Below, piece after piece: positions 1 through 47,786 of a DNA stretch of 47,786 bases. The first letter of the stretch is position 1. Every line of letters begins with the position of its first letter. The notes under the pieces were generated by a model. It worked only from the letters and a program-made list of their open reading frames with translations. It had not been told where the DNA came from and ran no database searches. The translations under genes were made by a program, and so were the position numbers. This DNA is from Pseudomonas sp. BGr12 (lineage in GTDB: Bacteria > Pseudomonadota > Gammaproteobacteria > Pseudomonadales > Pseudomonadaceae), in the NCBI RefSeq assembly GCF_030272895.1, contig NZ_JALRNF010000045.1, forward strand, positions 1-47,786, given 5' to 3'.

Positions 1-120
1 AGGAGCAAGCGGTTTTGCCTACTTTTCCCAAGAGAAAAGTAGGCCGCCGTAAAGGCGGAAGGGGCCGGCAGCCTCGCTGCATTGAATGGATCAGCTCACA
101 ACCTAACCCCCCAACCCAAG
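1..120 (-). repeat. Copy R1 of a ~310-bp intergenic repeat family, cut by window edge
   Basis: This stretch closely matches 18368-18488 in the same orientation. It also matches the reverse complement of 17770-17880 and of 47474-47610. It contains a perfect 11-bp hairpin at 17-44 with loop CCAAGA, which reads TCTTGG in the family orientation, and a second small hairpin around 43-56. It ends in a C-rich tract at 101-120, the G-rich leader of the family read in reverse. A reading frame crosses it and yields a basic peptide (KRKVGRRKGGRGR), but the same peptide appears in other copies only because the repeat recurs, so I do not call a gene. The rest of the element lies outside the window. Confidence 0.8.
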
Positions 121-154
121 GATCACAGCCCCCCGGGGATTCCGTGAAACCCCA

Positions 155-178
155 TAAATTTAGCCCCAAGCCGTTCGT
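155..178 (+). promoter_or_regulatory. PvdS-dependent iron-starvation promoter upstream of pvdM
   Basis: TAAAT at 155-159 is followed, after exactly 16 bases, by CGT at 176-178. This is the known pattern for the ECF sigma factor PvdS. The box lies about 80 bp before the pvdM start and just outside repeat R1. It probably drives pvdM and pvdN under iron limitation. Confidence 0.8.
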
Positions 179-260
179 CCCTCCTGATACCCGCGCTTTG
201 TCCCGCGACCCGCCTGCGCGCCGCGAAAGCCGTTCCGATCAGCCCAGCAACGAGATGGCA

Positions 261-1616
261 ATGACCAAGACCCGTTCCCGCAAAGCCCTGTACATCGGCC
301 TGCCCCTTGCCCTGGCGGTGGCCCTGGGCGCCGCCGCTGCCGGTTACCTCTACTACCAGAAAAACACCGGCTACCCGCGCCAGATCGTCGAGCAGGCCAA
401 TGCCCTGCACGAGCACATGCTCTCGTTCGACAGCCATATCACCGTGCCGCTGAAGTTCGGTGGCGAAGGCCAGGAAATCGACAAGGACGGCCCCGGCCAG
501 TTCGACCTGGTCAAGGCCGGCAAGGGCCGCCTGTCCGGCGCGGCGCTGACCATCTTCGGCTGGCCGGAGCTGTGGAACGGCCCCAACGCCCCGCACCGCC
601 CGACCCCGGGCTTTATCGACGAGGCCCGGCACCAGCAGGAAGTACGCTACAAGATCATCAGCAACATGGTCCGCGACTTCCCCAACCAGGTCGGCATCGC
701 CTATACCCCGCAAGACTTCCGGCGCCTGAACGGCGAAGGCAAGTTCGCCATCTTCATCAGCATGCTCAACGCCTACCCGCTGGGCCGCGACCTCGACCAG
801 CTGGACCTGTGGGCCAGCCGCGGCATGCGCATGTTCGGCTTCAGCTATGTGGCCAACAACGACTGGGCCGACTCCTCGCGCCCGCTGCCGTTCTTCAACG
901 ACACCCCCGATGCCCTCGGCGGCCTGTCGCCCCTGGGCGAGCAGGCGGTCAAGCGCCTCAACGACCTGGGCGTGATCATCGATGTGTCGCAGATGTCGAC
1001 CCTGGCCCTGGAAGACGTCGCGCGCCTGTCCCGCACGCCGATGGTGGCCTCGCACTCGGCGCCACGGGCGCTGGTGGATATCCCGCGCAACCTCAGCGAC
1101 AAGGAAATGCAGCTGATCAAGAACAGCGGCGGTGTGCTCCAGGTGGTGGCCTTCGGCACCTACCTCAAGCCGCTGAGCAAGCCCAGCCTGGACAAGCTCG
1201 AAGCCCTGCGCGCGCGCTTCGACCTGCAGCCCCTGCAGGGCCTGGCCAACGCGCTGATGCCCGGCGACGCGGTGATCGCCATCTGGCCCGAATCACGCTT
1301 CGGCGAATACGCCGGCAGCCTCTACGATATCGTCGACCAGGAGCCCAAGGCATCGCTCAAGGACTATGGCGATGCCATCGATTACGCGGTGAAGAAAATG
1401 GGCATCGACCACGTCGGCATCAGCTCGGACTTCAACGACGGTGGCGGCCTGAACGGCTGGAAGGATGTCAGCGAGCTCCGCAACGTCACCGCCGAGCTGC
1501 TCAGCCGTGGTTACTCCGAGGCCGACATCGCCAAGCTCTGGGGTGGCAACTTCCTGCGGGTCTGGGAGCAGGTGCAAAAGGCCGCCCGCCCTGTCGCCAG
1601 CCTTTCCACCCCTTGA
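261..1616 (+). CDS. pvdM: PvdM, dipeptidase-like pyoverdine maturation protein
   Basis: The protein has about 451 residues. A short basic N-terminus is followed by a hydrophobic stretch (ALYIGLPLALAVALG) that acts as a membrane anchor or signal, so the body is periplasmic. It belongs to the renal dipeptidase (M19) fold: DSHITVP near residue 59, SHSAPRALVDIPRNL, and HVGISSDFNDGGG near the end. The first motif lacks the second metal ligand of true dipeptidases (usually HxD, here HIT), which fits a non-peptidase role. In the family, PvdM takes part in oxidising ferribactin to dihydropyoverdine in the periplasm. Start: the open frame extends upstream to position 15, but that part runs through the repeat and the PvdS box. 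ATG 255 or ATG 261 are realistic, and 261 gives the usual MTK start. It is followed after 17 bp by pvdN. Confidence 0.93.
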   Translation: MTKTRSRKALYIGLPLALAVALGAAAAGYLYYQKNTGYPRQIVEQANALHEHMLSFDSHITVPLKFGGEGQEIDKDGPGQFDLVKAGKGRLSGAALTIFGWPELWNGPNAPHRPTPGFIDEARHQQEVRYKIISNMVRDFPNQVGIAYTPQDFRRLNGEGKFAIFISMLNAYPLGRDLDQLDLWASRGMRMFGFSYVANNDWADSSRPLPFFNDTPDALGGLSPLGEQAVKRLNDLGVIIDVSQMSTLALEDVARLSRTPMVASHSAPRALVDIPRNLSDKEMQLIKNSGGVLQVVAFGTYLKPLSKPSLDKLEALRARFDLQPLQGLANALMPGDAVIAIWPESRFGEYAGSLYDIVDQEPKASLKDYGDAIDYAVKKMGIDHVGISSDFNDGGGLNGWKDVSELRNVTAELLSRGYSEADIAKLWGGNFLRVWEQVQKAARPVASLSTP

Positions 1617-1633
1617 TCCAGGCAGCCTCGACC

Positions 1634-2908
1634 ATGACCGACCGTCGCACCTTTCTCAAACAGGCCGGCCTGCTCGCCGCCAGCCTGCCCCTGCTGCCCC
1701 GGGCCCTGGCGGCAGCCCCGCCGGATTTCAGCGGCAAGGACAAATGGCAGCAACTGCGCCAGCTGTTCCCGCTGGACCCAAGCTACGCCCACTTCGCCAA
1801 CTTCCTGGTCACTGCCCACCCGCGCCCGGTGCAGGAAGCCATCGACTACTACCGCGCCGAAATCGACCGCAACCCGGCGCGCTGGGTCGACTGGGAAACC
1901 GGGATCGAATGGCAGCGCGAAGGCGAGGTGCGCGAGTGGGCCGCCCGCTACCTGAACGTGCGCCCCCGCCAGATCGCCCTGACCGGCAGCACCACCGAAG
2001 GCCTGGGGATGATCTACGGCCGGCTCAAGGTCGCCCCCGGCCAGGAGATCCTCACCACCGAACACGAGCACTACGCCACCCGCAAGACCCTGGAGTTCCG
2101 CCAGCGCCAGGAAGGCACCCGGGTGCGCAAGCTGCGCCTGTTCCAGCAGCCGCGCGAGGTCTCCACCGACCAGGTGCTGAGCACCATCGATAAAGCCATC
2201 ACCGCCGATACCCGGGTGCTGGGCATGACCTGGGTGCACTCGGGCAGCGGGGTCAAGCTGCCCATCGGCCAGATCGGCGAGCTGGTGCGCCAGCACAACC
2301 GCAACCGCGACGAAGACCGGCGCATTCTCTACGTGGTCGACGGCGTCCACGGCTTTGGCGTGGAGAACGCCAGTTTCGCCGACTTCAACTGCGACTACTT
2401 CATCTCCGGCACGCACAAATGGATGTTCGGCCCGCGCGGCACCGGGATCATCTGCGCCGCCTCCGAGTCGATGCAGAACCTGGTGCCGACCTTCGCCACC
2501 TTCTCCGAAGACAAGGACTTCGCCACCATCATGACCCCCGGCGGCTATCACGCCTTCGAGCACCGCTGGGCGGCGGGCAAGGCCTTCGAACTGCACCTGC
2601 AGCTGGGCAAGGCCGAGGTCCAGGCGCGCATCCACCAGCTCAACGACTACCTCAAGCAGCACCTGCTCGAACACCCAGCCTTCGAGCTGGTGACGCCGCT
2701 CAGTCCCGACTATTCCGCCGGCTTCACCTTCTTCCGGGTCAAGGGCCAGGACCCCGACGCCCTGGCCAACTACCTGGTTCAAAACCGCATCGTCGTCGAC
2801 GCCGTGGACCGCGATGCGGGGCCGGTGCTGCGCATGGCGCCAGGGCTGCTTAACGACGAAGCGCAGGTCGACCGGGCCATGGCCTTGCTGCGCAAGAAAA
2901 TCGGCTGA
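1634..2908 (+). CDS. pvdN: PvdN, periplasmic PLP-dependent enzyme that modifies the pyoverdine side chain
   Basis: This 424-residue protein is a class V aminotransferase-fold (cysteine desulfurase/isopenicillin-N epimerase-like) enzyme. It starts with a twin-arginine signal, MTDRRTFLKQAG followed by a hydrophobic stretch ending LPRALAAAP, so it is exported folded with its cofactor by the Tat system. The PLP-binding lysine is K262 in SGTHKWMFGPRG. The upstream STTEG motif fits cofactor phosphate binding. In studied pseudomonads, PvdN converts the glutamic acid side chain on the chromophore into the succinamide form. The start is fixed by the Tat signal. It is co-transcribed with pvdM. A separate PvdS box follows it, ahead of pvdA. 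Confidence 0.94.
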   Translation: MTDRRTFLKQAGLLAASLPLLPRALAAAPPDFSGKDKWQQLRQLFPLDPSYAHFANFLVTAHPRPVQEAIDYYRAEIDRNPARWVDWETGIEWQREGEVREWAARYLNVRPRQIALTGSTTEGLGMIYGRLKVAPGQEILTTEHEHYATRKTLEFRQRQEGTRVRKLRLFQQPREVSTDQVLSTIDKAITADTRVLGMTWVHSGSGVKLPIGQIGELVRQHNRNRDEDRRILYVVDGVHGFGVENASFADFNCDYFISGTHKWMFGPRGTGIICAASESMQNLVPTFATFSEDKDFATIMTPGGYHAFEHRWAAGKAFELHLQLGKAEVQARIHQLNDYLKQHLLEHPAFELVTPLSPDYSAGFTFFRVKGQDPDALANYLVQNRIVVDAVDRDAGPVLRMAPGLLNDEAQVDRAMALLRKKIG

Positions 2909-2917
2909 GCAGCGCAG

Positions 2918-2941
2918 TAAATTCTGCCACGGACGGCTCGT
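2918..2941 (+). promoter_or_regulatory. PvdS-dependent promoter upstream of pvdA
   Basis: TAAAT at 2918-2922, 16 bases, then CGT at 2939-2941, located in the 106-bp gap between pvdN and pvdA. The CGT is 73 bp before the pvdA start. This gives pvdA-pvdE-pvdO their own iron-starvation promoter. Confidence 0.8.
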
Positions 2942-3014
2942 TCTATCGGTGTACTTGCGCAGGACCAGGGGCGCTTTGCCAAGCCCCCTCCCGACCATCC
3001 AAGGAACCGTCCCC

Positions 3015-4355
3015 ATGAGCCAGTCCCCCTCCCTCGACACCATCCACGACCTGATCGGCGTCGGTTTCGGCCCTTCCAACCTGGCCCTGGCCATTGCCCT
3101 GGAAGAACTGGCCGAAACCAACGGCCACGCCCTCGACGCCCTGTTCATCGACAAGCAGAGCGACTACCGCTGGCACGGCAACACCCTGGCCACCCAGAGC
3201 GAACTGCAGATCTCCTTCCTCAAGGACCTGGTGTCCCTGCGCAACCCCACCAGCCCCTACAGCTTCGTCAACTACCTGCACCAGAAGCAGCGCCTGGTCG
3301 ACTTCATCAACCTGGGCACCTTCTACCCGTGCCGGCTGGAGTACAACGACTACCTCAAGTGGGCCGCCGAGCATTTCGCCACCCAGGCCGTCTATGGCGA
3401 GGAAGTGCTGCGCATCGAGCCGGTGCTGGACAAGGGCGAGGTCGAGCACCTGCGCGTGATCAGCCGCGACCCGCACGGCCGCGAACTCAGCCGCCTGGCC
3501 CGCTCGGTGGTGGTCGGCAGCGGCGGCACGCCGAAGATCCCCGAGGCCTTCGCCGCCTTGCGTGACGATCCACGGGTGTTCCACCATTCGCGCTACCTCG
3601 CGGCCCTGGAGCAACTGCCCTGCGCCCAGGGCAAGCCCATGCGCATCGCCATCATCGGCTCCGGCCAAAGTGCGGCGGAGGCCTTTATCGACCTCAACGA
3701 CAGCTTCCCGTCGGTCAAGGTCGACATGATCCTGCGCGGTTCGGCCCTCAAGCCTGCCGACGACAGCCCGTTCGTCAACGAGGTGTTCACCCCCGACTAC
3801 ACCGACCTGGTGTTCAACCAGCCTGCCGGCGAACGGGCCAAGCTGATCGAGGAATACCACAACACCAACTACTCGGTGGTCGACATCGACCTGATCGAGC
3901 GCATCTACGGCATCCTCTACCGGCAGAAAGTCGCCCACCAGTTCCGCCATGCCGTGCTGTGCCGCCGCCAGGTGGAAACGGTGACCAGCAGCACCCTGGG
4001 CATCGAACTGACCCTGCGCGACCTGGCCACCCAACAGACCCAGACCCACCGCTACGATGCGGTGATCCTCGCCACCGGCTACGAACGCCGCTCGCACCAG
4101 AACCTGCTGGCGCCGCTGGCCGATCACCTGCAGGCCTTTGCGGTCGGCCGCGACTACCAGTGCCTGGCCAACCAGGGCTTCAAGGCCGCCGTCTACCTGC
4201 AGGGCTTCTGCGAAGCCAGCCACGGCCTGAGCGACACCTTGCTGTCGGTGCTGCCGATCCGCGCCCGGGAAATCGGTGAGTCGCTGTACCAGACCCTGGG
4301 CAAACCGGCCGCCCGGCCCTTGATCAACGCTCAGACCCTCAAGGCGCTCGCATGA
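3015..4355 (+). CDS. pvdA: PvdA, L-ornithine N5-monooxygenase
   Basis: The enzyme hydroxylates the side-chain amine of L-ornithine using FAD, NADPH and O2, and so supplies N5-hydroxyornithine, the hydroxamate precursor of pyoverdine. The protein has 446 residues, close to the usual length. The FAD-binding glycine motif is GVGFGPSN starting at residue 15. The NADPH-binding motif is IIGSGQSAAEAF around residue 215. The ATGY motif characteristic of this family starts at residue 353 (LATGYER). It acts in the cytoplasm. ATG 3015 has AAGGA 10 bp upstream. The longer open frame starting at 2814 overlaps pvdN and the PvdS box and is not used. The stop overlaps the pvdE start (ATGA), suggesting translational coupling. 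No formyltransferase gene (pvdF) is nearby, which favours cyclised or acylated hydroxyornithine over the formylated form. Confidence 0.96.
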   Translation: MSQSPSLDTIHDLIGVGFGPSNLALAIALEELAETNGHALDALFIDKQSDYRWHGNTLATQSELQISFLKDLVSLRNPTSPYSFVNYLHQKQRLVDFINLGTFYPCRLEYNDYLKWAAEHFATQAVYGEEVLRIEPVLDKGEVEHLRVISRDPHGRELSRLARSVVVGSGGTPKIPEAFAALRDDPRVFHHSRYLAALEQLPCAQGKPMRIAIIGSGQSAAEAFIDLNDSFPSVKVDMILRGSALKPADDSPFVNEVFTPDYTDLVFNQPAGERAKLIEEYHNTNYSVVDIDLIERIYGILYRQKVAHQFRHAVLCRRQVETVTSSTLGIELTLRDLATQQTQTHRYDAVILATGYERRSHQNLLAPLADHLQAFAVGRDYQCLANQGFKAAVYLQGFCEASHGLSDTLLSVLPIRAREIGESLYQTLGKPAARPLINAQTLKALA

Positions 4356-6001
4356 ACTCAAGCTCCCGCGGCGCAACCCGAGAACTGCTGCAACTGCTCA
4401 GGCCCTTCTGGCCGATCGTGCTGCTGTCGATTGCCCTGGGCATTATCGGCGGTGCCAGCGTCACCCTGTTGCTGGCCCAGATCAACCAGGCCCTGCATAC
4501 CCCGGACGGTGTCGCCAGCGGCATGCTCTGGGCCTTCGCCGGCTTGTGCCTGCTGTCGCTGCTGGGCACCGGGCTGTCGGACATGGGCAGCAACTTCGTC
4601 GGCCAGCGCATCATCCTCAAGCTGCGCAAGGAGCTGGGGGAAAAGGTGCTCTGCGCGCCGATCGACCAGATCGAACGCTACAAGAGCCATCGCCTGATTC
4701 CGGTGCTGACCCACGACATCTACACCATCAGGGACTTCTCCTTCGCCTTCGCCCCGCTGACCATCGCCCTGACCGTCAGCCTCGGCTGCCTGGGCTACCT
4801 GGCGATGCTGTCGTGGCCGTTGTTCCTGCTGCTGGTCGGCGGCCTGGTGCTGGGCCTGGGTGCGCAACTGGTGGCCCGGCGGCGCGCCATTGAAGGTTTC
4901 GACAAGGCCCGTGAAGCCGAAGACGAACTGCAGAAGCAGTACCACGCCATCGCCGAAGGCGCCAAGGAACTGCGCATGCACCGGCCACGGCGCAACCGCC
5001 TGTTCAACCAGCGCATTCTCGGTACTGCCGAGGCGATCTGCCAGACGCAGATTCGCGCGATGAACACCTTTATCGTCGCCAAGAGCTTCGGCTCGACGCT
5101 GTTCTTCGTGGTCATCGGCCTGGCCCTGGTGATCGAACGCCTGCTGCCGGGCATGGACAAGGCGGCCATGAGCGGCTTCGTGCTGGTGCTGCTGTACATG
5201 AAGGGGCCGCTGGATCAACTGGTCAGCGTGCTGCCGATCGTCAGCCGGGCGCAGATCGCCTTCCGCCGCGTCGCCGACCTGTCCCGGCAGTTCTCCTCCC
5301 CCGAGCCGCACCTGCTGCTCAACGAATCGAACGTGGCACCGCTGCCGTTCACCAGCCTGGAGCTGCGCAACGCCGGCTACACCTTCGCCCCCAGCCCCGG
5401 TGTCGTGCCGTTCAGCCTAGGCCCGGTGAACCTCAAGGTGCAGCGCGGCGAGATCGTCTTCATCGTCGGCGAGAACGGCGGTGGCAAGACCACCCTGATC
5501 AAATTGCTGCTTGGCCTGTATGCGCCGCAACGGGGCGAGCTGCGCCTCAACGGCCAGCTGGTGACCCCCGAGACGCGCGACGACTATCGCCAGTCGTTCA
5601 CCACGATTTTTGCCGACTACTTCCTGTTCGACGACCTGGTACAGAGCGATGCCCAGGTGCCCCAGGCGGCCGAGCAGTACCTGCAGCGCCTGCAGATTGC
5701 CCACAAGGTCGGCATCGATAACGGCCGCTTCACCACCACCGACCTGTCCACCGGCCAGCGCAAGCGCCTGGCCCTGGTCAGCGCCTGGCTGGAGCAACGG
5801 CCGGTGCTGGTGTTCGACGAATGGGCCGCCGACCAGGACCCGGCGTTCCGCCACATCTTCTACACCGAGCTGCTGCCGGAGCTCAAACGCCTGGGCAAGA
5901 CCATCATTGTCATCTCCCACGACGACCGCTACTTCCACATCGCCGACCAGTTGCTGCGGATGCAGGCGGGCTGCGTCGCCAGTGCCCTGGAAACCGCCTG
6001 A
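4352..6001 (+). CDS. pvdE: PvdE, ABC exporter of the pyoverdine precursor
   Basis: This 549-residue protein is a half-transporter with an N-terminal membrane domain (about residues 15-310, several hydrophobic helices) fused to a nucleotide-binding domain. The Walker A motif is GENGGGKTT from G373, with K379. The ABC signature is LSTGQRKRL from residue 465. Walker B is VLVFDEW, with D489 and E490, and the switch histidine lies in VISHDDRYF. It belongs to the cyclic peptide/pyoverdine exporter group (SyrD/PvdE type). Its known role is to carry ferribactin from the cytoplasm to the periplasm for chromophore maturation. It overlaps pvdA by 4 bp, and pvdO follows 15 bp later. Confidence 0.95.
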   Translation: MNSSSRGATRELLQLLRPFWPIVLLSIALGIIGGASVTLLLAQINQALHTPDGVASGMLWAFAGLCLLSLLGTGLSDMGSNFVGQRIILKLRKELGEKVLCAPIDQIERYKSHRLIPVLTHDIYTIRDFSFAFAPLTIALTVSLGCLGYLAMLSWPLFLLLVGGLVLGLGAQLVARRRAIEGFDKAREAEDELQKQYHAIAEGAKELRMHRPRRNRLFNQRILGTAEAICQTQIRAMNTFIVAKSFGSTLFFVVIGLALVIERLLPGMDKAAMSGFVLVLLYMKGPLDQLVSVLPIVSRAQIAFRRVADLSRQFSSPEPHLLLNESNVAPLPFTSLELRNAGYTFAPSPGVVPFSLGPVNLKVQRGEIVFIVGENGGGKTTLIKLLLGLYAPQRGELRLNGQLVTPETRDDYRQSFTTIFADYFLFDDLVQSDAQVPQAAEQYLQRLQIAHKVGIDNGRFTTTDLSTGQRKRLALVSAWLEQRPVLVFDEWAADQDPAFRHIFYTELLPELKRLGKTIIVISHDDRYFHIADQLLRMQAGCVASALETA

Positions 6002-6016
6002 GAAGGAACCTTCACG

Positions 6017-6868
6017 ATGATTCACCCGCTCGTTTTCGCCGTCGGCCTCGGCCTGCTCAGTAGCCATGCGCACGCGGCAGCGCCCAGCACCCCGGGCTCG
6101 GTATTCCAAGAGTGCAAGGACTGCCCGCAGATGGTCGTGCTGCCCGCCGGCCAGTTCACCATGGGCGCTCCCGAGGGCGAACTGGGCCGCGAGGCCGATG
6201 AAGGCCCGCAGCATCAGGTCAGCTTCGCCCGCCCGTTTGCCGTGGGCCGCTACGCGGTGACCGCCGGTGAGTGGAGCGCCTATGCCAGGGCCACCGGCGC
6301 CACCCCGCCCGATGGCGACACCCGTCCCGGCCGCGCCTGCAAGGCCGGACAACCCAGCTACCCGATGGGCCCCAAACAGCCCCAGGTGTGCATCAACTAC
6401 CAGGACATGCAGGGCTACCTCGCCTGGCTGTCCAAACAGACCGGCGCCACCTACCGCCTGCTCAGCGAAGCGGAGTGGGAATATGCCGCCCGCGCCGGCT
6501 CCGCAGGTCCGTTCCCGTTCCCGTTCGACAAGGAAGGCGAATACCAGATCAGCAAGCACGCCAACACCTACGGCCCGGCAGACGGCTTCAGCTACGCCGC
6601 GCCGTCGGGCAGCTACCCGGCCAATGCCTTCGGCCTCCATGACATGCATGGCAACGTCTATGAGCGGGTCGAGGACTGCTGGCACAAGAACTACGAAGGC
6701 GCCCCCGGCGATGGCAGCGCCTGGACCGATAGCGGCTGTGAAACCCGCCAGATCCGTGGCAACGACTGGACCGAAGCGCCGATCTTCACCCGCTCCGGCA
6801 ACCGCAACACCCGCGCGCCAGAAGTACTCGGCGACTGGCTCGGCTTTCGGGTAGCCCGCGACCTCTGA
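6017..6868 (+). CDS. pvdO: PvdO, periplasmic formylglycine-generating-enzyme-like maturation protein
   Basis: This 283-residue protein begins with a signal peptide (MIHPLVFAVGLGLLSSHAHA, probable cleavage near residue 20), so it is periplasmic. The rest has the sulfatase-modifying-factor fold: VVLPAGQFTMGAPEGELGR, VTAGEWSAY, LSEAEWEYAARAG, LHDMHGNVYERVEDCW and the closing GFRVARDL. In pseudomonads PvdO is needed for the last oxidation, of dihydropyoverdine to pyoverdine. AAGGAA lies about 9 bp before the ATG. It is the last gene of the pvdA-pvdE-pvdO group. Elsewhere it is usually next to pvdN; here pvdA and pvdE are inserted between the two. Confidence 0.94.
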   Translation: MIHPLVFAVGLGLLSSHAHAAAPSTPGSVFQECKDCPQMVVLPAGQFTMGAPEGELGREADEGPQHQVSFARPFAVGRYAVTAGEWSAYARATGATPPDGDTRPGRACKAGQPSYPMGPKQPQVCINYQDMQGYLAWLSKQTGATYRLLSEAEWEYAARAGSAGPFPFPFDKEGEYQISKHANTYGPADGFSYAAPSGSYPANAFGLHDMHGNVYERVEDCWHKNYEGAPGDGSAWTDSGCETRQIRGNDWTEAPIFTRSGNRNTRAPEVLGDWLGFRVARDL

Positions 6869-6882
6869 CCCCGCCCCCGCGC

Positions 6883-6902
6883 GGCAGGCCCGACGGCCTG
6901 CC
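6883..6902 (+). terminator. Short GC-rich hairpin after pvdO
   Basis: A perfect 8-bp stem (GGCAGGCC/GGCCTGCC) with loop CGAC lies 14 bp after the pvdO stop and just before the next PvdS box. There is no T-run, so it may be a weak or factor-assisted terminator, or only a stabilising 3' structure. Confidence 0.4.
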
Positions 6903-6908
6903 CGCGCC

Positions 6909-6932
6909 TAAATCGATGTCTCGATGCTTCGT
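6909..6932 (+). promoter_or_regulatory. PvdS-dependent promoter upstream of the terminal NRPS
   Basis: TAAAT at 6909-6913, 16 bases, then CGT at 6930-6932. The CGT is 44 bp before the NRPS start. This is the third perfect PvdS box on the plus strand, so the thioesterase-bearing NRPS has its own iron-starvation promoter. Confidence 0.82.
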
Positions 6933-6976
6933 TCCCTAAGCAGAACTTTTTCGCGAAGCCCGCTCGAGAATCGACC

Positions 6977-9900
6977 ATGCACACCCTCGATCCCTGCCTT
7001 GATGACGACCTGTTGGCCCTGCTCCTGGCCGAAGACGACCTTTCCCCCGCATTCGCCGCCGACAGCACCCCAGGGCCGGTCGAGCCACTGACGGGGCCAC
7101 TACCGCTGTCGTTCGCCCAGCAGCGCTTGTGGTTCCTGCAGCAACTGGAGCCGGACGGCAGCGCCTACAACATGCCCAGGGTCCTGCGCCTGGACGGACA
7201 GATGGATGCGCAACGGCTGGAGCGGGCGCTGAACCGGGTGATCGAACGCCACGCCATCCTGCGCACACGCTTCGAACAGGGTGACCTTGAGCCGCAGCAA
7301 GTCATCGAACCCCATGCCCGCCTGGTGCTTGAGCAGGTGTCGTTGAGGCACCTGCAGGGGCAGGCACTGGACGACGCACTGCAACAGCAGATCGCCGCGC
7401 AGGCAGGCACGCCGTTCGACCTCAGTATCGCCCCGCTGATCCGTGCAGTGCTGCTTGAGACCGGCGAGCAGCAGCACTACCTGTTGTTGACCCTGCACCA
7501 TATCGTCTGCGATGCCTGGTCCAACCCGCTGCTGATCGCCGACCTGTCCCGGGCCTACGGCCTGGGCGCCGAGCAGGGCCTGCCGGTGCCGGCCCAGCAG
7601 TACGCCGACTACGCCCGCTGGCAACGCCACAGCTACCCGCAAAGCCCGCAGTTCAACGCCAGCAGCCGCTACTGGCGCGACTACCTGGGCGACGAGATCC
7701 CGCCACTGGCCCTGCCCCAGGATCATCCGCGCCAGTCGGGCCAGCGCCATATCGCCGGCTATCACCTCGACCAGCTCGACCCCGATACCTGTGCGCAGTT
7801 GCAGACGCTATGCCGCGCCCACCGGCTGCAGCCGATGGTGGTGCTGCTGGCGGCCTGGCAACTGCTGCTGGGCCGCTACAGCGGGCAAAGCGACTTCACC
7901 GTCGGCATTCCCAGCGCCACCCGCACCCGCAGTGAAACCCAGGAACTGGTCGGCCTGTTCGTCAGCAGCCAGGTCTACCGCGCCCGGCTGTCGCCCGAGA
8001 CCACCGGCCTGGAACTGCTCAACCGCCTCAAGGCCGACAGCCTGGCGGCCCTGGAGCATGCCGACTACCCCGTCGAACAGATCCTCGAATCCCTCCAGCT
8101 GCACCGCAGCAGCCACGCCAACCCGCTGTTCCAGACCCTGTTCAACTGGCGCGTGAGCAGCGCGGATGCGGTCGCCCTGAAACTTGGCGCGCTTGAGGTG
8201 AGCGTCCTTGAAGGCGGCCCACGCCAGGCCAAGTTCGACCTGTCGCTGGAGGTGGACTATGCCGCCGATGCCATCGGCGTGAGCCTGGAATACAGCACCG
8301 ACCTGTTCAGCCCCGCCACCGTCGCCACCATGGCCCGGCACTGGCAGCACCTGCTGCGGGCACTGCTGGCCGAGCCCGAGCGGCGCATCGATGAACTGCC
8401 GATGCTCAGCCCCGGCGAACAGCAGGCGATCCTGCGCGGCCTGAACCAGACCGAGGTGGCCTACCCTGGCGAGTTCCGCGTCCAGCGCCTGATCGAGCAA
8501 CAGGCCCGGCGCACGCCCGAGGCCTGCGCCCTGGTGTTCGCCGATCGGCACCTGAGCTACCGCCAGCTCGACCAGCAGGCCAACCGCCTGGCCCATGCCC
8601 TGGTCCGGCGCGGGGTCGGTCCCGAGGTGCTGGTGGGCATCGCCGCCGAACGCTCGCTGGAAATGGTCATCGGCCTGCTGGCCATCCTCAAGGCCGGTGG
8701 CGCCTATGTGCCGCTCGATCCGGAATACCCGGCCGAGCGTCTGGCCTACATGTTCGAGGACAGCGCCATCGGCCTGCTGCTGACCCAGCAGCACCTGCAA
8801 GGCAGCCTGCCGCCCTTCGCCGGCCAGACCCTGCTGCTGGACGCCGACTACAGCCAGCTGCCCGACCACGCCCCGGCGGTGGAGGTCGACGGCGAGCACC
8901 TGGCGTATGTCATCTACACCTCCGGCTCCACCGGCAAGCCCAAGGGCGCCGGCAACCGCCACCTGGCCCTGCACAACCGCCTGGCCTGGATGCAGCAGGC
9001 CTACCGGCTGAGCGCGGCCGACACCGTGCTGCAAAAGACCCCGTTCAGTTTCGACGTATCGGTCTGGGAGTTCTTCTGGCCGCTGATCCAGGGCGCACGC
9101 CTGGTGATCGCCGCCCCCGGCGAGCACCGCGAACCGGACAGACTGATCGCCAGCATCGAGCGCCACCAGGTCACCACCCTGCACTTCGTGCCGTCGATGC
9201 TGCAGGTGTTCATCCACGAGCCAGGGGTCGAGCGCTGCACCTCGTTGCGGCGCATCGTCTGCTCCGGCGAAGCGCTGCAGGCCGATGCCCAGTACCAGGT
9301 GTTCGCCAAGCTTCCGGAGGCCGGCCTGTACAACCTCTATGGCCCCACGGAAGCGGCCATCGACGTCACCCACTGGACCTGTCGCGACGAAGGCCTGGAC
9401 AGCGTGCCGATCGGCCATCCGATCGCCAACCTCTATACCCATGTCCTCGATCACAGTTTCGGCCCGGTACCCAACGGCACCCCGGGCGAGCTGCTGCTCG
9501 GCGGCTGTGGCCTGGCCCGGGGTTATCACCGCCGCCCGGCGCTCACCGCCGAGCGCTTCATTCCCGACCCGTTCAGCCCGACGCCGGGCGCGCGGCTGTA
9601 TCGCACCGGCGACCTGGCCCGCTACCGTGCCGATGGCGCCATCGACTACTGCGGACGCATCGACCATCAGGTGAAGATCCGTGGCCTGCGTATCGAGCTG
9701 GGTGAGATCGAGGCCCGGCTGCTGGAGCAACCCGGCCTGCGTGAAGCCGCCGTGCTGGCCCAACCCGGCCCGACCGGCCTGCAGCTGGTGGCCTATGTGG
9801 TCGGCGCCGTCGATACCCAGATCAGCGAACTGCAAAGTGCGCTGCGCGTGCAACTGCCGGACTACATGGTACCGGCGCATATCCTGCTGCTCGAACAGCT

Positions 9901-12900
9901 GCCGCTGAGCCCCAACGGCAAGCTCGACCGCCGCGCCCTGCCAATGCCGGAAGTCAGTCAGGGTGAGTACGTCGCCCCACGCAACCAGCGTGAAGAACAC
10001 CTGGTGCAACTCTGGCAAACGCTGCTGCGCCGCGAACCGATCGGCGTCACCGACAACTTCTTCGAGCTGGGCGGCGACTCGATCATCTCCATCCAGGTGG
10101 TCAGCCGTGCGCGCCGCCTGGGCCTGCAACTCAACCCAAGGGACCTGTTCGAACACCAGACCATCGAAAGCCTGGCCAGGGTCGTGGTGGAGGTCGACCA
10201 GGGGCCGCTGCAGGGAGCCAGCCTGCTGCAGGACCTGCGAGCATTCGCCCGCGGCCCCCAGGGGCGCGCCGAGCTGGCGTACTGGCAGGCGCTACTGCAA
10301 GGCGCGGACAACGAACTGCCGGGCGCCCCTGCGCTGTGCAGCGATCATCAGATGACGCGTGTCCAGACCCGGCTGGATCGGCACCAGACCCTATGCCTGC
10401 TGCATGAAGCAGCGGACGCCTACCGCACCCAAACCCATGAACTGCTGCTGAGCGCACTGACCCTCACCCTGTGCCGCTGGACCGAACAGGCGGATGTGCT
10501 GATCCAGTTCCAGGGGACGGGTCGCGAGACCCGCTTCGAGGCGATAGACCTGAGTCGCAGCCTGGGCAATTTCACCTGCCAGTTCCCGGTCAGGCTCACC
10601 GCGGCGCCGTCGCTGGCGGATTCGATCAAAGGCACCAAGGCGCACCTGCGCGCCGTCCCCAACCACGGCCTGGGCTTCGGCGCCCTGCGCTACCTGGGCG
10701 ATACCGACAGCCGCGAGGCGCTGGCTGCCCTGCCGGTGCCACGGGTCACATTCGACTATTTCGATCCACTCGACAGCAGCGTCGGCGAGCCGTTGTTCAT
10801 ACCGAGCGATGAAGCACCAGAGGCCGATGCGCCTCTGGGCAATGGGCTACACATCAAGGGCCAGGTGCAGGACGGTGAACTCACCCTCGAGTGGCAGTTC
10901 GACCAGGCCCTGTTCACGCCTGAGACGATCCAGGCCCTGGCCGACGCCCTGGGCGAGCAACTGCACCGCCTGATCGAGCACTGCTGCGCCCCCGACCAGG
11001 GTGCGGTCACGCCCAAGGACGTGCCGCTGGCGCAGCTGTCCCAGGCCCAGCTTGATCGATTGATCGACAGCCCGCGCCAGCTCGAAGACCTCTACCCGCT
11101 GTCGCCGATGCAGCAAGGCATGCTATTCCATGCCCAGCTCGATGGCGGCCAGGGCGATTACCTGCAACAGCTGCAACTGGACGTCGCCGGCCTCGATATC
11201 GAGCGCTTTAAGCGCGCCTGGCAGGCCACCCTGGACAGCCATGGGATCCTGCGCAGCAGCTTCCACTGGGGCGAAGGCCTGGCGGTGCCGCTGCAACGGG
11301 TGAACCGCCACCTGAGTGCCGAGTTCACCTGCCACGCCCAGGGCAGCCTCGACGCGGGGCAACTGGCCGACCAGGAGCGCGAACGCGGCTTCGACCTCGG
11401 CAAGGCGCCCTTGCTGCGCTGGTCCGCCTTGCAGCAAGGCAGCGACCACTGGCACCTGGTGTTCACCAGCCACCATATCCTGCTCGACGGCTGGAGCACC
11501 TCGCAGCTGTTCGCCCAGCTGATGCAGCGTTATCACGGCATCACGGTGCCGCCACCCAGGGCGCGCTTCAGGGACTACATCGCCTGGCTGCAAGGGCGTG
11601 ACCAGCAAGCCGACCTCAACTTCTGGCAACAGTACCTGCACGGCCAGGACGCCCCTACCCTGCTCGCCCCGCAGACCCTCAACGCAACCCCGGGGCCGGT
11701 CGAACATGGCTGCTGCGAGACGCTCCTCGACGCCACCCGCACCCGGGCGCTGGAACAGCTCGCGCGCAGCGCCAGGGTCACCGTCAACACCCTGGTCCAG
11801 GCCGCCTGGGCCCTGCTGCTGCAGCAGTACAGCGGGCAGACCAGTGTCGCCTTCGGCATCACCGTGGCCGGCCGGCCAGCCACCCTGGCCCATGCCGACG
11901 AGCAGATGGGCCTGTTCATCAATACCTTGCCGGTGATCGTCCAGCCACGTCCGGAACAAGCCCTGGGCCAGTGGTTGCAGGCCCTGCAGGCCGACAACCT
12001 GCGCCTGCGCGAGCATGAGCACAGCCCGCTGTTCGAGATCCAGCGGCTGTTCGGTGGCGTGCTGTTCGACACCTTGCTGGTGTTCGAAAACTACCCGGTC
12101 GACGAAGCCCTGCAACAGCAGACCGACGACCAGTTGCAGATCGGCGCCATCACCGCCCATGGCCAGACCCACTATCCGCTCAGTGTCGCGGTCGGCCTTG
12201 GCCAGTGCCTGGACATCAAGCTGCACCATCGCCTCGACCGCGTGAGCGTGGCGCGTGCCGAGCAGATCAGCGCGCACCTGCTCGCCTGGCTGCAGGCCCT
12301 GAGCCAGGCCAGTGCCGGGCAGGCGCTTGGCGAGTTGGCGATTGCCCACCCGCAACCAGCCCCGGCGCTGCCCACGGCACCCGCCGCGTGCATCCACGAA
12401 CTGTTCGAGCAACAGGCCCGACGCACGCCTGAGGCCATCGCCCTGGTCGATGACCAAGGGCAGTTGAGCTACGACCAGCTGCAGTGCCAGGCCGAGCAAA
12501 TCGCCCGTTACCTCATCGACCTTGGCCTCGCACCCCAGGGCCGCGTCGGCCTGGCCCTGATGCCATCGTTCAAGCGGATCGCCGCGCTGCTGGGCATCCT
12601 CAAGGCCGGTGGCTGCTATGTGCCGCTGGACCCGAGCTACCCGACGGAGCGCCTGCAGCACATTATCGACGACAGCGGCCTGACCTTGCTGGTGACCGAA
12701 TCCGCCGTGCAGGACCGACTGCCACCCTTCGCCGGTGCGGTACTGGATATCGCCGCAGTCGATAGTGCAGTCGCCGAAACCCTGCCGGCCGTCCAACGCT
12801 TCAGCTCGCCGCAGCAACTGGCCTATGTGATCTACACCTCCGGCTCCACCGGCCTGCCCAAGGGCGTGGCCGTGGCCCATCAGGCCGTGGCCCGGCATTG

Positions 12901-15010
12901 CCTCGGCGCGGCCGAGGCCTATGGCCTGGACGCCACTGATCGCTGCCTGCAGTTCGCCTCGATCAGCTTCGATGCGGCCAGCGAACAGATCCTCATGCCG
13001 CTGCTGCGCGGGGCCAGCCTGCTGGTCGGCGACACCCACCAGTGGACCAGCCAGGACCTGGCCGATGCCGTCGAACGCCACGCCGTGACCTGCCTCAACC
13101 TGCCGCCCTCGTACTTTTTCGAGACTGCCCGGGTGCTGCAGGGCCAGGGCCGCTGCCTGCAGGTCAAGACCTGCATCCTCGGCGGCGAAGGCTGGAGCCG
13201 CGAGCACTACGACAAGCAGCACGGCATCCGCTGCCAACGCCTGATCAATGCCTACGGGCCCACCGAGGCGGTGATCACGCCCCTGGCCTGGCATGTGCCC
13301 CTGGATGCCCGGGGCGAGCGGCTGGCCATCGGTACACCGCTGGGGGCACGCCAGGCCCACGTGCTGGACGCCATGCTCGGCCAGCTGCCCGCGCACCTGA
13401 GCGGCGAGCTGTACCTGGGCGGTGAACTGCAGGCCCAGGGTTACCTCAACCAGCCGGCATTGACCGCACAACGTTTCATCCCCGACCCTTTCGGCGCGCC
13501 GGGCGCCCGCCTGTACCGCACTGGCGACCTGGCCGAGCGTGGTGACGACGCGCTGCTGTACTACCACGGTCGCTGCGACCAGCAACTGAAAATCCGCGGC
13601 CTGCGCATGGAGGCCGGCGAAATCGAAGGCCGCTTGTGCGCCCTGCCCGGCATCCACCAGACCCTGGTCATGCGCCACCCGCAGGCCGACAGCCTGCTGG
13701 CCTATGTCAGCTTCAGCGACAATGCGCAGCTCAAGGCTACCGACCCAGCCGTGCTCAAGCGTCAGCTTGGCGAGCACTTGCCGGCATATATGGTGCCGAG
13801 CGATATCGTGCTGCTGGAGCAGTGGCCACTGACCCACAACGGCAAGATCGACCGTCGCCGCCTGCCGTTGCCCGAGCGCGTGCGGGGTGCCGCCGACAGC
13901 ACGCCGGCCACGGCCCTGGAGCTGCGCATGATCGCCGTCTGGGCCCAGGTGCTGGAGCTGGCGCCGGAGCAGGTCGGGGTGCAGGACAACTTCTTCGAGC
14001 TGGGGGGCCATTCGCTGAAAGTGCTGGTGGCGGTGTCGGCGATCAAGGCCGAGCTGGGTGTGGAACTGACCCTGCACGCCTTCATCCAGCAGCCATCGCT
14101 GCGAGAGCTGTGCGCCTACCTCGAAGGCCAGGGCAGCCGGCGCAGCGCGATCATCGACCTCAACCGCTCACACCAGCCACGCACCCTGTACTGCCTGCAC
14201 CCGGGCGGTGGTTCGGCGCTGTGCTACTTCCCGCTGGCGGCGGCTTTGGTCGAGCAGGTCCGGGTCAAGGGCCTGATGTTCCACGACTACGTCAACGACC
14301 CGGCCACCCCGCGTCCCGACTGGCAGCAGATGGTCGACGACTACACCCGGCAGATCCTTGCCGACCAGCCCGAGGGTGACGTGCACCTGCTGGGCTGGTC
14401 GCTGGGCGCGCCGCTGGCGATGCAGATCGCCCGCAACCTGGAAGACCAGGGGCGGACCGTGGGCTTTCTCGGCCTGCTCGACCCGACCGTCGAGCACAAG
14501 GGCTCACCCGCCGGGGGAGCGGTCAGCGAACCGGCCGATAGCGACGGCCAGCCGCTGCGGCTGCAGGCCCTGACCGGATTCTTCTCGCTGTTGTTCGTCA
14601 AGCACGCCGAGACCGCCGGACGCTACTGCGAGGCACGGGGCAACCCGCTGCTCGATGATGCGGTGGTCGAGGACTTCATCCGGTGGTCGGTGAGCGTTGC
14701 CGACATCAGCGCCGAACAGGCGCGGGCGGTGTTCCTCAACGTCAGTACCGAACGCGAAGTGGCCCTGGGCAAGTCGGTCTATGCCTACCTGGAAAAACTC
14801 TCCGAAGACCTGCATTACCCGTCGTTGCAAGTGCCTGCCCATTGCTGGTGGTCGGCACTGGACACCCCGGATTTCGAGGTGCGTACCCAGGCGTTGGCGC
14901 GTTTGAATGAACAGCGGCGGGTTGCTTATTGCCGCGGCTTCGACGTGACCCATGCGACGCTGGCGTACTCGCCGCAAGTCATCGACGACATCTGCCAGGC
15001 CCTGGCCTGA
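6977..15010 (+). CDS. Terminal pyoverdine NRPS (C-A-T-E*-C-A-T-TE), PvdD-type
   Basis: The protein has 2677 residues. Domains in order: C about 40-480 (HHIVCDAWS at 174, with Ala for the usual Gly), A about 495-990, T with Ser1035 (GGDSI), a truncated epimerase about 1074-1364, C about 1369-1790 (HHILLDGWS at 1499), A about 1802-2295, T with Ser2346 (GGHSL), and thioesterase with GWSLG (Ser2475) and a likely catalytic His at 2659. The pocket code of the first A domain reads DVWHVSLID, the well-known serine code. The second reads DAENIGAIT; Glu in the third position suggests a basic substrate, and as last residue this is probably N5-hydroxyornithine (often cyclised in pyoverdines). The first C looks LCL type (accepting an L-residue), the second DCL type (its DLYPLSPMQQGMLFH start is typical after an epimerase). 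The thioesterase marks it as the last enzyme of the line. Confidence 0.93.
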   Translation: MHTLDPCLDDDLLALLLAEDDLSPAFAADSTPGPVEPLTGPLPLSFAQQRLWFLQQLEPDGSAYNMPRVLRLDGQMDAQRLERALNRVIERHAILRTRFEQGDLEPQQVIEPHARLVLEQVSLRHLQGQALDDALQQQIAAQAGTPFDLSIAPLIRAVLLETGEQQHYLLLTLHHIVCDAWSNPLLIADLSRAYGLGAEQGLPVPAQQYADYARWQRHSYPQSPQFNASSRYWRDYLGDEIPPLALPQDHPRQSGQRHIAGYHLDQLDPDTCAQLQTLCRAHRLQPMVVLLAAWQLLLGRYSGQSDFTVGIPSATRTRSETQELVGLFVSSQVYRARLSPETTGLELLNRLKADSLAALEHADYPVEQILESLQLHRSSHANPLFQTLFNWRVSSADAVALKLGALEVSVLEGGPRQAKFDLSLEVDYAADAIGVSLEYSTDLFSPATVATMARHWQHLLRALLAEPERRIDELPMLSPGEQQAILRGLNQTEVAYPGEFRVQRLIEQQARRTPEACALVFADRHLSYRQLDQQANRLAHALVRRGVGPEVLVGIAAERSLEMVIGLLAILKAGGAYVPLDPEYPAERLAYMFEDSAIGLLLTQQHLQGSLPPFAGQTLLLDADYSQLPDHAPAVEVDGEHLAYVIYTSGSTGKPKGAGNRHLALHNRLAWMQQAYRLSAADTVLQKTPFSFDVSVWEFFWPLIQGARLVIAAPGEHREPDRLIASIERHQVTTLHFVPSMLQVFIHEPGVERCTSLRRIVCSGEALQADAQYQVFAKLPEAGLYNLYGPTEAAIDVTHWTCRDEGLDSVPIGHPIANLYTHVLDHSFGPVPNGTPGELLLGGCGLARGYHRRPALTAERFIPDPFSPTPGARLYRTGDLARYRADGAIDYCGRIDHQVKIRGLRIELGEIEARLLEQPGLREAAVLAQPGPTGLQLVAYVVGAVDTQISELQSALRVQLPDYMVPAHILLLEQLPLSPNGKLDRRALPMPEVSQGEYVAPRNQREEHLVQLWQTLLRREPIGVTDNFFELGGDSIISIQVVSRARRLGLQLNPRDLFEHQTIESLARVVVEVDQGPLQGASLLQDLRAFARGPQGRAELAYWQALLQGADNELPGAPALCSDHQMTRVQTRLDRHQTLCLLHEAADAYRTQTHELLLSALTLTLCRWTEQADVLIQFQGTGRETRFEAIDLSRSLGNFTCQFPVRLTAAPSLADSIKGTKAHLRAVPNHGLGFGALRYLGDTDSREALAALPVPRVTFDYFDPLDSSVGEPLFIPSDEAPEADAPLGNGLHIKGQVQDGELTLEWQFDQALFTPETIQALADALGEQLHRLIEHCCAPDQGAVTPKDVPLAQLSQAQLDRLIDSPRQLEDLYPLSPMQQGMLFHAQLDGGQGDYLQQLQLDVAGLDIERFKRAWQATLDSHGILRSSFHWGEGLAVPLQRVNRHLSAEFTCHAQGSLDAGQLADQERERGFDLGKAPLLRWSALQQGSDHWHLVFTSHHILLDGWSTSQLFAQLMQRYHGITVPPPRARFRDYIAWLQGRDQQADLNFWQQYLHGQDAPTLLAPQTLNATPGPVEHGCCETLLDATRTRALEQLARSARVTVNTLVQAAWALLLQQYSGQTSVAFGITVAGRPATLAHADEQMGLFINTLPVIVQPRPEQALGQWLQALQADNLRLREHEHSPLFEIQRLFGGVLFDTLLVFENYPVDEALQQQTDDQLQIGAITAHGQTHYPLSVAVGLGQCLDIKLHHRLDRVSVARAEQISAHLLAWLQALSQASAGQALGELAIAHPQPAPALPTAPAACIHELFEQQARRTPEAIALVDDQGQLSYDQLQCQAEQIARYLIDLGLAPQGRVGLALMPSFKRIAALLGILKAGGCYVPLDPSYPTERLQHIIDDSGLTLLVTESAVQDRLPPFAGAVLDIAAVDSAVAETLPAVQRFSSPQQLAYVIYTSGSTGLPKGVAVAHQAVARHCLGAAEAYGLDATDRCLQFASISFDAASEQILMPLLRGASLLVGDTHQWTSQDLADAVERHAVTCLNLPPSYFFETARVLQGQGRCLQVKTCILGGEGWSREHYDKQHGIRCQRLINAYGPTEAVITPLAWHVPLDARGERLAIGTPLGARQAHVLDAMLGQLPAHLSGELYLGGELQAQGYLNQPALTAQRFIPDPFGAPGARLYRTGDLAERGDDALLYYHGRCDQQLKIRGLRMEAGEIEGRLCALPGIHQTLVMRHPQADSLLAYVSFSDNAQLKATDPAVLKRQLGEHLPAYMVPSDIVLLEQWPLTHNGKIDRRRLPLPERVRGAADSTPATALELRMIAVWAQVLELAPEQVGVQDNFFELGGHSLKVLVAVSAIKAELGVELTLHAFIQQPSLRELCAYLEGQGSRRSAIIDLNRSHQPRTLYCLHPGGGSALCYFPLAAALVEQVRVKGLMFHDYVNDPATPRPDWQQMVDDYTRQILADQPEGDVHLLGWSLGAPLAMQIARNLEDQGRTVGFLGLLDPTVEHKGSPAGGAVSEPADSDGQPLRLQALTGFFSLLFVKHAETAGRYCEARGNPLLDDAVVEDFIRWSVSVADISAEQARAVFLNVSTEREVALGKSVYAYLEKLSEDLHYPSLQVPAHCWWSALDTPDFEVRTQALARLNEQRRVAYCRGFDVTHATLAYSPQVIDDICQALA
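10196..11065 (+). other. Truncated epimerisation domain inside the terminal NRPS
   Basis: After the serine carrier domain, the sequence resembles the start of an epimerase (VDQGPLQG, compare IDQGPVSG in the NRPS at 36325-47364). It then jumps straight to the second half (AYWQALLQGAD, AYRTQTHELLLSAL). By comparison with that intact epimerase, about 165 residues are missing, including HHxxxDG. The remaining motifs are eroded: FQGTGRE for EGHGRE, LGNFTCQFPV for VGWFTSLFPV, and TFDYFDPLD for TFNYLGQFD. PNHGLGFGALRYL is still recognisable. The reading frame is kept. The remnant cannot catalyse epimerisation by the known mechanism. Confidence 0.85.
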
Positions 15011-15048
15011 CCTGCTGGCAATGCCAGCTCCCACAGCGCCAGTGTGAC

Positions 15049-15120
15049 TGTGGGAGCGGGCTTGCCCCGCGATGCGATGTAACTGACTACACGCAATCGC
15101 GGGGCAAGCCCGCTCCTACA
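15049..15120. repeat. REPIN: inverted pair of REP sequences
   Basis: Two copies of a 25-base REP (TGTGGGAGCGGGCTTGCCCC followed by GCGAT) face each other, at 15049-15073 and 15096-15120, separated by 22 bases. This is the usual intergenic REP doublet of pseudomonads. It sits between the convergent ends of the terminal NRPS and fpvA. Confidence 0.92.
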
Positions 15121-15145
15121 GGGTTCGTGCAGGTCAGTCTCCACA

Positions 15146-15189
15146 AACAACAAGGCCGGCAACCCTGTGAGGGTGCCGGCCTTGTTGTT
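15146..15189. terminator. Bidirectional terminator between the NRPS and fpvA
   Basis: A long stem pairs AACAACAAGGCCGGCA with its complement ending CCGGCCTTGTTGTT. One bulged A and four more pairs close a 3-base loop, giving about 20 pairs in all. The arms are A-rich on one side and T-rich on the other, so it can stop transcription from both sides. It lies 15 bp after the fpvA stop (reading minus) and about 135 bp after the NRPS stop. Confidence 0.88.
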
Positions 15190-15204
15190 GCGCTATGCGC
15201 TGAC

Positions 15205-17670
15205 TCAGTAGGTACCGCGCAGGGTCAGCATGAAGTTGCGCGGGTCGCCGTAGAAGTTGGCGTACTCGGCTGTACCGATGGTCGAGTAGTACTTCTTGTC
15301 GGCCAGGTTGTTGCCGTTGAGCGCCACGCTCCAGTGCTCGTTCAGGCGGTAATCGGCAAAGGCGTTGTACACCGCGTACCCCGGCTGGGAGAAGTCGAGA
15401 TCGCCCTCGGACACGTAGCTGGCGCTCTGTACGTTGACGCCGGCACCGACGCGCAGGTTCTCCAGGACACCGGGCATGCGGTAGGTCAGGAAGGCCTTGC
15501 CCAGATGCTTGGGCGTCAGGCTCAGGGTGGTGGTGGTGGTCGAGCCGGTGTCGGTGGCTACGTTGTGGTTGTAGGTGTAGCCGAAGGTGCCTTCCAGGCG
15601 ATCGGTGATCTGCCCGCTGATCTCGAACTCGACGCCCTTGCTGGTGACCGAACCGTCATCCAGCCAGCAGCACGAGGCGCCCTGGCCGGAAGTCGACGGC
15701 GGGTAACGGGTGTCGCGCACGGCCTCACCATCACGCTTGGTGTAATACAACGCGGTGGTGGTGTTCAGGCGGCCGTCGAACAGTTCACCCTTGATGCCCA
15801 CTTCATAGCTGCGCCCTTCGATCGGGTCCAGCGGCGAGCTGCCAGGATTGGGGCCCTTGAGGCTGCTGGCCTGGGATTTGTAGATCTCGGCGACGCTGGT
15901 ATAGGCGGTCCACTCATTGGTCAGGGCATAGGTCAGCGCGGCAAACGGGGTGAACACGTTGTCGTCGCTGAACACCGTCTTGCTGTTCGAGGTCTGCGCA
16001 CCGGTCGCATTGAAGCGGGTGGCCTCGAAGCTGTAGTAGTAGTCGTTGTAGCGACCGCCGAGGATCAGGTGCATCGGGTCGGTCAGTTGCAGGCGTACCG
16101 AACCGTAGAAACCGTTCTGCTTGATGTAGGTCGGCAGCACCTGGCTCAGGTAGGCGTTACCCTTGCGCGACGGGTAGTTGTCCGGGTCGAAGGCGAAAAT
16201 GTCGCCCGCCGAGACGCGACTGCCCGAGGCGTAGGCATCGATGTCCTGCTTGGAGTTCTGCCAGGTGTAGCCCAGCACCGCATCGTGGCGACCGCCGAAC
16301 AGGTCGAAGCCGCCCTTGATCGAGAAGTCCACCGCGCGATCGCGGTAGGTTTCGTCCTGGTAGGCCCAGACCGCGGTGGAGCCGGTGTGGGTCACAGGGT
16401 CGATGGAACCATAGAAGTTGTAGTAGTCGCGATCCTGCTCGTTGTTGGCATAGACGGTGTCGAGGGTGGCGGTCCAGTCTTCGCTCAGGCGTTGCTCGAT
16501 GCGGGCATAGACGTTGTCGCCGCGACGGTTCTTGTAGTCGTGGTTGCCGGCCAGAAAGGTGCTGCGCGGCAGGTCCAGGTCATCACCGTTGCTGTAGCGC
16601 GGCAGGCCGTAGGCCTGGTCGGACGAGTTCAGGCGGTCGTGGGTGTAGCCGACGGTCAGCAGGGTGCTGTCGGTGATATCGGCTTCGAGCACGCCGTGAA
16701 ACAGCTGGCGGTCGGCGTCGAACTTGTCGATATAGGAGTTGCGGTCCTGGTAGACGATGACACTGCGACCGCGCAGCCGGCCATCGAAGCCCAGCGGGCC
16801 GCTGACGTCCAGCTCGGTGCGGTAGTTGTCCCAGCTACCCACCGACTGGGTCACCGAGAACTGGTTGAAGGCGGTCGGCCGCTTGCGCACCAGGTTGACG
16901 CTGCCGCCCGGCTCGCCGTTGCCCGAGTACAGGCCGTCGGCACCACGCAGGATCTCGACGTGGTCATAGATGGCCATGTCCAGGTCTTTCCAGGCGAAGG
17001 CACTGACCCCCACCGGCGCGCCACCGTCGAGGCGGAAGTTGGTGATTTCAAAGCCGCGCGCCAGGTAGCGGGAGTTGGTCATGCTGCCCTGGTAGGCGGT
17101 CACCCCGGTGGTCTGGTTGAGCACGTCGTTCATGGTGGTCAGGTGCTGGTCGTCCATGCGCTGACGGGTGATGACGCTGACGCTCTGCGGGGTGTCCTTG
17201 ATCGACTGCGGCATCTTGCCGATCGACACGGAACCTGTGGTGTAGGAGCCGGTGCCTTCGGTGGTGGCGCCAAAGCCTGCGCCGGTGACGCTGGTGGCGC
17301 CCAGTTCCAGCGCGGCGCTGTCGGGGGTACCGAGCAGCAGCACGGTGCCGTTGTCGATCTGGTAACGCAGGCCGCTACCGCGCAGCAGTTGCGTCAGGGC
17401 ATCGACCGATTCCATCTCGCCGTTGACGGCGGCAGCGCGCTTGCCCTCCACCAGGCTCGGCTCGTACAGCACCTGCAGGCCCGACTGTTCGCCGAACTCG
17501 CGCAAGGCGCTGGCCAGGCTCTGGGCAGGGATGTGGACGTTTACCGGTGCAGCTTGGGCCAGCGAAGCAAAGCCCAGTGCGCCCAGCAGTACCCAGGACG
17601 CAGACCGGGAACGCTCCATGCTGGAAAGCGGCGACACCAATGAACGCAAACGACGTGCTGCAAGACTCAT
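15205..17670 (-). CDS. fpvA: FpvA, TonB-dependent ferripyoverdine receptor with signalling domain
   Basis: The protein has 821 residues. The signal peptide ends near ALGFASLAQA (about residue 40). A secretin/TonB N-terminal (STN) signalling domain follows (about 42-120: VNVHIPAQSLASALREFG...), then the plug (about 145-275: MPQSIKDTPQSVSVITRQRM...) and a 22-strand-type barrel ending FMLTLRGTY with a C-terminal aromatic residue. It imports ferric pyoverdine across the outer membrane with TonB energy. Its STN domain is expected to signal through FpvR to the sigma factors PvdS and FpvI; those genes are not in the window. An internal ATG at residue 18 would also leave a signal peptide, but ATG 17670 has a GGGG ribosome-binding sequence and follows the promoter closely. 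The receptor is specific to the pyoverdine made here, and this pairing explains its place between the two NRPS blocks. Confidence 0.93.
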   Translation of the reverse strand: MSLAARRLRSLVSPLSSMERSRSASWVLLGALGFASLAQAAPVNVHIPAQSLASALREFGEQSGLQVLYEPSLVEGKRAAAVNGEMESVDALTQLLRGSGLRYQIDNGTVLLLGTPDSAALELGATSVTGAGFGATTEGTGSYTTGSVSIGKMPQSIKDTPQSVSVITRQRMDDQHLTTMNDVLNQTTGVTAYQGSMTNSRYLARGFEITNFRLDGGAPVGVSAFAWKDLDMAIYDHVEILRGADGLYSGNGEPGGSVNLVRKRPTAFNQFSVTQSVGSWDNYRTELDVSGPLGFDGRLRGRSVIVYQDRNSYIDKFDADRQLFHGVLEADITDSTLLTVGYTHDRLNSSDQAYGLPRYSNGDDLDLPRSTFLAGNHDYKNRRGDNVYARIEQRLSEDWTATLDTVYANNEQDRDYYNFYGSIDPVTHTGSTAVWAYQDETYRDRAVDFSIKGGFDLFGGRHDAVLGYTWQNSKQDIDAYASGSRVSAGDIFAFDPDNYPSRKGNAYLSQVLPTYIKQNGFYGSVRLQLTDPMHLILGGRYNDYYYSFEATRFNATGAQTSNSKTVFSDDNVFTPFAALTYALTNEWTAYTSVAEIYKSQASSLKGPNPGSSPLDPIEGRSYEVGIKGELFDGRLNTTTALYYTKRDGEAVRDTRYPPSTSGQGASCCWLDDGSVTSKGVEFEISGQITDRLEGTFGYTYNHNVATDTGSTTTTTLSLTPKHLGKAFLTYRMPGVLENLRVGAGVNVQSASYVSEGDLDFSQPGYAVYNAFADYRLNEHWSVALNGNNLADKKYYSTIGTAEYANFYGDPRNFMLTLRGTY

Positions 17671-17687
17671 GACGACCCCATATAAAC

Positions 17688-17720
17688 AAGAATGATTATA
17701 CTTTAATTAAGCGTTTTCAA
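17688..17720 (-). promoter_or_regulatory. Candidate fpvA promoter overlapped by a Fur box
   Basis: Read on the minus strand, TTGAAA (17715-17720) is followed after 14 bases by TATAAT (17695-17700), about 25 bp before the fpvA start. The stretch 17688-17706 matches the 19-base Fur box at 12 positions, with an unbroken ATAATCATT core over the -10. The spacer is short for a sigma-70 promoter. No TAAAT-N16-CGT box was found in front of fpvA, so a FpvI-type promoter further upstream is also possible. Confidence 0.5.
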
Positions 17721-17769
17721 TTAGACGCAGGGGCGTTTGCAAACCGGAAAACTTTTTCTCGATTTATTT

Positions 17770-18076
17770 TTTGGGTGTTGGGTGTTGGGGCTGTGAGCTT
17801 ATCCATTCGATGCAGCGATGCTGCTGGCCCCTTCCGCCCTTACGGCGGCCTACTTTTTTCTTGGAAAAAGTAGGCAAAACCGCTCGCTCCTACATACGGC
17901 CCTACGCTGCGCTTCGGGTCCCCTCGCTACGGTGTCTTCCAGGGGCTGCGCGGCCTACGACTTGCTACGCCAAGTCTACGGCTCGCGTTCTTCGGCTACG
18001 CCGAAGGGTGCTGCGCACCCGCCCCCTCCAGACACCTACGCTCGGCCTCCTGAAGTCGCGAAGTTACGGGTGGCGC
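17770..18076 (+). repeat. Copy R2a of the ~310-bp repeat family (left arm of a large inverted repeat)
   Basis: The copy starts with a G-rich leader (TTGGGTGTTGGGTGTTGGGG). AGCTTATCCATTC follows, then an 11-bp hairpin at 17848-17875 (stem GCCTACTTTTT, loop TCTTGG). Further hairpins include CTTCGGCTACGCCGAAG and GGGTGCTGCGCACCC. It ends near GGCGCC at 18076. It pairs with R2b (18190-18488) as a large imperfect inverted repeat, and matches R3 in the same orientation. Short open frames inside it are not supported as genes. The bases 17721-17769 between this copy and the fpvA promoter hold only AT-rich upstream sequence. Confidence 0.85.
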
Positions 18077-18127
18077 CTGCGCGGGCGCATCTTCGAAGGC
18101 AGATGTTGGCGCGGCCTGGCTGACGCC

Positions 18128-18151
18128 ATCGCGGGGCAAGCCCGCTCCTAC
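18128..18151 (-). repeat. Single REP sequence between the inverted repeat arms
   Basis: ATCGCGGGGCAAGCCCGCTC followed by CTAC matches the right half of the REPIN at 15096-15120. It lies in the spacer (18077-18189) of the large inverted repeat. The rest of that spacer holds only a short CTTGCT-like repeat (18152-18170) and no gene. Confidence 0.88.
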
Positions 18152-18189
18152 CCTTGCTCTTGCTCTTGATCTTCATGCGCGTTGTTTCA

Positions 18190-18488
18190 GGCGCCGCAGA
18201 ATGCGACTTCAGGAGGCCGAGTGGAGGTGCCTGGAGGGGCCGTGCGCAGCACCTTCGGCGTTAGCCGAAGAACGCGAGCCGTAGACTTGGCGAAGCAAGT
18301 CGTAGGCCGCGTGGCCCCGGAGGGCGCCGGAGCGAGGGGACCCGGAGCGCAGCGTAGGGCCGGATGCAGGAGCAAGCGGTTTTGCCTACTTTTCCCAAGA
18401 GAAAAGTAGGCCGCCGTAAGGGCGGAAGGGGCCGGCAGCCTCACCACAGGGAATGGATAAGCTCGCAGCCCCAACACCCAAGCAAGGA
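18190..18488 (-). repeat. Copy R2b of the ~310-bp repeat family (right arm of the inverted repeat)
   Basis: This is the reverse-orientation copy. It contains the conserved hairpin at 18384-18411 (stem GCCTACTTTTC in family orientation, loop TCTTGG) and ends with the C-rich complement of the leader. It begins only about 3 bp beyond the stop codon of the NRPS at 18492-21602, so it forms the 3' untranslated end of that operon. Confidence 0.85.
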
Positions 18489-18491
18489 CAC

Positions 18492-21400
18492 TCAGCCCGG
18501 ATGGTTCTGCCTGAGCATCCGCGCCTTGGCGACAAGCGCCGCCCTCTCCTCTTCACTCATGGCATCCAGACGCAGACGCGCCTGAGCCAGGCGCTCGAAC
18601 TGCCCACCCTGCGGCTCCACCTTGAGCAAAGCCGCCGCCAGCCCGGCAGCGCTGGCATGATCGAAGACAATGGCCGGCGGAATATCGCACTGCAACAACT
18701 TGCGAACGGCCGCCACCAACTTGATCACCAGCAATGAGTGACCACCTGCGGCGAAGAAGTCCTGCTCGACACCCAGTGAAGTTACGCCGAGCAACTGCCC
18801 CATGCGCTCGACCAACCAGCGCTCCAACGCCGTGGCAGCCTCCCTCGACTCACCCTGTGCAGTCGCCGCCAAGGTACCGAGCAACGCCTGGCGATCGATC
18901 TTGCCGTTGACCAACCGCGGCCACTGCGCCAACACCAGCACCCGCGTCGGCACCAACGCTGCAGGCAGCCGTTCGCGCAACAGCGCCAGCAACCGCACAG
19001 CGCTGTCGTCGGCCTGCGTGGTGACGAACGCCAGCAACTCGTCCTGATGCGCCAGCACCAGGGCGTCGCCGACCTGCCCGTGCTCACGCAGGCACTGCTC
19101 GATCTCTGCAGGCTCGACCCGAATCCCGCGCACCTTGATCTGCTGGTCGACACGCCCCAGCAGGACAATCCCGCCTTCAGCCCGGTACCGCGCCCGGTCA
19201 CCGCTGCGGTACAGGCGCTGCCCCGGGTTGAACGGGTCGTCGATGAACACCTGGGCGGTCTGCTCGGCCAGGTTCAGGTAACCTCCGCTCAACTGCGCGC
19301 CACCGATGTACAGCTCACCGTCGATGCCACTGGGCAGCAAGCGCCGCTGCTCATCCAGCACATACACCCGGTTGTTGGCCAGCACCCGGGTCAGCGGCAC
19401 CTGGCCCTCGGCGCTGGTGATGCGGTGAATCATCACCCCCACGGTGGTTTCGGTCGGACCATAGTGGTTGAACAACCGCAGTTGCGGACGCAGTTGCAGG
19501 ATGCGTTCGAGCAGGGCCGGGCTGGGCGCCTCGCCGCCGAGCACCAGGGTCTGCGGCAACACCGGCGAACGGGCCTCGAGCAAGGCGGCCAGGTGCGACG
19601 GAACGATCTTCAGGCAGTCGATACCCTGTTCGCCGATGAAGCGGGCAAAGGCATCGCCATCCTGCATGATGGTGTCGTCGGCGACGTGCAGCGTCGCCCC
19701 CTGGTACAGCGCGCCGAACAGGCTGGTATGCCCCAGATCAGCGGCCACGCTGGAGCCGAAGGCAAAGTGACGGCACTGTTCCAGCTCCAGGGCCTCGCCG
19801 GCCGCGGCCACATAGTTGGCCAGTTGCCGGTGCTCGATCACCACGCCCTTGGGCGTACCCGACGAGCCAGAGGTGAACAACACATAAGCCGCATCACCAC
19901 CTTGCACCTCGACCGGCTGCAGCGGACTTTCACAGTGCAGAGCCTGTCCGAGGTCGAGTACCGGCGCCGGCGTCCGGGTCACGCTGGCGATCGCCTGGGC
20001 ATCGCCGAGCACACAACGCACGCCTGCCTGTTCGATGATCTGCACCTGGCGCTGCACCGGCCACTGCCGGTCCAGGGCGACGTAGGCTGCACCGCATTGC
20101 CAGCTGGCGAGCATGGCGATGATCCACTCGGCACTGCGCGGCAATGCCAGGGCCACGCGGTCGCCGCGCACCACCCCGGCCGCCTGCAGGTACGCCGCCA
20201 CCCGCCCGGCCTGCTCCAGCAACTGGCCATAGGACCACTGCCGATCACCCTCCGCCAGCGCCACGGCCTGCGGTTGCAGGCGGGCCTGTTCGGCGATGGC
20301 CCGGGGCAACAGCACGGCGGCGCGCGCAAGGGGCCCGGCGCTGGCGTGCGCCAGCAGGCGCTGCTGCTCATCGGCGCTCAGCAGGCGCAGGGCGTCGAAG
20401 CGTGCCTGTGGCTGTTCGATCAACTGTTCAAGCAAGGTCCGGTACTGCTCCAGCAACGCTTGCATGGCGCCAGGCGTTGCGCAGGACTGCGGGTAATCCA
20501 GGTTCAGTTCGAGCAACTGGCCTGCGTCGTCGATCACCGCCTGCAGGCTCAGACCCGGTGTATCAACCTGGGCTGCAAGCAAGCGGGCATCCCAGCCCTG
20601 CCCGGCTGCGGGCTGCACCTGATAGCGGAACGGTTGCCACAAGGCGCTGGTCGCCGCCGGGCAGTACTCCTGCCAGGTGATCTGTTCATCCAGCTCATTG
20701 CCCAGGCGCGCCAGCCAGGCGGCGAAGGACTCCCCGGCATCGATCCGCAGGTTCAAGGGCAGGACCTGGCTGAACACACCGGCGCAGTCGGCGAAGTAGT
20801 CATAGTCTTCACGGCCGTCATGCTGCCAGGCGACGGTGAACGCCATCCGCCCGCTGACCCGGGCCAGCAGCCAATACCAGGCAGCCTGCAGCACCCGCTG
20901 GGGCGACTGGGCAAGGCTCGCCGCCAGTTCGGCAATGCCACCGATTCCGCCAAGGCTCACCAACGCGTCGGCACCCCGGGCCTCGGCCATGGCCAGTCCG
21001 TCGCTCGCCTGCGCCTGCCCCACCTGCTGCTGCCACCAGTGCCGGGCCGTGTCGGCATCTTCGTCCTGGGCAACTTCGGCACGCCATTCCAGATACTGGC
21101 TGAAACTGGCCTCATGTTCTTCCAGGGTGCCTCCCTGCACATAAGCAGCCCGCAACTGACGATAGAGCAGCGCCAGGCTCGCCACGTCGCATGCGCAAGC
21201 GGCGACCGCCAGTACCAGCACTACACCTTGCGCCCCACGCCAGGCGCCGATGCGCAGCAGCGGCTTGTGGATGTCGAACGGTTGCTGCAACCAGGCCTGC
21301 AGGCCCACCTCATCGACCTGGCCCTCCTGCCACTGCAGCGGCGTCACGTCTACCGGCTGGAAGCACTGGCGCAAACCACGGTAACCAGCCACCTCTTTCA

Positions 21401-21602
21401 GGCGCAGCCCCAGCGCCGGCTGATTGCCCAGCACCTGGGCCAGGGCCTGCTGCAGCCGCGCCGCATCTGGCGTGCCGGCGATATTCAACACCAGGGTATG
21501 CGCCGCCGTCGCCCAGGTGGCCGGCCCTTGCGGCAGGCGCGCAGCCTGCTGCGGGCTCAGCACCATACCGGTGTCAACGGCCTGCGGTTGCAATGTGCTC
21601 AT
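18492..21602 (-). CDS. NRPS with interface-like C domain, Asp-specific A domain and carrier
   Basis: The protein has 1036 residues. The N-terminal part (about 10-420) has the condensation fold, but the HHxxxDG site reads AACACDV (A134, A135, D139, V140). Both histidines are gone, so it is unlikely to form peptide bonds. It fits the 'interface' subtype that docks aspartyl beta-hydroxylases onto a carrier domain. The A domain (about 430-910) has the code DLTKVGHVG, the known aspartate code. The carrier has Ser956 (GGHSLL). No epimerase or thioesterase follows. Its ATG overlaps the stop of the upstream NRPS (ATGA), whose C-terminus carries the matching C domain and hydroxylase, so the two proteins together form one beta-hydroxy-aspartate module. 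The product would pass to the LCL domain of the terminal NRPS. A helical tail rich in Arg, Glu and Ala ends the protein. Confidence 0.9.
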   Translation of the reverse strand: MSTLQPQAVDTGMVLSPQQAARLPQGPATWATAAHTLVLNIAGTPDAARLQQALAQVLGNQPALGLRLKEVAGYRGLRQCFQPVDVTPLQWQEGQVDEVGLQAWLQQPFDIHKPLLRIGAWRGAQGVVLVLAVAACACDVASLALLYRQLRAAYVQGGTLEEHEASFSQYLEWRAEVAQDEDADTARHWWQQQVGQAQASDGLAMAEARGADALVSLGGIGGIAELAASLAQSPQRVLQAAWYWLLARVSGRMAFTVAWQHDGREDYDYFADCAGVFSQVLPLNLRIDAGESFAAWLARLGNELDEQITWQEYCPAATSALWQPFRYQVQPAAGQGWDARLLAAQVDTPGLSLQAVIDDAGQLLELNLDYPQSCATPGAMQALLEQYRTLLEQLIEQPQARFDALRLLSADEQQRLLAHASAGPLARAAVLLPRAIAEQARLQPQAVALAEGDRQWSYGQLLEQAGRVAAYLQAAGVVRGDRVALALPRSAEWIIAMLASWQCGAAYVALDRQWPVQRQVQIIEQAGVRCVLGDAQAIASVTRTPAPVLDLGQALHCESPLQPVEVQGGDAAYVLFTSGSSGTPKGVVIEHRQLANYVAAAGEALELEQCRHFAFGSSVAADLGHTSLFGALYQGATLHVADDTIMQDGDAFARFIGEQGIDCLKIVPSHLAALLEARSPVLPQTLVLGGEAPSPALLERILQLRPQLRLFNHYGPTETTVGVMIHRITSAEGQVPLTRVLANNRVYVLDEQRRLLPSGIDGELYIGGAQLSGGYLNLAEQTAQVFIDDPFNPGQRLYRSGDRARYRAEGGIVLLGRVDQQIKVRGIRVEPAEIEQCLREHGQVGDALVLAHQDELLAFVTTQADDSAVRLLALLRERLPAALVPTRVLVLAQWPRLVNGKIDRQALLGTLAATAQGESREAATALERWLVERMGQLLGVTSLGVEQDFFAAGGHSLLVIKLVAAVRKLLQCDIPPAIVFDHASAAGLAAALLKVEPQGGQFERLAQARLRLDAMSEEERAALVAKARMLRQNHPG

Positions 21603-24600
21603 GCGTCGATTGTCTCCTTGTCCGGCGATGGATCGTTCACCCGCGCCAGGGCCAGGCTTGTGCGCTCCACCATGTCACCCATGGCGACCACGATCTTGCG
21701 CGGCCCCTGGTATGGGTCGCGGGCGTGGGCCACGAGCATGTTGTCCAGCAGAATGATGTCGCCCTTCCTCCAGTCGAAACGCACCGCACAGGCTTCGTAC
21801 AGTTCGCCGATCAACTGCAGGTCGGATTCGGCAATCGGGCTGCCATCTCCGTAGTAAACGTTTCGCGGCAGGCGATCATTACCGAACAGGGCCAACAAAT
21901 CGTCGCGCACGTCGGCGTCGAGCCAGAACGGGTGATGCAGCTGTACCTGGTTGAAGAACGAATGCTCGCCGGTGTGTGGATGGCGGATGATCGCCGGGCA
22001 CCAGGTGCGGATCTGCAGGGCGTCGTCTTCCAGCCACGACCACTGGATGCCGCTGTCACGGCAGCGCACCTCGACCTCGGCGCGGTCCTCGGTCTTGAAG
22101 AAATGCTGCCACGGCACATCGAGGTTGCCGGTGAAGGTACGCACGTAGAGCAGGCCCTTGTCCTCCAGGGTCTGGCGCAGCGGCTCCGGCAACCTGCGGT
22201 ACATGTCCCGGCAATCGACCACCGGCGTGGCGCCGCCCACCGGCGACGGCAGCTCGCAGTAGAACATCTGCTTGCGCGGCCAGCGGTCCTGGTGCGAGCT
22301 CTCGTTGTGGAACAGGATCATCTTCTGCTCGGGGTACGGCGTGGAGCGGTAGGTGTTCTTGCCACCCTCCTTCTTCGGCAGGTCGCCGTACTGCCCGTAC
22401 AGCCCCGGCTGCACCGCCTCGGCGAAGGCTTCGAAGCCCTCGATGCCATTGACCTCGAAGCCGCGGAACAGAATGCCGGCATGCTCGACCAGCTGGCGTT
22501 CGATGGCCTCGCGATGCGCATGGACCCACTGCACCAGGTCGACCCCGGGATCAAGCGGCTCGATCACCAGCGGAAAGCGCTGCCCTGCCAGGAGCGGATA
22601 CTCGCGCACACTGGCGGCGACAGGAGCGGCAGCGCTCTTGCCCTTGGAGAGGAACTTGCCGAGTTTATCCTTCTTGCCCGGGTTATCCGGTGGCACTGCA
22701 CTGGCGGCTAGGGCCATGTCGATATCTCCCACTGTGACTGCCTGATCGGCAGTAATCTGTTCAAGGATGGCGATCCAGGCCTTCACGAAGGCTTCAATGG
22801 TTTCTTGTTTGAACAGCGTTGCCGCGTACTGCCAGGTGCCGCTCAGGCCCTCGCCCTGCTCGCTCATGAACAGCGCCATGTCGAACTTGCTGTGCACCTG
22901 GGTCAGCGGCAGTTCTTCCACCTCGATACCGCTCAGGCGCGTGGCCCGGGCCGGCAGGTTGTTCATCACGAACAGCACCTGCACCAGCGGATTCATGCCC
23001 GCCAGGCGCGGCGTGCCGGCCGCCTCGACGATCTGGTCGAACGGCAGGTCCTGGTGTTCGAGGGCATCGAGAGTGACGCCGCGCATCGCCGCCAGGCGCT
23101 CGCGGTAGCTGGCCGAGGCCGGGAACTGCGAGCGCAGCGGCAGGACGTTGACGAAGAAGCCGATCAGCCCCTCCAGCTCCGGTTGATGACGACCGGCGAT
23201 GTCGGCGCCGATGACCAGGTCGTCGCTGCCGCACAGGCGGTGCAGGAACAGGCTGAATGCCGTGAGCAACGCCACATAAGGCGTCACCCCGGCCTCGCGG
23301 GCCATGGCCTGGATGCGCTGGCTCAACGCTGCCGGCAGTTCGAACGACACCAGCCCGCCTTGCTGGCTGGCGCGAGCCGGCCGCGGGAAGTCCAGCGGCA
23401 AGGCCAGTTGACCGGAACAACCTGCCAGGCGCTGGCGCCAGTAGTCGGCCTGCTGGCCGAGCACGCCGCTGGCCTGCAACTGCGTCTGCCAGTACGCGTA
23501 GTCGGCATACTGGATCGGCAGCGGCGCCAGTTGCGGCGCCTGGCCTTGTTGCAGCTGGGCGTAGAGCGTCACCAGTTCGTTGACCAGCACACCCATGGAC
23601 CAGCCATCGGAGATGATGTGGTGCATGGAGAACAGCAGCACATGCTCATCGGCCGCCAGGCGCAGGATCCGCGCACGCCACAGCGGCGCCTGCTGCAGGT
23701 CGATGGCCAGGCTGGCGTTGGCCAGGGCCGCTGCGGCCACCTGGGCTTCCTGTTGCGCGCGGTCCAGCGCCTGGAGGTCGACCAGCGGCACATTCAGGTC
23801 GATATGCGGATGGATCAACGCCAGCGGATCGCCCTCGTCATCCTGCAGGTAGGCGGTGCGCAGCACGTCATGACGCTCGACGATCAGCGCCAGGCTGTGC
23901 AGCAGGTGCTCGACCGACAGCTCGCCGTGCAGGCGCAGGGCCAGCGGCATGCCGTAGGCGGCGCTGCCACCGGCCAGTTGCTCGACCACCCACAGCCGGC
24001 GCTGGGCCAGTGAGAGCGGCGCCTGGTCGACGAAGGCCCGCGGTTGCAGACGTGGGTAATGTCCGGCCTGCGCTGCCTGTTGCGCCATCACGTGCGCGGC
24101 CAGGTCCGCCAGTTGCGGATGGTCGAACAGGTCGCGCAACTGCACCGCCAGCGGCAGGCTGTCGCGGCAGCGGGCAACCACCTGGGTCGCCAGCAGCGAA
24201 TGGCCGCCGAGTTCGAAGAAGTGATCAGTGCGACCGACCTGCTCGACGCCCAGCACGTCCTGCCAGATGGCTGCCAGTTGCTGCTCGATTTCGCCGACCG
24301 GGGCCACGTAAGCTTGCTGTGCCTGCGCCACCTCCGGGCGTGGCAAGGCCTTGCGGTCGAGCTTGCCGTTGGCGGTCAGGGGCAGCGTTTCAAGGAATTG
24401 CCAGTGGGCCGGGACCATGTAGTCCGGCAGGTCGGCCTTGAGCTGCGCCTGCAGCACTTCGCGCAAGCCGCCCTGCTCCACCGTCGGCACCACATAGGCC
24501 AGCAGGCGGCCGTCCTCGGCCAGTACCACGGCTTCGCGCACCTGTTCCATGGCTTGCAGGCGGGCTTCGATCTCGCCCAGTTCGATGCGGAAGCCACGGA

Positions 24601-27600
24601 TCTTCACCTGCTGGTCCATGCGGCCGATGTACTCCACCGCGCCATCGGCGCAGTAGCGGGCCAGGTCGCCGGTGCGGTACAGGCGGCCGCCGCTGCCGCC
24701 GAACGGATCGGGAAGGAAGCGCGCAGCGCTGAGGTCGCCCCGGTTCAGGTAGCCCCGGGCCAGGCCGTCGCGGCCGACATACAGTTCACCGACGCAGCCG
24801 GCCGGCACCGGGTTCAGATCGGCATCCAGCACATACCAGGACAGGTCGGGGATCGGCAGGCCGATGGGGCTGGCCGCGCCGTTGTCGAGGTCGGCCCAGG
24901 ACAGCGGTCGGTAGGTCACGTGCACCGTGGTTTCGGTGATGCCGTACATGTTGATCAGCCGCGTCGGCACATCGCCGAAGCGCTCGAACCACGGGCGCAG
25001 GCCCTGCACGTCCAGTGCCTCGCCACCGAACACCACCGCACGCAGCGAGTGCTCACGCGGGTCGGCGCAGGCCATATGCATCAGTTGGCGGAACGCCGAT
25101 GGCGTCTGGTTGAGCACCGTCACCTGCTCGTCGATCAGCAGCTGATGGAAGTCTTCCGGCGAGCGGCTGACCAGATACGGCACGATCACCAGGCGGCCAC
25201 CGTGCAACAACGCGCCGAAGATCTCCCAGACCGAGAAGTCGAAGGCATAGGAGTGGAACAGGGTCCAGGTATCGGTAGCACCGAAGTTGAACCACTGCTC
25301 GGTAGCGGCAAACAGCCGTTGCACATTGTGATGGCTGAGCAAGGCACCCTTCGGCTGCCCGGTCGAGCCCGAGGTGTAGATGATGTAGGCCAGGTTGGCC
25401 GGGCTCATGTTCACCTGCGGATCGGCCTCGCTGTAGCCGTCCAGTGCCTCGTCCAGGTTCAGGGTCGGGCCGCTGAACGCCGGCAATTGCAGGTGCGCCT
25501 GGGTCAGCAGCAGGCTGATGCCGCTGTCCTCGATCATGTATTCCAGCCGCTGGGCCGGGTACATCGGGTCCAGCGGCACATAGGCGCCGCCAGCCTTGAG
25601 AATTGCCAGCAGGCCGACCACCAGTTCCAGCGAACGCTCGGCGGCCAGGCCCACGCGGCTTTCCGGACCGACGCCAGCGGCGATCAGGCGATGGGCCAGG
25701 CGGTTGGCGCGGGCGTTGAGTTCGCCGTAGCTCAGGCGCTGGCCCTCATACACCAGGGCCGTGGCTTGCGGCGTACGCGCCGCCTGCTCGGCGATCTGCT
25801 CGTGCAGGCAGGCCCGGGTATCGTAGCTGATCCGTGCCGGATTCATCGCCTCGATCAAAGCCTGACGCTGATCGCCGAGCATTTCGAGCTGGCCGACCAG
25901 TGTCCCGGCGTCGGCGCGCACCATGGCCATCAGCAGGTTGCCCAGCTGTCTGGCGAGATTCTCCAGCACGGCATCGGTAAAGCAGGCGCGGTCATAGCGC
26001 AGCTCCACCGACAAGCGATCGCTGAGCCCAACCACCAGCGTCAGCGGGTAGTGGCTCTGTTCGCGGTTGGCGACCTCACCGAAGCGCAAGCCACCGGGCG
26101 TACCAGCGGCCAGGGCCTGGGACACCGGGTAGTTCTCGAACACCATCAAGGTGTCGAACAGCGCCTCGCCGCCCTGCCCGGCCCAGCGCTGGATATCGAA
26201 CAGCGGCGAATGCTCGTGCTCGCGCAGGCTCAGGTTACGCGCCTGCAACTCGACCAGGCACTGGCGCAGCGGCGTGGTGGCACTGTGGCCGAAACGCACC
26301 GGCAGGCTGTTGATGAACAGCCCGATCTGCTCCTCGACCCCGTGCAGTTCGGTCGGTCGCCCGGCCACCGTGGCGCCGAAGACCACCTGCTCGCGGCCCA
26401 GGTAGCGCTGCAGCAGGATCGCCCAGGCGCCTTGCACCAGGGTGTTGACCGTCACCTTGAGGCCACGGGCGTAGTCGGCCAGTTGCCCGGTCTGCTCGGC
26501 GCTCAGGCGCAGGTGATGTTCGGCGTAGCCGCTGTCACCGGTGGCCTTGCCGCCCAGCGCCGCCACCAGCAGGGCCGGCTCGCCGAGGTCGGCCAGCTCG
26601 CGCTGCCAGAACTGGCGGTCCTGCTCGACATCCTGGACGGCCAGCCAGTCGATGTAGTCGCGATAGCGTCCGCCAGGGCGCGGCGGCTCGTCGCCGGCAT
26701 AGCGTTGCAGCACCTCGCCGAGCAGCCGCGCATTGCTCCAGCCATCCATGAGGATGTGGTGGTTGGTGTAGATCACATGCCAGCAATCCGCGGCACTGCG
26801 CACCAGAACCAGGCGCAGCAGGGGCGCCACGGCCAGGTCGAAACCGGCCTGCAGTTCCTGCCCGGCGATGCTGTCCAGGTACTGCGCAAGATCGGCCTGG
26901 TCACGCCCGTCGAGCAGACGTAGCGGCACCTCCACCTGCTTGCGCACCACTTGCAGCGGCAGCTCCAGCCCTTCCCAGACGAAACCGGTGCGCAGGATGT
27001 CATGACGGTCGAGCGCCGCCTGCCAGGCTTGCTGGAAGCGCTGCGGGTCGAGGCCGTGGATATCCAGGCGCACCTGGTTGATGTAGTCGCCACCGGCCTG
27101 TTCGTACAAGGTATGGAACAGCATGCCCTGCTGCATCGGCGACAGCGGGTAGACATCGTCGATCGCCCGCGCCGGCAGCGGCAGCTTGTCCAGCTGCGGC
27201 TGGGTCAGGCGGGCCAGCGGGAAGTCCGACGGCGATACGCCGCCCTGGGCCGTGTCGCAGCAGTGCGCGACCAGTGCCTGCAACTCGCCGACATAGGCGT
27301 CGGCCAGATGCTGAATGGTCGCTTCACTGAACATCTCGCGACTGAAGGTCCAGCTCAGGCTCAGCTCACCGCCGAAGACCTGGCCATTGACCGACAGCCA
27401 GTTGCCCAGCGGCGCCTCGTCGCCGACCTCCAGGCCATGGGCTTCGCTGGCCGGCATGAACGCGCCGGCCTGACCCTGGAAGCTGCTGTCGAACTGCCCC
27501 AGGTAGTTGAAGGTGATCCGTGGCTGTTGCAGAGCGCCCAGGGCGGCCTGCTGTTCGGCGCTGCCCAGGTGACGCAGCACGCCGTAGCCGATGCCTTTGT

Positions 27601-30600
27601 TCGGTACGGCGCGCAGGCGCTCCTTGACCTGCAGGATCGAGCCGCGCAGGTCGTCGCCCACGCTCAGGCGCACAGGAAACAGGCTGGTGAACCAGCCGAC
27701 GGTGCGGGTCAGGTCGATAGCGTCGAACAGGTCTTCGCGACCGTGCCCTTCCAGTTGCACCATGACCTCGTCACGCCCGGTCCAGCGCGCGATCACCCGG
27801 CCCAGGGCGGTCAGCAGCAGGTCGTTGACCTGGGTGCGGTAGGCCGCCGGGGCGTCCTGCAGCAACTGGCCAGTGAGATGGGCATCCAGGCGACTCTGCA
27901 CGCTGGCGGCATGGCGGATCTGCAGGCCGGCGTCCGGCTGCTCGCAGGGCAGCGCGGTGTCGACGTCCTGCGCCTGGGCAAGCCAGTAATCGAGCTCCGC
28001 TTGCAACGCGCCTTCGCGGGCATACTGCTGCAGGCGTTCGGCCCAGGCTTTGACCGAGCTGGTGCGCGGTGGCAGGGCTGGTGCCTTGCCGGCGCAGGCT
28101 TGTTCGTAGGCGCTTTGCAGGTCTTCCAGCAGGATCCGCCACGACACGCCATCCACCGCCAGGTGGTGGACCACCAGCAACAGGCGCTGGCCGCCGTCGG
28201 CGAGGTTCATCAGCACCGCCCGCAGCAGCGGACCGCCAGCCAGGTCGAGGCTGCGCTGGGCCAGTTCGCCTTCGGCTTCAATACCCCGGGCATCGGCGAC
28301 GCTGACCTGCCATAGCAGGTCGGTAGGTGCGGCAGCATCGCTGTAGCGACCACGCCAGCCATCGGCGGCTTCATTGAAGCGCAGGCGCAGGGCGTCGTGG
28401 TGGTTCCACAGGGCCGCCAGGGCGGTTTCCAGCGCCGGCACCTGCAGAGCGTCACGCGGCTGCAGGAGTACCGACTGGTTGAAGTGATGTCGGTTGCTGA
28501 CTACGTTTTCGAAGAACTGCTGCTGGATCGGCAGTAGCGCCAGCTCACCTTCGGCTGCGGCCTGGACGATCTGCGCGACTTCGCCGGTCTGTGCCACGGC
28601 AGCCAGGCCCTGCACAGTCTGGTGCTGGAACAGGTCCTTGGGGGTGAAGCGGATACCGGCATGGCGGGCGCGACTGACCACCTGGATGGAGACGATGGAA
28701 TCGCCGCCCAGCTCGAAGAAGTTGTCGTTGACGCCGACCTGCTCGATGCCCAGCACGTCCCGCCAGATGCTTGCCAGTTGCTGTTCGATTTCGCCAACCG
28801 GGGCCACGTAGGCCTGCTGGGCCTGCGCCGCCTCCGGGCGCGGCAGAGCCTTGCGGTCGAGCTTGCCGTTGGCGGTCAGCGGCAGCATGTCGAGGAACTG
28901 CCAGTGCGCCGGGACCATGTAGTCCGGCAGGTCGGCCTTGAGTTGCGCTTGCAGCACTTCGCGCAGACCGACCTGCGCCACCGTCGGTACCACATAGGCC
29001 AGCAGGCGGCCGTCTTCGGCCAGCACCACGGCTTCGCGAACCTCCTCCATGGCTTGCAGACGGGCCTCGATCTCGCCCAGTTCGATCCGGAAGCCGCGGA
29101 TCTTCACCTGCTGGTCCATGCGCCCGATGTACTCCACCGCGCCATCGGCGCAGTAGCGGGCCAGGTCGCCGGTGCGGTACAGGCGGCCACCGTTGCCGCC
29201 GAACGGGTCGGGGATGAAGCGTGCCCCGCTGAGGTCGCCCCGGTTCAGGTAACCCCGGGCCAGGCCGTCACGGCCGACATACAGCTCACCGACGCAACCG
29301 GTCGGCACCGGATTCAGTTCGGCGTCCAGCACATACCAGGACAGGTCGGGAATCGGCAGGCCAATAGGGCTGGCCGCGCCATTGTCCAGATCCGCCCAGG
29401 ACAGCGGCCGGTAGGTCACGTGCACCGTAGTTTCGGTGATGCCGTACATGTTGATCAGCCGCGTCGGCGCCTCGCCGAAACGTTCGAACCAGGGACGCAG
29501 TCCCTGCACATCCAGCGCTTCACCGCCGAACACAACGGCACGCAGGCTGTGTTCACGCGGGTCGGCACAGGCCACATGCATCAGTTGGCGGAATGCCGAC
29601 GGCGTCTGGTTGAGCACCGTGACCTGCTCGTCGATCAGCAGTTGATGGAAGTCTTCCGGCGAGCGACTGACCAGATACGGCACGATCACCAGACGACCAC
29701 CGTGCAGCAGCGCGCCGAAGATCTCCCACACCGAGAAGTCGAAGGCATAGGAGTGGAACAGGGTCCAGGTATCGGTAGCGCCAAAGTTGAACCACTGCTC
29801 GGTGGCGGCGAACAGGCGCTGCACGTTGTGGTGGCTGAGCAAGGCGCCTTTCGGCTGCCCGGTCGAACCGGAGGTGTAGATGATGTAGGCCAAGTTGGCC
29901 GGGCTCATGCTCACCTGCGGATCGGCGTCGCTGTAGCCGTCCAGAGCATCATCCAGACTCAGGGTCGGACCAGAGAACGACGGTAGTTGCAGATGCGGCT
30001 GGGCCAGCAGCAGGCTGATGCCGCTGTCCTGGATCATGTATTCCAGCCGCTGCGCCGGGTACATCGGGTCCAGCGGCACATAGGCACCACCGGCCTTGAG
30101 GATCGCCAGCAGGCCGACCACCAGTTCCAGCGAACGCTCGGCGGCCAGGCCCACGCGGCTTTCCGGGCCGACGCCGGCGGCGATCAGGCGATGGGCCAGG
30201 CGGTTGGCGCGGGCGTTGAGTTCGCCGTAGCTCAGGCGTTGCCCCTCATAAATCAGGGCCGTGGCCTGTGGCGTACGCGCCGCCTGTTCGGCGATCTGCT
30301 CGTGCAGGCAACGCGGGCTGGCATGGCTGACAGTGACCGGATTGAGCCTGCGCAGGCTCTGTTCGCGACGCGCACCGAGCATGTCCAGTTCGCCCAGCGG
30401 CGTATCGGCGCTGGCGTGAACCAGGCTGTGCAGCAACTGTTCGAGGTCGAGCAACAGCGTGGCGATCTGCGCCTCGCTGAACGCTTCGCGCTGGTAACGC
30501 AGGTGCAGGCGTAGCGAATCGTCGCAAGTGACGATCAGGGTCAGCGGGAAGCTGCTCTGCTCATGGCTGCGCAGGCCGGAGAAGCTGACGCTGGAACCCT

Positions 30601-33600
30601 CGCTGGCGTTCAGCGCCTCGGACACCGGGTAGTTCTCGAACACCAGGTTGGTGTCGAACAGTGGCTGGCCATTGAGGCCGGCCCAGCGCTGCAGGTCCGC
30701 CAGCGGTGTGTGCTCGTACTCGCGCAAGGCCAGGTTGAGGTTCTGCAGGCGTTCCAGCCAGGCCTGCACGCCCAGTTCGGCCGCAGGCTGGTCGATGATC
30801 GGCAAGGTGTTGATGAACAGCCCGATCTGCTGCTCGATGCCGTTGAGCTCGGTCGGTCGCCCGGCCACCGTGGCGCCGAAGGCCACGCTGGATTTGCCGG
30901 TGTAGCGCTGCAACAGCAAAAGCCAGGCGCCTTGCACCACGGTGTTGAGGGTGACGCGGGTGCGCCGGGCGAACTGCTGCAGCTGTTGGAACAATTGCTC
31001 GCTGGCCTGATGCACCCGATCACCCTGCCCCTCGCCCGCGCCTTCCGGCGCCAGCGCCTCGGCCAGTTTCACCGGCTCGTCCAGGGGGCCGAGCTGCGCC
31101 TGCCAGAAGCGGCGGGCCGCCTCACCGTCGCGGCGTTGCAGCCAGGCCAGGTAATCGCGGTAACGACCGCTGCTGCCCGGTACGGCATGGCCGTGGTAGT
31201 GCTGCAGCACCTCACCCAGCAACTGGGCGTTGCTCCAGCCGTCCATGAGGATGTGGTGATGGGTGTAGACCAGGTGATGGGTGTGCTCGCCGGTGCGCAC
31301 CAGCAACAGGCGCAACAGTGCATCGCCGCCCAGGTCCAGGCCCTGCTTCTGCGCCTGGGCCAGGGAGACCAACCCCGCTTCGTCCAGGCCCGGCGCCTCG
31401 ATCAGTTCGAAGGCTACGCTGGCCTGCTTGCGCACCACTTGCAGCGGTTGCTCCAGCCCCTCCCAGACAAAGCCGGTGCGCAGGATGTCGTGGCGGTCGA
31501 CGGCGGCCTGCCAGGCCTGCTGGAAACGCTGCGGATCGAGGCCGTGGATATCCACGCGCACCTGGTTGATGTAGTCGCCAGCGGCCTGTTCGTACAGCGA
31601 ATGGAACAGCATGCCTTGCTGCATTGGCGACAGCGGATAGAGGTCGTCGATCGCCCGCGCCGGTAGCGGCAGTCTGTCCAGCAGCAGCTGGGTCAAGCGG
31701 GCCAGCGGGAAATCCGAAGGCGACACACCGCCCTGGCTCGCGTCACAGCAGTGCGCGACCAGCGCGCGCAACTCGGCCGCATAGGCATCGGCCAACTGTT
31801 GCACCGTGTCCTGGCTGAACATCTCGCGGCTGAAGGTCCAGCTCAGGGTCAGCTCGCCGCCGTAGACCTGGCCATTGATCGACAACCAGTTGCCCAGGTG
31901 CGCCGCACTGCCGATTTCCGCGCCGCGAGCCTCGCTGGCTGGACGCAGCAGGGCTTTTTCCGCGCCGTCGAAACTGGCGTCGAACTGGCCCAGGTAGTTG
32001 AAGGTGATCCGTGGCTGCGGCAGGTCGCGCAAGGCGGCTTGCTGCTCGGCGCTGCCCAGGTGACGCAACACGCCATAGCCGATGCCCTTGTTCGGCAATG
32101 CGCGCAGTTGCTCCTTGACCTGCAGGATCGAGCCGCGCAGGTCATCGGCCACGCTCAGGCGCAGCGGGAACAGGCTGGTGAACCAGCCGACGGTGCGGGT
32201 CAGGTCGATATCGTCGAACAGGTCTTCGCGGCCGTGGCCTTCCAGTTGCAACAGGGTGTGCGGGTTGCCAGTCCATTGCCCGATGACCCGGGCCAGGGCG
32301 GTCAGCAGCAGGTCGTTGACCTGGGTACGGTAGGCCGCCGGGGCCTCCTTGAGCAACTGGCGCGTGGCCTGGGCGTCAAGGTGGGTATCGACGCTGGCGG
32401 CATGGCATTTGTCCAGGGCGCCCTGGGGGTTGCAGTGTGGCCAGGCGCCTGGCGCGACCTCAAGCTGGGCGGTCCAGTAGGCCAGTTCGTCGGCCAGTGC
32501 GCCTTCGCGGGCATACTGTTGCAAGCGTTCGGCCCAGGCTTTCACCGAGCTGGTGCGCGCCGGCAATACCGGTGATTTTCCAGCACAAGCCTGCTCGTAG
32601 GCGCTTTGCAGATCCTCCAGCAGGATCCGCCATGACACGCCATCCACCGCCAGGTGGTGGACTACCAGCAACAGGCGCTGGCCGCCGTCCGCGAGGTTCA
32701 TCAGCACCGCCCGCAGCAGCGGACCGCCGGCCAGGTCGAGGCTGCGCTGGGCCAGTTCGCCTTCGGCTTCGATGCCACGGGCATCGGTCACACTGACTTG
32801 CCACAACAGGTCGCTTGGCGCTGCAGCATCGCTGTACCGCCCCTGCCAGCCATCGGCGGTTTCATTGAAGCGCAGGCGCAGGGCGTCGTGATGGTTCCAC
32901 AAAGCAGCCAGGGCCGCTTCCAGTGCCGTCACGCTCAAGGCTTCACGTGGCTGCAACAGCACCGACTGGTTGTAGTGATGGCGGGTGCTGACTACGTTTT
33001 CGAAGAACTGCTGCTGGATCGGCAGTAGCGCCAGCTCACCTTCGGCTGCGGCCTGGACGATCTGCGCGACTTCGCCGGTCTGTGCCACGGCAGCCAGGCC
33101 CTGCACGGTCTGGTGCTGGAACAGGTCCTTGGGGGTGAAGCGGATACCAGCCTGGCGGGCGCGGCTGACCACCTGGATGGAGACGATCGAGTCGCCGCCC
33201 AGTTCGAAGAAGTTGTCGTTGACGCCGACCTGCTCGATGCCCAGCACCTCCTGCCAGATCGCCGCCAGTTGCTGCTCGATCTCGCCGACCGGGGCCACGT
33301 AGGCCTGTTGGGCCTGCGCCGCCTCCGGACGTGGCAGGGCCTTGCGGTCGAGCTTGCCGTTGGCGGTCAGCGGCAGCGTTTCAAGGAATTGCCAGTGCGC
33401 CGGGACCATGTAGTCCGGTAGGTCGGCCTTCAGTTGCGCCTGCAGGGTTTCTCGCAAGCCACCCTGCTCCGCCGTCGGCACCACATAGGCCAGCAGGCGA
33501 CCGTCCTCGGCCAGCACCACCGCCTCACGCACCTGCTCCATGGCTTGCAGGCGCGCCTCGATCTCGCCCAGCTCGATCCGGAAGCCGCGGATCTTCACCT

Positions 33601-36322
33601 GCTGGTCCATGCGCCCGATGTATTCCACCGCACCATCGGCGCAGTAGCGGGCCAGGTCGCCGGTACGATACAGGCGACCGCCATTCGCACTGAATGGATC
33701 GGGGATGAAGCGTGCCCCGCTGAGGTCGCCGCGGTTCAGGTAGCCGCGGGCCAGGCCGTCACGGCCGACATACAGCTCACCGACGCAACCGGCCGGCACC
33801 GGGTTCAGTTCGGCGTCCAGCACATACCAGGACAGGTCGGGAATCGGCGGGCCAATAGGGCTGGCCGCGCCGTTGTCGAGGTCGGCCCAGGACAGTGGGC
33901 GATAGGTCACGTGCACCGTGGTTTCGGTGATGCCGTACATGTTGATCAGCCGTGTCGGCGCATCGCCGAAGCGCTCGAACCAGGGACGCAGGCCCTGCAC
34001 GTCCAGCGCCTCGCCGCCGAATACCACCGCACGCAGGCTGTGTTCACGCGATTCGGCACAGGCCACATGCATCAGCTGGCGGAACGCCGATGGCGTCTGG
34101 TTCAGCACCGTTACCTGCTCGTCGATCAGCAGTTGATGGAAGTCTTCCGGCGAGCGGCTGACCAGATACGGCACGATCACCAGGCGACCACCGTGCAGCA
34201 GCGCGCCGAAGATCTCCCACACCGAGAAGTCGAAGGCGTAGGAATGGAACAGGGTCCAGGTATCGGTGTGGTCGAAGCTGAACCACTGCTCGGTAGCGGC
34301 GAACAGGCGCCGCACGTTGTGGTGGCTGAGCAAGGCGCCCTTCGGCTGCCCGGTCGAGCCCGAGGTGTAGATGATGTAGGCCAGGTTGGCCGGGGTCATG
34401 CTCACCTGCGGGTCGGCATCGCTGTAGCTGTCCAGCGCTTCGTCCAGATTCAGGGTCGGACCGGAGAACGCCGGTAGTTGCAGGTGCGCCTGGGTCAGCA
34501 GCAGGCTGATGCCGCTGTCCTCGATCATGTACTCCAGCCGCTGCGCCGGGTACATCGGGTCCAGCGGCACATAGGCGCCGCCGGCCTTGAGGATCGCCAA
34601 CAGGCCGACCACCAGTTCCAGCGAACGCTCGGCGGCCAGGCCCACGCGGCTCTCCGGGCCGACGCCGGCAGCGATCAGGCGATTAGCCAGACGGTTGGCG
34701 CGGGCGTTCAGTTCGCCATAACTCAGGCGTTGACCTTCATACACCAAAGCAATCGCTTGCGGCGTACGCGCCGCCTGTTCGGCGATCTGCTCATGCAGGC
34801 AACGCGGGCTGGCATGGCTGACGGTGACCGGGTTCAGGCGCTGGACAATCGTCTGACGCTCCTGCTCCGACAGCATTGGCAACTCAGCGATGCGGCACCC
34901 CGGCTCGGCGACGATGGCGCGCAGCAAGCCTTGCCAGTGTCCCGACAGGCGTTCGATGGTATCGGCGTCGAACACATCGGTGGCGTAGATGAAGGAGGCC
35001 TGCAGCGACGCCTCGGCCTCGACGATATCCAGGCTCAGGTCGAACTGCGCCGAGCGGTTCTGCCACGCCAGCCCCTCGATGCGCAGCCCCGAGAAGCGAC
35101 GGCCACTGGCGCCGGCGGCCTGGTCATGCTGGTAGTTGAACATGACCTGGAACAGCGGGTTGTGGCTTGTGCTGCGCTCCGGTTGCAAGGCGTCGACCAG
35201 CAGGTCGAACGGCAGGTCCTGGTAGCGCTGCGCCTCGGTGGCGGTCTTGCCCATCTGCGCCAGCAGTTCATTGAAGCTCGCCTGGGCATCGAAGCGCCCA
35301 CGCAGGATCTGGGTGTTGACGAAGAAGCCGACCAGCCCCTGGGTTTCCACCCGGCTACGGTTGGCGAACGGCACGCCGACACGAATCTCGTCCTGGCCGC
35401 TGTAGCGATGCAGAAGCGTCTGCAACGCCGCCATCATCAGCACGAACAAGCTCACGCCCTGGCGCTGCGCCAGTTGCCGCAGACCGGCCAGCAGTTCAGG
35501 CGCAAGCTCAAGGGTGCGGCTGTCGCCCTGGCCGTTGCGGGTCAGGGGCCGGGCACGGTCGAAGGGCAGTTCCAGCACCGGCTGCTCGCCCCCCAGTTGC
35601 TCGCACCAGTACGCCAGCTGGCGCTGCTGTTCGCCGGCTTCCATCCAGCTGCGTTGCCAGAAGGCATAGTCGCCGTACTGGATCGGCAGCGCCGCCAGCC
35701 GGGCGACCTGCCCTGCGCAACGCGCTTCGTAGCAGGCGCTCAACTCACGTACCAGCACCGGCATCGAGGCGCCATCGGCGACGATGTGATGCACCGTCAG
35801 CACCAGCAGGTGCTCTTCGGCCCCCAGGGTGCGCAGGTGCACCCGCAGCAACGGGCCCGCCTCCAGATCGAACAAACGCCGGGTCTGTGACTCGACGAAG
35901 GCCTGGGTTGCTTCGGCATCGGCAAGGTCGCCCTCGCTGCGCTCGATCGACAGCTCCAGGCGCTCCTCGATCACCTGCTGCGCGCGCCCCTGGTCCTCGA
36001 CGAAGCGGGTGCGCAAGGCATTGTGGCGGGCCAGCAGGTCGTTGAAGGCCGCCTGCAGCGCGTCGATGTCGAGCGTCCCGTGCAGGCGCAGGGCAACCGG
36101 AATGTGGTAGGCCGAACTGGAAGGCTCGTACTTCCACAGGAACCACTGGCGCTGTTGCGCATAAGACAGCGGCAGGCACCGCGCCCCTTCACTGACCGCC
36201 GGGATCGGCAGCTGCGCCAGGCTCATGCCCTTGGCCGCGAGCTTTTCCAGAAAGGCCGTGCGCTGCGCCAGCGGCAAGCGGACGAAGCGTTGGACCAGGG
36301 CCAGTTGTTCTTCATTGCGCAT
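21599..36322 (-). CDS. Giant NRPS: Thr-Thr-Thr modules plus C domain and fused aspartyl beta-hydroxylase
   Basis: The protein has 4907 residues. Order: C (HHIVADGAS at 178), A1 about 506-995, T Ser1045, E (HHLAVDG at 1222), C (HHILMDG at 1689), A2 about 2004-2491, T Ser2542, E (2719), C (3188), A3 about 3504-3990, T Ser4042, C (HHIISDGWS at 4234), a Lys-rich linker near 4550, and an Fe(II)/2-oxoglutarate hydroxylase (about 4574-4907). All three A domains read DFWNVGMVH, the threonine code; the first two residues are epimerised. The last C is intact and would join Thr to the Asp loaded on the next protein. Start: the frame opens at 36382, inside the upstream gene. ATG 36322 gives MRNEEQLALVQRF, typical of these synthetases, and leaves a 2-bp gap after the upstream stop. 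The stop overlaps the next gene by 4 bp. Confidence 0.93.
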   Translation of the reverse strand: MRNEEQLALVQRFVRLPLAQRTAFLEKLAAKGMSLAQLPIPAVSEGARCLPLSYAQQRQWFLWKYEPSSSAYHIPVALRLHGTLDIDALQAAFNDLLARHNALRTRFVEDQGRAQQVIEERLELSIERSEGDLADAEATQAFVESQTRRLFDLEAGPLLRVHLRTLGAEEHLLVLTVHHIVADGASMPVLVRELSACYEARCAGQVARLAALPIQYGDYAFWQRSWMEAGEQQRQLAYWCEQLGGEQPVLELPFDRARPLTRNGQGDSRTLELAPELLAGLRQLAQRQGVSLFVLMMAALQTLLHRYSGQDEIRVGVPFANRSRVETQGLVGFFVNTQILRGRFDAQASFNELLAQMGKTATEAQRYQDLPFDLLVDALQPERSTSHNPLFQVMFNYQHDQAAGASGRRFSGLRIEGLAWQNRSAQFDLSLDIVEAEASLQASFIYATDVFDADTIERLSGHWQGLLRAIVAEPGCRIAELPMLSEQERQTIVQRLNPVTVSHASPRCLHEQIAEQAARTPQAIALVYEGQRLSYGELNARANRLANRLIAAGVGPESRVGLAAERSLELVVGLLAILKAGGAYVPLDPMYPAQRLEYMIEDSGISLLLTQAHLQLPAFSGPTLNLDEALDSYSDADPQVSMTPANLAYIIYTSGSTGQPKGALLSHHNVRRLFAATEQWFSFDHTDTWTLFHSYAFDFSVWEIFGALLHGGRLVIVPYLVSRSPEDFHQLLIDEQVTVLNQTPSAFRQLMHVACAESREHSLRAVVFGGEALDVQGLRPWFERFGDAPTRLINMYGITETTVHVTYRPLSWADLDNGAASPIGPPIPDLSWYVLDAELNPVPAGCVGELYVGRDGLARGYLNRGDLSGARFIPDPFSANGGRLYRTGDLARYCADGAVEYIGRMDQQVKIRGFRIELGEIEARLQAMEQVREAVVLAEDGRLLAYVVPTAEQGGLRETLQAQLKADLPDYMVPAHWQFLETLPLTANGKLDRKALPRPEAAQAQQAYVAPVGEIEQQLAAIWQEVLGIEQVGVNDNFFELGGDSIVSIQVVSRARQAGIRFTPKDLFQHQTVQGLAAVAQTGEVAQIVQAAAEGELALLPIQQQFFENVVSTRHHYNQSVLLQPREALSVTALEAALAALWNHHDALRLRFNETADGWQGRYSDAAAPSDLLWQVSVTDARGIEAEGELAQRSLDLAGGPLLRAVLMNLADGGQRLLLVVHHLAVDGVSWRILLEDLQSAYEQACAGKSPVLPARTSSVKAWAERLQQYAREGALADELAYWTAQLEVAPGAWPHCNPQGALDKCHAASVDTHLDAQATRQLLKEAPAAYRTQVNDLLLTALARVIGQWTGNPHTLLQLEGHGREDLFDDIDLTRTVGWFTSLFPLRLSVADDLRGSILQVKEQLRALPNKGIGYGVLRHLGSAEQQAALRDLPQPRITFNYLGQFDASFDGAEKALLRPASEARGAEIGSAAHLGNWLSINGQVYGGELTLSWTFSREMFSQDTVQQLADAYAAELRALVAHCCDASQGGVSPSDFPLARLTQLLLDRLPLPARAIDDLYPLSPMQQGMLFHSLYEQAAGDYINQVRVDIHGLDPQRFQQAWQAAVDRHDILRTGFVWEGLEQPLQVVRKQASVAFELIEAPGLDEAGLVSLAQAQKQGLDLGGDALLRLLLVRTGEHTHHLVYTHHHILMDGWSNAQLLGEVLQHYHGHAVPGSSGRYRDYLAWLQRRDGEAARRFWQAQLGPLDEPVKLAEALAPEGAGEGQGDRVHQASEQLFQQLQQFARRTRVTLNTVVQGAWLLLLQRYTGKSSVAFGATVAGRPTELNGIEQQIGLFINTLPIIDQPAAELGVQAWLERLQNLNLALREYEHTPLADLQRWAGLNGQPLFDTNLVFENYPVSEALNASEGSSVSFSGLRSHEQSSFPLTLIVTCDDSLRLHLRYQREAFSEAQIATLLLDLEQLLHSLVHASADTPLGELDMLGARREQSLRRLNPVTVSHASPRCLHEQIAEQAARTPQATALIYEGQRLSYGELNARANRLAHRLIAAGVGPESRVGLAAERSLELVVGLLAILKAGGAYVPLDPMYPAQRLEYMIQDSGISLLLAQPHLQLPSFSGPTLSLDDALDGYSDADPQVSMSPANLAYIIYTSGSTGQPKGALLSHHNVQRLFAATEQWFNFGATDTWTLFHSYAFDFSVWEIFGALLHGGRLVIVPYLVSRSPEDFHQLLIDEQVTVLNQTPSAFRQLMHVACADPREHSLRAVVFGGEALDVQGLRPWFERFGEAPTRLINMYGITETTVHVTYRPLSWADLDNGAASPIGLPIPDLSWYVLDAELNPVPTGCVGELYVGRDGLARGYLNRGDLSGARFIPDPFGGNGGRLYRTGDLARYCADGAVEYIGRMDQQVKIRGFRIELGEIEARLQAMEEVREAVVLAEDGRLLAYVVPTVAQVGLREVLQAQLKADLPDYMVPAHWQFLDMLPLTANGKLDRKALPRPEAAQAQQAYVAPVGEIEQQLASIWRDVLGIEQVGVNDNFFELGGDSIVSIQVVSRARHAGIRFTPKDLFQHQTVQGLAAVAQTGEVAQIVQAAAEGELALLPIQQQFFENVVSNRHHFNQSVLLQPRDALQVPALETALAALWNHHDALRLRFNEAADGWRGRYSDAAAPTDLLWQVSVADARGIEAEGELAQRSLDLAGGPLLRAVLMNLADGGQRLLLVVHHLAVDGVSWRILLEDLQSAYEQACAGKAPALPPRTSSVKAWAERLQQYAREGALQAELDYWLAQAQDVDTALPCEQPDAGLQIRHAASVQSRLDAHLTGQLLQDAPAAYRTQVNDLLLTALGRVIARWTGRDEVMVQLEGHGREDLFDAIDLTRTVGWFTSLFPVRLSVGDDLRGSILQVKERLRAVPNKGIGYGVLRHLGSAEQQAALGALQQPRITFNYLGQFDSSFQGQAGAFMPASEAHGLEVGDEAPLGNWLSVNGQVFGGELSLSWTFSREMFSEATIQHLADAYVGELQALVAHCCDTAQGGVSPSDFPLARLTQPQLDKLPLPARAIDDVYPLSPMQQGMLFHTLYEQAGGDYINQVRLDIHGLDPQRFQQAWQAALDRHDILRTGFVWEGLELPLQVVRKQVEVPLRLLDGRDQADLAQYLDSIAGQELQAGFDLAVAPLLRLVLVRSAADCWHVIYTNHHILMDGWSNARLLGEVLQRYAGDEPPRPGGRYRDYIDWLAVQDVEQDRQFWQRELADLGEPALLVAALGGKATGDSGYAEHHLRLSAEQTGQLADYARGLKVTVNTLVQGAWAILLQRYLGREQVVFGATVAGRPTELHGVEEQIGLFINSLPVRFGHSATTPLRQCLVELQARNLSLREHEHSPLFDIQRWAGQGGEALFDTLMVFENYPVSQALAAGTPGGLRFGEVANREQSHYPLTLVVGLSDRLSVELRYDRACFTDAVLENLARQLGNLLMAMVRADAGTLVGQLEMLGDQRQALIEAMNPARISYDTRACLHEQIAEQAARTPQATALVYEGQRLSYGELNARANRLAHRLIAAGVGPESRVGLAAERSLELVVGLLAILKAGGAYVPLDPMYPAQRLEYMIEDSGISLLLTQAHLQLPAFSGPTLNLDEALDGYSEADPQVNMSPANLAYIIYTSGSTGQPKGALLSHHNVQRLFAATEQWFNFGATDTWTLFHSYAFDFSVWEIFGALLHGGRLVIVPYLVSRSPEDFHQLLIDEQVTVLNQTPSAFRQLMHMACADPREHSLRAVVFGGEALDVQGLRPWFERFGDVPTRLINMYGITETTVHVTYRPLSWADLDNGAASPIGLPIPDLSWYVLDADLNPVPAGCVGELYVGRDGLARGYLNRGDLSAARFLPDPFGGSGGRLYRTGDLARYCADGAVEYIGRMDQQVKIRGFRIELGEIEARLQAMEQVREAVVLAEDGRLLAYVVPTVEQGGLREVLQAQLKADLPDYMVPAHWQFLETLPLTANGKLDRKALPRPEVAQAQQAYVAPVGEIEQQLAAIWQDVLGVEQVGRTDHFFELGGHSLLATQVVARCRDSLPLAVQLRDLFDHPQLADLAAHVMAQQAAQAGHYPRLQPRAFVDQAPLSLAQRRLWVVEQLAGGSAAYGMPLALRLHGELSVEHLLHSLALIVERHDVLRTAYLQDDEGDPLALIHPHIDLNVPLVDLQALDRAQQEAQVAAAALANASLAIDLQQAPLWRARILRLAADEHVLLFSMHHIISDGWSMGVLVNELVTLYAQLQQGQAPQLAPLPIQYADYAYWQTQLQASGVLGQQADYWRQRLAGCSGQLALPLDFPRPARASQQGGLVSFELPAALSQRIQAMAREAGVTPYVALLTAFSLFLHRLCGSDDLVIGADIAGRHQPELEGLIGFFVNVLPLRSQFPASASYRERLAAMRGVTLDALEHQDLPFDQIVEAAGTPRLAGMNPLVQVLFVMNNLPARATRLSGIEVEELPLTQVHSKFDMALFMSEQGEGLSGTWQYAATLFKQETIEAFVKAWIAILEQITADQAVTVGDIDMALAASAVPPDNPGKKDKLGKFLSKGKSAAAPVAASVREYPLLAGQRFPLVIEPLDPGVDLVQWVHAHREAIERQLVEHAGILFRGFEVNGIEGFEAFAEAVQPGLYGQYGDLPKKEGGKNTYRSTPYPEQKMILFHNESSHQDRWPRKQMFYCELPSPVGGATPVVDCRDMYRRLPEPLRQTLEDKGLLYVRTFTGNLDVPWQHFFKTEDRAEVEVRCRDSGIQWSWLEDDALQIRTWCPAIIRHPHTGEHSFFNQVQLHHPFWLDADVRDDLLALFGNDRLPRNVYYGDGSPIAESDLQLIGELYEACAVRFDWRKGDIILLDNMLVAHARDPYQGPRKIVVAMGDMVERTSLALARVNDPSPDKETIDA
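21602..22603 (-). other. Fused aspartyl beta-hydroxylase domain (TauD/SyrP-like)
   Basis: The last ~334 residues of the giant NRPS form a TauD-family dioxygenase. The iron ligands are H4672 and E4674 (FHNESSHQ) and the distal H4866 (MLVAHARDPY). The 2-oxoglutarate-binding arginine is R4875 (GPRKIVV). In siderophore pathways such domains hydroxylate carrier-bound aspartate at the beta carbon, giving an iron-binding residue. The natural substrate here is the Asp on the next protein (18492-21602). Action on the Asp of the first NRPS module is possible, but that module has no interface-type domain. Confidence 0.88.
24200..34840 (-). repeat. Tandem near-identical Thr modules within the giant NRPS
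   Basis: The A, T, E and C regions recur with a period of about 4.49-4.50 kb: carrier serines at 33190, 28699 and 24199. The first two units share long stretches of near-identical DNA (for example around 28500-28720 and 32990-33210). The A domains of all three differ at only scattered residues. The third unit has no epimerase and changes to a GGHS-type carrier. This indicates recent duplication or gene conversion. Confidence 0.85.
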
Positions 36323-36324
36323 GT

Positions 36325-39300
36325 TCAGATCGTCTCCAATTCCGAGAGGAAGTCGTGCAGTTCGTTGAGATCGCTCTCGCAACCCAGACTCAGATAAGGG
36401 ACGGTTGACGCTACGTAGTCTTTAAGCGATTCGGCCTTGAACAGCAGGTCCAGCGGCACACTGACGCCCAGCTCGGTCTCCACCCGCGCAGTCACCTGGG
36501 TGGCCAGCAGGGAATGCCCGCCCAGTTCGAAGAAGTGATCGTCCAGCCCCACCTGCTGCAGCTGCAGGACCTCCTGCCAGATCCGCGCAATCTGCTGTTC
36601 CAGTTCCGACTGCGGCGCCACATAGGGGCGCCCGGAAGCGACCGGCTCGGGCAGCGGCAGGGCCTTGCGGTCGAGCTTGCCGTTGGGCGACAGCGGCAAC
36701 TGCCCGAGCCAGGTGAAGCTGGCCGGCACCATGTAGTCCGGCAGCGTCTTGCCCAGCGCCTGGCGTACCTGCTGGCGCGTCTGCTGGGCCGCTTGCTCGT
36801 CGGTATGGAGCGCGGCATCCACCGCCACCAGGTAGGCATGCAACTGCTGGCCCTGGGCACCAGAACTGGCGATCACCGCCGCTTCGGCCACCTCGGGCAG
36901 CTGTTGCAAGCGCGCTTCGATCTCGCCGGTCTCGACCCGGAAGCCACGGATCTTCACCTGGTTGTCCAGGCGTCCGAGGTATTCCAGGTTGCCGCATGGC
37001 AGTTCGCGCACCAGGTCGCCACTGCGGTACAGGCGCCCCCCCTGCGGGTCGAACGGGTCGCAGACGAAGCGGTCGGCGGTCAGGCCCGGACGCTGCAGGT
37101 AACCCAGGGCAACGCCCTCGCCGCCCAGGTACAGCTCGCCCGGCATGCCCTTGGCCACCAGGTTCAGGCAGGCGTCGAGCACATAGCCGCTGCGCTGGCC
37201 GATGCGCTGGCCGATCGGCGCGTAGGCCGTGGGGCAGTGGTCTTCGCGCCCGGCCTTCCAGATCAGCGGCGTGACCACGGTTTCGGTCGGCCCGTAGCCG
37301 TTGATCATGTACTGCGGGTCGAGCGCGCGGCGAACCAGGTCGAAACTGGCCCGCGGCACTGCATCGCCGCCGAAGCACAGCACCCGCAGGCGTTGCGGCC
37401 GACCCTGCTGCAGCGCGCACTCGGCCAGCTGATGCAGGTACAGCGGCGGGAAGGCCGCGACGCTGACGCCATGCTGTTTCATGGCCTCCAGGGTCTGGCT
37501 TGGGGTCCACAGGCTGTCGTCGCGAATCAGCAGGCTGGCGCCGCTGGTCAAGGCGGTCAGCCAGCGTTCATGGGCACCGTCGAAGGCAAAGGACAAGAAG
37601 TGCAGTTCGCAGTCGTCCTCGCGCATTTCGTAGCGCTCGGCGATCGCCTGGCAATGCATGCTCAAGGGCCCGTGGCTGACACACACGCCCTTGGGCTGGC
37701 CGGTGGAGCCGGAGGTGTAGATCACGTAGGCCAGGTCCTGCGCGTCGATCGCCACAGCCGGCGTCTGGTCCGGCAGGTCCTTGAGCGTTGTGGCCAGCTC
37801 GTCGAGCAGCAACACCTGCACCCGCGCCGGGCAGTCCAGTTGCGCCGCCAGCTCGCGCTGGCTCAGCAGCAGGGTCATGCCGCTGTCCTCGACCATATAG
37901 GCCAGGCGCTCGGCGGGGTAGCTGGCGTCCATCGGCACATAGGCCGCACCGGTCTTGATGATCGCCAGCAAGGCGATCGGCACCTCGACGCCACGGGCCA
38001 GGGCCACCCCGACCTTGACCCCGCGCCCGACCCCGAGCCCCGAAAGGTAACGGGCCAGGCGGTTGGAGGCCTGCTCAAGCTCGGCGAAGCTCACCTGCCG
38101 CTCGCCGGCGATCAGGGCCGTCGCCTGTGGCCGCTGGCGGGCGTGGGCGGCGATCATGGCGGGCAACGAGCGGCTGCCGGGGAACTGCCCCGGGCAGTCA
38201 CTGCCGGCGTGCAGGCGCTCGGCCTGCTGCACAGCATCGAGCAGTTGCAACTCGCCCACCGGCAACGCCAGCGAGGCCTCGGCGATCTGCTGCAGCAACC
38301 CCAGAAGGTACTGGTTCAGGCAGGCCACCTGCCGGTCGTCGAAGGCTTCGCGCAGGTAGCTGTAGTGAATGCTCAGTTGCCCATCCAGGGCCACGGCCAG
38401 GGTCAGCGGATAGTGGGTCTGCTCGTGGTTGACCGGCAGGCCGAACTGCAGGTCGCCCGTCGCACTGCCCTGCAGGGCTTCGGCCAGCGGGTAGTTCTCG
38501 AATACCAGGATGCTGTCGAACAGCGCATCGCCGCCCAGCCCGGCCCAGGACTGGATCTCGTACAAGGGCGTGTGCTCATGTTCGCGCAGGGCCAGGTTGA
38601 GCGCCTGCAGCTCAGCCAGCCAGGCGCCCAGGGCCTGCTGCGGACGCGGCTCGGCGATCAGCGGCAAGGTGTTGATGAACAACCCCACCTGCGTCTCGAT
38701 GCCCGGCAGGTCGCCCGGACGCCCGGCCACCGTGGCCCCGACCGCCACCGCCGCCTGGTCGGTGCAGCGTTGCAGCAGCACCAGCCAGGCGGCCTGGACC
38801 AGAGTATTGACCGTGACCTTGGCCTGGCGCGCCGCCTGCACCAAACGCGCTGTGGCCTGCTCATCCAGGTGGCTGCGCAGGTCGCCATGGCCCTGGGTGG
38901 ACACGCCGCTATCGTCTGCCAGCCCCTGCAGCGCCTGGGACAGCCGCGTCGGTGCCGGCAAACGGGCCAGCTGCGTTTGCCAGAACTGGCGATCGCCCTG
39001 CACATCCCGCGCCTGCAGCCACTGGATATAGTCGCGGTAGCTGCCCGGCGCCGCGGCGATGGCCTGGCCCCGATAACGCGCCAGCACCTCGCCGATCAAG
39101 CGGGCGTTGCTCCAGCCGTCGAGCAGGATGTGGTGGTTGGTGTAGATCAGCCGATAGCGGTCCTCGCCCAGACGCACCAGCATCAAGCGCAGCAGCGGTG
39201 CCTGGCTCAGCTCGAACGGCCGCTCGCGCTCCTGCTGCTCCAGCGCTGCCAGTGCCCGTGCCACATCCGCGCGCCCACGCCAGTCGTGGCGGGCGATCTG

Positions 39301-42300
39301 CACGGGCACATCGCGCTGCACCAGTTGCAACGGCTGGCGCATCTCGCCTTGCCAGATGAACCCGCTGCGCAGGATCGGGTGGGCCTGCAAGGCGTCCTGC
39401 CAGGCCTGTTCGAAGCGCTCGACGTGCAGCCCCTGGATATCCACGCAGGTCTGGTTGATGTAGTCGCCCTGGGTCTGGCCGTAGCGTGCATGGAATAGCA
39501 GGCCCTGCTGCAGGGGCGAGAGTGGGTAGAGGTCTTCGATCTCCCGCGCGGCCACCGGCAGGCGGTCGAGTTCGGCCTGGCTCAGGCCGGCCAGCGGGAA
39601 GTCCGAAGGCGTGACCGCACCGGCGCGACTGTCCAGGCAGTCGCCGATCAGCGCTTGCAGCTCGGCGATATAGGCGGCGGACAGCGTCTCGATCAGCGCC
39701 GGCTCGAACATGGCGGTGCTGAAGGTCCAGTTCAGGGTCAACTGGCCGCCATAGACCTGGCCGTCGATGCTCAACCAGTTGCCCAGCGGCGCCTGTTCGT
39801 TCTGGGTCGGTCCGAAGGCATCGCTGCAGGGCACGAACAAGGCACCCTCGTCGGCCTGGAAACTGCCATCGAACTGGCCCAGGTAGTTGAAGGTGATGCG
39901 CGGCACCGGCAAGGCCGCCAGGGCCTGTTGCACAGCCGCCTCGCCCAGGTAGCGCAGCACGCCGAAACTCACGCCGCGGTGGGGAATGGCGCGCAGCTGT
40001 TCCTTGATCTGCTTGAGGCTGCCCACGCGGTCCTCGGCAACGCTCAGGCGCACCGGGAACAGGCTGGTGAACCAGCCCAGGGTGCGGCTCGGGTCGAGGT
40101 CGTCGAACAGCCCTTCGCGACCGTGGCCTTCCAGTTCGAGCAGCACCTCGGGGCGACCGGTCCAATCGGCAACCACCCGGGCCAGGGCCGTCAGCAGCAG
40201 GTCGTTGACCTGGGTGCGGTAGGCCGCCGGGGCCTGTTGCAGCAACTGGCGGGTGCGTTCGCTGTCGAGTTGGACCTTGATGCTCCGGGCATCGCGGTTC
40301 AGGCACGGCACCTGGGGATCGGCGACCGGCAGGCGGCCATCGGCCCCGGCCAGCAGCGCCTGCCAGTGCGCGGCGGCATCGCCCCACGCCGGGCTCTGCG
40401 CCTGCTCGGCCAGGCGCCGGGCCCAGCGTTGGGTCGAGGTGGTCCGGGCCGGCAGTTGCACCGGCTGGCCCGCGCACAACTGGCTGTAGACGCGTTGCAG
40501 GTCTTCGAGCAGCACCCGCCACGACACGCCATCGATCACCAGGTGGTGCACGGTCAGCAGCACCCGCTGGGAGCCGTCCGCGCCGTCGATCAGCAGGCCG
40601 CGCAGCAGCGGTCCGGCTTCCAGGTCGAGGCTGCGTTGGGCCTGCTCGCACAGGGCCTGCACCGACTCGCCGGCTGCGACACTGGCACGCCACAACAGTG
40701 TGTGCCGGGGCCTTTGCAGGTCGGCAATCTGCGCCTGCCAGCCGGACGCGCCGTGGCTGAAGCGGCTGCGCAGGCTGTCGTGGTGCTCCACCAGGGTGTG
40801 CAGGGCCTGCTCCAGCCACTTGGCCTCAAGCGGTGCCGTGGCGCTCAGGAGAATGGTCTGGTTCCAGTGATGACGCTCGGGGATGGCTTCGGCGAAGAAG
40901 CGCTGTTGCGCCGGCTGCAGCACCTGCTCGCCACTGACCGGCCCCTGGTCGATATCGACGCTCGCTTCACCGCGCCGGGCGATACGCGCCAGCGCCTGCA
41001 CGGTCTGGTGCTTGAACAGGTCGGCCGGGGAAAACTGGATGCCCAGCTGACGCGCGCGGCTGACCACCTGGATGGAGATGATCGAGTCGCCGCCCAGTTC
41101 GAAGAAGTTTTCCGTCACACCGACTTGAGGCAGGCGCAGCACCTGGGCCCAGAGCTGGGCGATCTCACGCTCCAGGTCGTTGCCCGGGGCCTGGTACGGT
41201 TGCGCCACGTCCTGCTCATCCACTGCCGGCAAGGCGTTGCGGTCGAGCTTGCCGTTGAGGGTCAGCGGCAGTTGCGCCAGGCACAGGATGCGCCGGGGCA
41301 CCATGTGTTCGGGCAGGCGCTCGCGTAGCCGTGCCTGCAACGCAGCGACGTCCAGCCCGGCACCTGCGACATAAGCCACCAGGCGCGCGCCGGACGGCCC
41401 CGGCTGGGCGAGCACCGCCGCTTCACGCACGCCGGGCAGCGCCAGCAGGGCTGCCTCGATCTCGCCCGGCTCGATACGGAAACCGCGAATCTTCACTTGC
41501 GCGTCGACGCGCCCGGCGAACAGCACCCGGCCATCGTCCAGGTAGCGCCCGGCATCGCCCGTGCGGTACAGCCGCGCCCCCGCCGCCCCGAACGGATCGG
41601 GCACGAAGCGCTCGGCCGTCAGGCCAGGTTGCTGCAAGTAGCCGCGCGCCAGCCCCTGGCCACCAATCAGCAGTTCACCCCGTACTCCTTCGGGGACCCG
41701 GTTCAATTCGTCATCGACCAGCCAGGCGCAACGCTGCCCCAGCGGCCGGCCAATGGCCGGCTTGCCGCCCTGCCCGGTGCCCGCTCGGTAGTGCTCGACC
41801 AGGGGACTGATCACCGCTTCCGTCGGGCCATAAGCATTGAACAGGCGCTCGAAACGAACCTGGCGCAGGCCCTGGATCAGTTGCTCGTCCCAGGCCTCGC
41901 CACCGAGCACGCAGGTGCGCACCGCGACCTGCCGGCCACTGGCGCCCAAGGCCTGATCGAACTGGCCGAGGTAGGCCGGTGGCAGGTCGACCAGGTCGAT
42001 ACGATGGCGTTGCAACTGGTCGGCCAGCTCGTCACTGCTCCACTGCGCCACCTCGCCCAGCAGCAGCCGGGCGCCGCTGATCAGGCTCATGAAGATCTGC
42101 TCGGCCGCAGCGTCGAAACTGGCCGAGGCGAACTGCAGCACGCCGTCGCCGGCGCCGAGCCCATACAGGCTTGCCGCCGCCTGGCAATGCATGGCCAGGG
42201 CGCCCTGGCTGACCGCCACGCCCTTGGGCAGGCCGGTGGAGCCGGAGGTGTAGATGACATAGGCAAGGCTTTGCGGCTGTACCGCCAGCGGCTTGAACAC

Positions 42301-45300
42301 CGTGTTGTCTTGCGCACACAACGGGCTCAGGCGGACCGCCGTGAGGGCCTGCATCCACGGCGCCGGGTTGTCGCAGAGCAACACCGCAAGGCCACTGTCG
42401 TTGACCATGTGCTGCAGGCGTTCGGCCGGATAGGCCGGGTCCAGCGGCACATAGGCGGCGCCCGCCTTGTGCACTGCGAGCATGGCGACAATCAGCTCGA
42501 AGCCACGGGGCGCGCAGATGCCTACCAGTGTTTCCGGCCCTGCGCCCATGTCCTGCAGGTGCGCGGCCAGGTGCTCGACGCGCTGGCAAAGCTCGCCATA
42601 GCTCAGGGTCTGCTCGCCGAGGATCAGCGCGACCTCGGTCGGCTTCGTCGCAGCTTGCGCTTCAAACAGCTCGATGATGCTGGCCGCCATCGCTGGCGGC
42701 GTTGCCTCGATGACCGGCAGCTGCTGCTCCCGCACATCGAGCATCGGCAGTGCCGCCACTGGCGTGGCCGGGGCGCTGACCAGGGCCTGGAGCAGGTTCA
42801 GCCAGTGACCGAGCATCTGTTCGATGCGCGTGCGCTCGAACAGGTCGGCGGCGTACAGCATCGACACCTGGATAGCATCGCGGGTCTCCAGGGTTTCCAG
42901 GGTCAGGTCGAACTGGGCGGTGATGCCGTCGAGCGGCAGCTCCTGGGCGACGATCCCGGGCAGGCTGTTGCCGCCCACCTCGCCTTCGCGGCTGGACAGG
43001 TGGTTGTACATGACCTGGAACAACGGGTTGCGGTCGGCCAGGCGCTGGGGATTGAGGGCTTCGACCAGCTTGTCGAACGGCAGGTCCTGGTGGGCCTGGG
43101 CGGCCAGCACCCGGTCACGTACCTGCCCCAGGTGCTCAAGCGCCGGCAGGCGCGGATCGATCTGCAGGCGCAGCACCAGGGTGTTGACGAAGAAGCCGAT
43201 CAGGCCTTCGACCTCTTCACAGTTGCGGTTGCTGATCGGCACGCCAATGCGCAGGTCCGCCTGGCCGCTGTAGCGTTGCAGCAGCAGGCCGAACACCCCC
43301 AGGAACAGCTGGAACTGGGTCATGTTGTGCTCGGCCAGGAAGCGCCGCAGTTGCGCGTCGAGGGCAACCGGCAGGCGCAGGTCGATGCGCCCTTCGCGCA
43401 GCACCGCCCCGGGCACGCGCGGATGATCCAGGGGCAGCTCCAGCAGCGGTTGCTCGCCGCCCAGTTGCGCCGTCCAGTAGTCCAGCTGACGCTGCATTTC
43501 GCCCTCGGCCAGCCACTGCCGCTGCCACTGGGCGTAGTCGGCGTAGTGCACCGCCAACGGCGCCTGCTGCGCCACCCGGCCCTGGCACAGCGCCTGGTAG
43601 CTGGCGACGAACTCGCGGGCCATGACATCCATCGACCAGCCATCGCAGACGATGTGGTGCAGGGTCAGCACCAGCACATGCTCATCCTCGGCGCACTGCA
43701 GCAGCTTGACCCGCAGCAGCGGCCCGTTGTTGAGGTCGAACAGGCGCTGGGTTTCCTCGATCGCCCGCTGGCGCACCAGGCCCTCGTCGGCCCAGCCGTT
43801 GGCATGGCGCAGCGATTCGAGCTCCACGGCGACCGGTGCGGCAGGGTGAATGACCTGCAGCAAGGTGTCGCCCTCCAGGCGGAAGGTGGTGCGCAGCGGT
43901 TCGTGACGGGCCACCAGCGCATCGAACGCGCCTTGCAGCGCCGCCAGGTTCAGCTCGCCGCGCAGGCGCACCACAATCGGTGTGTTGTAGGCGGGGTTGT
44001 GCGGGTTGAGGCTCCAGAACAGCCATTGCCGATACTGGGCATGGGACGCCGGCAGGTCGGCGGCGCGGTCCAGGGCCTGGATCTGCGCGCGCCCGCTGCC
44101 CGGCGCCAGTTGCTCGACCGCTGTGCACCACTGGCCGAAGCTTGTGCTTTCGAACAGGCTGCGCAGCGGCACCTCCAGGCCCAGGCGGCTACGCAGGCGG
44201 GCGATCACCCGGGTCGCCAGCAGCGAGTGACCGCCGAGGGCGAAGAAGTTGTCGCCCAGCCCGACCCGCTCGACCTTCAGTACATCGCGCCAGACTTCGG
44301 CCAGGCGGACTTGCAACTCGCTGTGCGGCGCCTGGAACTCGCCGCCGGCCAGGGCCGTCGGCTGCGGCAGGGCCTGGACGTCGAGCTTGCCGTTGAGGGT
44401 CAGCGGCAATGCCGGCAGGGTCAGCAACTGGGCCGGGATCATGTACTCCGGCAGGCTCTGGGCCAGCTGCTGGCGCAGCGCGGCCAACGCAGTTGCCGCG
44501 GGCGGGTCGCCGTCGAGCACCAGCCAGGCCACCAGCTGCGCCGAGGCCCCGCTGCCGACCACCCGCACCACGGCTTCACGCACCTGGGGTTGTGCCTGCA
44601 GGCTGGCGGCGATTTCGCCCAGCTCGACGCGAAAGCCGCGAATCTTGACCTGATGGTCGCTACGCCCGACATAGTCGACCACCCCCTCGGCATCCCGGCG
44701 CACCAGGTCGGCGCTGCGGTAGACGCGGCTGCCCGGGGCACCGTAGGGGTCGGGCACGAAGCGTTCGGCGGTCAGCCCCGGGCGGTCCAGATAACCACGT
44801 GCCACGCCTGCCCCACCCAGGTACAGCTCGCCAGGCACCGAGTCCGGCACCGGCATCAGGGCCTCGTCCAGCACGCTCAAGGCGACATTGGCCAGGGGCC
44901 GGCCCAAGGCCAGGCGCTGGCCTTCGGCGGTGAGCTGTGCATCGCGGGTCAGCACCCCCACGGTGGTTTCGGTCGGGCCATAGTGGTTGAGAATCCGACA
45001 GTCCCCCGCCACCGAGCGCAGGCGCTGCAGCAGCGCCGCCGAACAGGCTTCGCCGCCCAGCACCAGGGTGTGCCGGGGCATGGCCCGGGGGTCGGCCAGC
45101 TCGCCGAGCAAGGCATCCATGTGCGAGGGCACGATCTTCAGCACATCGACACGGTGCTCGCTCATGTAGGCGGCGAAACGCTCGGCATCCAGCGCCGTGT
45201 CGCGGTCGATCACATGCAGGGTGCGCCCGGCACACAGGGCCGGGAACAGCGTGGTGTGACCGAGGTCCGCCGACAGGGTCGAGACGATCGCAAGGCTTCG

Positions 45301-47364
45301 CACCTGCTCCAGCGGCAGCACCCGGGCGATGCCCTGTACATAGTTGGCCAGGGCGCCATGGCTGATCATCACGCCCTTGGGCCGCCCGGTGGAGCCGGAG
45401 GTGTAGATCACATAGGCCAGGTGCTCGGGCAGCACCCGCACCTGCGGTTCGCTGTCCGGCCAGTCGGTGTGGTCCTGGTCGAGCAACAGCACCTCCAGTT
45501 GCTCGCAGCCGGGCAACCGCTCCAACAGCTGCGACTGGGTCAGCAGGTGGCCGATGCCGCTGTCCTCGATCATGTACTGCAGGCGCTCGCGAGGCAGTTC
45601 CGGGTCCAGCGGCACATAGGCGGCGCCGGCCTTGAGCACGGCCAGCAGGCCGACGATCATCTGCGCGCTGCGCTCGACGGCAATGCCCACCCGGGTTTCC
45701 GGGCCACAACCGGCTGCCATCAGGCGCTGCGCCAGGCGGTTGGCCTGGCGCTGGAGCTGGTCATCGCTGAGCGCCTCGCCTGCGCAGATTACCGCCGGGT
45801 TCGGGGTCGCAGTGCGCTGCTGCAGCAGTTCGATCACCGTTGCAGCCGCGAACGCCTGGGGCGCTGGCCGGGCATCGGCCAGGCAGGCGGCGCGCTCCTG
45901 CGTGTCGAGCATCGGCAAGGCGTCGAGCCGGGTGTCGCCCCCGGCGCACAGTGCCTGCAGCAGGTTCTCCCAGTGCCGGCGCAGGCGCTCGATGCTGGCC
46001 GGTTCGAACAAGGCCTGGCCGTAGTTGAACGCCGCATGCAGCTGACCGCCGCGCTCGTAGGTGTCCAGGCCCAGATCGAACGGCGAGGTGCGCGAGCGCC
46101 AGGACAGCGGGCTGATCTCAAGCCCCGTGGCCATCTTCAGCGCCTGCAGCTGGCCGCCTTCGGCCTGATGGTTGTAAAGCACCTGGAACAGCGGGTTGAC
46201 CCCGGCACGGCGCTCCACCTGCAACGCCTCCACCAGGCGTTCGAACGGCAGTTCCTGGTGGGCCTGGGCGCCGAGGGCCGCCTCGCGGACCTGGGCCAGC
46301 AGTTCGGCCACGCTCATCCCGGGCTCGATCTGGCTGCGCAGCACCAGGGTGTTGACGAAAAAGCCGATCAGGCCTTCGGTCTCGACCCGGTTGCGGTTGG
46401 CGATCGGCATGCCCACGCGGATATCGCGCAGCTGGCTGTAGCGTTGCAACAGCAGCTGGAACCCGGCCAGCAGCACCATCGACAGGGTCAGCCCATGTTC
46501 AGCGGCCAAGGCGGTAAGGCGTTGTACCAGCTGCGGCTCCAGAGCCCATTCCAGGCGTCCGGCGCGGCGGTCCTGCACGGCGCTGCGCGGGTGATCCAGG
46601 GGCAGCTCCAGCAACGGCTGTTCGTCACCCAGTTGCGCTTGCCAGTAGGCCAGTTGCCGCGCCTGCTCGCCGGCTTCCAGCCAGCGCCGTTGCCACAGGC
46701 CGTAGTCGGCGTATTCGATGGCCAGCGCCGGCAGCTCGGCCGGGCGCCCCTGGCAATGGGCTTCATAGCAGCGGCTGAAGGCTTCGAGCATGACCCCCAT
46801 CGACCAACCATCGGCGACGATATGGTGCACCGTCAGCAGCAGCACATGGTGCTCCTTGGCCAGGCGCAGCAGGCGTACGCGCAGCAGCGGTCCCTTTTCC
46901 AGATCGAAAGGCCGCGCCGACTCGGCCTCGACCTCCCGGGCCAGGGCGGCGTCATCGAGCAGCCGCTCGCCGCAGTCTTCATGACTGACCTGCGGCAGCT
47001 GCGCGGCCGGCTTGCACAGCACGCGGCCGTCTTCGTCCTGCTCGAACACGCAGCGCAAGGTGGCATGGCGCTCGACCAGGCTGGCGATGGCCGCATCCAC
47101 CGCCGCCGGCTGCAACGGACCACGCAGGCGCGCGGCGCTGGGGATGTTGTAGCTGCTGCCGCGTGGGTCCAGGCGCCAGAGGAACCACATGCGCTGCTGG
47201 GCGTAGGACAGTTCCTCACGCCCGGGTGCACCCTCAGCCGAAGCGATCGGGAACTGCGAAAAATCCAGCCCTTCGGCACTCAGGGTGTCGAGGAAGACCT
47301 TGCGCTTCTCCAGGGGCAACTCGAGGAAACGACGGGCGAGTTTCAGGGATTTTTCGGCATTCAT
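36325..47364 (-). CDS. Three-module pyoverdine NRPS (C-A-T-C-A-T-E-C-A-T)
   Basis: The protein has 3679 residues and starts MNAEKSLKLARRFLELP, as in other pyoverdine side-chain synthetases. Domains: C (HHIVADG at 180), A1 about 507-993, T Ser1047, C (HHIVCDG at 1236), A2 about 1559-2042, T Ser2094 (GGDSI), E with intact HHLVIDG at 2273, C of DCL type (HHILLDG at 2744), A3 about 3064-3569, T Ser3618. The code of A1 is DLTKVGHVG (aspartate). A2 reads DAEDVGAIS and A3 DGEACGGVT; both carry Glu at the third position, suggesting basic residues such as Lys, Orn, Dab or hydroxyornithine, and A2's residue is epimerised to D. The first C is LCL type, so it would take the chromophore tripeptide from PvdL. 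It is the first gene of the minus-strand operon. It ends in an open carrier and hands on to the giant NRPS 2 bp downstream. Confidence 0.92.
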   Translation of the reverse strand: MNAEKSLKLARRFLELPLEKRKVFLDTLSAEGLDFSQFPIASAEGAPGREELSYAQQRMWFLWRLDPRGSSYNIPSAARLRGPLQPAAVDAAIASLVERHATLRCVFEQDEDGRVLCKPAAQLPQVSHEDCGERLLDDAALAREVEAESARPFDLEKGPLLRVRLLRLAKEHHVLLLTVHHIVADGWSMGVMLEAFSRCYEAHCQGRPAELPALAIEYADYGLWQRRWLEAGEQARQLAYWQAQLGDEQPLLELPLDHPRSAVQDRRAGRLEWALEPQLVQRLTALAAEHGLTLSMVLLAGFQLLLQRYSQLRDIRVGMPIANRNRVETEGLIGFFVNTLVLRSQIEPGMSVAELLAQVREAALGAQAHQELPFERLVEALQVERRAGVNPLFQVLYNHQAEGGQLQALKMATGLEISPLSWRSRTSPFDLGLDTYERGGQLHAAFNYGQALFEPASIERLRRHWENLLQALCAGGDTRLDALPMLDTQERAACLADARPAPQAFAAATVIELLQQRTATPNPAVICAGEALSDDQLQRQANRLAQRLMAAGCGPETRVGIAVERSAQMIVGLLAVLKAGAAYVPLDPELPRERLQYMIEDSGIGHLLTQSQLLERLPGCEQLEVLLLDQDHTDWPDSEPQVRVLPEHLAYVIYTSGSTGRPKGVMISHGALANYVQGIARVLPLEQVRSLAIVSTLSADLGHTTLFPALCAGRTLHVIDRDTALDAERFAAYMSEHRVDVLKIVPSHMDALLGELADPRAMPRHTLVLGGEACSAALLQRLRSVAGDCRILNHYGPTETTVGVLTRDAQLTAEGQRLALGRPLANVALSVLDEALMPVPDSVPGELYLGGAGVARGYLDRPGLTAERFVPDPYGAPGSRVYRSADLVRRDAEGVVDYVGRSDHQVKIRGFRVELGEIAASLQAQPQVREAVVRVVGSGASAQLVAWLVLDGDPPAATALAALRQQLAQSLPEYMIPAQLLTLPALPLTLNGKLDVQALPQPTALAGGEFQAPHSELQVRLAEVWRDVLKVERVGLGDNFFALGGHSLLATRVIARLRSRLGLEVPLRSLFESTSFGQWCTAVEQLAPGSGRAQIQALDRAADLPASHAQYRQWLFWSLNPHNPAYNTPIVVRLRGELNLAALQGAFDALVARHEPLRTTFRLEGDTLLQVIHPAAPVAVELESLRHANGWADEGLVRQRAIEETQRLFDLNNGPLLRVKLLQCAEDEHVLVLTLHHIVCDGWSMDVMAREFVASYQALCQGRVAQQAPLAVHYADYAQWQRQWLAEGEMQRQLDYWTAQLGGEQPLLELPLDHPRVPGAVLREGRIDLRLPVALDAQLRRFLAEHNMTQFQLFLGVFGLLLQRYSGQADLRIGVPISNRNCEEVEGLIGFFVNTLVLRLQIDPRLPALEHLGQVRDRVLAAQAHQDLPFDKLVEALNPQRLADRNPLFQVMYNHLSSREGEVGGNSLPGIVAQELPLDGITAQFDLTLETLETRDAIQVSMLYAADLFERTRIEQMLGHWLNLLQALVSAPATPVAALPMLDVREQQLPVIEATPPAMAASIIELFEAQAATKPTEVALILGEQTLSYGELCQRVEHLAAHLQDMGAGPETLVGICAPRGFELIVAMLAVHKAGAAYVPLDPAYPAERLQHMVNDSGLAVLLCDNPAPWMQALTAVRLSPLCAQDNTVFKPLAVQPQSLAYVIYTSGSTGLPKGVAVSQGALAMHCQAAASLYGLGAGDGVLQFASASFDAAAEQIFMSLISGARLLLGEVAQWSSDELADQLQRHRIDLVDLPPAYLGQFDQALGASGRQVAVRTCVLGGEAWDEQLIQGLRQVRFERLFNAYGPTEAVISPLVEHYRAGTGQGGKPAIGRPLGQRCAWLVDDELNRVPEGVRGELLIGGQGLARGYLQQPGLTAERFVPDPFGAAGARLYRTGDAGRYLDDGRVLFAGRVDAQVKIRGFRIEPGEIEAALLALPGVREAAVLAQPGPSGARLVAYVAGAGLDVAALQARLRERLPEHMVPRRILCLAQLPLTLNGKLDRNALPAVDEQDVAQPYQAPGNDLEREIAQLWAQVLRLPQVGVTENFFELGGDSIISIQVVSRARQLGIQFSPADLFKHQTVQALARIARRGEASVDIDQGPVSGEQVLQPAQQRFFAEAIPERHHWNQTILLSATAPLEAKWLEQALHTLVEHHDSLRSRFSHGASGWQAQIADLQRPRHTLLWRASVAAGESVQALCEQAQRSLDLEAGPLLRGLLIDGADGSQRVLLTVHHLVIDGVSWRVLLEDLQRVYSQLCAGQPVQLPARTTSTQRWARRLAEQAQSPAWGDAAAHWQALLAGADGRLPVADPQVPCLNRDARSIKVQLDSERTRQLLQQAPAAYRTQVNDLLLTALARVVADWTGRPEVLLELEGHGREGLFDDLDPSRTLGWFTSLFPVRLSVAEDRVGSLKQIKEQLRAIPHRGVSFGVLRYLGEAAVQQALAALPVPRITFNYLGQFDGSFQADEGALFVPCSDAFGPTQNEQAPLGNWLSIDGQVYGGQLTLNWTFSTAMFEPALIETLSAAYIAELQALIGDCLDSRAGAVTPSDFPLAGLSQAELDRLPVAAREIEDLYPLSPLQQGLLFHARYGQTQGDYINQTCVDIQGLHVERFEQAWQDALQAHPILRSGFIWQGEMRQPLQLVQRDVPVQIARHDWRGRADVARALAALEQQERERPFELSQAPLLRLMLVRLGEDRYRLIYTNHHILLDGWSNARLIGEVLARYRGQAIAAAPGSYRDYIQWLQARDVQGDRQFWQTQLARLPAPTRLSQALQGLADDSGVSTQGHGDLRSHLDEQATARLVQAARQAKVTVNTLVQAAWLVLLQRCTDQAAVAVGATVAGRPGDLPGIETQVGLFINTLPLIAEPRPQQALGAWLAELQALNLALREHEHTPLYEIQSWAGLGGDALFDSILVFENYPLAEALQGSATGDLQFGLPVNHEQTHYPLTLAVALDGQLSIHYSYLREAFDDRQVACLNQYLLGLLQQIAEASLALPVGELQLLDAVQQAERLHAGSDCPGQFPGSRSLPAMIAAHARQRPQATALIAGERQVSFAELEQASNRLARYLSGLGVGRGVKVGVALARGVEVPIALLAIIKTGAAYVPMDASYPAERLAYMVEDSGMTLLLSQRELAAQLDCPARVQVLLLDELATTLKDLPDQTPAVAIDAQDLAYVIYTSGSTGQPKGVCVSHGPLSMHCQAIAERYEMREDDCELHFLSFAFDGAHERWLTALTSGASLLIRDDSLWTPSQTLEAMKQHGVSVAAFPPLYLHQLAECALQQGRPQRLRVLCFGGDAVPRASFDLVRRALDPQYMINGYGPTETVVTPLIWKAGREDHCPTAYAPIGQRIGQRSGYVLDACLNLVAKGMPGELYLGGEGVALGYLQRPGLTADRFVCDPFDPQGGRLYRSGDLVRELPCGNLEYLGRLDNQVKIRGFRVETGEIEARLQQLPEVAEAAVIASSGAQGQQLHAYLVAVDAALHTDEQAAQQTRQQVRQALGKTLPDYMVPASFTWLGQLPLSPNGKLDRKALPLPEPVASGRPYVAPQSELEQQIARIWQEVLQLQQVGLDDHFFELGGHSLLATQVTARVETELGVSVPLDLLFKAESLKDYVASTVPYLSLGCESDLNELHDFLSELETI

Positions 47365-47418
47365 GGGTGTTCATCCGGGCACGTGGGCGTGGAGCGAAGG
47401 CTCAGCTATCCCGGTAAA

Positions 47419-47442
47419 ACGGACGAAACATTGGGAAAATTA
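47419..47442 (-). promoter_or_regulatory. Probable PvdS-type promoter for the minus-strand NRPS operon
   Basis: On the minus strand, TAATT (47438-47442) is followed after 16 bases by CGT (47419-47421), one mismatch from the TAAAT-N16-CGT box. It lies 54 bp before the NRPS start, a distance like that of the perfect boxes on the plus strand. An alternative ECF-like pair, GGAACC-N17-CGT (47443-47448 and 47423-47425), overlaps it. Confidence 0.5.
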
Positions 47443-47473
47443 GGTTCCTAACGGAATCCTGGGGATTATGATC

Positions 47474-47503
47474 CTTGGGCTTGGGCTTGGGCTTGGGCTT
47501 GGG
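47474..47503 (+). repeat. CTTGGG x5 tandem repeat, canonical G-quadruplex motif
   Basis: Five perfect CTTGGG units give five runs of GGG separated by 3-base CTT loops. Another GGG-like run follows in the repeat leader. On the plus strand this can fold as a G-quadruplex; this is the template strand for the NRPS transcribed to the left. It lies about 110-140 bp upstream of that gene, beyond its promoter. Confidence 0.85.
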
Positions 47504-47786
47504 TGTTGAGGTGGCAAGCTTATCCATTCCATGCGGCGACGCTGGCGGCCCCTTCCGCCCTTACGGCGGGTTCCTTTTGTCTTGGCAAAAGGAACCAAAA
47601 CCGCTCGCTCCTACATACGGCCCTCCGCTTCGCTACGGGTCCCCTCGCTACGGTGTCTTCCAGGGGCTTCGCGGCCTACGACTTGCTGCGCCAAGTCTAC
47701 GGCTCGCGCTCTTCGGCTACGCCGAAGGGTGCTACGCACCCGCCCCCTCCAGACACCTACGCTCGGCCTCCTGAAGTCGCGAAGTT
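47474..47786 (+). repeat. Copy R3 of the ~310-bp repeat family, cut by window end
   Basis: The copy has the same orientation as R2a. After the G-rich leader it shows AAGCTTATCCATTCC, then the conserved hairpin at 47569-47596. The stem here is GGTTCCTTTTG/CAAAAGGAACC with the same TCTTGG loop. CTTCGGCTACGCCGAAG and the rest follow up to the window end. Against R2a the stem differs at several positions on both sides, keeping all pairs. The small open frame through it is not a convincing gene. Confidence 0.85.

What the first reader, a model, noticed from the sequence alone, without database searches (positions are those of the whole stretch)
10196..11065. Epimerase domain of the terminal NRPS has lost its catalytic half in frame
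The carrier (GGDS type) and the following C domain (DCL type) both have the hallmarks of a module that makes D-Ser. The epimerase between them lacks about 165 residues, including HHxxxDG, and its remaining motifs are eroded. The combination of deletion and point erosion with an intact frame argues against a sequencing error. Either L-Ser is now incorporated through a C domain that used to demand a D-residue, or another epimerase acts on it. This is a natural example of stereochemical change in an assembly line.
Basis: partly seen in the sequence, partly recalled or inferred. Interest (0 to 1): 0.7.

Follow-up and report, generated by a model that had tools for sequence, protein, structure and literature searches.

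The report
Half-deleted epimerase in pyoverdine assembly line
In a pyoverdine (iron-scavenging) assembly line, the domain that would flip serine from its L to its D form has lost its catalytic half in frame, and a related bacterial sequence shares the loss, so serine is likely built in as the L form through a joining domain of the family that normally takes D residues.

Summary
Between a GGDS carrier and a DCL-type condensation (C) domain of the terminal pyoverdine synthetase (6977-15010 +), the epimerization (E) domain is 178-181 aa shorter than the cluster's three intact E domains. HHxxxDG is gone, the Glu of EGHGRE is Gln, and the frame is open. It is not an assembly error: P0124, an orthologue on another contig, has the same truncation. 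Relative to flanking A and C domains, the remnant diverges about 2.7 times faster than intact E domains (one pair). No stand-alone E domain was found in the genome. The downstream C domain falls with all 116 E-preceded C domains examined. Thirteen of 329 DCL-type C starts examined (a redundant, similarity-picked set) follow a truncated, dead or absent E, in at least three lineages. Best reading: the E domain is dead, L-Ser is likely incorporated, and the former DCL domain accepts it, the E C-lobe remaining as a tolerated spacer. Stereochemistry is inferred, not shown. Closest precedent: glycopeptide synthetases, where former DCL domains behind lost or inactive E domains act on L donors (PMC1894796). 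New variant of a known kind.

The parts
6977..15010 (+). terminal pyoverdine synthetase gene, C-A(Ser)-T-[E remnant]-C-A(OHOrn-like)-T-TE, 2677 aa
8435..9976 (+). adenylation domain 1, specificity letters DVWHVSLID (Ser, assignment recalled), identical in P0124
9977..10186 (+). carrier domain 1, GGDS motif at aa 1032 (E-associated type)
10187..11065 (+). truncated epimerization domain (aa 1071-1363): E N-terminus joined to the E C-terminal lobe; no HHxxxDG; TIGR01720 part kept
10193..10231 (+). surviving start of the E domain (VDQGPLQGASLLQ); deletion junction follows at about 10232-10237
10508..10528 (+). FQGTGRE in place of the LEGHGRE motif; Glu to Gln at aa 1179
11087..12346 (+). condensation domain 2, DCL type (DLYPLSPMQQGMLFH; HHILLDG at 11471-11491), downstream of the dead E
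12347..15007 (+). adenylation 2 (DAENIGAIT), carrier 2 and thioesterase of the last module
39526..41010 (-). intact epimerization domain in P0002 (yardstick)
31637..33115 (-). intact epimerization domain 1 in P0003 (yardstick)
27149..28624 (-). intact epimerization domain 2 in P0003 (yardstick)

Best explanation
The serine module of this terminal pyoverdine synthetase carries an epimerization domain whose N-terminal catalytic half is deleted in frame, so the module most likely passes on L-Ser, and the following C domain, of the type that normally takes D donors, would accept it. Shown: the deletion, loss of HHxxxDG, the Glu-to-Gln change in EGHGRE, the same truncation in an orthologue, faster divergence of the remnant, and DCL-type ancestry of the C domain. 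Inferred: serine specificity (from recalled A-domain letters), no epimerization, L-Ser in the product, and relaxed or switched donor selectivity of C2. Also inferred: the C-terminal lobe stays as a tolerated spacer between carrier and C domain. P0124 keeps 18 more residues at the junction, the last of which resemble intact E sequence (SERLQAF beside AERLQQY), which fits one shared ancestral deletion followed by a second trimming in the window lineage.
For: Deletion and motif loss. Orthologue P0124 with the same truncation: identity per domain C1 89.9, A1 96.3, T1 92.9, remnant 78.1, C2 92.7, A2 89.2, T2 91.2, TE 93.7%, so the synthetase is kept while the remnant drifts. E C-lobe divergence relative to flanking A and C: 4.12 for the window pair; 0.96-2.0 (median 1.53) in 36 intact pairs from 21 proteins; 2.63-3.48 in 4 pairs of other dead E domains. 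C2 sits on the side of the C-domain tree where 116 of 116 E-preceded C domains fall; 10 of 12 carrier-preceded and 35 of 36 N-terminal ones fall on the other, support 0.99. Both carrier-preceded exceptions (L104, L115) are E-less modules. No stand-alone E in the genome. Ser letters identical in both orthologues. Weak hint: C2 of P0001 and P0124 has Gln at position 1397, as do P0018, P0019, P0021 behind point-dead E domains and 8 of 45 non-DCL C domains, but 0 of 116 C domains behind intact E. Precedent: glycopeptide M4 and M7 C domains (PMC1894796, section 26).
Against: No chemistry was available: Ser configuration is unknown. C2 keeps 40 of 44 DCL-diagnostic residues, so sequence gives no clear sign of a switched donor site; Rausch et al. 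likewise found none in glycopeptide M4/M7. Of 7 DCL-conserved positions changed in C2, three of the diagnostic ones carry a residue seen in the 45 non-DCL C domains (N1397Q 8, V1515L 31, F1722I 11), which may be chance: five other C domains behind truncated, dead or absent E (P0026, P0030, L118, L104, L115) keep Asn at 1397, and none of the eight others examined has V1515L or F1722I. The structural models are weak (mean pLDDT 51-52, 4-sequence alignments), so a folded spacer is not shown. Five loci lack E altogether, so a spacer is not generally needed.
Confidence: 0.74

Rival explanations
1. D-Ser is still made: an epimerization domain of another module, or a free serine racemase, supplies the D form in trans, and C2 stays a strict DCL domain.
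For: C2 retains 40 of 44 DCL-diagnostic residues; trans racemase supply is known for cyclosporin (PMC8949500, passage).
Against: The other E domains found are inside modules (three in the window, one in the frame taken for PvdL), which act on their own carriers (recalled). The A1 letters are those of an ordinary Ser domain (assignment recalled), and D-Ser loading would need a D-tolerant A domain. Free racemases were not searched for.
Confidence: 0.12
2. The assembly line is decaying: the synthetase or the whole cluster no longer makes a siderophore and the E deletion is one sign of it.
For: G017, placed in the same species, gave no match to this synthetase at E <= 1e-290, to its carrier-remnant-C stretch at 1e-70 or to the junction at 1e-4; its best match to the last module (5.9e-220) is no stronger than those of other genomes.
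Against: All NRPS frames of 1036-4927 aa are open; cyclic-peptide exporter, PvdO-like, ornithine hydroxylase and receptor genes are present as open frames; A and C domains are 89-96% identical to P0124 while the remnant drifts.
Confidence: 0.07
3. The remnant has a positive role of its own, for example as a docking platform between carrier and C domain (as X domains of glycopeptide synthetases recruit oxygenases), and selection keeps it for that.
For: Residues 1231-1250 are 95% and 1331-1370 90% identical between orthologues; TIGR01720 is still recognised; the E C-lobe was kept in both groups with an N-half deletion (window pair; P0026, P0030).
Against: The remnant diverges faster than any flanking domain; five fetched loci have no E at all and a 70-72 aa stretch from GGDS to the C domain, so such a spacer is not generally needed; no partner protein is indicated.
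Confidence: 0.07

Closest known systems
Glycopeptide antibiotic synthetases, C domains of modules 4 and 7 behind lost or inactive E domains (vancomycin type, A47934, complestatin); Rausch et al. 2007, PMC1894796
   Same: A C domain of DCL ancestry stands behind a former, now lost or inactive E domain and must handle an L donor; in complestatin degraded domains are still present (section 26).
   Different: There the product stereochemistry is known. Here the compound is a pyoverdine-type siderophore, the E domain is caught with its N half deleted in frame, and stereochemistry is unknown.
LgrA module 2 (linear gramicidin) and diperamycin module 8: inactive E domains (PMC8150014, PMC10888640)
   Same: A catalytically dead E domain kept in an assembly line, in diperamycin without HHxxxDG.
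   Different: The diperamycin paper notes that its E would act on a glycine, and LgrA module 2 is glycine too (recalled), so stereochemistry is not at stake; here A1 predicts serine.
PvdL E-C of pyoverdine synthesis (solved: 9lco, 9lcp, 9lcq, 9up2)
   Same: Nearest solved sequences to the remnant (234-237 bits) with the same E-then-C order.
   Different: In the PvdL chains the match lies in a longer E domain; the remnant aligns only from its residue 22 on, to the C-terminal part.
Dual C/E domains of Pseudomonas lipopeptide synthetases
   Same: A C domain handles a residue without a separate active E domain (PMC8949500, PMC9431178 passages).
   Different: C2 groups with E-preceded C domains and starts FHAQLDGGQGDYLQ, without the HHxxxxxGD-type N-terminal motif of dual domains (motif recalled; no dual domain was knowingly put in the tree).

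Membership tests
active NRPS epimerization domain | HHxxxDG motif | tested here: not met
   HH...D only at aa 174 and 1499 of P0001, not in the E region
active NRPS epimerization domain | catalytic Glu of EGHGRE (role recalled) | tested here: not met
   QGTGRE in P0001, QGPGRD in P0124; Glu conserved at 1.00 in the 103 intact reference domains, a set chosen by both motifs
active NRPS epimerization domain | both lobes of the domain | tested here: not met
   no N-lobe profile match upstream of the C-lobe match, which covers 1-294 of 294
descendant of an NRPS epimerization domain | E-type C-terminal lobe and TIGR01720 | tested here: met
   318 bits to the E C-lobe profile; TIGR01720 110.2 bits, cut-off 74.2
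DCL condensation domain | groups with C domains that follow E domains | tested here: met
   split support 0.99
DCL condensation domain | accepts D and refuses L donors | not testable with these tools
   needs a biochemical assay
former DCL that now takes L donors (glycopeptide M4/M7 kind) | preceding E inactive or lost | tested here: met
former DCL that now takes L donors (glycopeptide M4/M7 kind) | L residue at that position of the product | not testable with these tools
   no product data
dual C/E domain | additional N-terminal HHxxxxxGD-type motif | tested here: not met
   C2 N-terminus read; motif itself recalled
pyoverdine biosynthesis cluster | PvdO, cyclic-peptide exporter, ornithine hydroxylase, TonB receptor, NRPSs | tested here: met
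   the PvdO hit is 482.8 bits, just under the NCBIfam cut-off of 500

The most novel reading that the evidence does not exclude
Pyoverdine synthetases repeatedly re-set product stereochemistry by killing E domains while leaving the DCL-type C domain in place. Point inactivation, N-lobe deletion and complete loss are separate stages seen in living lineages, so DCL C domains are not a hard stereochemical gate, and the E C-lobe is a fossil spacer that marks the switch.
Probability: 0.5. Interest if true: 0.68.

Novelty: new variant of a known kind. Interest (0 to 1): 0.52.

Why it matters
Whether a DCL condensation domain truly refuses an L donor is a central question for redesigning peptide assembly lines. 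A natural series (intact E, point-dead E, half-deleted E, no E, all before DCL-type C domains in one siderophore family) makes it directly testable and gives natural sequences to compare. It also warns that structure predictors that count E domains, or that detect only TIGR01720, could assign D residues wrongly.

Tried and rejected
Sequencing or assembly error: rejected, because P0124 shares the truncation with its own indels. Chance or a false alignment: rejected by profile scan. Stand-alone E domain: none found. Dual C/E nature of C2: not supported (and N-terminus). P0024 and P0046 first looked like truncated E domains but the GGDS found lies inside an E domain. A second junction search, with P0124 (7 of 71 candidates), added P0126, P0127, P0128 and P0129, whose E domains still carry HH...D.

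Led nowhere: named relatives could not be fetched (searches returned no confirmed locus). No second genome with the junction in held genomes (32 of 398 match, the window's own included; best other hit 34 bits against 159). Searches (38 of 198 genomes match; 319 of 398; 107 of 338) listed no other row that starts before query residue 29. These lists are cut by E-value, one search also by length, and up to 9, 4 and 5 candidates per genome were scored, so this is no complete census. One search was swamped by multi-E proteins (120 of 1746 listed). Structure models are too weak to decide on the fold; Foldseek ranks PvdL E-C structures first, with rmsd 7-8, so it adds little.

Earlier C-domain trees had too few or mislabelled carrier-preceded C domains, probably because the E profile also removed true C domains; one search replaces them. 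The residue counts (8 of 94 changed, A1628I among them) are superseded (7 of 90). In one search the dead E C-lobes do not form one clade; the grouping of L118 with the P0018 group there (support 0.952) is doubtful, since its C domain lies nearest to L034, outside that group. P0016/P0017, intact at this module, served as a control pair.

Full report
OBSERVATION. The gene at 6977-15010 (+) encodes 2677 aa with C, A, T, a shortened condensation-like domain, C, A, T and thioesterase. The first A domain has the letters DVWHVSLID, which I recall as serine; the second has DAENIGAIT, N-hydroxyornithine-like (assignments recalled). Between the GGDS carrier (aa 1032) and the C domain starting DLYPLSP (aa 1371), GGDS to YPLSP spans 341 aa. 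The three other E domains of the cluster have 519-522 aa. The alignment places the loss in the N-terminal half: E-type sequence VDQGPLQGASLLQ runs directly into the segment before ELAYWQ, and HHxxxDG with its surroundings is absent. NCBIfam recognises TIGR01720 in the remnant. Of 90 columns conserved in at least 95% of 103 non-redundant intact E domains, 70 are kept; the intact ones keep 74-90, median 89. Lost ones include the Glu and His of EGHGRE (QGTGRE), the Trp of GWFT and most of the NYLG motif. That the Glu is the second catalytic residue of E domains is recalled, not from a call.

NOT AN ERROR. A homologue search with the junction region (aa 1066-1140) gave five proteins of 129 candidates, P0001 included; only P0124 covers the junction almost fully (97%, 60% identity; the other three 72%). 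P0124 (2690 aa, ENA source, 31 kb contig, unnamed) has the same architecture and truncation. Domain identities are C1 89.9, A1 96.3, T1 92.9, remnant 78.1, C2 92.7, A2 89.2, T2 91.2, TE 93.7%. P0124 has 18 additional residues at the junction, the last of which (SERLQAF) resemble intact E domains (AERLQQY), and lacks five residues elsewhere. This fits one shared large deletion and later small ones, all in frame (inference).

RATE. I compared E C-lobe divergence with the mean divergence of the flanking A and C domains. In 36 pairs of intact modules (21 proteins) the ratio is 0.96-2.0, median 1.53. In four pairs of other dead E domains it is 2.63-3.48, and in the window pair 4.12. The remnant is therefore under relaxed constraint; that some constraint remains is inference. 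GC of the remnant (0.673) is like the flanks; its third-position GC (0.826) is the lowest of the eight segments, next to the carrier (0.829; others 0.850-0.912).

DOWNSTREAM C DOMAIN. In a tree of 173 non-redundant C domains, all 116 that follow a recognisable E domain fall on one side (support 0.99). On the other side are 10 of 12 that follow a carrier directly and 35 of 36 N-terminal ones. The N-terminal exception is in P0030, a partial record. C2 of P0001 and P0124 lies on the DCL side. The two carrier-preceded exceptions (L104, L115) are modules with no E domain but a DCL-type C. C2 keeps 40 of 44 DCL-diagnostic residues. Three of its four diagnostic changes carry residues also seen in the 45 C domains of the other side (N1397Q in 8, V1515L in 31, F1722I in 11). 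Gln at 1397 occurs in 0 of 116 C domains behind intact E but in five behind dead E (P0001, P0124, P0018, P0019, P0021); P0026, P0030, L118, L104 and L115 keep Asn. This is a candidate residue to test; I do not read a switch of the donor site from it.

HOW COMMON. A profile scan of what I had fetched by then (129 proteins, 92 loci) found 361 E C-lobe hits, redundant, of which 8 hits in 4 distinct proteins lack the N lobe: P0001 (with three locus copies), P0124, P0026, P0030. In 110 non-redundant E domains, 7 are not canonical: these four and P0018, P0019, P0021, which are full length but have AHWLAVD or GHWLAVD instead of HHxxxDG. Counting from the other end, 13 of 329 DCL-start motifs with at least 400 aa upstream (redundant) lack HHxxxDG[VIAT]SW there: four truncated, four full length but dead (with L118), five without any E (L104, L109, L113, L115, L121; 70-72 aa from GGDS to YPLSP). 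The proteins were picked by similarity to the remnant or its module, so these are not frequencies. The window pair, the P0018 group and the E-less pair fall apart in the C tree, so at least three lineages are involved. In the C tree the P0018 group also contains modules with intact E domains (P0016, P0017, L072), so more than one loss there is possible. Sampled searches of held genomes showed no further truncated orthologue, within the limits told under Tried and rejected.

MECHANISM. Shown: the E domain lacks both motifs, no stand-alone E domain was found in the genome (three intact E domains in the window, one in the 4375-aa frame on contig 11 that I take for PvdL, the remnant, and C domains), and the rest of the synthetase is conserved. 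Inferred: L-Ser stays L; the C domain, a former DCL, accepts it; the C-terminal lobe remains as a tolerated spacer. AlphaFold models from four-sequence alignments are weak (mean pLDDT 51-52), so the fold of the remnant is open; the nearest solved structures are PvdL E-C proteins.

WHAT IS KNOWN. Rausch et al. 2007 (PMC1894796; passages and section 26 read) describe glycopeptide synthetases in which C domains of modules 4 and 7 cluster with DCL domains, stand behind lost or inactive E domains and act on L donors, and did not find their specificity-determining positions changed. This is the same kind. Dead E domains are also reported in LgrA (PMC8150014, figure legend passage) and diperamycin module 8, at a glycine (PMC10888640, passages); an inactive E domain was only hypothesised in Brevibacillus (PMC3940840, passage). 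PMC9431178 (passages) notes inactive epimerization domains as a problem for genome-based stereochemistry. Searches for truncated or inactive epimerization domains, with and without pyoverdine (open-access PMC only), showed me no report of a truncated E domain in a pyoverdine synthetase. For these I saw the listings, plus passages of the papers cited here and of PMC12195549, PMC8949500, PMC12971057, PMC9229766, PMC3207962, PMC10212144, PMC4535683 (its 'truncated' is a truncated product) and PMC13037486 (a truncated synthetase gene end in P. bohemica, not an E domain).

VERDICT. A real, conserved, in-frame half-deletion of an epimerization domain in a predicted serine module; ordinary in kind, since precedents exist, but a new variant in a new compound family and one stage of a recurrent series. 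The stereochemical claim is likely and untested.

Noticed in passing
18492-21602 (-) and 21602-22705 (-): P0004 begins with a condensation-like domain without HHxxxDG (94 bits to Pfam Condensation), and the preceding synthetase P0003 ends in a TauD-type dioxygenase domain (158.7 bits); with the letters DLTKVGHVG (Asp, recalled) this looks like a beta-hydroxyaspartate module with an interface-type C domain (family recalled).
   Followed up: partly
L104, L109, L113, L115, L121: Modules in which a GGDS carrier is followed after 70-72 aa by a DCL-type C domain with no E domain at all; upstream A letters DGECTGGIT-like, Orn/Lys-type by recall, so a chiral residue is expected.
   Followed up: partly
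P0018, P0019, P0021 (carrier at aa 2551-2552) and L118: Full-length E domains with the HHxxxDG motif destroyed by point changes.
   Followed up: partly
P0026 (aa 2551), P0030 (aa 1333): Two further E domains with the N-terminal half deleted, in another synthetase lineage.
   Followed up: partly
window against G017: A genome of the same species gave no strong match to this terminal synthetase, so the pyoverdine locus may vary within the species.
   Followed up: no
window:18492-47364 (-) and 6977-15010 (+): Predicted peptide from A letters: Asp, OHOrn-like (with E), Lys/Orn-like, Thr (E), Thr (E), Thr, hydroxy-Asp, Ser, OHOrn-like; letters to residues recalled.
   Followed up: partly
C2 position 1397 (11165-11167): Gln instead of Asn in C domains behind dead E domains in two lineages, never (0 of 116) behind intact E in the set examined.
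   Followed up: partly
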